Of a stretch of 64,000 nucleotides of DNA, positions 1 through 64,000 are shown one piece after another. Origin of the DNA: Rhizobium sp. 9140 (lineage in GTDB: Bacteria; Pseudomonadota; Alphaproteobacteria; Rhizobiales; Rhizobiaceae); NCBI RefSeq assembly GCF_900067135.1, contig NZ_FJUR01000001.1:293501-357500 (forward strand), read 5' to 3'. Each line of letters opens with the position of its first letter. Position 1 is the stretch's first letter. The notes beneath the pieces are model-generated. The model was not told where the DNA came from, did not search any database, and saw only the letters and a program-made list of their open reading frames with translations. The position numbers and the translations under genes were made by a program.

Positions 1-998
1 TTCCGCACCGAATCCTGAACGCGCTTCAGCTCCGACTCCAGTGCCCGCCGCATGCTTTCGGCCTGCGCCTGCGCCGTTTGGAGCTGCGGATGGCGGCTGC
101 CGAGGCTGGTCTGCAACTCCGCCAGCCGGTCGAGCGTCTGCGCATAGCGCGTGCGCAACGTCGTGACCGACGTCTGCTGCAGCGCTTCGGGGATCGCGCC
201 TGAGGCGAGATCGCCCGTCGTGAGAGTGCGAACCTGATTGTAATTGATCTGCTGCTGCTCAAGGGCTGCGCGGGCACTGCCGAGCTGCTGCGTCACAGCC
301 TCGAGTTGCTGGTCGGTCACAAGGCCCTTTTCGCCGGTGCTGATCAGGCCGTTCTGCGTACGGAACTTGACGACCTTGTCTTCGGCTTCGAGCAACCGCT
401 TGCGCAGCTCTTCGGCCTCGACCTGAAGGCTCATGCTGGCCTTGAGGCTCTTGTCGGACCCGATCTTGTTCGCCTTTTCCAGGTAGATCGCCGAGACGGT
501 ATTGGCGATCTCGGCGGCGCGCGCCGCGTTCGGATGCTGGGCGGTGATAGTGAAGACTAGCGACTGGTCGGCACGGGCGATGATAAGGTTCTGTGCGAGC
601 GTCGCCGCAGCGCCCGCCGCTGCCGCCTCTTCCGAAACGGGGGCCGGTGCCGACCGGCCGAGAAGCCGGCCGATCAGTCCCACCTTCGCCTGGAAAAAAG
701 GATCCTCCTGCAATGCGAGCTTGCGCGCGGCCTCGGAGAGAACGCTGAAGGACTGCATGACGTAGATCTGGCTGTCGATCGCCTGCTGCGCCTGTGCCGG
801 TGCGGCGGTATCGCCGGCAGACTGGCCGACGGCGGCAAGCCGCTCCGGGTCGAGCAGGATCTGGGTTGAGGCACGGAACACGGCCGGCTGGCTGAGAACG
901 AAGGCAAACCCCAGGCCACCGAAGATCAGCGCCGTCACGACGACGATGCCGATGCGGCGCATCACGATCGACGGAAGTTGAAAGACGTCGATGTCCAT
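1..998 (-). CDS. Polysaccharide chain-length determinant / co-polymerase (Wzz/GumC family), 5' part only
   Basis: Reading the minus strand from the ATG at 998 gives 332 open codons that run off the left edge, so the C-terminal part is outside the window. The protein begins MDIDVFQLPSIVMRR, has a hydrophobic segment at about residues 12-34 (GIVVVTALIFGGLGFAFVL), then a periplasmic region starting YRAS-like (FRASTQILLDPERL). A long Gln/Glu/Ala-rich coiled coil follows (about residues 190-330, including an SRHPQLQ stretch). This is the layout of Wzz/GumC/ExoP co-polymerases, inner-membrane proteins that set polymer length and join cytoplasm to the outer-membrane export channel. Whether a C-terminal tyrosine kinase domain follows cannot be seen. 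It is divergent from the carrier-protein gene at 1325 and suggests the cluster adjoins an exopolysaccharide locus. Confidence 0.85.
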   Translation of the reverse strand, partial: MDIDVFQLPSIVMRRIGIVVVTALIFGGLGFAFVLSQPAVFRASTQILLDPERLAAVGQSAGDTAAPAQAQQAIDSQIYVMQSFSVLSEAARKLALQEDPFFQAKVGLIGRLLGRSAPAPVSEEAAAAGAAATLAQNLIIARADQSLVFTITAQHPNAARAAEIANTVSAIYLEKANKIGSDKSLKASMSLQVEAEELRKRLLEAEDKVVKFRTQNGLISTGEKGLVTDQQLEAVTQQLGSARAALEQQQINYNQVRTLTTGDLASGAIPEALQQTSVTTLRTRYAQTLDRLAELQTSLGSRHPQLQTAQAQAESMRRALESELKRVQDSVR

Positions 999-1324
999 AG
1001 GGCTTCCATATCCACGCCAGGTTGTTTTGTCAGCGCTCAGTTTCGGCTCGGCGGGATTCGGACAATGACCAGCAGCCCGCACGAGGTTCTCGATCCGAAG
1101 AATTGACAGCTTATGGTTAACAACCCCTGAACGTTGCGGCTTACGTAGACGCGAAGCACAGCATTTGCAGGGACTTAATCGAGCGGATTTCAGAGCCGGC
1201 GCCATATCAGGCGTCACTTGAGGAAACTTTAGCTATATTCCTTAGGCCGTTTTTAGCCTGCAAGCGCTATCCCTGCGTCATCAGAGCCACAGGCCCTCGA
1301 GCCGCGCTGCAAAGGAGTGACGCC
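999..1324. promoter_or_regulatory. Divergent intergenic region between the co-polymerase and carrier-protein genes
   Basis: No gene is seen in these 326 bases. They must hold promoters for both flanking genes. A TTGACA is at 1103-1108 and a TATATT at 1234-1239, but they do not form a spaced -35/-10 pair and no firm promoter is called. A strong ribosome binding site, AAAGGAG at 1311-1317, lies 7 bases before the GTG start at 1325. Confidence 0.4.
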
Positions 1325-1573
1325 GTGAAGACACAGATCCGTGAGATGCTTGCCCAATATGCCTCCCTGCCCTCGGCAGCCGGTCTGGACGACGATGCGG
1401 ACCTCTATGCAGCCGGCATGTCGTCGCATGGCTCGGTGCAGCTGATGCTGGCGCTCGAAGACACGTTCGATGTCGAGTTTCCCGACAACCTCTTGAACCG
1501 CAAGTCCTTCTCCACGATCGCCATCATCGAGCAGACGGTCAACCAGCTGGTGGCCGGGAAAGAAGCCGCCTGA
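1325..1573 (+). CDS. Acyl-carrier-protein-like aminoacyl carrier protein
   Basis: An 82-residue acidic protein with a GTG start 7 bases after AAAGGAG. Aligned with E. coli ACP, the segment GMSSHGSVQLMLALED matches the 4'-phosphopantetheine site, with Ser34 in the position of Ser36 of AcpP. The DSL motif is therefore replaced by SSH. Helix 2 (SVQLMLALED) and the FDVEFPDNLL loop are typical of the fold. The stop overlaps the next start (TGATG at 1571-1575), so it is co-translated with the dehydrogenase. Stand-alone carrier proteins of this kind beside a class II synthetase-like ligase accept an amino acid on the thiol of the prosthetic group (Bradyrhizobium and Agrobacterium systems). I infer this protein is the acceptor for the ligase at 2761. 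It is not the housekeeping AcpP. Confidence 0.85.
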   Translation: MKTQIREMLAQYASLPSAAGLDDDADLYAAGMSSHGSVQLMLALEDTFDVEFPDNLLNRKSFSTIAIIEQTVNQLVAGKEAA

Positions 1574-2754
1574 TGGACGTCGCCCTCAACGCTCAAGGAT
1601 CGACGCTGCTGGAGCGCGCCCGCCGCGTGGCCGGCATCGCCGGCCAGCACGCCGACGACGTGGACCGCAATGCCCGCTTCCCGCGCGAAGCGGCGGATGC
1701 CCTGATCTCGGAACGGCTGCTGTCGATCCAGATCCCCGTCACGCTGGGCGGAGAGGGCGCGACGACCGCCCAGATCGCGGAAGTCTGCACCGTTCTCGGC
1801 CAAGCCTGCTCCGCCTCTGCCATGGTCTTCGCCATGCACCACATCAAACTGTCGAGCCTCGTATCCCACGGCATCGACAGCCCCTGGCACCAGAGCTTCA
1901 TGCGCCGCATCGTTGACGAACAGCTTCTCATCGCCTCGGCGACGACGGAAGGCGGCATCGGCGGCAACATGCGCAATTCGATCTGCGCCATCGAGATCGA
2001 CGGGGATACCTGTCGGCTTCAGAAGGACGCGACGGTCATTTCCTACGGCCGCCATGCGGACGCGATCCTCATCACCTCCCGCGCCCATGCCGATGCCGTG
2101 ACGACCGACCAGGTCATGACCGTATTCACGAAGGATCAGTATACACTCGAGCGCACCAACGAATGGGACACGCTCGGCATGCGCGGCACCTGTTCGGAAG
2201 GTTATCTCTTCAAGGGCGAGGCCCCGAAGGAACAGATCCTGCCGAAACCTTTCGCGGAGATCGCGGCGCAATCCATGCTGGCAAGCTCGCACCTGCTCTG
2301 GGGCGGCGTCTGGTACGGCATCGCGGTCAATGCGATGACCCGCGCCCAGGCTTTCGTGCGCGCCGCAGCCCGCAAGAGCCCCGGCCAGACACCGCCCGGC
2401 GCGCTTCACCTCGCGGAAGCCTCCAGCCTCCTGCAACAGGTCCGCGCCAACGTCACGGCCGGCCTTGCCCGCTATGAGGCAGCCCTTGCCGAGCCGGAAC
2501 TGCTCTCCTCCATGGGCTTCTCCGTCGCGATGAACAACGTGAAGATCGCAGTCTCCCGGACCGTGCCGCAGATCATCGACCACGCCATGCAGATCACCGG
2601 CATCATGGGCTATAAGAACGGCACCCCGTTCTCGCTCGGACGCCACCTGCGCGACGCACAGTCCGCGCAGCTGATGATCTCCAACGACCGCATTCTCGCC
2701 AATACGTCGAACATGCTTCTCGTCAACAAGATTGAAACCAACCTTCTGGGGTAA
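1573..2754 (+). CDS. Acyl-CoA dehydrogenase-like flavoprotein
   Basis: 393 residues, the usual acyl-CoA dehydrogenase length. It has an N-terminal helical domain (RFPREAADALISERLLSI, then CTVLGQACSASAMVFAMH), a middle beta domain with the TTEGG..GN substrate/FAD region and the WDTLGMRGTCS segment, and a C-terminal helical bundle. It is translationally coupled to the carrier protein and followed after 6 bases by the amino acid:carrier-protein ligase. Family members oxidise Calpha-Cbeta bonds of acyl-CoA, but a subgroup (PltE/RedW type) oxidises aminoacyl groups, namely prolyl, held on carrier proteins. The gene order makes a carrier-protein-bound substrate plausible here. That is inference; I did not assign the catalytic base. 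Ordinary fatty acyl-CoA oxidation is less likely because no beta-oxidation genes are near. Confidence 0.8.
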   Translation: MDVALNAQGSTLLERARRVAGIAGQHADDVDRNARFPREAADALISERLLSIQIPVTLGGEGATTAQIAEVCTVLGQACSASAMVFAMHHIKLSSLVSHGIDSPWHQSFMRRIVDEQLLIASATTEGGIGGNMRNSICAIEIDGDTCRLQKDATVISYGRHADAILITSRAHADAVTTDQVMTVFTKDQYTLERTNEWDTLGMRGTCSEGYLFKGEAPKEQILPKPFAEIAAQSMLASSHLLWGGVWYGIAVNAMTRAQAFVRAAARKSPGQTPPGALHLAEASSLLQQVRANVTAGLARYEAALAEPELLSSMGFSVAMNNVKIAVSRTVPQIIDHAMQITGIMGYKNGTPFSLGRHLRDAQSAQLMISNDRILANTSNMLLVNKIETNLLG

Positions 2755-2760
2755 CCGACC

Positions 2761-3669
2761 ATGGATATGCAGCTTTCCTTGCTTGACCGGCTGTTTGCGG
2801 CCGGCCTCCTCATCGACACCGGCGTCGATGGCCTTTACGGCCGCAGCGGCGTGTTCGAAGACGTCATCACCCGCTTCGAAGCCGTCATCGATGGCCTCGG
2901 CGGCGTCGACAAGCCGGAGGCGATCCGCTTCCCGCCCGGCATGAACCGCGCCCATTTCGAAGGCTCGGGCTACATGAAGAGCTTTCCGCAGCTCGCCGGC
3001 ACCATCCATTCCTTCTGCGGCTGCGAGCTCGACCATGTCAGCCTGCTGACCTGCATGGAAGAGGGCAAGGACTGGACCGGCCAGCAACAGGCGACCGACA
3101 TCGTTCTGACGCCTGCCGCCTGCTACCCGCTCTATCCGACGATCGCCAAGCGTGGCGCCCTGCCAGCCGGCGGCGGCCTCTTCGACCTGCAGTCCTACTG
3201 CTTCCGTCATGAGCCGTCGAAGGAGCCGACCCGCATGCAGCTGTTCCGCATGCGGGAATATGTCCGCATGGGCAAGCCGGCGGACGTCGTCGCCTTCCGC
3301 CAGGATTGGATGGAGCGTGGAACCAAGCTGATGGAATCGGTCGGCCTGCCCGTCGAGATCGACGTCGCCAACGACCCCTTCTTCGGCCGCGCCGGCAAGA
3401 TGTACAAGAACAACCAGCGCAACCAGAACCTCAAGTTCGAGCTGCTGATCCCCGTCAACGCCAATGCCGGCCCGACCGCCTGCATGAGCTTCAACTACCA
3501 TCAGGACCATTTCGGCAAGACCTGGGGCCTGACGACGGACGACGGCGAAACGGCGCACACCGCCTGCGTCGGCTTCGGCCTGGAGCGCATCGCGCTGGCG
3601 CTCTTCAAGCACCACGGCCTCGACGTGAACGAATGGCCGGCACACGTCCGCAAGACGCTCTGGGGCTGA
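2761..3669 (+). CDS. Amino acid:[carrier protein] ligase (class II seryl-tRNA synthetase-like)
   Basis: 302 residues consisting only of an atypical SerRS catalytic core; the N-terminal tRNA-binding coiled coil is absent. Class II motif 2 is FRHEPS (Arg149) with the downstream FRMREYVR, and motif 3 is [12 protein letters not shown] (Arg276). Cys121, Glu166 and Cys269 have the spacing (45 and 103) of the zinc ligands of characterised Bradyrhizobium/Agrobacterium homologues as I recall them; in these enzymes zinc binds the substrate amino group. The family activates a small amino acid (glycine or alanine in studied cases) with ATP and loads it on the phosphopantetheine arm of a carrier protein, not on tRNA. 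The carrier is presumably the product at 1325. It lies 6 bases after the dehydrogenase and 6 bases before the DUF1839 gene. Amino acid specificity cannot be read here. Confidence 0.9.
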
Positions 3670-3675
3670 TCGACC

Positions 3676-4644
3676 ATGCAAGCCGTCTTTCCCGGCATCG
3701 TGCCCGAGACCTATCGCCCGCATGCGCTCCACGACAAGGAGCGCATGTGGCCGGAGACCAACTGCTACATCGATCTCTGGATCGAGGTCTTGAACACACT
3801 GGGCCTGCCGCCGGAAGCCATGCTCGGCTTCACACTGACGCAGGACTTCGAGGGCGACCAGTTCACCTTCTTCAAGGTGCCGCTGGAGGACCTCGAAGCG
3901 CTCTACGGCATCACCTGCACGGAACTTGCCATCTTCGACAAGGTCGAACGGCATCTGGAGACCCAGATCGCCCGCGGCCGTCTCTGCCTCGTCGAGATGG
4001 ACAGCTTCTTCATGCCCGACACCGCGGGCGTCGCCTATGGCCGCGAACACGGCAAGACGACGATCGGCATCAACCGGCTGGACGTGGCCTCGCGCAGCCT
4101 CGACTACTTCCACAATGGCGGCTTCTTCCATCTGGAAGGCGACGATTTCGACGGCCTGTTCCAGACGCTCGGACACCCGGCGGCGCTGCCGCTCCTGCCC
4201 TATACCGAATTCGCCAAGCTGCCGGCCGTGCTGCCGGACGAGGCGCGCATCCGGGAGAAGGCGCAGGCGCTGCTGGCCTTTCACTTCGCCCGCCGCCCGC
4301 AGGACAACCCGTTTCGCGCCTTTGCCGCCGTTTTCCCGGCGCAGGTTGAGGCTCTGGCCAGCCGCGACTTCGATTTCTTCCACAAGTACGCCTTCAACAC
4401 GCTTCGCCAGTTCGGCGCGAATTATGAACTGCTCGCCACCCATCTCGGCTGGCTTGCACCGGACGGTCTCTATGAGGCGGAACGGCTCGCAGCCCTGAAG
4501 ATCTCCGAGGTCGGCAAGACCGTGCAGTTTCAGGTCGCCCGCGCCGTCAACCGCAAGAAATTCGACGCTCTGGCCGGTACGCTGACGCCGGCCGCAGAGG
4601 CTTGGGATGCTCTGATGCAAGGGCTGGCGGCAAAGCTCGCCTGA
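3676..4644 (+). CDS. DUF1839 family protein
   Basis: 322 residues, matching the DUF1839 family that recurs beside amino acid:carrier-protein ligases in rhizobia; no biochemical function is known to me. Conserved-looking segments include HALHDKERMWPETNCYIDLW near the N-terminus, FTFFKVPLEDLEALYGI, VEMDSFFMPDT and HGKTTIGI in the middle, and a helical C-terminal half rich in Arg/Phe (FRAFAAVFPAQVE, FDFFHKYAFNTLRQFGANYELL). There is no signal peptide or membrane segment, so it is cytoplasmic. It sits 6 bases after the ligase in the same operon. A role in taking or handing on the carrier-bound aminoacyl group is an inference from context. Confidence 0.75.
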   Translation: MQAVFPGIVPETYRPHALHDKERMWPETNCYIDLWIEVLNTLGLPPEAMLGFTLTQDFEGDQFTFFKVPLEDLEALYGITCTELAIFDKVERHLETQIARGRLCLVEMDSFFMPDTAGVAYGREHGKTTIGINRLDVASRSLDYFHNGGFFHLEGDDFDGLFQTLGHPAALPLLPYTEFAKLPAVLPDEARIREKAQALLAFHFARRPQDNPFRAFAAVFPAQVEALASRDFDFFHKYAFNTLRQFGANYELLATHLGWLAPDGLYEAERLAALKISEVGKTVQFQVARAVNRKKFDALAGTLTPAAEAWDALMQGLAAKLA

Positions 4645-4685
4645 TCTCGCATCCGCCGACGACAGACAGGAAACCTCAGGACATC

Positions 4686-7148
4686 ATGACAACGCTGCCC
4701 GGCCGCCTTCGTCTCGTGGATGCACGCTCCCTGACGCAAGGCTGGCGCCTCGTCCTGACGCCCCCGGGGCTTCACGTCGATCCATCGACGCTCGCCGAGG
4801 ACGACGGCATCCCCGCAACCGTGCCCGGCACCGTGGCCGGAGCACTGGAGGCGGCGGGCCTGTTCGATCGCACAGCCCCGGAGCCGCTGAACGGGCAGGA
4901 TGCCTGGTTCGTGACCGTCATCGCGGATGAGCCGCCGGGTGACGCCATTCTCCGTTTCCAGGGTCTTGCGACCCTTTCCGACGTTTTTCTGAACGGCGAA
5001 AAGATCCTGTCCTCGCAGAGCATGTTCACGCGCCACGACGTCTCCGTGCGCCTGACAGGCAACGACCGGCTGGCGATCTGCTGCCGGGCGCTCCTGCCGC
5101 ATCTGTCGCGCAAGCTGAAGCGCGCGCGCTGGCGCACCAAGATGATCGTGCCTGCCGGCCTGCGCGGCATGCGCACGACGGCGCTCGGCTACATGCCCGG
5201 CTGGTGTCCGGAGATCCACGCGGCCGGCCCCTATCGTCCCGTCATGCTTGAGCGTAGCGGACAGACGTCCGTCAGCGCCGTCGATATCGCTGCTTCGCTC
5301 GATGCCGACGGCACGGGCCGCCTGAACGTCCGCTTCGAGACGACGGTGGCGGGGGCGATCCGGCTGCGCTGCGCCGGCCACGAGATCCCTGTTCTGGTTG
5401 AGAACGGTCGCGTGGAGGCCACGCTTGTCCTGCCCGGCATCACCCCATGGTGGCCACGCAGCCATGGCGAACCGGTGCTCCACGAGGTCGAAATCCTCAT
5501 CGGGGAGGATCGTCTCACGCTGGGCCGCACCGGCTTCCGCCGGATCGAGATCGACCGGGGCACCGATGGCACGCGGTTCGCCCTGAAAATCAACGGCGTC
5601 GGCGTCTTCTGCCGGGGCGCCGTCTGGACCAATGCCGACATCGTGGGCCTGCCGGGAACGCGGGAAGCCTACGCGCCGTGGCTGCGGCTCGCGGCAGACG
5701 CCAACATGAACATGATCCGCATCGGCGGAACCATGACCTACGAGAGCGCCGCCTTCTTCGCGCTCTGCGACGAACTGGGACTGATGGTCTGGCAGGATGC
5801 CATGCTCGCCAATTTCGACTATCCGACCGAGGACGAAGCCTTCGCCGCCCTGCTGCGCGAGGAGATCGAGACGCTGCTGAAGGCAACCCGCGCCTCGCCC
5901 TCGCTGACCGTCTTCTGCGGCGGTAGCGAAATGCACCAGCAGGCGGCGATGATGGGTCTCGCGGAGCGGGTGTGGTCAGGCCCGCTGACCGGCACCATCC
6001 TGCCGGGCATCGTGGCCAGCGAGCGGCCTGACATCGCCTATGTCCCCAATTCGCCATTCGGCGGCGCACAGCCCTTCTCGCCGAATGCCGGCGTCGGCCA
6101 CTACTACGGCGTCGGCGCCTATGAACGGCCGCTCGAGGATGCGCGCCGCGCCGATGTGAGCTTCGCTGCCGAATGCCTCGCCTTTGCCAATGTGCCGGAG
6201 CAAGCGACGCTCGATGCGCACCTGCCCGTCGCCCCCGTCCACGATCCCCGATGGAAGGCCCGTGTTCCCCGCGACCGCGATGCCTCATGGGATTTCGAGG
6301 ATACGCGCGACCACTATCTGGGCCGCCTCTACGATCTCGATCCAGCCCGGTTGCGGCGGGAAGACCCCGCACGCTATCTCGACCTGTCGCGTGCGGTCAC
6401 CGGCGAGGTGATCGAAGCGACGTTCTCCGAATGGCGGCGCGCGGGCTCAGCCTGCGGCGGCGCGCTGGTCTGGACGTTCCAGGATCTGCTCGCCGGGGCC
6501 GGCTGGGGTCTCGTTGACGCCACGGGCCTGCCGAAACCCGTCTGGCACGCCATCCGCCGCGCCTTCCGCCCCGTTCAGGTGCTTCTGCTGGATGAGGGAA
6601 CGAACGGCCTCGACATCCACCTCGTCAACGAGACGGCACGCGACGAGACGGTGCGGCTGGAAATCACCTGCCTTCGCGCAGGTCGCCGGCCGGTCATCTC
6701 CGGCCACCACGAAACCATCCTGCCGGCACGATCGAGGCAGCGCCTGCCGGCAACCGATCTCTTCGGCGCGTTCTTCGACACGACCTATGCCTACCGGTTC
6801 GCCGGTCCGCAGCATGACGTGACAGTCGCCCGCCTCGTCTTGGCGGGAACGAATACCCTCCTTGCCGAAGCCTTCGACTTCCCGCTCGGCCGCCGCCCGG
6901 CGATCCACGATGCAACGCTGATGGCGACCCTGATAGAAACAGATGAAGACTTCGCGCTCGATATCGCAACCGACCGCCTCGCCCAGTCCGTGCACATCGC
7001 CTGCCCCGGCTTCCTGCCGTCGGACAATTGGTTCCACCTCGCGCCCGGCGCCGCGCGCCGCATCCACCTCGTGCCACAATCGGAGACGCCGGCGAGGCCC
7101 TCCGGTGAGATCGCCGCCATCGGAAGCGCCCTGCCCGTCCATTTTTGA
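4686..7148 (+). CDS. Glycoside hydrolase family 2 protein, beta-mannosidase-like
   Basis: 820 residues from the ATG at 4686, which follows CAGGACATC; an in-frame upstream extension overlaps DUF1839 and is not used. The N-terminal jelly-roll domain contains VPGTVAGALEAAGLFD and the TLSDVFLNGEKIL segment typical of GH2. A beta-sandwich follows (WWPRSHGEP, FRRIEIDRG), then a TIM barrel with ANMNMIRIGGTMTYE and LCDELGLMVWQDAMLANFDYP. The likely acid/base is the Glu of CGGSEMHQQ and the nucleophile the Glu of SFAAECLAF. The usual Asn before the acid/base is Ser (SE for NE), so activity should be tested. No signal peptide is visible. It is the last gene of the aminoacyl-carrier operon, suggesting that a mannoside-like glycan is made, trimmed or recycled with it. 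Confidence 0.8.
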   Translation: MTTLPGRLRLVDARSLTQGWRLVLTPPGLHVDPSTLAEDDGIPATVPGTVAGALEAAGLFDRTAPEPLNGQDAWFVTVIADEPPGDAILRFQGLATLSDVFLNGEKILSSQSMFTRHDVSVRLTGNDRLAICCRALLPHLSRKLKRARWRTKMIVPAGLRGMRTTALGYMPGWCPEIHAAGPYRPVMLERSGQTSVSAVDIAASLDADGTGRLNVRFETTVAGAIRLRCAGHEIPVLVENGRVEATLVLPGITPWWPRSHGEPVLHEVEILIGEDRLTLGRTGFRRIEIDRGTDGTRFALKINGVGVFCRGAVWTNADIVGLPGTREAYAPWLRLAADANMNMIRIGGTMTYESAAFFALCDELGLMVWQDAMLANFDYPTEDEAFAALLREEIETLLKATRASPSLTVFCGGSEMHQQAAMMGLAERVWSGPLTGTILPGIVASERPDIAYVPNSPFGGAQPFSPNAGVGHYYGVGAYERPLEDARRADVSFAAECLAFANVPEQATLDAHLPVAPVHDPRWKARVPRDRDASWDFEDTRDHYLGRLYDLDPARLRREDPARYLDLSRAVTGEVIEATFSEWRRAGSACGGALVWTFQDLLAGAGWGLVDATGLPKPVWHAIRRAFRPVQVLLLDEGTNGLDIHLVNETARDETVRLEITCLRAGRRPVISGHHETILPARSRQRLPATDLFGAFFDTTYAYRFAGPQHDVTVARLVLAGTNTLLAEAFDFPLGRRPAIHDATLMATLIETDEDFALDIATDRLAQSVHIACPGFLPSDNWFHLAPGAARRIHLVPQSETPARPSGEIAAIGSALPVHF

Positions 7149-7167
7149 CACCCACAGCGTGTGACGA

Positions 7168-8961
7168 TCACGATGCCTTGCGTGTGGCGGAAGCGATTGC
7201 GAGGATCGTATCGCGGATGTGCTCGCGCAGTTCGCGCCGGGCCTTGGGCGGCGTGACATTGTGGTCCGCATCGGCCAGCAGGATCCGCGAGACGTTCGGA
7301 TACCGCGCTAGAAGCTGGCCGTCCCGTCCAAAATGCTGGGACAGCCGCGCAAGGCCGATATCGCCTTCGCTGTAGACGAGCGAGATAGGCACATGACGGT
7401 CGCGCAATTGCCGGAACGCGCGGTGCACGCCGTTGCGCAGCCGCGCTTCGACCGACAGGGAACCGAGCACCGGGGCTGCCGTCCGCGAGACGCGGCGCGC
7501 GACGATCTTCAGGATATTGCCGGCGGCGCGGGGGACGTCGATCTTGCCCGAAAACAACCTGTAGGCCGTTTCCATGCGAAGAGCGCGCCGCTTGTAGTCG
7601 TCGAGCGAGCGGGGATTGTAGCGGATCATCTGATCCACATCGTCGCGCGGGTCCCAGGCGAAGGTCAGGATATTGATCGCGATGACCCCGCGGCACCGCG
7701 GATCGGCCAGTGCCGCGTTGAACGCAAGGTAGGCCCCGCTGCATCGCCCGACGAGGACGGGATCGGGCAGGCCGATGGCCTCGATACGATCGAGCGCGGC
7801 GCGCACATCGGAAATCTGTCCAGGCGAATAGAGCACCTGCCGGTCGCCCTCCGGCACCGGCGGGCTGTCGGCGATGCCGGCGGCATCGAACCGGAAGGAG
7901 GCGATACCGGATGCAGCCAGCATGCGCGCCGTCTCGACGGTCGAGCGCGCCCAGCCGGACTGCCGGTCGTAGCCGGTGCCGAGCAGCAGGGCAGTGCCTG
8001 AGGGAACGGCATCGGCCGGCGTGCAGAGGATTCCGAACAGCCGGTCGCCGGCGCCGAACCGCATCGGACATTCGATGAAGCCACCACCATCAACGACGCC
8101 GGAAGAGGGTGCCCCCCGCCCGGCATCCGCCTCGACCCCGAGCGGATCGAGCCCGAGGATCCAGTGGGTCAACGCCCGAAAGACCGTAACGGGCGTCTCG
8201 GCGATGGTCGGGTTCGACACGAGATCGGAATAGCCCTCGAAGACGATCCGGGTGACATCGGCACCCTCTGCCTGCAATTGAACTGCAAGTGCCCCATCGG
8301 CATCCGACTGCGGCCGTTCCGCAAGGAAAAAACGCGTCGATCCCGCCGGCTTGAACGCCTTTGCATCCGCGCTGCGCACGGCGGCGGCAACGCTGTCCTC
8401 CATCACCAGACCGGCAATGGACGTGCCTGGACCACCACTGCCGGGCGGCAGGCCCAATCCTTCGTCCACGACCTTTGCCCAAAGCGAAAGCTCACGCAGA
8501 TACCGCCGCCCACTCGTGACAGGGGCGAGAAGCGCGACGCCCGCAAACAGAAATGAGGGTTCATTGGCCTGCAGCAGGTCCGGAACCGGGAGCGATCCGA
8601 ACCCCTGCGCCACCACCACCAGGCGATCAAGCCCGGCGAGATCGCGAAGGCATCGCGCAGCGGCCAGCGCCGTCGTCGTGAAGGGTTCGAGACCCGAAGA
8701 TTCGGACAGGTCGAGTGCATCGCCTGTGCCGGGATGGTCGTAGCGCAGGCTGGCAATGCCGGCATCGGCAAGGCTATCAGCAAACTCGCGCCACGCCTTG
8801 TGCACGCAAAGCTCTTCCAGGCCCCAGGGGCTGATAAACAGAACGGCGGCACGCGTTAAAACCCCTTGTGCCGGCGTGAAGAGGCCAACGGTGTTCTCGA
8901 ACGTGACCGGCCGACCGGCAGGACGGGGCATCTGGGTGGCATCCACGCTGGCGGCAGTCAT
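7168..8961 (-). CDS. Two-domain alpha/beta hydrolase, exosortase-associated-hydrolase-like
   Basis: 597 residues from the ATG at 8961 (a GTG at 8991 could add 10). It holds two tandem alpha/beta-hydrolase domains. Domain 1 (about 15-270) has LFISPWGLEELCVHKAWREF and SLRYDHPGTGDA, but its nucleophile elbow reads AQGFGS, with no Ser or Cys, so it looks non-catalytic. Domain 2 (about 290-590) has LLLGTGYDRQSGWARS, SFRFDAAGIADS and an elbow GRCSGAY, which places Cys at the nucleophile position as in dienelactone hydrolases. ADADHNVTP near the end can supply the catalytic His. The gene ends 20 bases from the GH2 gene, convergently. A thioesterase or acyl-transfer role on the carrier-bound product is plausible but inferred. 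Confidence 0.75.
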   Translation of the reverse strand: MTAASVDATQMPRPAGRPVTFENTVGLFTPAQGVLTRAAVLFISPWGLEELCVHKAWREFADSLADAGIASLRYDHPGTGDALDLSESSGLEPFTTTALAAARCLRDLAGLDRLVVVAQGFGSLPVPDLLQANEPSFLFAGVALLAPVTSGRRYLRELSLWAKVVDEGLGLPPGSGGPGTSIAGLVMEDSVAAAVRSADAKAFKPAGSTRFFLAERPQSDADGALAVQLQAEGADVTRIVFEGYSDLVSNPTIAETPVTVFRALTHWILGLDPLGVEADAGRGAPSSGVVDGGGFIECPMRFGAGDRLFGILCTPADAVPSGTALLLGTGYDRQSGWARSTVETARMLAASGIASFRFDAAGIADSPPVPEGDRQVLYSPGQISDVRAALDRIEAIGLPDPVLVGRCSGAYLAFNAALADPRCRGVIAINILTFAWDPRDDVDQMIRYNPRSLDDYKRRALRMETAYRLFSGKIDVPRAAGNILKIVARRVSRTAAPVLGSLSVEARLRNGVHRAFRQLRDRHVPISLVYSEGDIGLARLSQHFGRDGQLLARYPNVSRILLADADHNVTPPKARRELREHIRDTILAIASATRKAS

Positions 8962-9062
8962 TGCGCATTCGGTTCCGTTGGTTGGACGCACGGGCGTGCG
9001 CGGATCGTCAATTTAAGGCGGTACCGGTTAATATTGGATCATTCTCATGAATATCCGCCCCC

Positions 9063-9977
9063 TCAGACCTGTGGCGAGACGTGTTTGAGAACGGTCTGCG
9101 GCGCCGCATTTCGGGGAGGTGCGGTACGCCACCCTTGCAGGCGGCCGAGCAGCAAATGTCGCGAACGGCGTGCCATCGCCCCGTCGCCCTTCAGGCCGTA
9201 AACGAGGATACCGGCCAGCGGTCGAAGGATTTCCGGCAGGAACCGTCGCATCGAAAAACCGTGTCGCCGCAGCACATAGCCAAGCCCGGCACCGTAGCGG
9301 TACATCTTCTGCGCATTCTCGCGCGTCCGCCGATCGCCATGGTCTTCGGGATGATGGGCCGTGAGTGTCGGATAATACCGTCCGCTCGCGCCTGTCTCCA
9401 GGCATTTGAGCACCATATCCTGGACCTCGTGTGCACCCCAGATCGTGCCCGACCCCGGCCCGAGCGCCGCATCGAACCCGCCTGCGGCCTCGAATACCGG
9501 TTTCCGCACGACCACGATCCACTCCATCAGCGTATTCCAGACCGTGTCCCGCGTGAGCGCCGTCGGCTCTGTTGCAAAGCTTCCCATGATCGTCCGCCCA
9601 TCGGGCGCCGTCGGCCGGCCGCTATAGATGTCGGCGGGTTTCGACGCCATCAGTGCCTCCAGCGTCCGGAAGAATTCGTCGGGGTACCAGCAATCATCGT
9701 CCGGAAACATCAGCCAGATGCCGCGCGCCCGCGCCGCGCCGCGGTTTCGCGCGCGACAGACGCCCTTTTCGTCCGAGCGGATATGGACGATGTCGATCTC
9801 TTGGGAAAACCGCGCGAGAAGCGGCACGAGTCGGTCGTCACCGTTCTGATCGACGAACAGAACCTCGAGATCCCCACGTTTTTGGGCGAGGAGCGACAGC
9901 AGAAGGCGCTCGATCTCATCGACCCGCCCAAGAGTTGCTACGACGAGGGAAAAGCGATGTTGCAGTGGTCCTTCCAC
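9063..9977 (-). CDS. GT2-family glycosyltransferase
   Basis: 304 residues with a GTG start at 9977 preceded by GGGAGG at 6 bases, which decides the start; the frame stays open for 29 more codons to a TTG without a good ribosome site. It is a GT-A fold: FSLVVATLGRVDEIERLL opens the domain, then VLFVDQNGDD and GVCRARNRGA. LMFPDDDCWYPD is the DxD-type metal/nucleotide-sugar site, and WGAHEVQDM supplies the ED-like acceptor region. The C-terminus (about 240-304) is Arg-rich and hydrophobic (FLPEILRPLAGILVYGL), perhaps membrane-associated. It transfers a sugar to a polysaccharide or lipid-linked acceptor. The stop is 102 bases from the hydrolase start and they probably share transcription. Confidence 0.85.
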   Translation of the reverse strand: MEGPLQHRFSLVVATLGRVDEIERLLLSLLAQKRGDLEVLFVDQNGDDRLVPLLARFSQEIDIVHIRSDEKGVCRARNRGAARARGIWLMFPDDDCWYPDEFFRTLEALMASKPADIYSGRPTAPDGRTIMGSFATEPTALTRDTVWNTLMEWIVVVRKPVFEAAGGFDAALGPGSGTIWGAHEVQDMVLKCLETGASGRYYPTLTAHHPEDHGDRRTRENAQKMYRYGAGLGYVLRRHGFSMRRFLPEILRPLAGILVYGLKGDGAMARRSRHLLLGRLQGWRTAPPRNAAPQTVLKHVSPQV

Positions 9978-10095
9978 GTCGAACCTCCCGATCCGCCAAA
10001 GGCGCGGATGCCGTAGCGTCCGCCCCTGAGGGCGGCTGCATCCGGAATAGGCCAAATTCTCCAATAGCCGATTAATGGCGGCGCGAAAAAGCCGC

Positions 10096-11943
10096 CTAAC
10101 CGTCGCGACGCGTCCTCAGGCTTCGCGGCTGCAGGCGCTTCAGCGTCTTGCCGCCAGGGTCGTTTTCCAGGTGCAGCACGCGCTTGAAGAACGTGTCGTT
10201 CGGCTGCATCCGCCCGATATTGATAATCGCAGCCTTCGCCGTCTCCACGGTGAAGAAGGTGACGACACGCTGGTAGGTTTCCGGATCGAGCGTATCGAGC
10301 ACCTCCTCGACCACGATCCAGCGCGGCTTATGCAGGCCGAGCCGGGCGATGGCGAGCAGGCGCAACTCCGCCTCTGTGGGTTTCACCTGCGACTGCAGCG
10401 ACTGATCGAGCCCTGCCACGAAACGATCGAGCCCGAGGCGCGTCAGCACAGAGGCGAGCTGCTCGCGCGGGAACCGGTCGGGTGCTGCGGGATGGATCAA
10501 GGTTTCCGCCACGCTACCGGGCGGAAAATAGGGTGTGCGTGGAATGAACGCCATACTGTCCGACGGCGGCAGCGCGAGCCGCCCGCGCCCCCAGGGCCAG
10601 AGGCCCGTCACCGCGCGGAAGAACGAGCTTTTGTCGACGTCGGTGCGGGCCGTGATCAGCACGCGGTCTCCGGGCAGGATCTCGACATGCGCATCGGCGA
10701 GCTTGACGCTGCCGGACGGCGACGCCACCGCAAGGTCGTCCATGACGATAGTGCCGGCACCCGGCTCAGCATAGACGATCCGTTTGTCGTTCTCGTAGCG
10801 CTCATCCGTCATCAGCATAGCCGAGCGGAAGGCGGAAACCCGCAGCAGCGTCGCACGCCAATCGGCCACAGCCTCGATATTGTCGACGAACCAGCGCAGC
10901 GATGCATGCACCTGGTTGAAGGCGCCGACGGCCATCATCAGCCCGCCGAAGGAAAGGTTTCCGGCAAAGAACACCGGTGCCGCGATGACGATCGGCGCAA
11001 TCACCGTCACCCAGCCATAGCCGGCCGTCACCCAGGTCAGGCGGGTCATCGCAAACATCAGGCCGCGGCTGATCTCCAGCACCGAGGCAAGGTCGCGCTC
11101 GATCCGGCGTTTCTCGTTCGCCTCCCCGCCCGAGAGCGACACCGCCTCGATATGTTCGTTGACGCGCATGAGCGAGAACCGGAGCGCTGCCTCGCGCTGG
11201 TAGTGCTCGCCGTTCAGCTTCACGAGCGGCCGTCCGACCAGCCAGCTGAACCATGAGGCGATGCCGGCATAGAGGATGGCGGCCCAGACCATGTAGCCGG
11301 GAATGGCGACAGCATAGCCCTGGAAACGAAAGACGAAGCCGGCCGACAGCGACCAGAGCACGCCGATGAAGCTGACGAGCAGGATGCCGGACTGCACGAG
11401 CCCGATGCCGAGACCGGCCGTCAGATCGGTCAGGTGCCGTGCATCCTCGTGGATGCGCTGGTCCGGATTGATGCCGAGCGAACCGGCATTGGCAAGGCGG
11501 AACGCCCGCGTCGGCTTCATCCACTCGGTGATCAGGTCTCGTGTCAGGCCTTCCCGCAGCTTGATCTTGATCCACTGTCCAAGCCAGGTCTGGATGACGT
11601 TGAGGACGAGGATGACGCCGGCAATCTGCCCGAAGACGACGAATTGCCCGAGAAAGGCCGGCAGGTCGCGCCGCTCCAGCGTGTCGTAGAACGGCTTGTA
11701 CCAGCGATTGAGAAAGATCTGCCCAACGGCAATGGCGATGATGACCGCAAGGAGACCGGCCGCCAGCAACAGGATGATGCGTCGCGACGGCGAGGCGACG
11801 AAGGCCTGCTGCATCATGCGCAGCTGCTGACCAAGCGTCTGCTCTTCCTCCAGATCCCCTGCCGCCACGCTGGTAGCGCGCCCTGTCTGCTTGTTGCGAG
11901 CGTCCCTGCGATGCGGCATGTCTGCGGCTTTCTTCCAAATCAT
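10096..11943 (-). CDS. SbmA/BacA-type ABC transporter (ABC_membrane_2 fold) with degenerate ATPase domain
   Basis: 615 residues from the ATG at 11943; the ATG at 11919 is an alternative. The N-terminal half has about six membrane helices, starting IILLLAAGLLAVIIAIAVGQ, with the family signatures FYDTLERRDLPAFL, NPDQRIHEDARHLT and LVKLNGEHYQREAALRFSLMR. The C-terminal half matches the nucleotide-binding domain of YddA/ABCD-like exporters, including GLWPWGRG and AIARLGLHKPRW. Its active motifs have changed. The Walker A reads ARTDVDKSS, keeping only Lys438-Ser; the signature LSLGEQ-type motif is KPTEAE; the Walker B DE is EE (WIVVEEVLDTLD). It may transport by proton motive force like SbmA, or be inactive. 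It stands alone, divergent from the GT2 gene at 12162. Confidence 0.8.
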   Translation of the reverse strand: MIWKKAADMPHRRDARNKQTGRATSVAAGDLEEEQTLGQQLRMMQQAFVASPSRRIILLLAAGLLAVIIAIAVGQIFLNRWYKPFYDTLERRDLPAFLGQFVVFGQIAGVILVLNVIQTWLGQWIKIKLREGLTRDLITEWMKPTRAFRLANAGSLGINPDQRIHEDARHLTDLTAGLGIGLVQSGILLVSFIGVLWSLSAGFVFRFQGYAVAIPGYMVWAAILYAGIASWFSWLVGRPLVKLNGEHYQREAALRFSLMRVNEHIEAVSLSGGEANEKRRIERDLASVLEISRGLMFAMTRLTWVTAGYGWVTVIAPIVIAAPVFFAGNLSFGGLMMAVGAFNQVHASLRWFVDNIEAVADWRATLLRVSAFRSAMLMTDERYENDKRIVYAEPGAGTIVMDDLAVASPSGSVKLADAHVEILPGDRVLITARTDVDKSSFFRAVTGLWPWGRGRLALPPSDSMAFIPRTPYFPPGSVAETLIHPAAPDRFPREQLASVLTRLGLDRFVAGLDQSLQSQVKPTEAELRLLAIARLGLHKPRWIVVEEVLDTLDPETYQRVVTFFTVETAKAAIINIGRMQPNDTFFKRVLHLENDPGGKTLKRLQPRSLRTRRDG

Positions 11944-12161
11944 GTTACGCTAAACTATAGCGCACCCCGCAATCTCTCCCACGGGAAAACGACCATGAAG
12001 CGGCGAGCTTGCCGCTTGCTGACCATCGGGGTGAAAAGAACGCCGCAAGCGCAGCCACCCGGATCACCGGCCCGTGCAGCCTGTGGGGGGATGTCGGCGT
12101 TTCCCTTCGCGCAGAGATCGTTTAAAGCGTTCGGCATCGCACGCTTTCGGAGAAGCCATTC
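11944..12161. promoter_or_regulatory. Divergent promoter region between the ABC gene and the large GT2 gene
   Basis: No gene is supported in these 218 bases. CGCTA-AACTA-TAGCG at 11948-11962 is a small inverted repeat just upstream of the ABC start and could be an operator. GGAG at 12149-12152 is the ribosome site for the GTG at 12162. Confidence 0.35.
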
Positions 12162-14702
12162 GTGTCCGCCGAGATCTCCCTGGACGACCAACGCCGTCTT
12201 GCAGCCATCACCGCCATGACGGACGATCTCCGGCGCGAGATCACGTCTTCACCGCGCTGGGTCCAGCTCGCGCATCTGCTGAAGGACGCGGGCGCGCTGG
12301 AAGAAGCCGAGAAGGCCTATCGAACGGCGATCCGGTGCGACGGCACGGAATGGGATCCGAGACTGCACCTCGCCCACCTGTTGAAGCGTCTCGACCGGCT
12401 CCAGGAGGCGCTGACGATGTTCGAGACCATCCGCGCGCTGCCGGACGGACCGAATGTCGAACACGAGATCGCCGGATTGCGCGTCGCGCTCCTGCCCGAA
12501 AACAGCGTGATCCAGCGCCCGGCAGCGCCACCGCCCGCCTCTCCGCTTTCACCGCGCCTCCAGGCCCTGCTGGACGACCTCTCGGGCGAACTGGCGCGTG
12601 CCGGCATCGATCTTACCGATACCGCACCGGCGGCGGACACGACGACGCGCCCGCGTCTCCCGTCCCTCATCTGCTCGACCGACCTCAAGGCCGAACTGGT
12701 ACCCAAGGCCAATCTGGTCATTCGCGACGGCGTTCTCACAGGAACCACCGACAATCCGCAATTCGAGATCCGGTGCGCCACCGCCTGCGCCACCGGCTGG
12801 GTCGAGATCGAATTCGGCATCGACATGAAGACGCCGATCGTCGAGCCGATCCTCTATGTCGAGCATGCACCGCAGTGGCAGGCCTTCTCGACGTTCCGTC
12901 TCATCCCACGCAATGGTCGGTTCCATGCGGTGTGCCGGCTGGATGCGCCCATCCTCGGCCTCCGGCTCGACCCGTCCGACGCCGCCGGCCCCTTCACCGT
13001 CACACAGATCGGCCTGCGCCAGATCGGGCTGAGCCGCGTCGTGCGCCATGCGTGGAAACGGGACCGCGCGGCGACGCGCGAAGCGCTGGCCAAGCGCCGG
13101 AACGAAGGCCCGGCAGCCATGGAAGCCGCACTGGCGCAATGCCTCGCAAATCCTCCGCTCGATGCCTACGAGCGCTGGATTCGCCGCTACGAGACGCCGT
13201 CACGACTTTCCGTGGATCAGGCCCGCACGAACATCGCCCGCTGGCCGAAAAAGCCGACTCTGGCAGTCCTCGTCGAATGGGATGCTTCGGAAACGATGCC
13301 CATCACCAGGACGCTGGCATCGCTCGCAGAGCAAATCTATCCGCACTGGACGCTCGACATCCTTGTACCCCGCCCGTTGACGGCAGGGGAACGGCAACAG
13401 ATCGAGACCATCGTTCCCAGCGCCACCTTTCCCGCCAACCTGTCCGCAGCCCTCGACCTCCGGCAGGGCAACCACATCGTGCATGTCGATGCAGGAGACA
13501 GGCTTTCTCCCGCGGCGCTGTTCCGTCTTGCGGAAGAGATCTTCGCCAGACGCGGAAAGGGCACGGACATCATCTACACGGACGAGGATCATTGGGTCTC
13601 AGGCGAGCGCCGCGACCCGCTCTTCAAGCCCGACTGGGATCCGGACTTCCAGGCCTCGACCGGCTATATCGGCACCTTCGTCACGATCCGTCAGGACCGG
13701 CTGAGTCAGGCTCTTTCCGGACCGTCCGCACAGTGGCAGGACGTTTTGGCGATCGTGCTGGCTGGCGCCGCGGAAACGGACGTGCTGCATATACCCGACG
13801 TTCTGAACCATCGTCACGTCACGCCGAAACCTATCGCCTCCCTGCCGCAACCTCCAGAGGCGCCGGTCGGCGGCTGGCCGCACGTCACGCTGATGATCCC
13901 GACCCGCGACAGCGTCGATATCCTGCGCAACGGCGTTGCCTCGCTTCTTCGCGAGACCGATTATCCGAGCTTCGATATCCTCATCATCGACAATGGCAGT
14001 TCGCAGGCCGAAACGCTGGCCTATTTCGACGAGATCGCGGCCAGCGGGCAGGTCGGCATCGTCAACGTGCCAGGCCCGTTCAACTTCGCGCATCTGAACA
14101 ATCGGGCAGCGACTGTGGCCAAAGGTACGGTGCTCGGCCTCGTCAACAACGACATCCTCGCTATCGAGCCTTCCTGGCTGAAAGCCATGGTGGCAGAGGC
14201 CGTGCGGCCTGAGATCGGCGCCGTCGGCGCGAAACTCCTCTACCCCTCCGGCCATGTACAGCACGGCGGCGTGGCCTGCGGCGTCGGCATCGTCACCGCG
14301 CATCCGCAGAAGTTCAAGGCTGGAGACGACCGCGGCGACATGGACAGCCTCGTCGCCACGCACCGCGTTTCCGCCGTTACCGCCGCCTGCCTCGTGGTCG
14401 AAAGCCGCAAATATGCCGAGGCCGGCGGAATGGACGAAGCCGCCCTGCAGATCGCCTTCAACGATGTCGATCTCTGCCTCAAACTGGATGCTGCCGGCTA
14501 CCGCAACCTCATGGTGCCGGCCGCGCGCCTCATCCACCTCGAAAGCGCCACCCGCGGCCTCGACATGACGGGTGAGAAGGCGGCCAGATTCCGGCGCGAA
14601 GCCGAAACGATGCTGGCCCGCTGGAAGCAGCGGATCACCTACGATCCCTTCTACAATGTCAACCTGACGCGGGATCGCGAAGACGGCACAATTAAGGATT
14701 AG
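12162..14702 (+). CDS. Large multi-domain GT2 glycosyltransferase with N-terminal TPR-like region
   Basis: 846 residues, GTG start 9 bases after GGAG. Residues about 30-100 form TPR-like helix pairs (LAHLLKDAGALEEAEKAYRT, LAHLLKRLDRLQEALTMFE). Residues about 165-290 are a beta-rich domain ending LRLDPSDAAGPF, often seen before rhamnosyltransferase-type GT2 domains. A first GT-A-like domain (about 365-540) contains IYTDEDHW and PLFKPDWDPD. A second GT2 domain (about 574-830) starts VTLMIPTRDSVDIL and has FDILIIDNGSS, FNFAHLNNRA, LVNNDIL and VDLCLKLDAAGYRNLM, so it looks complete. It is followed by rfbCBDA, which supply dTDP-L-rhamnose, so a rhamnosyl donor is likely. It probably acts in O-antigen or exopolysaccharide assembly at the cytoplasmic membrane. 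Confidence 0.85.
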   Translation: MSAEISLDDQRRLAAITAMTDDLRREITSSPRWVQLAHLLKDAGALEEAEKAYRTAIRCDGTEWDPRLHLAHLLKRLDRLQEALTMFETIRALPDGPNVEHEIAGLRVALLPENSVIQRPAAPPPASPLSPRLQALLDDLSGELARAGIDLTDTAPAADTTTRPRLPSLICSTDLKAELVPKANLVIRDGVLTGTTDNPQFEIRCATACATGWVEIEFGIDMKTPIVEPILYVEHAPQWQAFSTFRLIPRNGRFHAVCRLDAPILGLRLDPSDAAGPFTVTQIGLRQIGLSRVVRHAWKRDRAATREALAKRRNEGPAAMEAALAQCLANPPLDAYERWIRRYETPSRLSVDQARTNIARWPKKPTLAVLVEWDASETMPITRTLASLAEQIYPHWTLDILVPRPLTAGERQQIETIVPSATFPANLSAALDLRQGNHIVHVDAGDRLSPAALFRLAEEIFARRGKGTDIIYTDEDHWVSGERRDPLFKPDWDPDFQASTGYIGTFVTIRQDRLSQALSGPSAQWQDVLAIVLAGAAETDVLHIPDVLNHRHVTPKPIASLPQPPEAPVGGWPHVTLMIPTRDSVDILRNGVASLLRETDYPSFDILIIDNGSSQAETLAYFDEIAASGQVGIVNVPGPFNFAHLNNRAATVAKGTVLGLVNNDILAIEPSWLKAMVAEAVRPEIGAVGAKLLYPSGHVQHGGVACGVGIVTAHPQKFKAGDDRGDMDSLVATHRVSAVTAACLVVESRKYAEAGGMDEAALQIAFNDVDLCLKLDAAGYRNLMVPAARLIHLESATRGLDMTGEKAARFRREAETMLARWKQRITYDPFYNVNLTRDREDGTIKD

Positions 14703-14811
14703 AGAAGAACGACAGGTCCCCGGCCTTTTGCCTTTCACAGATGTCTTGAAAGCTGCACAGACAAGTTGATACAAGCATTCTCGGCCGATAAACATATTTC
14801 AGCAACGATAG

Positions 14812-15402
14812 ATGGACTTCTGCATGAATTTTGAGCGCCTTTCGATTTCCGACGTGGTCCTGATCAAGCCGAACAAGATCGGTGACGACCGCGGTTACTT
14901 CATGGAAACGTTCCGCCAGTCCCTGTTCGAGGAACAGGCGGCCAGGGTCGAGTTCCGTCAGGACAATCAGTCGCTTTCGGCGGATGCCGGCACGGTGCGC
15001 GGATTGCACTTCCAGCTGGAACCGCGCGCACAGGGCAAGCTCGTGCGCTGCATCGCGGGCGCCATCTATGACGTCGCCGTCGATATCCGCGTCGGCTCGC
15101 CCACCTATGGCCAGTATGTCGGCGCGGAACTGACTGCGCAGAACGGTCACCAGCTGTGGGTTCCCGCGGGCTTTGCCCACGGCTTCTGCACCTTGGTGCC
15201 GGCCACCGAGGTCAGCTACAAGGTAACGGACTATTACAGCGCCGAGCACGACCGCGGGCTGCGCTGGGACGATCCGGCCATCGGCATCGTCTGGCCCGAT
15301 GTCGCCAAGACGCCTGTCCTGTCGAAGAAGGACACGCTTCAGCCGCTGCTGGCGGAGTTGAAAGAAAGCTTCACCTATACCGGCCCCGCCGCCAACTCGT
15401 AA
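14812..15402 (+). CDS. rfbC: dTDP-4-dehydrorhamnose 3,5-epimerase
   Basis: 196 residues from the ATG at 14812; the ATG at 14824 (MNFERL) is an equally good start and neither has a strong ribosome site. A cupin fold with RGYFMETFR, FRQDNQSLS, and GTVRGLHFQ, in which His66 is the catalytic base of the family. Also seen are GKLVRCIAGAIYDVAVDIR, LWVPAGFAHGFCTL and SYKVTDYYSAEHDRGLRWDDP, all canonical RmlC elements. It epimerises C3 and C5 of dTDP-4-keto-6-deoxyglucose, step 3 of dTDP-L-rhamnose synthesis, in the cytoplasm. It is first of the rfbC-B-D-A operon, 18 bases before rfbB, and 109 bases after the GT2 gene. Confidence 0.97.
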   Translation: MDFCMNFERLSISDVVLIKPNKIGDDRGYFMETFRQSLFEEQAARVEFRQDNQSLSADAGTVRGLHFQLEPRAQGKLVRCIAGAIYDVAVDIRVGSPTYGQYVGAELTAQNGHQLWVPAGFAHGFCTLVPATEVSYKVTDYYSAEHDRGLRWDDPAIGIVWPDVAKTPVLSKKDTLQPLLAELKESFTYTGPAANS

Positions 15403-15420
15403 CCATCAGGAAACCCGACT

Positions 15421-16485
15421 ATGCGCGTTATTGTTACCGGAGGCGCCGGCTTCATCGGTTCGGCCGTGGTTCGTTACCTCGTCCTTGAGAAGAGCTACGA
15501 GGTTCTCACCATCGACAAGCTGACCTATGCCGGCACGCTGACCTCGCTCGACAGCATTAGCAACCAGGCTAACCACAGGTTCCTGCAGGCCGATATCTGC
15601 GATCGCAGCGCCATCCAGGAAGCCTTCGACACATTCCGCCCGAACCGCGTCATGCATCTCGCGGCCGAAAGCCATGTCGACCGTTCGATCACGGGTGCCG
15701 CCGACTTCGTGCAGACCAACGTCATCGGCACGTTCACCATGCTGGAAGCCGCCCGCGCTTACTGGAACACGCTGGAAGCCGATGCCAAGGAAGCCTTCCG
15801 CTTCCTGCACGTATCGACGGATGAGGTCTATGGATCGCTCGGCGACGAAGGTCTCTTCACCGAAACAACGCCCTACGACCCGAGCTCGCCATACTCGGCT
15901 TCCAAGGCATCGTCGGACCATCTGGCCAAGGCCTGGCAGCGCACCTACGGTCTGCCGATCGTGGTGTCGAACTGCTCGAACAATTACGGCCCCTACCATT
16001 TCCCGGAAAAGCTCATCCCGCTGATCATCCTCAATGCGATGCACGGCAAGAAGCTGCCCGTTTATGGCAGCGGCGCCAACATCCGCGACTGGCTCTATGT
16101 CGAGGATCACGCCCGCGCGCTGGATCTGATCGCCGAGCGCGGCCAGGTCGGCGAGACCTACAATGTCGGCGGCCGCAACGAACGGCGCAACATCGACGTC
16201 GTCCACCGCGTCTGCGAGCTCATGGACACGCTGCGTCCGCAGGGCGCGCCGCATGCCAAGCTGATCGAGCACGTCACCGACCGTCCGGGTCACGACGCCC
16301 GCTACGCCATCGACGCGACGCGCCTGGAAACCGAACTCGGCTGGAAGGCGCTCGAGAACTTCGACACCGGCATCGAGAAGACGGTGCGCTGGTATCTGGA
16401 GAACGAATGGTGGTGGAAGCCGCTGCGCGACGGCTATGACGGCGGTCGCCTCGGCCTTATCCAGACACAGCCGAAGGCTTCCTGA
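15421..16485 (+). CDS. rfbB: dTDP-glucose 4,6-dehydratase
   Basis: 354 residues, usual RmlB length. An extended short-chain dehydrogenase with the NAD-binding [15 protein letters not shown] at the N-terminus and the [10 protein letters not shown] segment. The catalytic triad region STDEVYG has Thr133, Asp134 and Glu135, followed by YSASK (Tyr158, Lys162). [30 protein letters not shown] and YNVGGRNE are family signatures for substrate binding. It converts dTDP-glucose to dTDP-4-keto-6-deoxyglucose, step 2 of the rhamnose pathway. Its stop overlaps the rfbD start by one base (TGATG). Confidence 0.98.
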
Positions 16486-17375
16486 TGGCCCTGACATATC
16501 TCGTCACTGGCAAGGAAGGACAGGTCGTCCGCTCGATCATCGAGCGGGCCGCCAACCATCCTGATATCGCCATCGTCACCTTCGGTCGCCCGGAGGTGGA
16601 TTTCAGCGCGCCGGAAACGCTCGGACCGGCCATCGCATCCATCAAGCCTGACGTCATCATCTCCGCTGCCGCCTACACGGCGGTGGATCAGGCCGAAAGC
16701 GAGGAAGATCTCGCCACCAAGGTCAATGGCGAGGCAGCGGGCGCGCTGTCGCGAGCGGCTGCCGGACTCGGTATTCCGATCGTCCACATCTCCACCGATT
16801 ACGTTTTCGACGGGACCAAGACGGGCGCCTATGTCGAAAGCGACCCGGTTGCGCCGATCGGCGCTTACGGCCGCTCGAAGCTTGCCGGCGAAGAAGCCGT
16901 GGCGGCGGCGACGGCGAACCATGCCATTCTGCGCACCGCCTGGGTTCACAGCCCCTACGGCAAGAATTTCGTCAAGACGATGCTGCGCGTGGCGGCCGAT
17001 CGCGACGAGATGAACGTGGTTGCCGATCAGGTGGGATGCCCGACCTCGGCGCTCGACATCGCCGATGCCGTTCTGATGGTCGCCGGCAACCTTCTGAAGA
17101 GCGACGACACGGCGCTGCGCGGCATATTCCACCTGACCAATGCCGGCCGCGCCAGCTGGGCGGAGTTCGCAACCGAGATCTTCCGCCTGTCGGCAGAACA
17201 GGGCGGGCCGTCTGCGAAGGTCAACCCGATCCCGTCAAGTGCCTATCCGACGCCGGCAAAACGTCCGGCCAATTCCCAGCTCGACGGCAGCAAGCTTTCC
17301 GCCACCCACGGCGTCACCCTGCAGGACTGGCGCGCAGCGACCGAAACGGTCGTCACCCGTATCCTTCAGGCATAG
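16485..17375 (+). CDS. rfbD: dTDP-4-dehydrorhamnose reductase
   Basis: 296 residues. A Rossmann-fold reductase starting [16 protein letters not shown]; the GxxGQ(V/L) motif is typical of RmlD. Further signatures are [28 protein letters not shown], and YGRSKLAGE with the Tyr-x3-Lys pair. [20 protein letters not shown] and [16 protein letters not shown] complete the family pattern. It reduces the C4 keto group with NADPH to give dTDP-L-rhamnose. The 1-base overlap with rfbB implies coupled translation, and rfbA follows after 19 bases. Confidence 0.97.
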
Positions 17376-17394
17376 TTTCATTAGGAGTATTTCG

Positions 17395-18270
17395 ATGAAG
17401 GGTATTATTCTCGCAGGCGGCAGCGGTACGCGCCTGCATCCGATGACGCTGGTCACATCCAAGCAGCTGATGCCGGTCTACGACAAGCCGATGATCTATT
17501 ATCCGCTGTCCACGCTGATGCTGGCCGGGATCAAGGACATCCTGATCATCTCGACCCCGGTGGACCTGCCGAACTTCCAGCGTCTGCTGGGTGACGGCAG
17601 CGCCTGGGGCATCAACCTCACCTATGCCGAACAGCCGTCCCCCGATGGTCTGGCGCAGGCCTATATCATCGGCGCCGATTTCGTCGGCTCGGATCCCTCC
17701 TGCCTCATCCTCGGCGACAACATCTTCTACGGCCACGGGATTACCGACCTCTTCGACCGTGCGAGCACGCGCACAGAGGGCGCCACCGTGTTCGCCTATC
17801 ACGTCGCCGATCCCGAGCGTTACGGCGTGGTCGAGTTCGACAAGAGCATGAAGGCGCTCTCCATCGAGGAAAAGCCACCGGCGCCGAAGTCCAACTGGGC
17901 CGTGACCGGTCTCTACTTCTACGACGCCGCCGTCGTCGAGATCGCCGCCAATCTCAAGCCCTCGCCGCGTGGCGAACTCGAGATCACCGACGTCAACCGG
18001 GTCTACCTCGAGCGCGGCAATCTCAGCGTCGAACTCATGGGCCGCGGCTATGCCTGGCTCGATACGGGAACTCCCGATAGCCTTCTCGATGCCGGCGAGT
18101 TCGTCGCCACGCTGGAACGTCGCCAGGGCTTCAAGATCGCCTGCCCGGAAGAAATCGCCTATCTCAATGGCTTCATCGACGCCAACCAGCTGGAAGTGCT
18201 CGGCAAGAAACTCGGCAAGAGCACCTACGGCAAGTATCTCCTGTCGCGCCTGCAGGACGGCAAGATCTGA
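17395..18270 (+). CDS. rfbA: Glucose-1-phosphate thymidylyltransferase
   Basis: 291 residues from the ATG at 17395, which has TAGGAG 7 bases upstream; the frame is open further back into rfbD but that part is not coding. It starts [19 protein letters not shown], the nucleotidyltransferase signature, then [18 protein letters not shown] and [12 protein letters not shown]. The metal-binding [11 protein letters not shown] and the [17 protein letters not shown] and [18 protein letters not shown] segments are diagnostic of RmlA. It joins dTTP and glucose 1-phosphate, step 1 of dTDP-rhamnose synthesis, and is usually feedback-inhibited by the end product. Last gene of the rfb operon, followed by a clear terminator hairpin. 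Confidence 0.98.
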
Positions 18271-18303
18271 AAGAAATCTCGACAATGCATCGAACGTGAA
18301 AGA

Positions 18304-18340
18304 GGCGCAGGCTGTAAAGTCTGCGCCACTTTTCATTTCT
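18304..18340 (+). terminator. Rho-independent terminator after rfbA
   Basis: GGCGCAGGCT (18304-18313), loop GTAA, AGTCTGCGCC (18318-18327) forms a 10-pair stem with one G-T pair, followed by a T-rich run (ACTTTTCATTTCT). It lies 34 bases after the rfbA stop. The opposite strand has a weaker T run, so it may also stop dps transcription. Confidence 0.8.
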
Positions 18341-18360
18341 ACGCCGTGCGGAACGATCGA

Positions 18361-18879
18361 TCAGGTGTTGGTTCCGCGCAGGATCTCGAACAGGAACCAG
18401 ACGCGCTTCTCGCCGTCGTCGATCCAGTTTTCCAGCAGGCTTGCGGTGGCGACATCGCCATGCTCATCGCAGACGTCGTGCAGTTCCCGCATGCTTTGGA
18501 CCAGGGCTCCATTATCGTCGCGCAGCTCCGCGAGCATCTCGTGCGGATGCACGAAGTCGGCATCATTGTCCTTGATCCGCTGCTGGCGGGAGATGTCGCC
18601 GATCGACTTCAGGGTCGATCCGCCGAGCTTGCGAACACGCTCCGCCAGCGGATCGGTTATGGCAAGCAATTCCGCACCGTGATCGTCGAGCAGCAGATGA
18701 TAGTCGCGGAAGTTTGCACCGGACATATGCCAGTGGAAATTCTTGGTCTTCAGGTAAAGTGCGAAGACATCGGCCAGAAGGGCCGACGCGCCTCCCGAAA
18801 TGTCCTTCACACCATCCTGAGAAAGGCCTGTCGGCGTCTTCAGGTCGGCCTTGCGGCGCGATTTTACGGACTGGTCCAT
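18361..18879 (-). CDS. dps: Dps-family DNA-protection ferritin
   Basis: 172 residues from the ATG at 18879 with AAGGA upstream; longer in-frame translation is open to 19068 but has no support. The ferritin-like core contains LADVFALYLKTKNFHWHMSG and RDYHLLLDDHGAELLAITD, giving the His, Asp and Glu of the inter-subunit ferroxidase centre of Dps proteins. LGGSTLKSIGDISRQQRI and the C-terminal ENWIDDGEKRVWFLFEIL complete the fold. The lysine/arginine-rich N-terminus (DQSVKSRRKADLK) suits DNA binding. It stores iron, removes peroxide and coats DNA under stress. A GGAAC-N16-CGTT sequence upstream on the same strand fits control by an EcfG-type sigma factor. Confidence 0.95.
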   Translation of the reverse strand: MDQSVKSRRKADLKTPTGLSQDGVKDISGGASALLADVFALYLKTKNFHWHMSGANFRDYHLLLDDHGAELLAITDPLAERVRKLGGSTLKSIGDISRQQRIKDNDADFVHPHEMLAELRDDNGALVQSMRELHDVCDEHGDVATASLLENWIDDGEKRVWFLFEILRGTNT

Positions 18880-19020
18880 GGGTTCTGTCCTTGTCTTGGA
18901 ATATCTGATGGTTTGAAGATCGTGACGTAGACAATGTCGTCGCTGGCGCCTACGGCAGGGGAAACAACGATCCACGGGCGGAAAGAGGCGTTCGCCCCTG
19001 GTTCGGCATGCCGAAACAGC

Positions 19021-19045
19021 AACGGATGACACAAGGGGAAGTTCC
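19021..19045 (-). promoter_or_regulatory. Candidate EcfG-type (general stress sigma factor) promoter for dps
   Basis: On the minus strand the bases read GGAAC (19045-19041), 16 bases, CGTT (19024-19021), which is the alphaproteobacterial EcfG consensus GGAAC-N16/17-CGTT. It is oriented toward dps and would give a leader of roughly 135 bases. dps is a common member of EcfG regulons. No wet evidence is available here. Confidence 0.6.
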
Positions 19046-19172
19046 GCCCAGCGCACCGAAGGATGCATCGGATCGGGGAAACCTCAGGTTACAATCCCTT
19101 AAGCCTGCTCCTTTACGGCACATTCGCGTCTTTGCGCTACACATGGGTAGAACGAAGAGTGGACCCAGAACC

Positions 19173-20906
19173 ATGCCGCTAGCCCTGCGTAATTCCCAAT
19201 CGAGCACCTATGCACGCGGCAACCTCGAAGACAGGTTGATGCAGGCGCATCAGCGCATAGAGACGGCGTTTCTGGATGGCGGAGCGTCCCTCGTAGCTGC
19301 GATGGAACTCGTGACCGGGCTCGTCGGCACGCTCGATCGCGTCACCGGGGCTCTGGACGGCGAGACGACGACGGCGGCGATTGCAGGTCTGCACCGGACG
19401 GTCGCAGAGCTCGCCCGCCTGCCGGACATCATGGCAGAACGGCAATTGTCCTTCGACGAGATCGCCGATCTCTGCGCCGCATCGCGCCGCCATGTCGATG
19501 ACATGCATGAGACCTTTCGCTACCTCAAGGTCTTCGCCATCACCGTCAAGATTACCGGCGCCGGCCTCGACGAATTTGCCGATTTCGCCGATGAAATCCG
19601 TGACCGCATCCATTCGGGCGCGAGCGAGATCGAGCGTTTCGCAACCGAGCTCAAATCCATGCAGGGCGAACTGTCCACCGCGCGCAGCTTTTCCTCCTCC
19701 GTTCTCGGCGATTTTCGCGTCGCTATCCCCGAGATCGCCGCCAACCTCACCGGCAATGCGACCCGGCTGATCGCCCAGCACGCGGCCATGGCCAAGCGCG
19801 CCGGCGAGGTCAGGGCTGTCGCTGCCAACGTCCAGACGAAAATCGCCGCGGCGTTGTCTGCCCTTCAGATCGGCGATATCACGCGGCAGCGGATCGAGCA
19901 TGTCCAAGCGAGCTTTACCCATCTCGACGCCTTCCTCGAAGGCGATGGCCGGCACCTTGGCAGTGCCGAGCGAGACGGCATCGCCGCCTGCGTGCTGCAT
20001 CTGGCCCACGCCCAGCTGGAAGAGACGCTGCTGGATTTTCGGAAGAAATGCGCCAGCGTCTTCACGACGATCTCAAGCTTCACCGCGGATGCCTCCCGCA
20101 TTCTCGACCTCAGGTCCGAGCTTGCGGGCTTTCGCGACGCGCCGGACGAGGACATTCTGAAGGTCATCGCGCGCGACATCCGCCACGCCTGCGACCTCGC
20201 CGCCCGTGTCGAGGGTCGCAACCGCGATGCGACGGCTCTCGTCGCTTCTGTCGTCGATGCCGTGCAGACGCTGATCACGGCGATCGAGATGATCCGATCG
20301 ATCAAGGTCGATATCCACTACATGGCGCTGAACTCCAACCTGCGATGCTCGCGACTGGGCGATGCCGGGCGCTCGGTCAACGTCGTCAGTGGCGAGCTGC
20401 GCACGTTTGCCGGCCGGCTGGAAGAGCCCGCCGACAATGTCGTCGCCGGCATGCGGCGCATCGAAACCTCCGCCGCCTCGCTCTCGTCCGGCAGCGGCTC
20501 GGAGATCGCAAATATCGCAATGCCGCTCGACATAGCCCTCCGGTCGATCTCGGCGGTCTCGACGCAGATGGACGAAAATCTAGACGCCTTCAACGAACAG
20601 GGCGATGCCGTCTTTGGAAAGATCGCTTCGGCCATCGGCGCGCTCGACTTCGAAAGCAGCCTCGGCACCGTTCTGGAAGCCTGCGTCGAGATGGCCGGCC
20701 GTTTTGCCGAAGATCTGGGTGCGCCCATGCCGTCAGCGGCAGCGGCTAGCCTGTCGCAGACCATCTACCGAACCTACACGATGGCGCAGGAGCGCGACAT
20801 TCACCTGTCGATCTTCCCGACGGACGCGTTGGACACGGCACCTGCGGCTGCCACGCCCGTTACCGCGATGAGCGATGACGATCTCTTCGAGGACGCGTTG
20901 TTCTAG
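19173..20906 (+). CDS. Soluble MCP-like/CheZ-like helical chemotaxis protein
   Basis: 577 residues from the ATG at 19173; ATGs at 19143 and 19008 are possible. It is almost entirely helical with no membrane segment. Residues 231-244 read LQIGDITRQRIEHV, in which Asp235 and Gln239 make the DxxxQ motif that CheZ uses to dephosphorylate CheY-P (E. coli QDLTGQVI). Residues 376-416 (SIKVDIHYMALNSNLRCSRL) resemble the signalling hairpin of chemoreceptors in altered form. The last residues, DDDLFEDALF, resemble the acidic CheY-binding tail of CheZ. It is convergent with a ParA-like gene and next to a che operon. I infer a chemotaxis adaptor or CheY-P phosphatase; annotation pipelines would probably say chemotaxis protein or hypothetical. 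Confidence 0.6.
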   Translation: MPLALRNSQSSTYARGNLEDRLMQAHQRIETAFLDGGASLVAAMELVTGLVGTLDRVTGALDGETTTAAIAGLHRTVAELARLPDIMAERQLSFDEIADLCAASRRHVDDMHETFRYLKVFAITVKITGAGLDEFADFADEIRDRIHSGASEIERFATELKSMQGELSTARSFSSSVLGDFRVAIPEIAANLTGNATRLIAQHAAMAKRAGEVRAVAANVQTKIAAALSALQIGDITRQRIEHVQASFTHLDAFLEGDGRHLGSAERDGIAACVLHLAHAQLEETLLDFRKKCASVFTTISSFTADASRILDLRSELAGFRDAPDEDILKVIARDIRHACDLAARVEGRNRDATALVASVVDAVQTLITAIEMIRSIKVDIHYMALNSNLRCSRLGDAGRSVNVVSGELRTFAGRLEEPADNVVAGMRRIETSAASLSSGSGSEIANIAMPLDIALRSISAVSTQMDENLDAFNEQGDAVFGKIASAIGALDFESSLGTVLEACVEMAGRFAEDLGAPMPSAAAASLSQTIYRTYTMAQERDIHLSIFPTDALDTAPAAATPVTAMSDDDLFEDALF

Positions 20907-20918
20907 TCTTGACCCCCG

Positions 20919-21626
20919 TCAGGCTGCGTCGGCCTTGAGGGAAAGGCCGGACTCACCGGCCCTCGCCCGGCCCTTCACCAGCGCCTGCACCTCGTCGGCA
21001 TAGCGTTCCGCATTGAGGATTGCCTTGTCGAGGTTGCTGACGCGGTCGCGGTTCATGAGATGCAGGAAAGTCTTGTACTCGAACATGTCGCGGAACGCGG
21101 CGCGCTCGATGATCGGGGTCGAGAGCATATGCACGGAGCGCTCCTGCAGCAGCATCTTGACCGCGAGAAGGCCGCGCGTGGTGATCATGGAGTTGACCCG
21201 CGAGAGAACCACCGAATGGGGAATGCGGATACCGGCCTTGCGATCGAGATAGGACAGCAGTTCCAGAACCTGAGCTCCGCCCTGCGCATCCATCGAACTG
21301 CCCTGAATGGGGATCAGCACGTGATCGGACAGGCCGAGCGCAGTTGCCAGCAAGGGCGACTGGGCGCCGGGCAGATCGATGATGACGTAGTCGGCGGAGC
21401 AATATTCCTCGACCGTGCGCGGCAAGGCCGAGAGCGAGACGAAGGTGGCGACCGTCAGGTTGGCGACGGGCTCGGCGGCCTCGAACCAGCGTGAAATCCA
21501 GCGTTGCGGATCGGTATCGATGATCGCGACGCGATGTCCGCGCCGCACGAGTTCCGTTGCCAGCAGCAGGACGGCCGTGGTCTTGCCGGCGCCGCCCTTG
21601 GTATTGGCGAAAGTGATGATAGCCAT
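20919..21626 (-). CDS. ParA/MinD-family partitioning ATPase
   Basis: 235 residues from the ATG at 21626; longer in-frame translation upstream has no support. The deviant Walker A is ANTKGGAGKTTA with the signature lysine, followed by RVAIIDTDPQRWISRW (A' motif) and DYVIIDLPGAQSPLL (Walker B). There is no N-terminal helix-turn-helix, so it is a short ParA of the VirC1/ParC/PpfA size class and not a plasmid RepA. No parB gene is beside it. It lies 211 bases after the end of the cheB gene and ends 12 bases from the CheZ-like gene. ParA proteins in this position (PpfA of Rhodobacter, ParC of Vibrio) segregate chemoreceptor clusters at division. That function is inferred from context; generic cargo positioning is the alternative. 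Confidence 0.8.
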   Translation of the reverse strand: MAIITFANTKGGAGKTTAVLLLATELVRRGHRVAIIDTDPQRWISRWFEAAEPVANLTVATFVSLSALPRTVEEYCSADYVIIDLPGAQSPLLATALGLSDHVLIPIQGSSMDAQGGAQVLELLSYLDRKAGIRIPHSVVLSRVNSMITTRGLLAVKMLLQERSVHMLSTPIIERAAFRDMFEYKTFLHLMNRDRVSNLDKAILNAERYADEVQALVKGRARAGESGLSLKADAA

Positions 21627-21837
21627 TGCAAACCCCGTTTCCGTCACAGAGCTTGTCATCGCCCGTCCCGACCGCCGCTCACATGGCGTCGGAGACAAGT
21701 TTTGCGGCGTCGTGGTTAAGGCCGGGTTAAAACAGCCACAGCAATTCCCGCAAAAGTGCGCAGCGGTTTTGCGTCCGGAATTGCGTTGAAACAATGAGAT
21801 GGAGGGTTTTCGCGATTCGGAGAAAAGCGGAAACGCT

Positions 21838-22929
21838 CTACCGGCGCCTGTCCTCGGAGAGAATTTCCATAGCAATCTGGCCGAGCGGCACGATCCGATC
21901 GACACCGCCACGGGCGATCGCTTCCTTCGGCATGCCAAAGACGACGGACGTCGCTTCGTCCTGGGCGATCGTGAAGGCGCCAGCCTGATGCATTTCCAGC
22001 ATGCCGCGCGCACCGTCGTCGCCCATTCCTGTCATGATCGCCGCCATGGCATTGCTGCCGGCCGCCCGCGCCGCCGAGCGGAACAGAACGTCCACTGACG
22101 GGCGATGGCGCGAGACGAGCGGCCCGGCCCGGACCGAGACGTGATAGCGCGCACCCTGCCGCTCCAGCATCATGTGACGGTCGCCGGGTGCAATCAGCAC
22201 ATGGCCGCGCAGCACCGGATCGCCATCCTCGGCCTCCTTCACCTCGACGTCGCAAAGCCCGTTCAGGCGCTTGGCAAAGGCGGCCGTAAATTTCTCCGGC
22301 ATGTGCTGGACGATGACGATGCCGGGCGCATTCGACGGCAGCCGTTCGAGCAGTTCACGCAGCGCTTCCGTGCCGCCGGTGGAGGCGCCGATACAGACGA
22401 CCATCTCCGTGGTGCGCGCCATGGCCTTGCCGGAAGGCGGCGGCAGCATGGCATCGGCCGTCAGTTTCTCGCTGGGTCCGCCTGCAGATGCCGACGTGCC
22501 ACGTCCGGCCTTCTGCCGGACGCGTGCCTGGGCCGCACTCTTGACCACATCGCAGATCCGGGCCGCCTGTTCGGCGAGATAGTCCGCCGCGCCGATCTTC
22601 GGCTTCAGGATGACATCGACGGCCCCAGCTTCCAGCGCCTGCATCAGCGTTTCCGTACCCGTCTCCGTCAGCGATGAACACATGACGACGGGAATGGGCC
22701 GTTGCGACATCAGCTTGCGCAGGAAGGTGATGCCGTCCATGCGCGGCATCTCCACATCCAGCGTGATGACGTCGGGAATTTCCTCCTGGATGCGCTTGGC
22801 GGCCATGAACGGATCCGACGCAGCACCGATAACGGTAATGGCAGGGTCGGATTCCAGAACGGCCGTCAGCGTCTGCCGGACGCTCGCGGAATCATCGACG
22901 ATCAGGACGCGGATCTGTTTGCCGGGCAC
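21838..22929 (-). CDS. cheB: Chemotaxis protein-glutamate methylesterase CheB
   Basis: 363 residues; GTG start at 22929 with AAGGA 7 bases upstream, inside the end of cheR. The receiver domain (1-120) has [14 protein letters not shown] and the phospho-acceptor in [11 protein letters not shown]. After a linker of about 50 residues the methylesterase domain shows the catalytic Ser in [14 protein letters not shown], the His in IVQHMPEKF and the Asp in [11 protein letters not shown]. It demethylates and deamidates chemoreceptor glutamates/glutamines when phosphorylated by CheA, and gives adaptation with CheR. Last gene of the eight-gene chemosensory operon. Confidence 0.96.
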
Positions 22930-22932
22930 AGG

Positions 22933-23811
22933 CTATTCCTTCACGAAGACAGTATTGGCAAGCTGGCGGACCGGCAGGTTCATGCCGGTGATCGACTCGG
23001 AGTGGCCGATCAGCAGATGCCCGCCGGGAAGCAGGTGATCGACCAGACGGTTCAGCACATGCGTCTGGGTCTTCTTATCGAAGTAGATCAGCACATTGCG
23101 GCAGAAGATCACATGCATCGGATCGCCGACGCGATAGACGTCGTCCATGAAGTTCAGCCGCATGCAGCCGACGCGGGAGCGGAGCTGAGGCACGATCCGC
23201 ACCTCGCCGCGCGCCGGATCCCGAGCGCTCATGACGAAGCGGCGGCGCAGATCGGCCGGAACCGGCCGGATCATCTCCTGTGTATAGATGCCTTTGGTCG
23301 CAACCTCGAGAACCTGGGTCGAGAGATCGGTGGCCAGGATCGAATAATCGGGACCGTTGCAGGTCTGCCGGTAGTCCTCCAGCACCATCGCCATCGTGTA
23401 GGGTTCCGCACCCGTGGAACAGGCCGCACTCCAGGTGCGGACGCGCCGCACGCCCTGTTCCTTCAATCCCGGCAGGATCGTCTGGCGCAGGACGTCGAAA
23501 TGGTTCGGCTCGCGGAAGAAATCCGTCTTGTTGGTGGTGACGGCGTCGATCAGGTGGATCGCCTCGCGCTCGATCCCATGGCCGTCGAACAGAAAATCGC
23601 AATAGGCGTCGAGTGTTTCGATGCCGGTGGCGCGCAGCCGCCGCCGCAACCGGCCTTCGAGCATGGTGGCCTTGCTCTGCGGCATCTTGATGCCGCTATA
23701 GTCGTAGATATAGGCGCCGAGCCGCTTGAAGTTGCGCGCACTCAGCCGTCCCCCTTCCGTAGAGGAAGCGCCATGACGGGGAGCGTCTTGATAGGAAGCG
23801 GCCTGTGTCAC
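22933..23811 (-). CDS. cheR: Chemotaxis methyltransferase CheR
   Basis: 292 residues from the GTG at 23811, which has AGGAG 10 bases upstream; the frame is open upstream but that overlaps cheW. The N-terminal helical domain has YDYSGIKMPQSKATMLEGRL. The SAM-binding domain has TNKTDFFREPNHF, TWSAACSTGAEPYTMAM (glycine motif), ILATDLS, and the MHVIFCRNVLIYFD segment before GGHLLIGHSES. It methylates receptor glutamates for adaptation. There is no C-terminal TPR or pentapeptide-binding extension, and the receptor in the operon lacks an NWETF-like tail, so CheR must reach it directly. cheB starts 4 bases downstream. Confidence 0.96.
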   Translation of the reverse strand: MTQAASYQDAPRHGASSTEGGRLSARNFKRLGAYIYDYSGIKMPQSKATMLEGRLRRRLRATGIETLDAYCDFLFDGHGIEREAIHLIDAVTTNKTDFFREPNHFDVLRQTILPGLKEQGVRRVRTWSAACSTGAEPYTMAMVLEDYRQTCNGPDYSILATDLSTQVLEVATKGIYTQEMIRPVPADLRRRFVMSARDPARGEVRIVPQLRSRVGCMRLNFMDDVYRVGDPMHVIFCRNVLIYFDKKTQTHVLNRLVDHLLPGGHLLIGHSESITGMNLPVRQLANTVFVKE

Positions 23812-23848
23812 GGAAAAGATGCTCCTGGGATAGCTGGCCTTGCCGCGT

Positions 23849-24343
23849 TCATGCGACGCTCCGCTCCGGCAGGCCGGTCGCGGCAAGCGCCGGTCCGCTG
23901 TCCGAAAACAACCGGGCAAGATCGATGATGACGACGAAGCCGGTTTCGCGGCGGACCACGCCGCGGATGTAGTCCGAGCGCCAGCGCACGCCGATGTCGG
24001 GGGCCTGCTCGATGCTGTCGCGCCGGAAGGGCGTCACCTCGAACACCTTGTCGGCGACCAGCCCCAGCGCGAGGTCCTTCTCGCCCAGGGGAATGTCCAG
24101 CACCAGAATGCGGGTGTGGGGCGTGCGCACGGTGGGCGTCATGCCCAGCCGCAGGCGCAGGTCGATGATCGGCACGCCTTGGCCGCGCACGTCGCGCAGG
24201 CCCATCAGGTAGTCTGGCCCGTGCGGGATCTTGAACGGGTCCTCGTGGTCCAGGATCTCCCGGACCACGGTAACGGGGACGGCAAACAGCTCTTCCCCGA
24301 GGCTGAAGGTGACGAACTGGGACTCCGCCGGCATATGGTCCAT
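23849..24343 (-). CDS. cheW: CheW coupling protein (first of two)
   Basis: 164 residues from the ATG at 24343, placed one base after the receptor stop codon. A single CheW domain: FVTFSLGEELFAVPVTVVRE, the MGLRDVRGQGVPIIDLRLRLG core and RILVLDIPLGEKDLALGLVADKV. The WRSDYIRGVVRR and FVVIIDLARLF segments complete the two-barrel fold. It links receptors to CheA in the array. Compared with the other CheW at 26276 it is clearly paralogous but divergent, so the two may serve different positions in the array. Confidence 0.93.
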   Translation of the reverse strand: MDHMPAESQFVTFSLGEELFAVPVTVVREILDHEDPFKIPHGPDYLMGLRDVRGQGVPIIDLRLRLGMTPTVRTPHTRILVLDIPLGEKDLALGLVADKVFEVTPFRRDSIEQAPDIGVRWRSDYIRGVVRRETGFVVIIDLARLFSDSGPALAATGLPERSVA

Positions 24344-24344
24344 A

Positions 24345-26192
24345 TCAGGCGCTCTGCTTGAAGTCGGCGTCGTCAGCGTCCGGGCCGCCCATCGACATAT
24401 CCAGCGCAAAACCCTTCACGCGGGCCTGCTGGGCCGAAACGCTCTGGCGGGGGGCGGCGGCGGCCGGCTTACGCGGGGCGGCTGACGGGCGTGCCGGTGT
24501 TGCATGATGGGCCGCATGATGCGCAGCCCGCTGGGGAGCGGCGGCAACCGGGGCCGGCTGATGCTTGTGGCCGACGTTGTCCACCCGGAAGAAGGCGATG
24601 GAGGCCTGAAGCTCCTCGGCCTGGGCGGCCAGTTCCTCTGATGTCGCCGACATCTGCTCGGAGGCGCCGGCATTCTGCTGCGTCACCTTGTCGAGTTGCT
24701 GGATCGCCTCGTTGATCTGCGACGCCCCGATGTCCTGCTCGCGGCAGGCAGCGGAGATCTCGGCGATCAGTTCGGCCGTCTTGCGGATGTCGGGCACGAG
24801 GCGTCCGAGCATGTCGCCGGCTTCGGTCGCCACCTGCACCGTTTCGCCGGAGAGGCCGCTGATTTCGGCGGCGGCCGCCTGGCTGCGTTCGGCGAGCTTG
24901 CGCACTTCGGAGGCAACGACGGCAAAGCCCTTGCCATGTTCGCCGGCACGGGCCGCTTCCACGGCGGCGTTCAGCGCCAGCAGATCGGTCTGGCGGGCGA
25001 TTTCCTGAACGATGGAAATCTTCTCGGCGATCGTGCGCATGGCGACGACGGCGCGGGCGACGGCGGCACCGCTGGCTTCGGCATCCTTGGACGACTGGCG
25101 GGCGATCTTCTCGGTCTGGGCGGCATTGTCGGCGTTCTGCTTGATGTTGGCCGCCATCTCTTCCATCGAGGCGGAGGCTTCCTCGGCGGACGAGGCCTGC
25201 TCGGTCGCGCCCTGGCTCAGCTGTTCGGAGCTCGAGGACAGTTCCTGGCTGCCCGAGGAGACGTTGTCGGAGGCCGACAGCGCATCGCCGACGACGCCGC
25301 GAAGGCGTTCGACCATCAGCTGCAGGGAAATGCCCAGAATATCCTTGTCGGAGAGGGGTTTCGGCGTGTTCGTCAGGTCGCCATTGGCGATCTGATCGGC
25401 AGACTTTGCCGTGTTGCGCAGATTGCCGGTCATAACAGTGACGGCATCGACCACATCGCGGATTTCGTCATTGGTCTTCACGGAAACCGTCTGGTCGAGG
25501 TCGCCGATGGCAACGGCTTCGGCCATGATGCGGATCTTCTTCAGGCCGCTATTGATGCCCATCGCAATGATGGAAGCAACGGCCGTGGAGATCAGGAGCA
25601 TGGCAACGAGGCTGCCGAGCAACACGTTGCGGGAGAATTCATACTGCGCGTTGGTCGCTTGGTCGGTCGTGGTCAGGTCGGCGGCAATCTGGTCGTTGAG
25701 GCCCGAGAGGGACGCCAGCAACTGCTTGGTGACCTGTGCGCCGTCGCCCATGGAAATCTCGCCTGCGCGGCGATTGCTATCGGGCGTGTTCTCTTGGGCG
25801 AGCTGCAGAACCCCGTCCTGCATCTTGATCCAGGCCGGATAGGTCGCCTGGAAATCGGCGACCTTCTGCCGGATGAGCGGATTGGTCTCGCGGTCGAAAT
25901 TCTTGACGATCCGGACGATCGTTTCACGCTGTCCGGCGACGGCCGATACGTAGCCTTCGATCAGCGCCGCATCGGTGTTGATGATGGCGTTCTTCTCCTG
26001 CTGGATGGATGTCAGCACGGCATCCGAAAGATCGCTGGAATCCCGGAGGTTTGCCGCAGGTCCCTGGATGATGTCGGTGATCGAACTGTTCAGCGAGGAC
26101 AGGTTGACGATGGCAAGCACCGCCATGCCGCATGAGAGGAGAATGAGGAAGCCGAACGCGCCGGCGAGTTTCAGTTTGATCGTCATCCGCAT
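24345..26192 (-). CDS. Methyl-accepting chemotaxis protein
   Basis: 615 residues from the ATG at 26192 ([11 protein letters not shown]). Membrane helix 1 is at about 8-30 ([22 protein letters not shown]) and helix 2 at about 190-213 ([20 protein letters not shown]). Between them lies a helical-bundle sensor (4HB type) of about 155 residues. A HAMP domain follows, then a long methylation/signalling coiled coil with the conserved tip [20 protein letters not shown] and [18 protein letters not shown]. The C-terminus is a flexible Ala/Pro/His-rich tail ending ADFKQSA, with no CheR-binding pentapeptide. The ligand is unknown. It is in the middle of the operon, 83 bases after cheW2, where a separate promoter is possible. 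Confidence 0.95.
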
Positions 26193-26275
26193 CGGGATTT
26201 CGCTTTCGTGGAGAGGGTGAAGGGTGACCGAGATATGGGAGTCGGTAGAATGTCGGAATCTGTGTAACCGGAGCC

Positions 26276-26791
26276 CTAGCCCGTGAAGAGCATTCCCGTC
26301 GGGGTGACATCGACCGAGAAGATCTTCTTCAGGTTCGGCACGATGATGAACTCGCCGTTTCGCTTGACGAGGCAGTCGATGAAGTCCGCACGCCAGCGCA
26401 TGCCGATGCTGGGCGGGGGTTCGCTGGATGCCTGGGCAAGGGTGGTGACCTCGTAGACCTTGTCGGTGCGGATGCCGACGAGGCAAGGCTCGCCCTCAAT
26501 GTCGAGCTGGACGACGATGATACGGCTGTCGATAGTCGCTTCGCCGGCTTCCATGCCAAAGGCGAGGCGAATATCGGCCAGCGGAATGACCTTGCCGCGA
26601 AAATTGATGACGCCGCCGAGAAAGGCCTTGGCGCCGGGCACCCGCGTTTCGGGCAGGAGGTCGAGGATCTCCTGGACCACCGTCGCCTCGATGGCGAAGG
26701 TCTCGCCATTGAGGTTGAAGGTCAGGACGGCGACATCCTCGCGGTCCCTCCAGAGCAGATCGGTCTCATGTTTCCTGAGATGCTGGTTCAT
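26276..26791 (-). CDS. cheW: CheW coupling protein (second)
   Basis: 171 residues from the ATG at 26791, overlapping the cheA stop by 4 bases (ATGA). The frame is open far upstream inside cheA, but that part is a shadow. CheW features are [56 protein letters not shown] and [14 protein letters not shown] with [13 protein letters not shown] 20-residue N-terminal leader rich in charged residues precedes the domain. Tight coupling to cheA suggests that this is the main adaptor for the operon's kinase. Confidence 0.94.
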
Positions 26792-28857
26792 CCGGCAGCC
26801 CGCAACTGCGCCTCCTGCTGCTGGCCGACGGTCACGAGATGCGTGACGTCGAGGATCAGCGCAACGTTGCCGTCGCCGAGAATGGTGGCACCGGAGAAGG
26901 TGACGACGTCGTGATGCAGCTTCGACATCGCCTTGATAACGGTCTGGTGGTCGCCGATGATCTGGTCGACCACGAGCCCGACGCGCTCGTTGCCTGTGGA
27001 GATGACCACCATCTTCTGGTAGCGATCCGGCGGGGTGCCGGTGCGAAACAGCTCGCGCAGCCGCAGGAAGGGCACGAGATGATCGCGCAGCGAGATGAAG
27101 CTGCGACCACGCGAGCGCAGGTCCTCCTCGGCCGACAGTTCGAGGCATTCCTCCACCGCCGAGAGCGGAATGACGTAGGAGCCCGTGCCGACCCGCACGA
27201 GAAGCCCGTCGATGATGGCAAGCGTCAGCGGGATGCGCAGCGAGATCTCGGAGCCTTCCCCCGGCGTGCTGTGCATATCGATGACGCCGCGGAGCGCCTC
27301 GACTGTCTTCTTGACGACATCCATGCCGACGCCGCGGCCGGAAAGACTGGTGATCTGGGCCGCGGTGGAAAAGCCCGGCTGAAGGATCAGCTGCAGCAGT
27401 TCCTGATCGAGCAGCATCTGGCCGGGCTGGATGAGACCGGAGGCCTCGGCCTTGGCGCGGACGCGCTCGCGGTCGATGCCGCGCCCGTCGTCGCGAATGG
27501 TGATGATGACCTCGCCGCCGGCCTGACGAGCCGACAGCGTGACGCGGCCGGTGCGCGTCTTGCCGGAGGCCACGCGCTCCTCGGGCATCTCCAGCCCGTG
27601 GTCGATCGAATTCCGCACGAGATGGACGAGCGGATCGGCCAAACGCTCGATCACCGTCTTGTCGACCTCGGTGGTCTCGCCTTCGGTGACGAGTTCGATC
27701 TCCTTGCCGGTTTCCCGGGCAAGATCGTGGACGAGGCGGCGGAAGCGGCCGAACAGGCTGCCGACCGGCACCATGCGCAGCACCATCATCGTGTCGCGCA
27801 GCTCGCCCGACAGCCGCTCGACGTCTTCGGACACCGAGCGCAGCTGGATATCGGCACTGACGCCGGCCAGCTGAGACAGGCGGGACTGGGCGATGACGAG
27901 CTCGCCGACGCGGTCCATCAGCTCGTCCAGCCGCTCGGCGGGAACGCGAACGTTCTCGGCCGCGGGCTTCGTCTGCTTGGCATCGGCGATGGCAGGGGCG
28001 GTATTGACGGCGCGCGCGGGCTCGGAGGGTGCAGCTTCGGCGAGAGGGGAAACGACGGATGTCGGGGTCGGGGCCAAGGCCGGGGCCAGAGCTGGGGTTG
28101 GTGCAGAGGCGACGGCCGGGGCCGGCGCGGAAGAGACCTCTTCGAGCATCATCTCCATGTCGTCCATGACGAAGATGAAAACGTCCTCGATGGCGGCGCG
28201 CGGTTGCGGCAGCAATGTCGTCAGCTCCACCGTCCAGCCGATATGAAGGTCGTCGGGCTCGATCGCGTCGAGGCTCGGAATGGCGGAGGTATCGGCCTTG
28301 ATGGTGCAGTCGCCGAGATCGGCCAGTTCGTCGAGCAGGCCGAGCGGATTGGTTCCGTTCGCCATGGCATTGACCGGCAGGCGGAAGCGTAGCCGCCAGC
28401 GCGTGGCCGCCGACGCGGCAGGAGTGGAAATACCCGCAACAGCCGCTGGCAGCGGGGCCGCGACGACGCAACCCTGCGCAGCCTTGGCACCCACGGCCGC
28501 CTGCAGCTTCGCCAGCAAGTCGTTCCCCGTCGCCTCATGGTCGCCGTTCGGCGTGTCCACCAGCGCCTTCATGTGATCCTGTGCTTCCAGCACCGCCGCC
28601 ACGAGTTCGGCCGTGGCCGGCACCTCGCCTTTGCGCACCCGGTCGAACGCCGTCTCGCAATGGTGGGTGAAAGCCGCCAGCGCCTCGAAGCCGAACATGG
28701 AGCCCGACCCCTTCAGCGTGTGGAGACCGCGAAACACGGCGTCGATTTGCGCCTGGTTCGACAGGTCGCCGAGGAGGTCGAGAAGACCCTCCTCGATGAC
28801 GACGAACAGTTCGGCGGCCTCCATGCGAAAGACCTGCACAGGATCCATCAGGTTCAT
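26788..28857 (-). CDS. cheA: Chemotaxis histidine kinase CheA
   Basis: 689 residues. The P1/HPt domain carries the phospho-acceptor His46 in GLHTLKGSGSMFGF. A Pro/Ala-rich linker at about 240-300 follows. P3 starts VRVPAERLDELMDRVGELVI. The ATP-binding P4 has the N box LVHLVRNSIDHGLEMP, then ITIRDDGRGID (G1) and GRGVGMDVVKKTVEAL (G2). A C-terminal CheW-like P5 (LLVRVGTGSYVIPLSAVEE to the end) couples it to receptors. A P2 CheY-binding domain is not obvious; the segment RWRLRFRLPVNAMANG to IFVMDDMEMMLE may be it. It phosphorylates CheY and CheB. Four-base ATGA overlaps join it to cheY upstream and cheW downstream. Confidence 0.96.
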   Translation of the reverse strand: MNLMDPVQVFRMEAAELFVVIEEGLLDLLGDLSNQAQIDAVFRGLHTLKGSGSMFGFEALAAFTHHCETAFDRVRKGEVPATAELVAAVLEAQDHMKALVDTPNGDHEATGNDLLAKLQAAVGAKAAQGCVVAAPLPAAVAGISTPAASAATRWRLRFRLPVNAMANGTNPLGLLDELADLGDCTIKADTSAIPSLDAIEPDDLHIGWTVELTTLLPQPRAAIEDVFIFVMDDMEMMLEEVSSAPAPAVASAPTPALAPALAPTPTSVVSPLAEAAPSEPARAVNTAPAIADAKQTKPAAENVRVPAERLDELMDRVGELVIAQSRLSQLAGVSADIQLRSVSEDVERLSGELRDTMMVLRMVPVGSLFGRFRRLVHDLARETGKEIELVTEGETTEVDKTVIERLADPLVHLVRNSIDHGLEMPEERVASGKTRTGRVTLSARQAGGEVIITIRDDGRGIDRERVRAKAEASGLIQPGQMLLDQELLQLILQPGFSTAAQITSLSGRGVGMDVVKKTVEALRGVIDMHSTPGEGSEISLRIPLTLAIIDGLLVRVGTGSYVIPLSAVEECLELSAEEDLRSRGRSFISLRDHLVPFLRLRELFRTGTPPDRYQKMVVISTGNERVGLVVDQIIGDHQTVIKAMSKLHHDVVTFSGATILGDGNVALILDVTHLVTVGQQQEAQLRAAG

Positions 28858-29222
28858 TTGCCCAACACCTTCCGGGTGATCTTGACGAGCTGCTCGGGAT
28901 CGAAAGGCTTGGTGATCCAGCCCGTCGCGCCTGCGGCCTTGGCCTGGGCCTTCATCTCGGCATCAGACTCGGTCGTCAGGAAGATGATGGGAATGCCGGT
29001 ATGGGCGGGCGAGGCGCGCAGCGCCTGGATCATGGCAAGGCCGTTCATGTTGGGCATGTTCAGGTCGGTGACGATCATGTCGAAGCGGCCGCCTTTGGCC
29101 TTGGCCAGACCATCGACACCATCCACAGCCTCGGTCACCTGATAGCCGGCACCTGTCAGGGCGATCCGGGTGGTCATCCGGATGCTGGCGCTGTCATCGA
29201 CGGTGAGAATATGGGCGCTCAT
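28854..29222 (-). CDS. cheY: Single-domain response regulator CheY
   Basis: 122 residues, receiver domain only. Acidic pocket Asp9-Asp10 (LTVDDSASIR), phospho-acceptor Asp53 in MIVTDLNMPNMNG, the Thr/Ser switch in IIFLTTESD and the conserved Lys in GWITKPFDPEQL. There is no output domain. When phosphorylated by the adjacent CheA it should act on the flagellar motor or another target; no flagellar genes are in this window. ATGA overlaps with the STAS gene upstream and cheA downstream. Confidence 0.95.
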   Translation of the reverse strand: MSAHILTVDDSASIRMTTRIALTGAGYQVTEAVDGVDGLAKAKGGRFDMIVTDLNMPNMNGLAMIQALRASPAHTGIPIIFLTTESDAEMKAQAKAAGATGWITKPFDPEQLVKITRKVLGK

Positions 29223-29554
29223 TGCATCTGTTCCTTGCCGTGCAGCCAGAACCGGCTGTCTTGCGGGGTCATGTCGGTGAGAAATCCGCCGCGCGCGAGC
29301 GTCGACAGCAGGCTGCCTTCAGCAGGCCTTGAGAGGGAAAAGCTGCGGCCGAGCGTCTCGGCATAGCGCCGCGAGGCTTCGAGAAGCTGGATGAACGAAA
29401 GATCGGCGTCAGCAGCTTCCGGAACATTGATGACAACGTCGCCGGAGTGCTCGAAAGCGGCCCGCAGCGTCTCGGCGATGTCCCGGGATTGGCGAATGGT
29501 CAATGCAACCGGAAGCACAAGAGGCAGCGAGGGCATGGGATCTTGAACAGACAT
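29219..29554 (-). CDS. STAS-domain protein of the chemosensory operon
   Basis: 111 residues. A STAS/anti-sigma-antagonist-like fold: LPVALTIRQSRDIAETLRAAF, then VVINVPEAADADLSFIQLLEASRRYAETL, where DLSFIQLL is the segment equivalent to the regulatory DxS of SpoIIAA-type proteins. The C-terminal half ends GFLTDMTPQDSRFWLHG. First gene of the operon, overlapping cheY by 4 bases (ATGA). STAS proteins head some alternative chemosensory operons; what they bind is unclear. The fixed position suggests an input or scaffold role. Confidence is high for the gene and moderate for the family. Confidence 0.8.
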   Translation of the reverse strand: MSVQDPMPSLPLVLPVALTIRQSRDIAETLRAAFEHSGDVVINVPEAADADLSFIQLLEASRRYAETLGRSFSLSRPAEGSLLSTLARGGFLTDMTPQDSRFWLHGKEQMQ

Positions 29555-29868
29555 ACGAAGAGAACCTTAACGACGGGCGCGGCAGAGCCCACAGCCGCGT
29601 CCCCATGAGGGACAGGAATGTTGATGGCGGCGCCGGTACGGTACCGTTCATGCATCTAGGAGACACTGGGAGGTGCCGAGGCCAAGAAAAGTGAGGAATG
29701 ATCGGGCACTCGTGACGATCCGCTTCATGCGGATCAGAAGCCGGTTCCCCGGGCCGATCTGATAGAGAGAACTTTCCCTCAAGAGCGTTAAGGCCGGTTT
29801 AATGCATCATTCTAATTAATTTATATTTTTATTTGTGAACTTTTTACACAATCTAAAGGAGTAATATT
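29555..29868. promoter_or_regulatory. Upstream region of the chemosensory operon, with an AT-rich tract
   Basis: No gene is seen. An inverted repeat GATCCGC-TTCAT-GCGGATC is at 29717-29735. Bases 29811-29870 are strongly AT-rich (ATTAATTTATATTTTTATTT), unlike the rest of the window, and probably hold a promoter toward the small genes on the plus strand. The che operon promoter must also lie here. Confidence 0.45.
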
Positions 29869-30021
29869 TTGTCGATTGCATACTTTGAAGAAAGGCCTCC
29901 TCCACGCTTGGGATATCCCTTTGAAAGCAATGACTGCCCATCCGAAAACAGACCGCTTGACATGTGTTCAAAAACAGAACATTTAGAGAACAAATCAGGA
30001 GATGGTTCGAGATGGCAATAG
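29869..30021 (+). CDS. Small ORF with TTG start (possible leader or short protein)
   Basis: A 50-codon frame starting TTG at 29869, 7 bases after an ideal AGGAG (29857-29861), running SIAYFEERPPPRLGYPFESN and on to stop TAG at 30019-30021. It overlaps the start of the next gene by 10 bases. It has no recognisable domain. It could be a true small protein or an upstream ORF that couples translation of the next gene. The ribosome site is the only positive evidence. The sequence is less GC-rich than its neighbours. Confidence 0.35.
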   Translation: MSIAYFEERPPPRLGYPFESNDCPSENRPLDMCSKTEHLENKSGDGSRWQ

Positions 30022-30251
30022 CAGAGAAATTCATTGTCTTGCCCTTCAAGAAGGTCCGCGGCGGCGTTGCCCCCGGTGAGATGCGTCAGGCGTCGAATGC
30101 CGTCAGCGCCGAGAAGATCGCGACGTCCATGTCCACCCGCTTTCCCGGCGTGGCAGCCTATGCGGTCAAGGTTGACGAAGAGTCCGGGGACATGAGCGAT
30201 CCCCGCCTGATCATCCAGTTCGGCGAGGTTGCCGATCTCGCAGCAGCATGA
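30012..30251 (+). CDS. Conserved-looking small protein of unknown function
   Basis: 79 residues from the ATG at 30012 (MAIAEKFIVLPFKKVRGGVA). I do not recognise a named family. It is soluble with a mixed alpha/beta pattern: a basic strand (FIVLPFKKVR), a helix (ASNAVSAEKIATSMSTRF), a strand (VAAYAVKVDEE) and a final strand (PRLIIQFGEVADL). GC-rich codon use matches real genes of the window. Its stop overlaps the start of the next small gene (ATGA), so the two are probably co-translated. Confidence 0.65.
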   Translation: MAIAEKFIVLPFKKVRGGVAPGEMRQASNAVSAEKIATSMSTRFPGVAAYAVKVDEESGDMSDPRLIIQFGEVADLAAA

Positions 30252-30442
30252 GGTATGCGATGGATAAGCAGATCGAATTGCGCGAAAGCGTCCGGATCCT
30301 GATCGCCCAGGGCGAAGCCGCCCGCCAGCGTGCCGAGGCACACCGCGAACAGACCCGCATCAAGGTTGCCGCCATGGCTTCGCGCCCTGGCGAGAAGTAT
30401 TTGGCCGCCATGCGCCAGGCCAAGGCAGCGACGAGCCACTGA
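30248..30442 (+). CDS. Small charged helical protein, unknown
   Basis: 64 residues from the ATG at 30248; the ATG at 30260 (MDKQIELRES) is an alternative. Highly charged and predicted helical throughout (ESVRILIAQGEAARQRAEAH), ending in a basic tail (RPGEKYLAAMRQAKAATSH). No domain is recognised. A four-base overlap with the preceding small gene suggests a two-gene operon. Confidence 0.55.
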   Translation: MRYAMDKQIELRESVRILIAQGEAARQRAEAHREQTRIKVAAMASRPGEKYLAAMRQAKAATSH

Positions 30443-30584
30443 GACTGGTAGCCGGGCTTTTCTCCGTCTTCGGGAAGCGCCCCGTGTCATAACATTCGCA
30501 TCGCCGCCGTTTGCCATCCGGACGAACCGCCTTAGGTCTTCTGAACCACCCGTATCAGGACTTCCTCAGAAGGCGATGACATCC

Positions 30585-32441
30585 ATGAAGCGCGAGACGA
30601 TCGACGAGCTTGCACGCCGGCACGGTATCGGCGAAACGCGACCGAGCCCTGAGAAGAACGATGTTACGGTCTCCACCGAGACGAAGATCAAGATCCTAGA
30701 GGCGCTGAACGTCGACCTTGATGCCCGCGATCAACCGGGCAATCCCTTGGCCGGCCAGAAGACCGCAACGACGAAAACGCTGCCCGCCTCCTACCTCCCG
30801 CCTTTCCTCGGAAGAACCCGCGTCTGGGGCGTGACGCTCGAGCCCTACGCACTTCGGTCGTCCCGCAACTGGGGCATCGGCGATTTTCAGGATCTCTGCG
30901 ATATCGCCCGTGTCTTCGGCCCGCTCGGCGCCGACTTCATCGGACTGACGCCGCTGCATGCGCCGTTCCTCGCCGACCCCGATCGTTGCAGCCCGTATGA
31001 ACCCTCCAGCCGCCAGCGCCTGAACCCGCTCTACATCGCCGTCGATCGCGTTCCCGGTTATGAGCCGCACCCGGAGATAGAGCGCAGGGCAGCCGAACTG
31101 CGGGAAACCACGCTGGTTGATTATGTCGGCGTCTGCAGCCTGAAGCTGGAGGCCCTTCGCGACATCTGGACAGGCTGGATGCCCGAGCGGAGCGGATCAT
31201 CCGCACCGGAAGATTTCGAGACCTTCATCGCGCGCGAGGGCACGCCTCTGCGTCTCCACGCGCTGTTTGAAGCCCTATCCTTCACGATGTCGGCACAGGG
31301 CCTCGGCGCCGGCTGGCATGCTTGGCCGGAGAGCTTCAAGGACCCGGAGAGCCTTGACGTCGCAGCCTTTGCTGAAACGCACGAGGACGAGATCCGCTTC
31401 CATATGTGGCTGCAATGGCTGGCACACGGCCAGCTCGACGCGGCGTCCAAGGCTGCGAAAGCAGCCGGCATGCGGATCGGGCTCTATCTCGATCTTGCGG
31501 TCGGCGAGGCGCTGGACGGCGCCGCCACCTGGGGCGAGCGCGATCTCTATGTTTCCGCGGCCACCGTCGGCAGCCCGCCGGATCCTTTCGCTGCCGATGG
31601 ACAGGACTGGCATCTCGCCGCCTTCCAACCGGCCGCCATCGCCAGCGGCGACCCTTCGCCCTATCGGCGCATGGTAACCGCCGCCATGCGCTATGCCGGC
31701 GCCATCCGCATCGATCACGCCGCGGCCCTGCGTCGCCTGTTCCTCGTCCCGCTCGACCTCAAGCCGGATGGCGGCGCCTATGTCGAATATCCGGAAAAAG
31801 ATCTCCTCGGCATTCTCGCGGAAACCTCCAGGCACCATGAATGCCTCGTCATCGGCGAGGATCTCGGTGTCCTCCCAGATGGCCTGCAAGACGACCTCAC
31901 GGAGGCACGCATCCTCTCCTACCGGATTCTCTCGTACGAGCGCACCGAAGACGGCTTCAAGCCGGGGCAAGAGTATCCGGCTCTGTCGCTTGCCTGCATC
32001 TCCACGCATGACCACCAGACGCTCGCCGGCTGGTGGCGTGGCGCGGATATCACCACCCGCGCCGAACACGGCATCCTGCCGCCGGATATCACCAAGGCGC
32101 ATCAGGAAGAGCGCATGACGGAGCGCAAGGATCTGGCACGGGCACTGGACGACGCGGGTATCGAGCAACCTTCCCACCTGCCTTCGGGTTTGGCACAGGA
32201 TCAGGTCTTGACCAGTATCGTGGTCGATGCCCACCGCTTCATCGCCAGGACGGCATCGGCTCTCTCTGCCGTGCGTCTCGCCGATATGACCGGAGAGAAG
32301 AACCCGACCAACGTTCCAGGGACGAGCGACAGCTATCCCAACTGGAAGCCGAAGCTGTCCGTAACGCTCGAAGCCCTTTCCGAGGTGCCTCTTCTTGTCA
32401 CCCTATCCACGGTCATGCGGGAGGAGCGCCCGCGGTCGTAG
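30585..32441 (+). CDS. malQ: 4-alpha-glucanotransferase (amylomaltase)
   Basis: 618 residues from the ATG at 30585, 11 bases after AGAAGG; the ATG at 30576 is only 2 bases from it and so less likely. Family GH77. After an N-terminal extension of about 60 residues come GRTRVWGVTLEPYALRSSRN and WGIGDF, the YEPSSRQRLNPLYIAVDRVP segment, IGLYLDLAVG, the nucleophile Asp in GAIRIDHAAALRRLF, the acid/base Glu in LVIGEDLGVLP, and the third acid in STHDHQTLAGWW. It transfers alpha-1,4-glucan pieces between maltodextrins. It precedes glgE by about 100 bases and feeds the same alpha-glucan pool. Confidence 0.95.
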   Translation: MKRETIDELARRHGIGETRPSPEKNDVTVSTETKIKILEALNVDLDARDQPGNPLAGQKTATTKTLPASYLPPFLGRTRVWGVTLEPYALRSSRNWGIGDFQDLCDIARVFGPLGADFIGLTPLHAPFLADPDRCSPYEPSSRQRLNPLYIAVDRVPGYEPHPEIERRAAELRETTLVDYVGVCSLKLEALRDIWTGWMPERSGSSAPEDFETFIAREGTPLRLHALFEALSFTMSAQGLGAGWHAWPESFKDPESLDVAAFAETHEDEIRFHMWLQWLAHGQLDAASKAAKAAGMRIGLYLDLAVGEALDGAATWGERDLYVSAATVGSPPDPFAADGQDWHLAAFQPAAIASGDPSPYRRMVTAAMRYAGAIRIDHAAALRRLFLVPLDLKPDGGAYVEYPEKDLLGILAETSRHHECLVIGEDLGVLPDGLQDDLTEARILSYRILSYERTEDGFKPGQEYPALSLACISTHDHQTLAGWWRGADITTRAEHGILPPDITKAHQEERMTERKDLARALDDAGIEQPSHLPSGLAQDQVLTSIVVDAHRFIARTASALSAVRLADMTGEKNPTNVPGTSDSYPNWKPKLSVTLEALSEVPLLVTLSTVMREERPRS

Positions 32442-32497
32442 GATGACGTTTGCACGCGGCTAGCGGCATCGTTCTGCTATGATCGGCAAGACGATGT

Positions 32498-32523
32498 GGA
32501 ACAAGCTTGGGGTTCGCACGGTT
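32498..32523 (+). promoter_or_regulatory. Candidate EcfG-type promoter for glgE-treS-glgB
   Basis: GGAAC at 32498-32502 and GTT at 32521-32523 are 18 bases apart (GGAAC-N17-gGTT; consensus CGTT has C at the first -10 position). It lies 26 bases before the glgE ATG. Trehalose and glucan genes are frequent general-stress genes in rhizobia. The match is slightly weaker than those at dps and the BA14K gene. Confidence 0.45.
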
Positions 32524-32549
32524 CTCGATGAAACAACGCGAGACAGCTC

Positions 32550-35500
32550 ATGAATGTTCATTCGCTTGCCGAAGCACACACACCTGTCATCACGCCGCCG
32601 CGGATCTACTACGTCCACCCCTTGCAATTGCGAGGGATGGAAGCGTGGGACGCGGCCTTTGCGCATGCTGCAACGCTTGGTTTCGACACGGTGCTATCGG
32701 CGCCCGTCTTCCAAAAGGGCGATGCAACCAGCGTGTTCGTCACGGCCGACTTCGAAAAGCTGAGCCCGGAGCTTGGGCTTGGCGAGAGCGTCGAGGACGG
32801 CCTGTCGGCTCTGGTCGATGCCGCGCAGCGACATGGCCTTTCCCTGATGCTGGATATCGTCGTCGGACGCGAGGCGGATACGCGTTCCGACGCCGGCGCT
32901 CCCGTCGATCCGCGTATCTCACCCACCGTCGCCGGCAGCCGCACTGTCCGCGCACATGACCCGGATTCGGAAGCCACGCTGATTACCACATGGACGGATC
33001 GTATTCAGAGGCTTGCCGACGCCGGTGTCAGCGGCTTCCGTTGCGTCGGCCTTGCCGCCATACCGGCGGACGCATGGCGGACGCTGATCTCGAACGTTCA
33101 TCAACGTCAGCCGCACGTCCGCTTTCTCGCCTGGACGCCAGGCACGACCTTCGATGACCGCAGGACCCTGGCCGAAGCCGGTTTCGAGGGCAGCTTCTCA
33201 TCGCTCGCCTGGTGGAACCTCAGGGATCGCTGGCTCCTTGATGAATACGAACTTCAGCGGAATTTCGCCTACCAGATCGCCTTTCCCGAAGCGCCATTCG
33301 CAAAGCGCATAGCCCATGGCACGGAGAGCGGCGAAATCCTGAAACGGCGTGCCATACGCACGCTTGGCCTCTCCGCGACGATCGGCCAGGGCATCCTGAT
33401 CCCGATGGGCTTCGAGTTCGGAGCATCGACACCGCTAGATCCGATGCATGGTCATGGCGGCGGCATTCGCGGTCTGAAATCCCTTGGTGCCTTTGACATC
33501 TCCTCCGAGATACGGTCCCTCAACGAACGGCTGGCTGCCGCGATACCGTCGGCTGCAACGCCGCTGACCCTCATTGCCGGCAGCGCGACATCCGTGAGCG
33601 CGCTCGTACAGGGCGACCATGCGGACCTTCGTCAGGCCGAGACCGTGCGCGTGATCATCTGCAACCGCGATCTTCGCCGCAGTGCCGCAGCACCGTTCAA
33701 TGCGATCCGCGAGGCGGCATCCGCCTTCCTGCCGCTGTGCGATATCGCCCGGCCCGAACGCGCGCTCGATGCCGATGTGCGGCTTGCACCGGGCGAGCTG
33801 CGGATTTTCGAGGGCACGGCCTCCAGGCCGATCCTCATGGCAGGTGCCGCGATGGATGCGCGCGCCGCTGCGGATACGCCACGTCTGGCCATCGAGAAGG
33901 TATCGCCGGCAGTTGACGAAGGCCGCTTCCCGGTAAAGCGCGTCGTCGGCGATGTCGTGAAGGTGAAAGCTGATATTTTCGGCGACGGCCATGACCCGCT
34001 GGCAGCCGTGCTCCTCTGGCGTCCGGTGGATGCGCAGGAATGGACCGAAGTGCCGATGCAGTTCGTCGTCAACGACCACTGGAAAGCGGAATTCACCCTG
34101 AAGCGCATGGGGCGCCACGAATATGTCGTGGAGGCCTGGCGCAACCCCTACGCCATTTTCCGCTACGAACTCGGTAAGAAGCATGAGGCCAATCTCGACC
34201 TGACGCTGGAGATCGAGGAAGGCATCAACCTCATCAAGGCCGCGCAGGGGAATGGTCCCCAGCGGGTTCAACCCGAGTTGAAGGCGCTTCTGGCGATGCT
34301 CGCCGACGAGGATGCCGACGCGAAGACCAAACGGCTGCTCGCACCGGAAACCTTTTCGCTCATGGCCCGCGCAGACCGCCGGCCCTTCAGCGTCCGCTCC
34401 GCCGTCATCCCCGTCGATGCCGAGCGGAAGGCAGCTGGTTTTGCCAGCTGGTTTCAGGTCTTCCCTCGCTCGCAAAGCGGCGATGCGAACCGCCACGGCA
34501 CGTTCGACGATGTCATCGCCCGGCTTCCCGCCATTCGCGAGATGGGCTTCGACGTCCTCTACTTCCCGCCGATCCACCCGATCGGCGCCACGAACCGCAA
34601 GGGCCGCAACAACACGCTGACGCCCGGCACGAACGATCCCGGCAGCCCTTACGCCATCGGCTCGCCGGAGGGCGGGCATGATGCGATCCATCCGGAACTC
34701 GGCACGCTCAAAGATTTCCGCAGGCTGGTCGCGGCGGCAGCCGATCACGGGCTCGAAATCGCGCTCGACCTCGCCATCCAGGCTTCGCCGGATCATCCCT
34801 GGCTGAAGGATCACCCCGGCTGGTTCGACTGGCGATCCGACGGAACGATCCGCTATGCGGAAAACCCGCCGAAGAAATACGAGGACATCGTCAACGTCGA
34901 TTTCTACGCGAAGGACGCCGTGCCATCGCTATGGGAGACGCTGCGCGACGTCGTCCAGCATTGGGTCGATCAGGGCGTCAAGCTCTTCCGCGTCGACAAT
35001 CCACACACCAAGCCGTTTCCCTTCTGGGAATGGATGATCGCCGATATTCGCGGTCGTCATCCCGAAGTCGTGTTCCTGTCGGAAGCCTTTACCAAGCCGA
35101 AGGTCATGTATCGACTGGCCAAGGTCGGTTTCTCGCAATCCTACACCTACTTCACGTGGCGAAACGCGAAGTGGGAGCTTGAGGAGTATATGCGGGAGAT
35201 CACGACAGAGGCGCCGAAAGACTTCTTCCGCCCGCACTTCTTCGTCAACACGCATGATATCAACCCGGATTTTCTACAGAACGCACCGCGTTCGGCCTAC
35301 CTGATCCGCGCCGCCCTTGCCGCGACCCTTTCGGGTCTCTGGGGCGTCTATAACGGCTTCGAGCTCTGCGAAGGCCGGCCGGATGCCAAGCGCAAGGAAT
35401 ATGCCGACAGCGAGAAGTACGAGATCCGGGCATGGGACTATGACCGGCCGGGCCATATCAAGGGCGAAATCGCGCTTCTGAACCGCATCCGCCGCGAAAA

Positions 35501-35798
35501 CCCGGCGCTGCACACGCATCTCGGCCTGACGCTGCTGCCCGCCTGGAACGACAATGTCATGTTCTTCGAAAAGGCCAGTGCCGGGCGCGAGAACGTGCTG
35601 ATGATCGCCATCAGCCTCGATCCTCACACCGCACAGGAAGCGGATGTCGAAGTGCCGCTCTGGTCATGGAACCTTCCCGACAACGGATCGCTTCCCATGG
35701 AAGACCTCATTGCCGACCGGGCCTTCACCTGGACGGGAAAGATACAACGCATCCGCCTCGATCCGTCGATGCCGTTCGGCATCTGGCGGGTTCGATAG
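32550..35798 (+). CDS. glgE: Alpha-1,4-glucan:maltose-1-phosphate maltosyltransferase with N-terminal extra amylase-like domain
   Basis: 1082 residues, against roughly 660-700 for actinobacterial GlgE. The first 430 residues form an extra GH13-like region ([46 protein letters not shown]) lacking an evident full catalytic triad. From about 445 the usual GlgE begins: a beta domain ([19 protein letters not shown]), then the GH13_3 barrel with [20 protein letters not shown], nucleophile Asp816 in [15 protein letters not shown] and Glu845 in [21 protein letters not shown] and NGFELCEG are also family signatures. It extends alpha-glucan from maltose 1-phosphate. It is followed by treS-mak (13-base gap) and glgB, giving the whole trehalose-to-glycogen route. 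Confidence 0.94.
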   Translation: [1082 protein letters not shown]

Positions 35799-35810
35799 GG
35801 AGGAACCGAC

Positions 35811-38800
35811 ATGGATATGCTGACCGATCAGATGCAGGACGACAGTGGCACCCGCCCGCAGACCCACGCCGAAAGCGGCTCCTCGGACCCGCTATGGTAT
35901 AAGGACGCCATCATCTACCAGCTGCACATCAAGTCGTTCCATGACGGGAACGGCGATGGCATCGGCGACTTCAAAGGCCTGCAGGAGAAGCTCGACCACA
36001 TCTCCTCGCTTGGCGTCACCGCGATCTGGCTGCTGCCGTTCTTCCCGTCGCCGAGACGCGACGATGGCTACGATATCGCCGACTATGGCGATGTCAGCCC
36101 CGACTACGGCACGATGGACGAATTCCGCGCCTTCGTGGATGCCGCCCATGAGCGGGGAATTCGTGTCATCATCGAGCTGGTCATCAACCACACCTCCGAT
36201 CAGCACCCCTGGTTCCAGCGCGCCCGCAATGCGCCGGTCGGCTCCCCGGAGCGCGACTTCTACGTCTGGTCGGATACGGACCAGAAGTTTCCGGAAACCC
36301 GCATCATCTTCCTCGATACCGAGAAATCCAACTGGACCTGGGACCCGGTCGCCGGCGCCTATTACTGGCACCGGTTCTATTCCCACCAGCCGGACCTGAA
36401 CTTCGACAATCCACAGGTTCTCGAAGAGCTGTTGTCCGTCATGCGCTTCTGGCTGGAGACGGGCATCGACGGCTTTCGGCTGGATGCCATCCCCTACCTG
36501 ATCGAGCGCGAGGGGACCAACAACGAGAACCTAGCCGAAACCCACGACATCCTGAAGCAGATCCGCGCCGCGCTTGACGCGAGCCATCCCGGCCGCATGC
36601 TGCTCGCCGAAGCCAACCAGTGGCCGGAAGATACCAACGAGTATTTTGGCGATGGCGACGAATGCCACATGGCGTTCCACTTCCCGCTGATGCCGCGCAT
36701 GTACATGGCCATCGCCAAGGAAGACCGCTTCCCGATCACCGACATCATGCGCCAGACGCCCGATATTCCGGACAATTGCCAATGGGCGATCTTCCTGCGC
36801 AACCATGATGAGCTGACGCTCGAAATGGTGACGGATGCCGAGCGGGACTATCTCTGGAACATCTATGCCGCCGACCGCCGCGCCCGCATCAATCTCGGCA
36901 TCCGCCGTCGCCTTGCGCCCTTGATGGAGCGCGACCGCCGCCGCGTCGAGCTGATGAACGCGCTGCTGCTTTCCATGCCCGGAACGCCCGTCATCTATTA
37001 CGGCGACGAGATCGGCATGGGCGACAACATCTATCTCGGCGACCGCGACGGCGTGCGCACGCCGATGCAGTGGTCGCCGGATCGCAATGGCGGCTTCTCG
37101 CGCGCGGACCCCGCCCGCCTCGTCCTGCCGCCCGTCATGGATCCGCTCTATGGCTATGAAGCCGTGAACGTCGAAGCACAGTCGGCCGATGCCCATTCGC
37201 TCCTGAACTGGACACGGCACATGCTGGCGCTCCGTCGTCGCCACATCGCCTTCGGCCGTGGCGCGCAGCGTTTCCTGAAGCCCGGCAACCGCAAGATCCT
37301 TGCCTATCTCAGGGAATATGACGGCGACACGATCTTGTGCGTCTTCAACCTCTCGCGCCTGCCGCAGGCCGTCGAGCTCGATCTCTCGGAGTTCGAGAAC
37401 CGCGTGCCGATCGAACTGACCGGCATGTCGCCCTTCCCGCCCATCGGCCAGCTCACCTATCTTCTAACCCTGCCGCCCTACGGCTTCTTCTGGTTCCAGC
37501 TCGTCGCGGAAGCGGATGGCCCGACCTGGCGCAATGACCCGCCGGAACAGCTGCCCGATTTCGCGACCATGGTGCTGCGCCGCGACCTCCTCGAGGTGGT
37601 CGAGCAGCCGCGTCTGTCGAGCGTCCTGTCGCGCGACGTTCTTCCCTCCTATCTCGCCAAGCGCCGCTGGTTCGGCTCGAAGGGCGAGACGCTGCATAGC
37701 GCCAAGATCGTCAGCGCCGTGCCCATGGGCTTCCCGCACGACATCCTGCTCGGCGAACTCGAGGCGGAACTTGAAGGGCATACAGAAACTTACATGCTGC
37801 CGCTCGCGATCGCCTGGGATGACGCCAACCCGCCGGCTCTCGCCCAACAGCTGGCGCTTGCCCGTCTGCGGCAGGGTCGTCGCGTGGGCTTTCTGACGGA
37901 TGGCTTTGCAGTCGAAGCATTTGCCCGCGGCGTCCTCAAGGGATTGCGCGAACGCACCCAGATCTCCGGACGCAGCGGCACACTGGAGTTCATTGGAAGC
38001 GATCAGCTTGATGGCATCGACGTGCGCGACGATCTGCCGATACACTGGCTGTCGGCCGAGCAGTCTAACAGCTCCCTGATCGTCGGCGATATCGCGATGG
38101 TCAAGCTCATCCGCCACATCTTTCCGGGCATCCACCCGGAAGTGGAGATGACGCGCTATCTGACCAGCGTCGGCTACGCCAACACTGCACCGCTGCTTGG
38201 CGAGATCGCCCGCATCGCGCCGGACGGCACGCGCTCGACGCTGATCATCGTTCAGGGCGCCATTCGCAATCAGGGTGACGCCTGGACCTGGATGCTCAGC
38301 ACCCTGCGCCGCACGCTCGACGACACGCTGACCTCCGTTTCCGACATCGCCCCCACAGACGTGCAGGAAGGCCTGTTCTCGCCGCTGATGGACTTCGTCT
38401 CGAATGTCGGCACGCGTCTCGGCGAACTTCATGTCGCCTTGGCGAAACCGACGGAGGATGAGGCCTTCGCCCCTGTTCGTGCCGGGACGCACGACGTCGA
38501 AGACCTGCGCCGTCAGGTGATCGGCCAGATTTCGGACGGTCTCGACATTCTCGACGGCGCACGTCGCGACATCGATCCGGCGCTTGGCGGCGAGATCTCC
38601 AGGCTGATCGAAGAGCGCGAGACCTTGTTCGCCTCCATCGGCGCGCTTGCAGATCGTGCAACGGACACGCTCATGATCCGCAACCACGGTGATTTTCACC
38701 TGGGCCAGATCCTCGTTGCGGAAGCTGATGCCTATCTCATCGACTTCGAAGGCGAGCCGGCCCGGAACCTCGACGAACGCCGCGCAAAGACCAATCCCCT

Positions 38801-39145
38801 GCGCGATGTCGCCGGCCTGTTGCGGTCGCTGAGCTACCTTGGTGCAACGGCCGAACTCGACAATGAGGCGGTGACCGACCCGAACGACGACAGACGGACC
38901 GTGCTCATCCGCGCCTTCATCGAGAAGGCCGAGGCGGCATTCCTGTCGAGCTACTTCACGGTAACCGAAACGTCGGATCACCTGCGCATGCCGGAAGCGA
39001 TCCGCACGCAGATCCTCGACCTCTTCCTCTTGGAAAAGGCGACGTACGAAATCGCCTACGAAGCCCGCAACCGGCCGAAATGGCTGCCCATCCCGCTCGC
39101 TGGCTTCTCCGCCATCGTCCGCCGACTTTCGGAAAGTAACGCCTG

Positions 39146-39146
<1 letters not shown>
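35811..39146 (+). CDS. treS: Trehalose synthase / maltokinase fusion
   Basis: 1111 residues; ATG preceded by GGGAGG. Residues about 20-560 are a GH13 trehalose synthase: [30 protein letters not shown], nucleophile Asp225 in FRLDAIPYL, Glu267 in LLAEANQW and Asp333 in [10 protein letters not shown]. Residues about 610-1111 are a maltokinase (Pep2-like): [16 protein letters not shown], the catalytic [13 protein letters not shown] and metal-binding [16 protein letters not shown] with a [15 protein letters not shown] tail. The fused enzyme turns trehalose into maltose and then, with ATP, into maltose 1-phosphate, the GlgE substrate. The fusion is common outside Actinobacteria. The stop overlaps glgB (TGATG). 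Confidence 0.96.
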
Positions 39147-41347
<2,201 letters not shown>

Positions 41348-41442
41348 GGCCCGTCTATCCCGAGTCCGATGCGCCAATCCGTCGCTGGACGATGACACCG
41401 CCTGCCATTGACGGCAGGTGGCGGGATCGGCCAAGATGCGCC

Positions 41443-41583
41443 ATGCCCAACCATGATCTCGACCACCACGCCCCGCCTTCCCGCCGGGCGAAACTCATCT
41501 TCGCAGTGCTCGTCGGCATCGTCTTGCTCGCCACCGTCAGCAGCATGGCAACGTCGGTCGTGCTCTATCTGAAGAGCGTCTGA
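41443..41583 (+). CDS. Small single-pass membrane protein, unknown
   Basis: 46 residues from the ATG at 41443. A short polar N-terminus (PNHDLDHHAPPSRRAK) is followed by one hydrophobic helix (LIFAVLVGIVLLATVSSMAT) and a brief end (SVVLYLKSV). The basic SRRAK before the helix predicts a cytoplasmic N-terminus. The ribosome site is weak. An imperfect hairpin without a T run lies just before it (41396-41425). The membrane-segment pattern is clear, but without comparative evidence the gene is tentative. Confidence 0.45.
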   Translation: MPNHDLDHHAPPSRRAKLIFAVLVGIVLLATVSSMATSVVLYLKSV

Positions 41584-41681
41584 CCGGCGATTTTGGCCGT
41601 GTAAGGTCGGGTCAAAACGAACGTCCTCCGCGCTGAACGTATTTTATGAACGTTCGATGTTTTCGGCACGTAAAAGCTGTC

Positions 41682-41706
41682 GGAACTCTGCGCCACACCA
41701 TGCGTT
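41682..41706 (+). promoter_or_regulatory. Candidate EcfG-type promoter for the BA14K gene
   Basis: GGAAC (41682-41686), 16 bases, CGTT (41703-41706): an exact match to the GGAAC-N16-CGTT general-stress promoter, 54 bases before the ATG at 41761. AGGAG at 41749-41753 is the ribosome site. Confidence 0.65.
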
Positions 41707-41760
41707 GACGATCAGATTCTTGAGAATCGAGACGTTTCCAAGCATGTCAGGAGCATCATC

Positions 41761-42396
41761 ATGAAAGCCACGACCGCGCTCGCTTTCTTCCTTACCGTCG
41801 CCATGACGCTCTTTATCGCAGGTTTCCTCAGTGCATCCGCCCTCATGGCGAAACCCGCGACAGAAGCCCTTGCCAACATCAACGTGCCCGACCTCTGGAC
41901 ATCCGAGCCGAAGCGCGTCGTTGCCGCTGAGCAGGGCCTTGAACGCGCGCCGGCAGCGCCGCCGGTCGATCTGGCATCGTCCGACAGCCTTGCCGTCCAT
42001 CAGCCGGTCGTCGCTCCGCCGGTGGCCTCAATGGACAACGCGTCCGCCGAGATCGACAAGACGGAGCCGGGCGCTCCCGTGGGCGAGACCGATCTTGCGA
42101 TGGCGCAGGATGAAATCGCCAACAACCCGGAACATCAGGCATGGTGCGAGCGTCGCTACCGGTCCTACAGCGCGGCCGATAACAGCTACAGCGCCTATAG
42201 CGGCGAACGCAGGACCTGCATTTCCCCCTATATGGACGTTGCGTCCACCAACGACATCGGCAGGATGTCGGCCCCTTCCGATCTGGCGACGGACGATCAC
42301 GTTCGCCAGTGTCAGGAGCGCTATTCCTCCTACCGGGCATCTGACAACACGTACCAGCCCTACAGTGGTCCGCGTCGCGCCTGCGTCATCGATTGA
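41761..42396 (+). CDS. BA14K-family secreted/periplasmic protein
   Basis: 211 residues. An N-terminal signal peptide or anchor ([19 protein letters not shown], residues 5-23, then SASALMA) leads to an Ala/Pro-rich linker of about 90 residues. Two BA14K repeats follow, at 125-157 ([19 protein letters not shown] with CISPY) and 180-211 ([19 protein letters not shown] with ACVID). Each has a Cys pair. BA14K proteins were found as Brucella immunoreactive, lectin-like envelope proteins and are abundant in Rhizobiales; their function is not settled. The promoter suggests stress induction. Doubling of the repeat in one chain is seen directly. Confidence 0.88.
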
Positions 42397-42441
42397 CAGG
42401 CAGTGTCATCAGTCCTCAGCAAGAAAAGGCAATCCCCGTCC

Positions 42442-43614
42442 ATGACCGTCAGACGCATCGTCGTCATCAGCGACTTTCAGGACGGGCAGTGGGATGACTC
42501 TTCTTTACCGGCGGTCGAGGAAGCCCGTGCCGCCTGGCTCTCGGGCGAGCGCGGCACCAGGCCTGAACGGGTTGAAAATCGCGATGATGTCGCCGTCGAT
42601 GGCGGCTATATCGAGCGGTTTCCGCTCGCTTGCCTGAAGGCCGGCCTTGTCGAGAGTGCCGAGATCTGGACGCATTGGCGTGGCAGCAACCCGCCGGACA
42701 CGCGGCCAGGGCCAAGCCCGCACCTGAAACGCAGTGTCTTCCGCATGAACGGGCCGGAAGCTCCCTTCGCATCCAACGATATCCTCGGTCACATCGCCGC
42801 GTTCGGCGCGCCGCACATCCTGTGCGTCTGGGGTCTTGGTGTCAGCGAGGAGATCCTCCTCGCCTGTCGCGACAGTTTCAAGATCTACAATTCGATCGAT
42901 GCACCTGCCCTGCGCATTCCGCCCGAGGTCAGCCGGCATTTCGACCTCATCCTGACGGGCGCCCAGTGGCAGTCTGACGCCGTGCACGATCGGCACCCCG
43001 ACATGCCGACCGCAATCCTGCCGATCGGACCCGAATTTGCATCGGACACGACGTTTCATCCGCTCGACGTGCCGAAAACCTACGACATCATTTATGTCGC
43101 CGCCGCTCAAGCCTACAAGCGGCACGACATCCTGTTCGATGCCATGGCGAGGCTGCCGCGCGCCTTGCGGGCGCTCTGCGTCTGTGGTTACGGCGATATG
43201 ACAGGGGCATTCCGGCAGCAGGTCGCCGAACGCGGTATTTTGGTCGATATCATCGATCCGCCGGGCGTGCCCTTCGAGGAGGTCAACCGCCTGATGAACA
43301 CGGCGCGCATCGGCGTCGTCTGCGGTGTCGATGATGGAGCGCCTGCGATCCTCACGGAGTACATGCTGGCCGGCCTTCCCGTTCTCGCCAACAGCGCTCT
43401 CTACTGCGGCCGTCAGTTCATCACGCCCGAGACCGGCCGAACGGCTTCGGCGGAAGACTTCCACCTCGCGATCGCCGAGATGCTGGAGACCTCTCCAAGC
43501 TTCGATCCGCGCGCTGTCGTCCGGGCAAACTGGACGTGGCCGCACTCGGTCCGAAGACTCGAAGCTTTGATATCGGCGAGTGACAAGAAAAGACCGTCTC
43601 CCTCTGGAACCTAG
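42442..43614 (+). CDS. Glycosyltransferase (GT4/GT-B-like)
   Basis: 390 residues from the ATG at 42442 (MTVRRIVVISDFQDGQWDD); a GTG at 42403 would add 13. The N-terminal half has the nucleotide-free Rossmann-like fold (HILCVWGLGVSEEILLACRD, FDLILTGAQWQSDAVHD). The C-terminal half has YDIIYVAAAQAYKRHDILFD, RALCVCGYGDMTGAF, and the donor-site region RIGVVCGVDDGAPAILTEYM followed by LAGLPVLANSAL, typical of GT4 enzymes. Donor and acceptor are unknown. First of four co-directional glycan genes ending at 50483. Confidence 0.75.
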   Translation: MTVRRIVVISDFQDGQWDDSSLPAVEEARAAWLSGERGTRPERVENRDDVAVDGGYIERFPLACLKAGLVESAEIWTHWRGSNPPDTRPGPSPHLKRSVFRMNGPEAPFASNDILGHIAAFGAPHILCVWGLGVSEEILLACRDSFKIYNSIDAPALRIPPEVSRHFDLILTGAQWQSDAVHDRHPDMPTAILPIGPEFASDTTFHPLDVPKTYDIIYVAAAQAYKRHDILFDAMARLPRALRALCVCGYGDMTGAFRQQVAERGILVDIIDPPGVPFEEVNRLMNTARIGVVCGVDDGAPAILTEYMLAGLPVLANSALYCGRQFITPETGRTASAEDFHLAIAEMLETSPSFDPRAVVRANWTWPHSVRRLEALISASDKKRPSPSGT

Positions 43615-43658
43615 AGATGTCCAAGCAGTTCCCTGCAAGCTTGACGGAAGGGAGCTCG

Positions 43659-44888
43659 ATGAATTTACTGGGTGCGTTTTCAAAGGTTTCTGAGGGCATT
43701 TTTTGCACCGACGCACCGATCGTCTGTTTCTCCCACCTCCGCTGGGATTTCGTTCTCCAGCGGCCGCAGCATCTGATGCAGCGTTTCGCAGCCGATCGGC
43801 AGGTCTTCTTTTTCGAGGAATATATCCCGACCGACCATCACCTCGCTTACCTCGAAATTCACCCCTTCGCCGGCACCACGGTCAAGGCCATTCGTCCGCG
43901 CGTGCCACACTGGTGGAATGAGGTGCAACGCGAGACGGCGCTTGCGGCTCTTCTCGATGACCTCCTGGCGCTGTATGGCAGCCGCCAGCCAATTCTCTGG
44001 TTCTATACGCCGCTGATGTTTGCGTTTGCGCGCCACGTGGATGCGGCAGCCGTCGTCTATGACTGCATGGACGAACTCGCCAATTTCAAGTTCGCACCGC
44101 CTGAGTTGAAGGCCATGGAACAGGCCCTGCTCGCGCGCGCCGATGTCGTCTTCACCGGCGGCTACAGCCTCTACGAGGCCAAGCGCGACCGCCACGACAA
44201 TCTCCACGCCTTCCCCTCAAGCGTCGATGCGCACCACTTCCGCACCGCGCGCAACGGCCACACCTCTCCGCCGGATCAGGCCGGCATCAAGGGTCCGCGC
44301 CTCGGCTTCTACGGGGTGATTGATGAACGGCTCGACCTCGGCCTGATCCGGGACGCCGCAGCCGCCCGTCCAGACTGGTCATTCGTCTTCCTCGGCCCTG
44401 TGGTCAAGATCTCGCAGGACGACCTGCCCCGCGCGGCCAATATCCATTATCTCGGGCAGAAGAATTATGCCGAACTTCCTGCCTATCTCTCCGGCTGGGA
44501 CGTGGCGCTGATGCCGTTCGCCCTCAATGAAGCGACACGGTTCATCAGCCCGACCAAAACGCCGGAATACCTTGCCGCTGGCCGGCCAGTCGTCAGCACG
44601 GGTATCACCGACGTCATCAGAAGCTATAGCGATGTGCCCGGCGTCTACATCGCAAAGGATGTGGAAAGCTTCGTCGATGCCTGCGCCGCCGCACTGGCTC
44701 TGCGGCAATCGTCCACATCCTGGCTCGAAGCGGTGGATACCGTTCTCGCCCGCTCGTCGTGGGACGATACGGCGCGTCAGATGCGTCTGCTTATCGAGCA
44801 GTCCATGGGCGGTCCAGAGCCGCTGGCGGCAGAGGCGACGGCACCGCTAACCGCACGGACGCCGGAGCAGCCGGCATCCCATGCCTGA
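43659..44888 (+). CDS. Glycosyltransferase (GT-B fold)
   Basis: 409 residues from the ATG at 43659, chosen because GGGAG lies 6 bases upstream; an ATG at 43617 is possible. The N-terminus VCFSHLRWDFVLQRPQHLMQRFA is characteristic of a group of GT-B enzymes linked to surface glycans. The middle has ILWFYTPLMFAFARHVDAAAVVYDCMDEL and LARADVVFTGGYSLYEAKR; the C-terminal donor domain has LGFYGVIDERLDLGLI, WSFVFLGPVVKI, NIHYLGQKNYAELPAYLSGWD, and FISPTKTPEYLAAGRPVVSTG. It overlaps the next gene by 8 bases. Confidence 0.82.
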   Translation: MNLLGAFSKVSEGIFCTDAPIVCFSHLRWDFVLQRPQHLMQRFAADRQVFFFEEYIPTDHHLAYLEIHPFAGTTVKAIRPRVPHWWNEVQRETALAALLDDLLALYGSRQPILWFYTPLMFAFARHVDAAAVVYDCMDELANFKFAPPELKAMEQALLARADVVFTGGYSLYEAKRDRHDNLHAFPSSVDAHHFRTARNGHTSPPDQAGIKGPRLGFYGVIDERLDLGLIRDAAAARPDWSFVFLGPVVKISQDDLPRAANIHYLGQKNYAELPAYLSGWDVALMPFALNEATRFISPTKTPEYLAAGRPVVSTGITDVIRSYSDVPGVYIAKDVESFVDACAAALALRQSSTSWLEAVDTVLARSSWDDTARQMRLLIEQSMGGPEPLAAEATAPLTARTPEQPASHA

Positions 44889-47800
44889 CCCGTCCGCAAG
44901 ACGCCCCCGCATCGTCCTTGCCACCGACAGCCGCGATCCTTCGGGGCTGGGCGAGCACATGCTGGCATTGGCACGTGGACTATCGCCGGATCACGACATC
45001 ATCCTGGTCGCCGACCCCGAAAGCGCCAACCATCTTCTAACGAAGGCCGTGAGGCGGGGTATCGCCGTCAAGGATCTGCCAACTGCCGATGAGTTGCAGG
45101 CATGGCTGCGACGGGCGGGCATCGATCTGCTGCATGTTCATGCCGGCATCGGATGGGAAGGCCATGCGCTCGCAGCCTCGGGCATAGCGGCCGGCATTCC
45201 CGTCATCCGCACGGAACACCTGCCCTATCTGCTGACCGACCCGGACCAGCAGGCACATTACCAAGCGGAAACGGGCCACCTCGCCCACCATATCGTCGTT
45301 TCCGAAGCCTCGCGCAAAACCTATGCGGACCGTCATATCGACCCCAAGCGCATGACCGTGGTCCGCAATGGCATCTTCCCGCTCGAACCGAAAGCGCAAG
45401 CGGAGCAGACGATCACGGTCATGGATCTTTCCGGCCGTATCATCCTCCTTTCCGTCGCGCGCTTCTCGGCCCAGAAGGACCACGCATCCCTGATCCGCGC
45501 CCTGCCTGCGGTGATCGAGCGTCATCCATCCCTCGCTCTTCTTCTCGTCGGATCGGGCGAGGAGCAGGCGCGGGTCGTGGCTTTGGCGAGCGAGCTCGGC
45601 GTTGCCGATGCCGTGCGCTTTCTCGGCCATCGCGAGGATATCGCGGATCTCGTTGCATGCGCCGATCTCTTCGTGCTCCCCTCCCTGTTCGAGGGCCTTC
45701 CGCTCGCCCTACTGGAAGCCATGTCTCTCGGCATACCCGTGGTGGCCACAAAGATCGGCGGCACTGTGGAGGCGCTGGGCGAGGACCACGCCTTCTTCGC
45801 CGAACCCGGACATCCCGCCTCGCTCGCCGACACAATCGCAAGGGCTCTCGATGACCCCGCCAGGCGAGCGGCTGTTGGACAAGCCGGACAGGATCGCTTC
45901 CGCCAACACTTCTCCGCCGCCCGGATGGCCGCGGAAACCGCCTCCGTCTACCGGCCACTCCTGACGCCGAACCCATCCCTGCAAAAGGACCATTCCATGC
46001 AAAAGACCCGTCTCGGCTTTATCGGCGTCGGCGGCATCGCCCACCGCCATCTCGACATTCTCGCGACCTTCGAGGATGTCGAACTGGTCGCCTTCGCCGA
46101 TCCGGATGCGGCCCGCGCCGATGCCGCGGCCCGTCGCTTCGGCGCCAAATCCTTCACCAGCCATCGCGACATGCTGGAGAACGAACGCCTGGACGCCGTC
46201 TACATCTGCGTGCCACCCTTTGCTCATGGCGATCCGGAGCGCGACCTGATCGCCCATGGCATCCCCTTCTTCGTTGAAAAGCCGGTGTCCCTCGACATCG
46301 CTCTTGCCGAAGAGATCGCAGCCGGCATCGCGGCGAAGAACCTCGTGACGGCGGTCGGCTATCACTGGCGCTATCTCGACACCGTGGAGGAAGCCCGCGC
46401 ACTGCTGGCCGAGAACCCCGCCCAGCTGTTGTCCGGTTACTGGCTGGATTCGACGCCGCCGCCGCAGTGGTGGTGGAAGGAAGACAAATCAGGCGGCCAG
46501 ATGGTTGAGCAGACGACGCATCTTCTGGATCTGGCGCGCTTCCTCATTGGCGACGTCACCGAGGTCTACGGCCGCGCTGGCCATGTCGACCGTCAGGACT
46601 TCCCCGGACTCGACGTGCCGACCGTTAGCACCGCCAGCCTTACCTTCCAGTCCGGCGTGGTTGCCAACATCGCCTCGACCTGCCTTCTCGGCTGGAGCCA
46701 CCGCGTCGGTCTGCACATCTTTGCCGACAAACTCGCCATCGAGCTGACCGACCGGGACATCATGGTCGATGTGGGCCGCGGCCGGCCGGTTCGCCAAGCG
46801 GACGGCGATCCGGTCTGGCGAGAGGACCGGGACTTCATCGATGCGGTGCGTGGCGGTGAAAACCGTATCCGATGCCCCTACGCCGACGCCGTCGCCACGC
46901 ACCGTCTGGCACTCGCCGTCGTCGCCTCGTCACGCAGTGGCGCGCCCGTCCATCTCGATCCTCCGATGATCCCCCGGACACCGCCGGCGCCACTTCGGTT
47001 CCAGCCGCGACCGGAGGAAGCACCGCGCGGAATGCCGCCGGGCCATCGCAAGGTCCGCTCGCTCGGCATCGAGGCACCGGGACGCGCCTATATCTTCGAA
47101 TATGAGGAAGGTCCGCCTGCCGACGGTCAGGTGCGGCTGGAAACCCTTTATACCGGCCTTTCCGCCGGCACCGAGTTGACGTTCCTGAAAAACACTAATC
47201 CCTATTTCCGCTCGCGCTTCGATGCGGGCCGTGGCGTCTTCATCGAGAACGAGCCGGATCTCCATTACCCCGTACCCTTCCTCGGCTACATGGAAGTCGC
47301 CCGTGTGGCAGAGTCCCGCGCCGACGGGTACGCCGAAGGCGATGTGCTGGCAACGACCTATGCGCACAAGACCGGCCACACGGCCGATCCATATCATGAT
47401 GTCCTCGTATCGATGCCGGCGGAGATCGATCCGCTTCTCGGCGTCTTCGTCGCCCAGATGGGGCCGATCGCCGCAAACGGTATTCTTCATGCCGACGCCG
47501 AAGCCATGGGCACGCAGGTCGCGGCACTCGGTGCCGGCGTTACCGGCCGTCCCGTGCTGGTCATCGGCGCCGGCACCGTCGGGCTGATGACGGCGTTGTT
47601 TGCCCGCAAGCTCGGCGCATCCGACGTCGTCATCACCGATCCCTCCGACTTCCGTCGCGCAAAAGCCGAGGCCATGGGCCTGACGGCCATGACGGAGGAT
47701 CAGGCCTGGCAGCATGCCAAGGCCCGCTGGCACGATGGCGGTCTGGGACGCGGCGCTGATCTGGTCTTCCAGACGCGGGCGCATTCCGGCAGTCTCCAGA

Positions 47801-48135
47801 CCGCGCTGAAGGCCCTGCGTCCGCAGGGAGCGGTGATTGACCTCGCCTTTTACCAGGGCGGCGCGGACAATTTGCGGCTTGGCGAGGAATTCCACCACAA
47901 CGGCCTCAACATCCGCTGCGCCCAGATCAACCGCGTACCACGCGGCCTCTCTGCACTCTGGAACCGACAGCGTCTGGCAAACGAAACCGTCGATCTCCTA
48001 CGCCATGACGGCGCTGCGATCTGCGAGCACATGGTCACGCATGTCGTGCCGTTCGAGGATGGACCTGCCTTCCTTCAGGATCTGGTGGCGCATCGCCCCG
48101 ACTTCCTGCAGGTCGTCTTCAAGGTCGGCGCATGA
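44881..48135 (+). CDS. Triple fusion: GT4 glycosyltransferase - Gfo/Idh/MocA oxidoreductase - MDR-type dehydrogenase
   Basis: 1084 residues in one unbroken frame. Domain 1 (about 8-360) is GT4: SGLGEHMLALARGL, HVHAGIGWEGHAL, LLSVARFSAQKDH, FVLPSLFEGLPLALLEAM. Domain 2 (373-705) begins MQKTRLGFIGVGGIAHRHLD and has the EKPVSLD motif of Gfo/Idh/MocA enzymes with GYHWRYLDTVEEA. Domain 3 (about 718-1084) is an alcohol-dehydrogenase-like MDR with VLVIGAGTVGLMTALF; it lacks the four-Cys structural zinc loop. Met373 has its own ribosome site (AAAAGGA, 7-base spacing), so domains 2-3 may also be made alone. The oxidoreductase pair resembles bi-domain sugar oxidoreductases of polysaccharide clusters. 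It overlaps the next gene by 4 bases. Confidence 0.85.
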   Translation: MPDPSARRPRIVLATDSRDPSGLGEHMLALARGLSPDHDIILVADPESANHLLTKAVRRGIAVKDLPTADELQAWLRRAGIDLLHVHAGIGWEGHALAASGIAAGIPVIRTEHLPYLLTDPDQQAHYQAETGHLAHHIVVSEASRKTYADRHIDPKRMTVVRNGIFPLEPKAQAEQTITVMDLSGRIILLSVARFSAQKDHASLIRALPAVIERHPSLALLLVGSGEEQARVVALASELGVADAVRFLGHREDIADLVACADLFVLPSLFEGLPLALLEAMSLGIPVVATKIGGTVEALGEDHAFFAEPGHPASLADTIARALDDPARRAAVGQAGQDRFRQHFSAARMAAETASVYRPLLTPNPSLQKDHSMQKTRLGFIGVGGIAHRHLDILATFEDVELVAFADPDAARADAAARRFGAKSFTSHRDMLENERLDAVYICVPPFAHGDPERDLIAHGIPFFVEKPVSLDIALAEEIAAGIAAKNLVTAVGYHWRYLDTVEEARALLAENPAQLLSGYWLDSTPPPQWWWKEDKSGGQMVEQTTHLLDLARFLIGDVTEVYGRAGHVDRQDFPGLDVPTVSTASLTFQSGVVANIASTCLLGWSHRVGLHIFADKLAIELTDRDIMVDVGRGRPVRQADGDPVWREDRDFIDAVRGGENRIRCPYADAVATHRLALAVVASSRSGAPVHLDPPMIPRTPPAPLRFQPRPEEAPRGMPPGHRKVRSLGIEAPGRAYIFEYEEGPPADGQVRLETLYTGLSAGTELTFLKNTNPYFRSRFDAGRGVFIENEPDLHYPVPFLGYMEVARVAESRADGYAEGDVLATTYAHKTGHTADPYHDVLVSMPAEIDPLLGVFVAQMGPIAANGILHADAEAMGTQVAALGAGVTGRPVLVIGAGTVGLMTALFARKLGASDVVITDPSDFRRAKAEAMGLTAMTEDQAWQHAKARWHDGGLGRGADLVFQTRAHSGSLQTALKALRPQGAVIDLAFYQGGADNLRLGEEFHHNGLNIRCAQINRVPRGLSALWNRQRLANETVDLLRHDGAAICEHMVTHVVPFEDGPAFLQDLVAHRPDFLQVVFKVGA
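45983..45989 (+). promoter_or_regulatory. Internal ribosome binding site in the triple-fusion gene
   Basis: AAAAGGA lies 7 bases before an in-frame ATG at 45997, exactly at the junction between the GT4 and Gfo/Idh/MocA domains. It looks like the retained start signal of a once separate gene and could still produce a 712-residue oxidoreductase. Confidence 0.55.
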
Positions 48136-50483
48136 TGGAGGCAGCACAGGAAACAGCATCGGGGGACCAGCCCATCCGTATCCTCTTCGTCTTCGCCTGG
48201 CTGGTCGTGGGCGGCGAGGAGACGGAAGTCCGGCTTCTGGCACAGGCGCTCGATCCCGCGCGCTACCGCATCGATGTCGTCGCCTGCTTCCGCAAGCCCG
48301 GCATGCCGGAGCAGACGCACGAGCAGTTGCGGGATCTCGGGGTTTCCGTCGACACGGCGCCTTACGCTATGTCGTTCGAGGATACGGTTTCCTACCTCGC
48401 CGGCAAGGTGCCCAGCTATGATGTTGTGGTCTCCTGCCAAAACGTCGCCGATATCTATCCGGCGCTGGAACGCCTGCATCTGCGCCCGCCGTTGATCGAG
48501 CATGGCGGCCTTGTCTCCGAGGCCTTGGCCGGTCCGAAGCACCTGACGACGCGCTATGTCGGCGTCTGCCGCTCCATCTGCGATGCCGCGGCCTCGCGCA
48601 TGCCGGGCCGCGAGGCGGATGCGATCGAGATTCCCTCCATGGTCGATCTCTCGGCTTTCGATCCGTCGCAGCGGGAATCGATGCGCGCCAGGCTCGGTCT
48701 CGCCGACCGGCATATTCTGATCGGCTGGGTCGGGCGGCTCGATCCGAAGAAGAACGTCGGGGACGTCATCGAGGCGGCGGCACTTCTCAGCGCCGAAAAC
48801 ACTGATGTCCGCTTCGTCATCGTCGGCGGGCCGGATGCCTTCATGCCGGAATATGCCGAAGAGCTGCAACGACGCGCCGCCGCCCGCGGGTTGTCGGATG
48901 TGTTGCATTTCCTCGGCGACCGGAAGGACATTCCGGACCTGCTCCAGGCCTTCGATATCTTTATCTGGCTCTCCCGCGGCGAAGGCATGCCGCATGTCAT
49001 CGCGGAAGCCGGAGCCGCCGGACTGCCAGTCATTTCGACACCCGACAACGGCGCGCTTCAGCAGATCGAGGACGGCAAGACGGGGCTCATCGTCCCCTAT
49101 GACGATCCGGCGTCCGTGGCCGATGCCGCCCGTCGCCTGATATCCGACCCGAGCCTCCGCCGGACGCTGGGCCGTGCTCTGCGGGAAAAGGTCGAGCGCC
49201 TCTACTCTGTAGAGGCCGTGATTCCGCAGTGGGAACGCCTGTTCGAAGAGGTCCTGGCCACGCGTGCTGCACGCGGCCCGACCGGTCTTTTCCGGTCGTT
49301 CATTCAGGGCGGGTTCGAGTGCTCGACCCATCGCCTGCGCCCGACGTTGGACGAGCCACGCGGTCCCCGGCTCGACATGATCGACGACATCGGTCACGAC
49401 ATCCATGCCGAGCGCGACTATCGCCAGCTAGGAAAACACGGCATCCGCACGGTGCGCGACGGCTTCCGATGGCACCTGATCGAGAAAAACGGCACCTTCG
49501 AGTGGTCGAGCGTCCAGCCGATGCTGCAGGCCGCCGCTCGTTCGGGCACGCAGGTCATCTGGGACGTACTGCATTATGGCTGGCCCGACGAGATCGATAT
49601 CTGGACGCCCCATTTCGTGGATCGCTTCGCCCGGTTCGCCGGCGCCTGCGCGCGCATCGTGCGGGAAGAGAGCAACGACATCCCGTTCTATTGTCCGGTT
49701 AACGAAATCTCCTTCTTCTCCTGGGGCGCAGGCGATGCCGGCTATCTCAATCCCTTCGCGCACGGCCGTGGTTTCGAGCTGAAGGTACAGCTGGCACGGG
49801 CAGCGATCGCCGGAATGGAGGCGATTCTCGCCGTCGATCCGCGCGCCCGCTTCGTGCATTGCGATCCCGTGATCAACGTCATCACTGACCCATCGAGGCC
49901 ATGGGAAGCCCAGGTTGCCGAAGGTCATCGTCAATCACAGTTCCAGGGGTGGGATCTTCTGAGCGGCCGCATGTGGCCGCAGATCGGCGGTGCCGAGCAC
50001 TATCTCGACGTCATCGGCGTCAACTATTACTTCAACAACCAGTGGATCCATGGCGGCCCGCCGATCGATATCGGCCACCCGCTCTACAAGCCGCTTCGCA
50101 CCATCCTCATCGAAACCTATGCCCGCTACGGCAAGCCGATGATGATCGCCGAAACCGGCATCGAGGACGGCCGCCGCGCCGCGTGGTTCACCTATGTAGC
50201 ACAAGAGGCTGTGGCTGCCATGAGGGCCGGCGTACCGCTCGAAGGCCTCTGCCTCTATCCGATCGTCAATCATGCAGGCTGGGACGACAAGCGCCCCTGC
50301 CAGAACGGCCTCCTCTCTGCCGCCATGACGGCAGCGGGACGACGCGTGCACGAGCCGCTGGCCGAAGCGATCAAAGCCTTTCAGCAAGGAGACGGTGCTA
50401 TGCTGCAGGACGATGCACGGCCGGACTCCGGCGAAAGGAAGGCAGCAGGGCTAAACCCTGCGCATCTGGCTGCGAAGGGTTAG
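48132..50483 (+). CDS. Fusion: GT4 glycosyltransferase - clan A glycoside hydrolase
   Basis: 783 residues, starting in an ATGA overlap with the preceding gene. Residues about 18-380 are a GT4 enzyme: ILFVFAWLVVGGEETEVRLL, ILIGWVGRLDPKKNVGDVIE, VLHFLGDRKDIPDLLQAFDI, and LSRGEGMPHVIAEAGAAGLP. From residue 390 (FIQGGFECSTHRL) to the end is a TIM-barrel glycosidase of the GH1/GH5 type. Acid/base Glu525 is in YCPVNEISFFSWGAG and nucleophile Glu674 in MMIAETGIEDG; DVIGVNYYFNNQW lies between. No linker or signal peptide is seen. One chain therefore holds both a sugar-adding and a sugar-removing domain. The last four bases overlap the opposite-strand Dabb gene. Confidence 0.83.
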   Translation: MMEAAQETASGDQPIRILFVFAWLVVGGEETEVRLLAQALDPARYRIDVVACFRKPGMPEQTHEQLRDLGVSVDTAPYAMSFEDTVSYLAGKVPSYDVVVSCQNVADIYPALERLHLRPPLIEHGGLVSEALAGPKHLTTRYVGVCRSICDAAASRMPGREADAIEIPSMVDLSAFDPSQRESMRARLGLADRHILIGWVGRLDPKKNVGDVIEAAALLSAENTDVRFVIVGGPDAFMPEYAEELQRRAAARGLSDVLHFLGDRKDIPDLLQAFDIFIWLSRGEGMPHVIAEAGAAGLPVISTPDNGALQQIEDGKTGLIVPYDDPASVADAARRLISDPSLRRTLGRALREKVERLYSVEAVIPQWERLFEEVLATRAARGPTGLFRSFIQGGFECSTHRLRPTLDEPRGPRLDMIDDIGHDIHAERDYRQLGKHGIRTVRDGFRWHLIEKNGTFEWSSVQPMLQAAARSGTQVIWDVLHYGWPDEIDIWTPHFVDRFARFAGACARIVREESNDIPFYCPVNEISFFSWGAGDAGYLNPFAHGRGFELKVQLARAAIAGMEAILAVDPRARFVHCDPVINVITDPSRPWEAQVAEGHRQSQFQGWDLLSGRMWPQIGGAEHYLDVIGVNYYFNNQWIHGGPPIDIGHPLYKPLRTILIETYARYGKPMMIAETGIEDGRRAAWFTYVAQEAVAAMRAGVPLEGLCLYPIVNHAGWDDKRPCQNGLLSAAMTAAGRRVHEPLAEAIKAFQQGDGAMLQDDARPDSGERKAAGLNPAHLAAKG

Positions 50484-50791
50484 AACTCAAGATCCACGAC
50501 GACCACGCCCTCCGGCCCGCCTTTAGTATGGGCGACGATCCGCGCACCGGCAGCTTGATGATGCGGATCGATCAGATAGGCATCGCGTACGGCCGCGCTG
50601 TCGAAGTCGAACCAGAACGCATCGTTGAAACCGCGCATCATCTCGGTTTCGACGCTGACATTCGGGCCGGCATGAAAGGCACGGATGCCATCGACATGTT
50701 CCTTCAGCGCGTCCAGCTCATGATAGATCGACTGCTTGTCGGCTTCCGACACGCTGTCCTTGAATTTCAAAAGTACGATATGCCGAATCAT
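50480..50791 (-). CDS. Dabb (stress-responsive A/B barrel) domain protein
   Basis: 103 residues, a single Dabb ferredoxin-like domain: IRHIVLLKFKDSVSEADKQS at the N-terminus, GIRAFHAGPNVSVE in the middle, FNDAFWFDFDSAAVRDAYLI and HHQAAGARI before the final strand GVVVVDLEF. Dimeric barrels of this family include small lyases/cyclases and stress proteins; the substrate is unknown. Convergent with and overlapping by 4 bases the GT4-glycosidase gene. Downstream of the pao operon but separated from it by a terminator. Confidence 0.85.
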   Translation of the reverse strand: MIRHIVLLKFKDSVSEADKQSIYHELDALKEHVDGIRAFHAGPNVSVETEMMRGFNDAFWFDFDSAAVRDAYLIDPHHQAAGARIVAHTKGGPEGVVVVDLEF

Positions 50792-50829
50792 CGCTGGAGT
50801 CCTCCCGAACCCGCTACATCAAACGACAT

Positions 50830-50858
50830 AAGGCTGGCGCTAGGGAAGCGCCAGCCTT
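50830..50858 (-). terminator. Terminator of the paoABC operon
   Basis: AAGGCTGGCGC (50830-50840), loop of 7, GCGCCAGCCTT (50848-50858): an 11-pair perfect stem, 23 bases beyond the end of the molybdopterin-subunit gene. The T run on the minus strand is short (TTATGTCGTTT). Confidence 0.8.
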
Positions 50859-50881
50859 GAGAGCAAAAGACAGTTCTATCT

Positions 50882-53080
50882 TCAGCTGATCTGGGGCAGC
50901 GCGCCGATCAGCTTGTCGAGTGTCACCGGGTAGTTTCTGACGCGGATACCCGTGGCATTATAGACGGCGTTGTTGATCGCCGCCGCCACGCCGCAGAGCC
51001 CCAGTTCGCCCACACCCTTCGCCTTCATCGGCGAGGACATCGGGTCGGTCTCGTCCATGAAGATGACTTCCTGATGCGGAATGTCGGCATGCACGGGCAC
51101 CTCGTAGCCGGCGAGATCGTGGTTGACGAAGAAGCCGCGCTTCTTGTCCACCGCAAGCTCTTCCGACAGGGCGCCACCGACGCCCATCGTCATCGCGCCG
51201 ATGACCTGACTACGTGCCGTCATCGGATTGAGGATGCGGCCGGCCGCGCAGACGGCGAGCATGCGCCGGATACGGACTTCACCAGTGGCGATATCGACCC
51301 CGACTTCAACGAAATGCGCGCCGAAGGTCGATTGCTGCTTCTCTTCGGAAATATCGCCATACTCGATCGTATCCTCGACGACGAGCGGCGCCTCCCGAAC
51401 GGCATCGGCCAGGGGCACGCGCCGGTCGCCCGAGATCACCATAGCATCGGCGAAATCGATGCTTTCGGCATTGAACCCGAGCGACTGGGCAATGGCCTCC
51501 CGCATCTTGACGCAGGCGGCATAGACGCCCGCCGTGGCGCTGTTGCCGCCCCACTGACCGCCCGAGCCGGACGACACCGGAAAGCGGGAATCGCCAAGAT
51601 GGACGGCCACGCGGTCGAGCGGCAGGCCCAGCATCTCCGCCGCGGTCTGGGCGATGATCGTGTAGCTGCCGGTCCCGATATCCGTCATGTCCGTCTCGAC
51701 GGTCAGGATACCCTCACGATCGAGCGTCACGCGGGCGCCGGATGGCATGACCATGTTGTTGCGAAACGCGGCCGCAACGCCCATGCCCACCAGCCAGTCG
51801 CCATCCCGCACGGTGCCAGGGCGCGTGTTGCGCTTGTCCCAGCCGAAGCGCTCCGCTCCGAGCGTCATGCAGCCGACGAGATCGCGGTGCGAAAAGGCCT
51901 TCTCCGGCTTTTCCGGATCGACCTGCGTGTCGTTGAGGATGCGGAAAGCGACCGGGTCCTGCCCAAGCTTCTCCGCCATCTCGTCCATGGCGACTTCGAG
52001 CGCCATCAGGCCGGGCGCCTCGCCGGGTGCACGCATGGCGTTGCCCTCGGGAAGATCGAGCACGGCGAGCCGGGTCGCTGTCATGCGGTTGGCCCCGGCA
52101 TAGAGCAGTCGCGTCTGCTGCACGGCCGCCTCCGGGCCACCGCCTTCAAGATCGCCGGACCAGCTTTCATGCGCGATCGCCGTGATCTTGCCGTCCTGCC
52201 CGGCGCCGATGCGGATGCGCTGGATCGTTGCCGGCCGGTGCGTGGTGTTGTTCATGAGGAACGGCCGGGGCAGCGCGACTTTGACCGGCCGGCGTGCCGC
52301 GTGGGCGGCCAGCGCCGCCAGCACCGCATCCGAGCGCAGGAAGAGCTTTGACCCGAACCCGCCGCCGATGAAAGGCGACATGATATGGATCTTCTCCTTG
52401 TCCATATCGAGCGCAACGCTCAGATCGGACCGCCACCAGTCGATCATCTGGCTCGACGTCCACACCGTCAGCGCATCCCCGTCCCAGGCGGCAATGGAGG
52501 CGTGCGGCTCCATCATCGCATGCGACTGGTCCGGCGTCGTATAGGTCTGGTCGAACTGAACGGTCGCCGCCTCGAAGGCCGGTGCGAAATCGCCCGCCGC
52601 CGAATCCGGCTCACCGTCCTCGGGCTTCTTGGCGCTTTCCATCGACGCTTCCAGGTCGAACGCGCCCTTGGCCTCCTCGTAGTCCACCTTGATCAGGTGT
52701 GCGGCGGCCCGCGCCTGCTCGAACGTCTCCGCAACCACCACCGCGACAGCCTGATGATAGTGGTGGATCTCCGTTCCGCCGAAGAGCTTGGCGGTGTTGC
52801 GCTTCGCGGTCTTCAGGTCCGGCATGCTGTCGCTGGTCACGATCGTGATGACGCCGGGCGCGCGGGCGGCAGCAGACACATCCATCACGCGGATGCGCCC
52901 CTTGGCAATCGCGGCACCGAGCGGATAGCCATAGGCGTAGGGCAAGGCTTCGTCGTGCCATTCATAGGCATATTTCGCGCGGCCGGTCGTCTTCAGCTGC
53001 CCATCGATGCGCTCGACCGGCTTGCCGACCACCGTCATGCAGTCGATCGGGTTCTCAGTTGCAGGTGTCTCGAACTTCAT
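50882..53080 (-). CDS. paoC: Aldehyde oxidoreductase molybdenum-binding subunit (PaoC-like)
   Basis: 732 residues from the ATG at 53080, which has AAGGG 8 bases upstream. A xanthine-oxidase-family large subunit: VGKPVERIDGQLKTTGRAKY at the N-terminus, MSPFIGGGFGSKLFLRSD for molybdopterin binding, MRAPGEAPGLMALEVAMDEM, TDIGTGSYTIIAQTAAEMLG and the catalytic Glu in KGVGELGLCGVAAAINNA. It carries the Mo-MCD cofactor and oxidises aromatic or aliphatic aldehydes to acids in E. coli PaoABC. The substrate here is not known. It follows paoB with 4 bases between; no paoD chaperone gene is in the window. Confidence 0.9.
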   Translation of the reverse strand: MKFETPATENPIDCMTVVGKPVERIDGQLKTTGRAKYAYEWHDEALPYAYGYPLGAAIAKGRIRVMDVSAAARAPGVITIVTSDSMPDLKTAKRNTAKLFGGTEIHHYHQAVAVVVAETFEQARAAAHLIKVDYEEAKGAFDLEASMESAKKPEDGEPDSAAGDFAPAFEAATVQFDQTYTTPDQSHAMMEPHASIAAWDGDALTVWTSSQMIDWWRSDLSVALDMDKEKIHIMSPFIGGGFGSKLFLRSDAVLAALAAHAARRPVKVALPRPFLMNNTTHRPATIQRIRIGAGQDGKITAIAHESWSGDLEGGGPEAAVQQTRLLYAGANRMTATRLAVLDLPEGNAMRAPGEAPGLMALEVAMDEMAEKLGQDPVAFRILNDTQVDPEKPEKAFSHRDLVGCMTLGAERFGWDKRNTRPGTVRDGDWLVGMGVAAAFRNNMVMPSGARVTLDREGILTVETDMTDIGTGSYTIIAQTAAEMLGLPLDRVAVHLGDSRFPVSSGSGGQWGGNSATAGVYAACVKMREAIAQSLGFNAESIDFADAMVISGDRRVPLADAVREAPLVVEDTIEYGDISEEKQQSTFGAHFVEVGVDIATGEVRIRRMLAVCAAGRILNPMTARSQVIGAMTMGVGGALSEELAVDKKRGFFVNHDLAGYEVPVHADIPHQEVIFMDETDPMSSPMKAKGVGELGLCGVAAAINNAVYNATGIRVRNYPVTLDKLIGALPQIS

Positions 53081-53084
53081 GGTC

Positions 53085-54035
53085 TCAACCCTTCGCTTCG
53101 GCAAGAACAGCGCCAAGCGTCCGCTCAACCAGCTTCACCTTGTAGGAATTGTGTTCCGTCGGCTCAGCATCGAGCAGCAAGCGGCGCGTTACCCGGCCGG
53201 CACCGCTCGGCAGATCCTCGTCCGCCGCATCGAGACGCCACGGTTTGTGCGCCACCCCGCCGACCGCGACGCGGCCGGTGCCGTCCGGCTGGATCACCGC
53301 GCCGACCGAGATGAGCGCGAAGGCATAGGACGCACGGTCGCGGACCTTCCGGTAGATCTGCTTGCCGCCGATCGGCTTCGGCAGAACGACAGCCGTGATG
53401 ATCTCGCCCTTCTTCAGTTCCGTCTCGATGTGCGGCGTGTCATCCGGCAGCCGATGGAAATCGGCAATCGGGATGCTGCGCTTGGCGCCATCCGCGCCCA
53501 CCGTCTCCACAACGGCATCGAGCGCCCGCATGGCAATCGCCATATCGCTCGGATGCGTGGCAATGCAGGAAGAGCTGATACCGACGATGCCCAGCTGCCG
53601 GCTGAAGCCGTCGATGGCGGAACAGCCGCTGCCCGGCTGGCGCTTGTTGCAGGGCTGATTGGTGTCGTAGAAATACGGACAGCGCGTCCGCTGCAAAAGG
53701 TTGCCCGCCGTGGTCGCCTTGTTGCGCAGCTGCCCGGAGGCGCCGGCCAGCAGCGCACGCGACAGGAGGCCGTAGTCACGGCGCACCCGCTCGTCGCTGG
53801 CAAGATCGGTGTTGCGCACGAGCGCGCCGATCCGCAAACCGCCATCGGACGTCGCCTCGATGGTGTCGAGCCCCAGCGTATTGACGTCGATCAGATGCGT
53901 CGGCGTCTCGATTTCGAGCTTCATCAGGTCGAGGAGGTTGGTGCCACCGGCGATAAACCGTGCGGCATCGTGGCTTGCGGCCGACTTGGCGGCGGCCTCG
54001 ACGGAGGTTGCCCGCTCATAGGTAAAGGACTTCAT
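53085..54035 (-). CDS. paoB: Aldehyde oxidoreductase FAD-binding subunit (PaoB-like)
   Basis: 316 residues from the ATG at 54035 ([15 protein letters not shown]). FAD-binding PCMH domain with [18 protein letters not shown] and [15 protein letters not shown], then [19 protein letters not shown]. Cysteines in [20 protein letters not shown] and in [13 protein letters not shown] match the extra [4Fe-4S] site described for PaoB of E. coli. A CO-dehydrogenase flavoprotein C-terminal domain ends the protein. It passes electrons from the molybdenum and iron-sulfur centres. The start overlaps the paoA stop by 4 bases (ATGA). Confidence 0.92.
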
Positions 54036-54691
54036 GCCGGCCTCCCCGCAACGTCCGCAATGGCGTCGACGATGTTGGAGTAGGCCCCGCATCGACAGAG
54101 GTTTCCGCTCATCCGCTCGCGGACCTCTTCCAGGCTGAATTCGACCTTGGCTGTCAGATCGCCGGTCACGTGGCTCGGCATGCCCGCCTTGATTTCCTCG
54201 AGCACCGCCACGGAGGAACAGATCTGCCCGGGCGTGCAATAGCCGCACTGGTAGCCGTCATGCTTGACGAAAGCCGCCTGCATGGGATGAAGGTTACCGG
54301 GCTCGCCGAGGCCCTCGATCGTCACGACCTCATCGCCCTCATGCATGATGGCGAGCGACAGGCAGGAATTGATCCGCCGTCCGTCCACCATCACCGTGCA
54401 GGCGCCGCACTGGCCGTGATCGCAGCCCTTCTTGGTGCCGGTCAGGTGCAGATGCTCCCGCAGCGCATCGAGAAGCGTCGTGCGGTTGTCGACCGACAAT
54501 GTCTGGTCCTGCCCGTTGACCTTGAAGGAGACGCTGGAGGTCTCCCCGGCCGGCATGCCGGTAACCTTTGTGCCGGCAGGCACTTGTGCCTGTGCCCGAG
54601 CCTTTGAGGCGACGCCGCTCACCGCGACGGTCGCCGCTGAGGCCATCAGAAGATCCCTCCGGGATAGATCAAGGTCGCCCTGATTTAGCAT
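54032..54691 (-). CDS. paoA: Aldehyde oxidoreductase [2Fe-2S] subunit with Tat signal (PaoA-like)
   Basis: 219 residues from the ATG at 54691, which has GGAG 6 bases upstream; ATGs at 54703 and farther are weaker. The N-terminus carries a twin-arginine signal, [20 protein letters not shown], so the assembled complex is exported folded to the periplasm. The plant-type ferredoxin domain has [22 protein letters not shown] and the helical domain has [12 protein letters not shown] and [14 protein letters not shown], giving two [2Fe-2S] clusters. First gene of the paoABC operon. Confidence 0.93.
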
Positions 54692-54837
54692 TTTCTGCTC
54701 CATGTTCTTATGAGATTTCCGCGACATGGCATTGCGCGGATCCATAGACCGGAGCTAGGGCGGAGCGTCAGGCAGACCAGTCCTCTGGTGCGTGCCTCGT
54801 GGCCGGAAGGCGATCACAAAGGCGACATTGCCGGGCG

Positions 54838-55785
54838 TCAGCCCCGTATATCCGGCTCCGGCTCGGCCGTGGCGAGCGAGGCCTGTGCATCGGGTGACAC
54901 GACGGCCGAGGGCAGCGGCGTGCCGCGTTTGCGCTCGCGCATCAATGTCAGCAGGCCGGAAAAGATGATGAGCGCGATGCCGCCCGCCATCGGCAGGTCG
55001 ATCGTGTCATCGAAGATGAAATAGCCGAAAAGGATCGCCCAGATCATCTGGCTGTATTGCGGCGGCGCCACGAGGTTCGCCGGTGCCATCCGCGCCGCCG
55101 TCATCAGCAGCGCATTGCCGGCCGAGCCGAGAATACCGTAGCTGGCGATGAAGACCCACTGCATCGGCGTCGGCATCGCAATGTTCGACAGCATCAGAAG
55201 ACCGCTGACGACGAGAACGCCGAGAAGGCCTGCGCCATAGAGCGACATCCGTTTTTCCGTCGGCCCCATGCCGCGCAGGATGACGATGGCGATGGCGGCA
55301 CTCAGCCCGCCGATGGCACCCGCAAGATGCCCCACCGACAGCTCGCGAAATCCTGGCCGCAACACGATAAGCACACCGATAAAGCCGACGATGACGGCCG
55401 TCCAGCGTTGCCAGCGTACGTCCTCTTTCAGAAAGATGACGGAAAGGATCGTGACGAAGGACGGCAGCAGGAACAGGAGACAGAAGGCCTCCGCCATCGG
55501 CAGCTTGGTGAAGGTAATGATGGACGCAATGGAGCCAATGGCTCCGCAGGCAAAGCGCAGCAGCCAGAGCGTACGGTTGGAGGTTCGAACGATATCGAGC
55601 CAGGAGTCCTCCCTCGCCTTGATCAGAGGCAGGATGACCAGCCCGAAGACCGCGCCGGCGAAGGCGACCTGATAGGCGGGAATGGCGCCGTCGATGAGTT
55701 TCACCGAAGCATCGCTGAATGCGAACACGGCATAGGCGATGAACGCGATGACGACACCGCGAAGGGAAGACTGGGAGACGGGCAT
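54838..55785 (-). CDS. EamA/DMT-superfamily transporter
   Basis: 315 residues from the ATG at 55785 (MPVSQSSLRGVVIAFIAYAV); a GTG at 55845 would add 20. About ten membrane helices in two EamA repeats: VVIAFIAYAVFAFSDASVKL, AFAGAVFGLVILPLI, FCLLFLLPSFVTILSVIFLK, WTAVIVGFIGVLIVLRPG in the first, and AIGGLSAAIAIVIL, GVLVVSGLLMLSNIAM, MIWAILFGYFIFDDTI, GGIALIIFSGLLTLM in the second. These carry small metabolites out of (or into) the cell; the substrate cannot be told. It lies between the two oxidoreductase operons, with the TetR gene upstream on the same strand. Confidence 0.9.
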   Translation of the reverse strand: MPVSQSSLRGVVIAFIAYAVFAFSDASVKLIDGAIPAYQVAFAGAVFGLVILPLIKAREDSWLDIVRTSNRTLWLLRFACGAIGSIASIITFTKLPMAEAFCLLFLLPSFVTILSVIFLKEDVRWQRWTAVIVGFIGVLIVLRPGFRELSVGHLAGAIGGLSAAIAIVILRGMGPTEKRMSLYGAGLLGVLVVSGLLMLSNIAMPTPMQWVFIASYGILGSAGNALLMTAARMAPANLVAPPQYSQMIWAILFGYFIFDDTIDLPMAGGIALIIFSGLLTLMRERKRGTPLPSAVVSPDAQASLATAEPEPDIRG

Positions 55786-55865
55786 GATGTCGAATCGCAA
55801 AGGAGGAGGGTCTGCCTGCCATAGCCCGAAAGCTTTGCTGCGCACAGATGCGGATCGAAAGACGA

Positions 55866-56444
55866 TCAGCGTTTCCGCAACCCATCGACGAACACATCGA
55901 CCATCCGAAGTGCCGTCGGCTGCCAGTCCGCCGGGCCGTGGCTGTAGAAGATCCCGAGCAGAGTCCGCAAGAGTTCGTCCGGCGACACGTCGTCCCGGAT
56001 CATGCCCGCCACGGCAGCCCGTTCGAGCAGAAGACCGATGGCGCCGACCATGCGCTCGTAGGAATAGGCCTTGAGCTCGGAAGAACCGACGACGGCCAGT
56101 TGCAGGCCCTCGATCATCCCCTTCTTGGTCGCGACAAGGCGGACATTGGCCTGAAGCCAGGATTTGAGCGCTGCGACCGGGTCGTCCTCCGTCGAAAGCT
56201 CCCGGGCGAGATCAGCGAGAATGTCCACTTCATGCCGGTAGACGGCATCGAACAGCGCCTCGCGCGTCGGGAAATGACGATAGAGGGTGCCGATACCGAC
56301 GCCGGCTTCCCGTGCCACGGCCTCGAGGCTTGCCTGTGCCCCGCCGAGCCGGAAGATGGCAGTGGCCGCCTCCAGCAAACGTTCCCGGTTGCGAACCGAG
56401 TCTGCTCGCGGCTTGCGGCTTGCTTTTGTATTTTGCTGGTCCAT
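55866..56444 (-). CDS. TetR/AcrR-family transcriptional regulator
   Basis: 192 residues. The N-terminal helix-turn-helix (RNRERLLEAATAIFRLGG, then AREAGVGIGTLYRHFPTREA) is typical of TetR; the C-terminal helical domain (LKSWLQANVRLVATKKGMIE onward) would bind an inducer. It is divergent from the oxidoreductase operon starting at 56642, with 197 bases between, and probably controls it and perhaps the neighbouring DMT gene. The effector is unknown. Confidence 0.93.
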   Translation of the reverse strand: MDQQNTKASRKPRADSVRNRERLLEAATAIFRLGGAQASLEAVAREAGVGIGTLYRHFPTREALFDAVYRHEVDILADLARELSTEDDPVAALKSWLQANVRLVATKKGMIEGLQLAVVGSSELKAYSYERMVGAIGLLLERAAVAGMIRDDVSPDELLRTLLGIFYSHGPADWQPTALRMVDVFVDGLRKR

Positions 56445-56641
56445 CTGCCTATTCGTTGCTTGGCACTTGCTAACGTCCCTTGATAAACGGAGGGATCCTC
56501 CGTATATTGCATGTCACATCGAGGCGGCGTCGACCGGAACGCCCAACCCTCATGCGACGGTTCAACAGCGTCCATCTCGTCACAGCGTTCACCGCGCCTG
56601 CGGTCCTATTCCATACACCACAATCCTGACTGGAGCACCCC

Positions 56642-57184
56642 ATGCCTTTCTCCATCAGCCTCACCGTTAATGGTCAGCCGAACAGCATTGCGCTCGATGA
56701 TCCGCGCGTCACGCTGCTCGACCTCCTGCGTGAGCGACTTCACCTCACCGGCACCAAGAAGGGCTGCGACCGCGGCCAGTGCGGCGCCTGTACCGTTCTC
56801 CTCGACGGTCGGCGCATCAATGCCTGTCTGACGCTAGCCGCCAGCCTCGACGGCAGCACGGTCACCACCATCGAAGGCCTTGCCGAAGGCACGGAACTGC
56901 ACCCTGTACAGGCGGCCTTCATCGCCTGCGACGGCCTGCAATGCGGCTACTGCACGCCCGGCCAGATCATGAGCGCGGTCGGCCTCCTGTCGGAAGGCCA
57001 TGCCGGCGACGACCCGGAACGCGTGCGCGAACTGATGAGCGGCAATCTCTGTCGATGCGGTGCCTATCAGGGCATCACCCAGGCCGTGCTGGAGGCGGGC
57101 CACGTCCTTTCGCAGAAAACCGGGATACCAGACGCCGGGATACCAGACACCGGGGTACAGGAAAGCGGGAGGAATGCCGCATGA
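56642..57184 (+). CDS. Xanthine-dehydrogenase-family [2Fe-2S] subunit (cytoplasmic paralogue)
   Basis: 180 residues starting directly with the ferredoxin domain ([19 protein letters not shown]), so there is no Tat signal. [20 protein letters not shown] and [13 protein letters not shown] plus [12 protein letters not shown] provide both cluster-binding sites. After the domain the C-terminus ends in an unusual run of pentapeptides ([15 protein letters not shown]) coded by a 15-base tandem repeat at 57121-57165. It overlaps the FAD-subunit gene by 4 bases (ATGA). Confidence 0.93.
57121..57165 (+). repeat. 15-base tandem repeat, three units
   Basis: Units CGGGATACCAGACGC, CGGGATACCAGACAC and CGGGGTACAGGAAAG follow each other in frame at the 3' end of the [2Fe-2S] subunit gene. 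The first two differ at one base and the third is diverged. Confidence 0.85.
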
Positions 57185-58254
57185 ACCGCTTCGATTTCAT
57201 CCGCCCGGCAAGCCTCGCCGAGGCTGTGACGGCCGCAGCCGTCCCGGGATCTTTCTATCTCGCCGGCGGCACCAACCTGCTCGACCTGATGAAGATCGGC
57301 GTGACCCGTCCGGAACGCGTGATCGATATCAGCCGGCTTCCAGGCCTTGATCGTATCGAGTGGCTGCCGGAGGGCGGCGTGCGCATCGGCGCGCTCGTGC
57401 GCAATGCGGACCTTGCCTACGACAGCCGCTTTGCCGCCACCTATCCCGCCATCGCGGAAGCCCTGTTGTCTGGCGCCTCCGCACAGCTGCGCAACGCCGC
57501 AACCGTCGGCGGAAACCTTCTTCAGCGAACGCGCTGCGCCTACTTCCAGGATACCGCCAGCGCCTGCAACCGGCGCGAACCCGGCTCCGGTTGCGACGCG
57601 CTGAAGGGTGAAAACCGCCTCCATGCCGTTCTCGGCTGGACGGAACAATGCATCGCCACGCACCCCTCGGATGTCTGCGTGCCCTTGGCAGCCCTCGGTG
57701 CCGTGGTCGAGATCCAAGGTGTCGAGGGACGCAAGGACATCACGATCGCGAACCTCCACAGCCTTCCCGATGCCACCAGCGCACAGGAGTCGGTTCTTGA
57801 ACCGGGCGACCTCATCAGCGGCCTGCGCCTGCCGCCCGAGGCCGCTGCCTTTTCTGGAAATGCCCGTTACGTGAAGCTGCGCGAGCGCGCATCCTATGCC
57901 TTCGCGGTGGTGTCCGCCGCCGCCATGCTCGACATGGACGGCGACACGATCCGCGCGGCAAGGCTTGCGCTCGGCGCCGTCGCCGCCAAGCCCTGGCGTG
58001 CGCATGCGGCGGAGGCAGCGCTCGTCGGGCAACGCGCAACGCGCGAAGCCTTCGAGAAGGCAGCGACCGCAGCCCTCGCGGACGCACGACCCTCCGGCGA
58101 CAACGCGTTCAAGATCACGCTCGCCCACCGCATCCTCGTCCGTGCGCTGACGCTCGCTCACGAGGGCACGCCGAAGGTCATGCCCGCCCTCCCCGCCTCG
58201 CCGTTCCCGGAACAGCACATCCCCGCACCGAAGGGAGATCTTCATGTCGCCTGA
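57181..58254 (+). CDS. Xanthine-dehydrogenase-family FAD-binding subunit (paralogue of paoB)
   Basis: 357 residues from the ATG at 57181 ([16 protein letters not shown]); the frame is open back to 56779 but that is a shadow of the preceding gene. [16 protein letters not shown] and [15 protein letters not shown] bind [23 protein letters not shown] and CNRREPGSGCDALKG with [13 protein letters not shown] repeat the [4Fe-4S] cysteine pattern of PaoB. It is longer than the pao copy by about 40 residues, mainly at the C-terminus. It overlaps the molybdenum-subunit gene by 11 bases. Confidence 0.93.
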   Translation: MNRFDFIRPASLAEAVTAAAVPGSFYLAGGTNLLDLMKIGVTRPERVIDISRLPGLDRIEWLPEGGVRIGALVRNADLAYDSRFAATYPAIAEALLSGASAQLRNAATVGGNLLQRTRCAYFQDTASACNRREPGSGCDALKGENRLHAVLGWTEQCIATHPSDVCVPLAALGAVVEIQGVEGRKDITIANLHSLPDATSAQESVLEPGDLISGLRLPPEAAAFSGNARYVKLRERASYAFAVVSAAAMLDMDGDTIRAARLALGAVAAKPWRAHAAEAALVGQRATREAFEKAATAALADARPSGDNAFKITLAHRILVRALTLAHEGTPKVMPALPASPFPEQHIPAPKGDLHVA

Positions 58255-60496
58255 AAAACAGCCCGCCACCAGCCGCTACGGCTCCAGTGCCGGCCAGCCG
58301 CTCACCCGCCGCGATGGCATCCTCAAGGTCACCGGCGGCGCGACTTATGCGGCCGACAATCACCCCGAAGGCCTGCTCTATGCCGTCATGGCCGTCAGCC
58401 GCATCGCCCGTGGCCATGTCCGCTCGATGAACGTGGATGCCGCCAAGGCGCATTCCGGTGTGGTCGAGGTGCTGACGCCGGCCAATCGTCCGCCGCTGTT
58501 CCACGATCCAAACGAGAAGATGCCGCCGTTCGGCTTTCGCGTCGAGGTGCTTCAGGACGATAGCGTCCGCTATGTCAATCAGCCGATCGCGCTGGTGATC
58601 GCCGAAACGCTGGAAGCCGCCACCGAAGGCGCGGCCCTCCTCGATCCGCAATACAACACCGAGCCGGTCCGCGTCGGACGGGAAACCGGCATTCGTTTCG
58701 ACCCTCCGGCTGTCAGCATCGGCGGTCCTCCGAAGACGGCACATGGCGATATCGAGGCAGGTTTCTCGAACGCCGCCATCACCGTGGAAGCCGAGGTAGA
58801 GACGCCGCCGCAATACCACAACGCCATGGAGCCGCATGCGGTGGTCGCGGAATGGGACGGCGACCGCGTCGTTCTCGACATGCCGAACCAGGCGCTGGCA
58901 TTAAGTTGCGCCTCCTATGCCGCCTTCTTCGGCATTCCCGTCGAAAACGTGACCATCCGTTCGCCCTTCCTCGGCGGCGGCTTCGGCTCCAAGGCGATCC
59001 TGAACGGGCCGCAGATCCTCGCGATCCTCGCGGCCCGTATGCTGAACCGCCCGGTCAAGCTGGCGCTGACCCGCGCCCAGATGTACGGCCCGGTCGGTCA
59101 CCGCGGCCAGACCTGGCAGAAGCTTCGGATCGGCATGAAGCGCGACGGCACGCTCACCGCCCTGCATCACCGCTCGCTTTCGGCCACATCAGCCTTCGAC
59201 GATTTTCTGGAGCCTGCAGCCAACGCATCCCTTCCGCTCTATGCGAGCCCCGCAATCCTCGTCGAGCACGAGGGGATACGGCTCGACACGGGCACGCCCG
59301 GCCCCATGCGCGCACCCGGGGAAGCGTCCGGCTCCGCGGCTCTCGAGGTCGCGATCGATGAGGCGGCGGAGGCCTGTGGCATGGACCCACTCGCATTCCG
59401 GCTGAAAAACTATGCAGAAACCGAGCCGGCGACGGGAAAGCCCTTCTCGTCCAAGGCGCTGCGGACCTGCTACGAGGAGGGGGCCGCCCGCTTCGGCTGG
59501 TCGCGCCGCCCACTTGCGGCAGGACAGATGCGGGATGAAAACGGCTTGCTCATTGGCTGGGGCATGGGCACTGCCGTCTTTGGCTGTCCGCATTTTCCGG
59601 CAGAAGCCCGGGCGACGCTGCGCGCCGACGGCACGGCACTGGTGGAAACCGGCGCGGCCGACATGGGCCAAGGCGCCTGGACCGCACTCGCCCAGATCGC
59701 AGCCGAAGCTCTGGGCCTCGATCCGGATCAGGTCGAGTTCCATTCGGGCCTCTCGACGCTTCCCGACGCCGGCATCGCCGGCGGATCGGGCCACACCGCC
59801 AGCGCCGGTCTCGCCCTCAACCAGGCCGGCGGAGACGCCATCGCGCAACTGTCCGACCTTGCCGTCAACGATCCGACATCACCCCTTTTCGGCGCCGGCA
59901 ATATCGGCCTTACCGCCCGCGGCGGCCGGCTCTATCGTCGCGACGACGAAAGCCGCAGTGAAAGCTACGCAGAAATCCTCGCCCGCTCCGGAAGAAGCGA
60001 TGTCGTCGGCACGGCAAAGTCCAACCGCGACCCGACTGTCGCGGCCGACCATGCGCTGTATTCGCACGGCGCTGTCTTTGCCGAGGTAAAGATCGATCCC
60101 GATCTCGGACAGATCCGCACCACGCGTCTCGTCGGTGCCTTTGCCGCCGGCCGTATCATCAACCCCCGACTGGTGCAGAGCCAGTATCTCGGCGGCATGA
60201 TCTGGGGCATCTCCTTTGCTCTCCACGAAGAAGCCGTGACGGATAAGCGGACAGGACGGATCATGAACGCCGACCTCGCCGAATATCATGTCCCGGTGAA
60301 TGCCGACGTGCCCCCGCTCGAGGCTATCCTCGTTCCCGAGGATGACATCATCGTCAACCCGATCGGCGTCAAAGGCGTCGGAGAAATCGGCATCACCGGA
60401 ACCGTCGGCGCCATCGCAAACGCCGTCTGGCACGCGACGGGACGCCGCGTTCACAAGTTTCCGATCCGTATCGAAGACGTTTTGTCTGCACGATAA
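58244..60496 (+). CDS. Xanthine-dehydrogenase-family molybdenum-binding subunit (paralogue of paoC)
   Basis: 750 residues. The small domain starts GQPLTRRDGILKVTGGATYA; IRSPFLGGGFGSKAI and MRAPGEASGSAALEVAIDEA are the molybdopterin motifs; ADMGQGAWTALAQIAAEALG is the Mo/MCD loop; the catalytic Glu is in KGVGEIGITGTVGAIANAVW. It starts within the end of the FAD gene, after GGGAG. It oxidises an aldehyde or N-heterocycle by hydroxylation; the substrate is unknown. The electron acceptor is probably a cytoplasmic carrier because the complex lacks an export signal. Confidence 0.92.
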   Translation: MSPEKQPATSRYGSSAGQPLTRRDGILKVTGGATYAADNHPEGLLYAVMAVSRIARGHVRSMNVDAAKAHSGVVEVLTPANRPPLFHDPNEKMPPFGFRVEVLQDDSVRYVNQPIALVIAETLEAATEGAALLDPQYNTEPVRVGRETGIRFDPPAVSIGGPPKTAHGDIEAGFSNAAITVEAEVETPPQYHNAMEPHAVVAEWDGDRVVLDMPNQALALSCASYAAFFGIPVENVTIRSPFLGGGFGSKAILNGPQILAILAARMLNRPVKLALTRAQMYGPVGHRGQTWQKLRIGMKRDGTLTALHHRSLSATSAFDDFLEPAANASLPLYASPAILVEHEGIRLDTGTPGPMRAPGEASGSAALEVAIDEAAEACGMDPLAFRLKNYAETEPATGKPFSSKALRTCYEEGAARFGWSRRPLAAGQMRDENGLLIGWGMGTAVFGCPHFPAEARATLRADGTALVETGAADMGQGAWTALAQIAAEALGLDPDQVEFHSGLSTLPDAGIAGGSGHTASAGLALNQAGGDAIAQLSDLAVNDPTSPLFGAGNIGLTARGGRLYRRDDESRSESYAEILARSGRSDVVGTAKSNRDPTVAADHALYSHGAVFAEVKIDPDLGQIRTTRLVGAFAAGRIINPRLVQSQYLGGMIWGISFALHEEAVTDKRTGRIMNADLAEYHVPVNADVPPLEAILVPEDDIIVNPIGVKGVGEIGITGTVGAIANAVWHATGRRVHKFPIRIEDVLSAR

Positions 60497-60650
60497 GGCG
60501 CCCCACATAACGCCCGGACCGGCCTGGCGTCACTGATGTGTCCTGCGTTACGTTTGCCTATGGCGTGAGGAAGCCCGCGGTTCTCAAGGGCGCGCAGTTC
60601 TGGAGGGACCTCATGGCCGGTGCCGGGACGATTGAGGCTCCAAACGCAAG

Positions 60651-60675
60651 AAAGCCCTCCGGTTGGGAGGGCTTT
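60651..60675. terminator. Terminator between the oxidoreductase operon and the rRNA operon
   Basis: AAAGCCCTCC (60651-60660), loop of 5, GGAGGGCTTT (60666-60675): a 10-pair stem. The minus strand continues TTTCTTGCGTTT after the stem, and the plus strand TCTGTTTG, so it can stop both the rRNA operon (minus) and the oxidoreductase operon (plus). Apart from it, bases 60497-60700 hold nothing recognised. Confidence 0.8.
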
Positions 60676-60700
60676 TCTGTTTGAAATTGTGCAAATCATT

Positions 60701-60777
<77 letters not shown>

Positions 60778-60836
60778 GAAGGGAAAGGGACTGAGGTTGT
60801 GTTGAGAAGATGTTGTTTGATGTTTGCCTTTAGCAG

Positions 60837-60953
60837 ACCTGGCAGCGACCGACTCTCCCGCGTCTTAAGACGAAGTACCATAGGCGCTGGGGCGTTTCAC
60901 GGCCGTGTTCGGAATGGGAACGGGTGCGGCCACCCCGCCAGAACCACCAGGTC
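60837..60953 (-). rRNA. rrf: 5S ribosomal RNA
   Basis: About 117 bases. On the minus strand it begins GACCTGGTGGTTCTGGCGGG, contains the conserved CCGAACACGGCCGTGAAACG and ends GGTCGCTGCCAGGTC, whose last bases pair with the first to make helix 1. The ends are placed by that pairing. Confidence 0.95.
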
Positions 60954-61279
60954 GGCTAAGGGCAAACGATGAGAAGCTGGATTTGTTGGCGAATGGTGAG
61001 CTGTAAGCAGTGAGCCGGTTATGACTTTGCTGTGGCGTCTGTTTCGCTGGATTTGAACACGTCTTTGGAGTGCTTGCCGGACGCCTGTGACCCAGACCCT
61101 GTGGTCTGGCAAGCGCAAGGCGCGTCGCCCATCGTTGGGCGCGCCGTCCGTGAGCCGAAGCGGCAAAGCCGCGACAGCGTGAGGACAAAACATGCGATCG
61201 AGCCGACGAAGGCTTTGCCTTCGCGGCGACCGGCGAAGGCTTTCGCCTTCACCTTGCGATGAGCATGGGCAATGGGAAC
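60954..61279 (-). other. 23S-5S spacer with a row of hairpins
   Basis: No gene is present. Five short perfect or near-perfect inverted repeats follow each other: 61092-61109 (CCAGACC/GGTCTGG), 61126-61141, 61160-61172 (GCGGC/GCCGC), 61207-61223 (CGAAGGC/GCCTTCG) and 61232-61250. They are likely to be rRNA-processing stems. A 7-base tandem motif (GTGAGCT GTAAGCA GTGAGCC) is at 60996-61016. Confidence 0.7.
60996..61016 (+). repeat. 7-base tandem repeat GTRAGCN in the 23S-5S spacer
   Basis: Three units: GTGAGCT, GTAAGCA, GTGAGCC. The same 13-base stretch GTAAGCAGTGAGC occurs inverted at 63977-63989 inside the 23S intervening sequence. Confidence 0.65.

Positions 61280-64000
<2,721 letters not shown>

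Follow-up and report, generated by a model that had tools for sequence, protein, structure and literature searches.

A conserved six-gene module of Rhizobium sp. 9140 that may form amino acid amides by way of a carrier protein

A compact set of six genes in Rhizobium sp. 9140 may constitute an NRPS-free, carrier-protein-based line of amide synthesis in five inferred steps, a reading to which we give slightly less than an even chance. An amino acid, probably a small one, would be oxidised on the carrier and then joined to an acceptor amine, which a sugar may bear. What the analysis establishes is the gene set, its order, a predicted fold and the conservation of active-site residues. Within the window, i.e., the whole 64,000-nucleotide stretch of DNA that was analysed, reading frames and profile matches placed all six genes at 1325-8961 (Table 1) in the order first described, with tight junctions over the first four genes and a convergent two-domain hydrolase. 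The ATG of the flavoprotein gene overlaps the carrier-protein stop codon by one base, and 6 bases separate both the flavoprotein gene from the ligase gene and the ligase gene from that of DUF1839. The GH2 gene begins at an ATG at 4686, 41 bases past DUF1839 (the mechanical frame begins at an upstream TTG, 4602), and converges with the hydrolase gene across a 19-base gap.

Table 1. Features of the module and its immediate neighbours in the window.
Feature	Coordinates	Strand	Details
GumC/Wzz-like chain-length protein, neighbour outside module	1-998	-	reading frame, runs into upstream locus L040
Carrier protein	1325-1573	+	82 aa; phosphopantetheine site Ser34 (codon 1424-1426)
Acyl-CoA-dehydrogenase-fold flavoprotein	1573-2754	+	393 aa; PF02771 + PF00441
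Amino acid:[carrier protein] ligase, SerRS-like	2761-3669	+	302 aa; NF005479
DUF1839	3676-4644	+	322 aa; PF08893
GH2 protein, beta-mannosidase-like	4686-7148	+	820 aa; PF22666 + PF17753
Two-domain alpha/beta hydrolase	7168-8961	-	597 aa; like fused hydr2-hydr1 pair
Family 2 glycosyltransferase, neighbour outside module	9063-10064	-	PF00535 72.8 bits

The original prediction had staked itself on gene order being kept in relatives, and it was. Since the first five genes retained the same order and strand in 36 of the 38 loci from other genomes, the arrangement is not due to chance. The two exceptions were L037, where the contig stops within DUF1839, and L036, where carrier protein, ligase, DUF1839 and GH2 lie together while the flavoprotein and hydrolase genes are upstream on the opposite strand. 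The complete six-gene set also occurs in Azospirillum and Mycetohabitans. Counts cover the loci of the initial collection; the source genome's duplicate loci (L001, L043, and L056) were excluded in favour of the window copy, and identical sequences and short copies were dropped before counting. Only sequences >370 aa were kept for the flavoprotein, and sequences of >85% of query length and >60 bits for the other residue-conservation sets.

The sequences support a SerRS-like ligase with its own carrier protein, both exceeding family cut-offs. The carrier protein scored 33.2 bits against PF00550 and 100.9 bits against NF005480 (cut-off 72), and its Ser34 was kept in 73/73 aligned homologues. The ligase scored 512.4 bits against NF005479, amino acid--[ACP] ligase (cut-off 357), and was the sole such match in its genome; over residues 13-300 it aligned with the Bll0957 structures 3mey (E 1.1e-92) and 4h2w (E 1.9e-96). 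Its 302 aa match the class II core alone, without a tRNA-binding domain, and Cys121, Glu151, and Cys269, which we take to be the ligands of a zinc site, were present in 107/107 homologues. Relatives of the ligase load Gly or Ala, and work by Mocibob (2010, 2013) on the Bll0957, Bll6282, and Atu2573 ligases reportedly ends at the loaded carrier protein. Although SerRS-like carrier-protein ligases were described in 2010, their biological role is still called unknown in a passage of a 2022 review (PMC9437257).

DUF1839 (PF08893, 435.8 bits vs. a cut-off of 22.5) or the hydrolase had been proposed to hand on the aminoacyl group, and a fold search supported DUF1839 in this role, its predicted fold matching CcbD and CtaG. 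Cys30, near the N-terminus, was found in 77/78 homologues; mutants of CcbD C19 and CtaG C11 are named in structure entry titles. The DUF1839 triad has been given as Cys-Thr/Ser-His with the His moved (PMC10318531). Thr128 and His146 fit this pattern in our sequence alignment, yet His125 is also kept (76/78). A profile of 34 DUF1839 sequences gave four matches to PDB chains at E up to 10, with CcbD, CtaG, and AziU3 not among them. We describe DUF1839, from its predicted fold, as a putative CcbD/CtaG-fold, Cys-dependent and carrier-protein-dependent amide-forming acyltransferase. Homology to BtrH (PF14399) gave way to the CcbD fold match; the profile comparison was weak (hhalign probability 3.9%, E 0.011, 25 columns), and BtrH did not figure among the DUF1839 fold matches listed, which does not count against it.

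The amino acid decoration route is not a new proposal. In a note added in proof, Iyer et al. (2010; PMC2922099) predicted that these genes together ligate an amino acid to the amine of a sugar; the passage gives the set as ligase, ACP, redox enzyme, the conserved, uncharacterised protein Atu2574, a glycosidase and polysaccharide neighbours. As stated there for Agrobacterium Atu2574, the aminoacyl group is first monooxygenated, and DUF1839 then links the amino acid to a cell-surface sugar through one of the sugar's amino groups. Our best explanation descends from this proposal and does not compete with it, and the match of DUF1839 to the CcbD/CtaG fold supplies the proposal with a mechanism. 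However, the module also occurs outside surface-polysaccharide loci, and the residue and fold evidence fits more than one type of oxidation; we regard the proposal in its 2010 form as a serious possibility that falls somewhat short of probable. The passages of PMC2922099 concerned do not contain fold or residue evidence, the loss of the flavoprotein Glu, the hydrolase parallel or the module's presence outside polysaccharide loci. A limited search of open papers brought up none that examined the complete module experimentally.

The predicted link to surface polysaccharide held in part. In the source genome the module lies inside a Wzx/Wzy-type polysaccharide locus with such neighbours on both sides, the GumC/Wzz-like protein clustering with a protein of L007 (6198-8321) that matches PF13807 and PF02706, and flippase, glycosyltransferase or GumC neighbours occur in 25/38 loci. 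However, the six genes of Azospirillum and Mycetohabitans lie outside Wzx/Wzy-type loci (judged from annotated stretches with incomplete gene tables), Burkholderiales also carry the module outside polysaccharide loci, and 13/38 loci, some of them short or truncated, have no polysaccharide-family neighbour except GH5. These exceptions point to an alternative: rather than decorating a polysaccharide, the module would yield a diffusible metabolite, either a small glycoside or a peptide-like compound, and its rhizobial polysaccharide neighbours would be incidental. The resemblance of Priestia and DUF1839-less relatives to small metabolite clusters is consistent with this, as is the fact that the product of CcbD is an antibiotic. 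Against it stand the 25 loci and the flanks of the source genome, a more distant Tsukamurella ligase that sits within a polysaccharide cluster, the aminoarabinosyl transferase-like and LTA synthase-like genes a few kb from the Mycetohabitans module, and the absence of an exporter from the conserved gene set. We consider a diffusible product credible, though we lean slightly away from it.

The flavoprotein bears on what happens to the loaded amino acid. Acyl-CoA_dh_N (PF02771) and Acyl-CoA_dh_1 (PF00441) scored above cut-off and the middle domain below it. PltE-type oxidation, as first suggested, did not hold up as written: prolyl-carrier-protein enzymes rely on a catalytic Glu (PMC10849742), and Glu was missing at both known positions in 90/90 homologues, which have Ile/Val in the MCAD column and Ser/Ala/Thr/Cys in the IVD column. 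The alignment contained no confirmed PltE-type sequence; its controls, 10/10 IVD-like and 4/4 own-genome ACADs, had Glu at their own column. The flavoprotein scored 39.3 bits against NF045652, the prolyl-carrier-protein dehydrogenases (cut-off 650), and a search of 150 genomes for that family gave none above cut-off; its ten best loci, IVD-like by motif, were used solely as IVD-type controls. Since both Glu positions are empty, PltE-like desaturation was dropped as the leading reading.

We read the flavoprotein as a putative N-oxygenase or other oxidase of a carrier-bound amino acid, with N-oxidation most likely. ChmG of chalkophomycin is likewise ACAD-like, lacks the catalytic Glu and acts on carrier-bound proline (PMC10849742). 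As a single sequence, the flavoprotein best matched 3m9v and 4kcf (KijD3) and the nitrososynthase 3mxl in the PDB, and it shares Trp198 and Met368 with KijD3 and DnmZ. In a tree of 20 rows, which included KijD3 and DnmZ but not ChmG, the module flavoproteins, 11 of the 15 chosen for it, formed their own group (support 100/99) and fell outside the N-oxygenase clade. Dehydrogenation was retained as a rival reading, since Glu is missing at both columns in the dehydrogenase 7p98 as well. On this reading the flavoprotein, as a genuine dehydrogenase using an unusual base, would convert alanyl-carrier protein to dehydroalanyl, or oxidise C-N to an imine and so yield a pyruvyl or glyoxylyl group, and DUF1839 would then transfer the group made. 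In its favour, 7p98 and 9w60 were the top profile matches, and a fold search, in which dehydrogenases and oxygenases tied, returned the acyl-CoA dehydrogenase fold throughout. Moreover, Glu126 and His89 are common to dehydrogenases and differ in KijD3 and DnmZ, ColB1 dehydrogenates carrier-bound cysteine (structure entry title), and a Priestia relative adjoins an alanine permease and racemase, alanine having a beta carbon. However, neither Glu was kept in any of the 90 homologues, an invariant His240 replaces the Arg of controls, Trp198, Trp243, and Trp247 are also unlike controls, and alpha-beta desaturation is impossible should any lineage use glycine as its substrate. On this evidence dehydrogenation seems possible but rather doubtful.

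The GH2 protein scored 170.9 bits against the beta-mannosidase 5n6u, and its catalytic pair, Glu415 and Glu496, placed by alignment to beta-mannosidase 2vjx, was present in 48/48 homologues. The hydrolase exceeded two Pfam cut-offs. Its residues 304-584 resemble TIGR03100 (73.2 bits, below the cut-off of 168.45) and residues 27-158 resemble TIGR03101 (28.3 bits, below the cut-off of 202.75). Gly405-x-Cys407-x-Gly409 and His567 were kept in 40/40 homologues, while the N-terminal elbow had no Ser or Cys in 39/40; a Cys nucleophile is thus predicted to be confined to the C-terminal domain.

In the scheme that we favour, the ligase would adenylate a small amino acid, as in its relatives Gly or Ala, and load it onto the phosphopantetheine of the carrier protein, and the Glu-less flavoprotein would oxidise it there, most likely by N-hydroxylation, as ChmG does with proline. 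The group would then move to Cys30 of DUF1839, which, like CcbD in lincosamide synthesis, would deliver it to an acceptor amine, probably that of an amino sugar. The Cys-nucleophile hydrolase may edit or release the thioester or perform a second transfer, and the GH2 enzyme may trim or process the sugar-bearing product. The acceptor in the source genome would probably be a precursor of the adjoining Wzx/Wzy polysaccharide; where a lineage lacks neighbours of this kind, a free glycoside may serve instead. The most specific version, in which DUF1839 condenses N-hydroxylated Gly or Ala onto an amino sugar, so that a glycan or glycoside bears an N-hydroxyaminoacyl (or oxime/nitroso) amide, we consider unlikely to be correct in full. 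To our knowledge, decoration of bacterial sugars with such an amide has not been reported. If true, it would supply the missing role of SerRS-derived carrier-protein ligases. The neighbourhood prediction of 2010 now becomes a specific scheme, with DUF1839 as a candidate CcbD-type amide former and a possible N-oxygenase in place of the 'dehydrogenase'. If right, this scheme would connect a relative of the tRNA synthetases with the decoration of sugars by oxidised amino acids across many bacteria associated with soil and plants, and it would give a function to DUF1839, a Pfam domain of unknown function.

Several known systems resemble parts of the module. The ligases and carrier proteins of the Bll0957, Bll6282, and Atu2573 systems belong to the same families, and bll0958, adjoining bll0957, is likewise named acyl-CoA dehydrogenase in a passage of PMC10888616; compared with Bll0957-type systems, the module has DUF1839, GH2 and the double hydrolase in addition. 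CcbD/LmbD of lincosamide synthetase, CtaG, and AziU3/U2 share 10-14% identity with DUF1839 and probably order their catalytic residues differently, and the loader in the module is instead a SerRS-like ligase. ChmG and the KijD3/DnmZ N-oxygenases are, like the module flavoprotein, ACAD-like without the catalytic Glu, although the latter occupies a branch separate from KijD3/DnmZ, ChmG itself being outside the alignment. Finally, the exosortase-A-associated hydr1/hydr2 (TIGR03100/TIGR03101) form an alpha/beta hydrolase pair next to an ACP in 6/6 loci, with an AMP-forming ligase also present in 5/6, and hydr1 carries a Gly-x-Cys elbow in 6/6, as does the module hydrolase. However, hydr1 and hydr2 are separate genes whereas the module hydrolase is fused and below the family cut-offs, and their loci pair the AMP-ligase with a PLP decarboxylase where the module has a SerRS-like ligase and a flavoprotein.

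All six genes that the original prediction placed in the module were found in the window, with coordinates and order in agreement (see table). The ligase scored 512.4 bits against NF005479 (cut-off 357), matched the solved Bll0957 structures at E values of 1.9e-96 and 1.1e-92, and was the sole match of its kind in its own genome. An antisense open frame of 1071 aa (window positions 1405-4620, minus strand) lies opposite the carrier protein, flavoprotein, ligase and DUF1839 genes and probably arises as a side effect of GC-rich coding and codon use.

Coordinates of the module genes in the window
Gene	Position	Strand	Arrangement
Carrier protein	1325-1573	+	First gene of module
Flavoprotein	1573-2754	+	Junction to carrier protein, -1 base
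Ligase	2761-3669	+	Junction to flavoprotein, 6 bases
DUF1839	3676-4644	+	Junction to ligase, 6 bases
GH2	4686 (ATG)-7148	+	41 bases past DUF1839
Two-domain hydrolase	8961 down to 7168	-	Convergent with GH2

A ligase-based scan of genome contigs returned 38 loci, and the expected conservation of gene order was borne out: carrier protein, flavoprotein, ligase, DUF1839 and GH2 followed one another on one strand in 36/38, with median gaps of -1, 5, 2 and 11 bases (start codons picked by script). One exception (L037) is a contig that stops within DUF1839; the other (L036) keeps the carrier protein, ligase, DUF1839 and GH2 together, and its flavoprotein and hydrolase genes lie upstream on the opposite strand. 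Of the 36 loci, 25 have a convergent hydrolase and four have one on the plus strand (~4 kb off in L019); it was not found in the remaining seven, one of which (L005) stops within GH2. Plasmid records carry the six-gene set in Rhizobium rhizoryzae, two Azospirillum and Mycetohabitans, and the first five genes in R. leguminosarum and Caballeronia. Among 289 alphaproteobacterial genomes, the ligase was above cut-off in seven and DUF1839 occurred in four, all four being among the seven and including this genome. One genome has a DUF1839 copy (locus L098, 2410-3393) in which Arg replaces the catalytic Cys and Ala replaces Thr128; its locus L137 shows carrier protein, flavoprotein, ligase and GH2 genes surrounding the Arg-bearing copy.

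The module is thus real, widely conserved, noticed before and uncharacterised. A note added in proof had already linked a SerRS paralogue, an ACP, a monooxygenase/dehydrogenase and a glycosidase with the uncharacterised Atu2574. It predicted that an amino acid is joined through an amide bond to the amine of a sugar, and took monooxygenation to be the probable activity of the redox enzyme (PMC2922099); judging from gene order, Atu2574 would be DUF1839. The role of SerRS-like carrier-protein ligases is still called unknown in a 2022 review (PMC9437257). A 2024 table gives bll0957 and the adjoining bll0958 (acyl-CoA dehydrogenase) a fold change of 3.0 in a phaR mutant, indicating that these relatives are expressed (PMC10888616). 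To this we add a concrete mechanism for DUF1839, proposed on the basis of its predicted fold, doubt about PltE-like oxidation, occurrence of the module outside polysaccharide loci as well, and a parallel for the hydrolase.

We compared loci from the 46 genomes with the best-scoring over-cut-off ligases, this one included, which are not an even sample. The flavoprotein adjoined the ligase in 45/46 and DUF1839 was present in 35/46. Ten ligases (44-49% identity) had the flavoprotein with no DUF1839 found in the locus, nor was it found in the wider DNA viewed for nine of them. Since a Cys/Met-metabolism PLP enzyme and a homoserine O-succinyltransferase-like gene adjoin the ligase-flavoprotein pair in four of these nine (L061, L062, L135 and L136; Pfam names for L062 only), these loci suggest that the carrier-bound intermediate is the same but is turned into a different product. 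In locus L060 of genome G131 (5527-10443) the double hydrolase accompanies the carrier protein and the ligase, and flavoprotein, DUF1839 and GH2 are all missing; this is possibly a minimal form of the set. A Priestia megaterium plasmid (L126, 10142-18689) encodes, downstream of comX and polyprenyl synthetase genes, a holo-ACP synthase, the carrier protein, the flavoprotein and the ligase; next come a transporter, an ATP-grasp enzyme, a thioesterase-domain protein, and a permease and a racemase for alanine. The arrangement has the look of an uncharacterised cluster for a metabolite derived from alanine and points to alanine as the amino acid. Characterised ligases are reported to use glycine or alanine. 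From these comparisons, the core consists of the carrier protein, the ligase and nearly always the flavoprotein, while downstream enzymes vary, and DUF1839 is the downstream partner in the set studied here. On a Tsukamurella plasmid (L125, 8719-19442), a carrier protein and a ligase that is less closely related (46%) lie amid polysaccharide genes with a phosphopantetheinyl transferase, and no flavoprotein is listed.

The predicted link to a surface polysaccharide held here and in many other loci. GumC, a Wzy-like protein (called by position, with no Pfam match), GH5, GT4 and a flippase lie left of the module (upstream locus L040) and a GT2 right of it. With GH5 not counted, 25/38 loci have one or more polysaccharide-family genes within ~10 kb. 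However, the incomplete gene tables of the two Azospirillum and the Caballeronia stretches list no polysaccharide-synthesis gene, and that of Mycetohabitans, also incomplete, only aminoarabinosyl transferase-like and LTA synthase-like genes some kb off. The link is common but does not seem to be required. On the Caballeronia plasmid, a TonB-dependent receptor gene lies one small gene from GH2 on the opposite strand (L127, 16895-19135), which could be a sign that the product of that lineage binds metal. Elsewhere in the window (32550-41347), a GlgE-like maltosyltransferase, an alpha-amylase-family enzyme with a maltogenic C-terminal domain and the branching enzyme GlgB lie in a row and constitute a GlgE-type glucan pathway.

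GH2 resembles beta-mannosidases (5n6u, 170.9 bits), with Glu415 and Glu496 kept in 48/48 sequences. The double hydrolase, although it scores under the cut-offs of both families, looks like a fusion of the hydr2 and hydr1 proteins of exosortase-A loci, in that order; its nucleophile, Cys407, lies in the C-terminal domain only (40/40), and the N-terminal elbow lacks Ser or Cys in 39/40. Hydr1 was above cut-off in 6/150 genomes, and all six loci had its Gly-x-Cys elbow, an ACP, hydr2 and a PLP decarboxylase, with an AMP-forming ligase in 5/6 (NCBIfam names confirmed on L178 and L182 proteins and L180 hydr1; ACPs matched to one another, not to a family). Since two unrelated activating enzymes accompany the ACP and hydrolase pair, the comparison points to a role of the double hydrolase on carrier-bound groups, which it may either hydrolyse or transfer.

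The flavoprotein had been proposed to oxidise the carrier-bound aminoacyl group as PltE does, and its residues put this step in doubt. Across 90 distinct homologues, the column of the MCAD-type catalytic Glu held Ile (88) or Val (2) and that of the IVD-type Glu held Ser (66), Ala (16), Thr (5) or Cys (3). In the same alignment, Glu occupied the first column in 4/4 other acyl-CoA dehydrogenases of this genome and the second in 10/10 IVD-like proteins. With a glycine substrate, alpha-beta desaturation is impossible, there being no beta carbon. Some form of dehydrogenation is nevertheless a lesser possibility, as 7p98, a dehydrogenase, likewise lacks Glu at both columns. His89, Ser122, Thr124, Glu126, Ser157, Tyr158, Trp198, Arg204, His240, Trp243, Trp247, Met368, Asn371 and Arg373 were kept in 90/90. 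Among 20 aligned rows, Trp198 and Met368 were common to the module and the N-oxygenases KijD3 and DnmZ and absent from two SCADs and five IVD-like controls (one SCAD has no letter at Met368), whereas Ser239, Ser in both oxygenases, varies in the module. Against this likeness, the dehydrogenase rows also have Glu at position 126, where KijD3 and DnmZ carry Asp, and 9/10 IVD-like proteins also have His at position 89, where both oxygenases carry Gln. A single-sequence search gave 3m9v and 4kcf (KijD3) and the nitrososynthase 3mxl as best PDB matches, while a profile search ranked 7p98 and 9w60 ahead of 3m9v; the predicted structure (pLDDT 86.8) matched oxygenases and dehydrogenases equally, and in a 20-row tree the module flavoproteins grouped by themselves (100/99), separate from either class. 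We tentatively favour N-oxygenation, at somewhat under even chances. A helpful precedent is ChmG, a KijD3-like protein annotated as an acyl-CoA dehydrogenase, which has Met where the catalytic Glu would be and has been demonstrated to N-oxygenate carrier-bound proline in vitro (PMC10849742).
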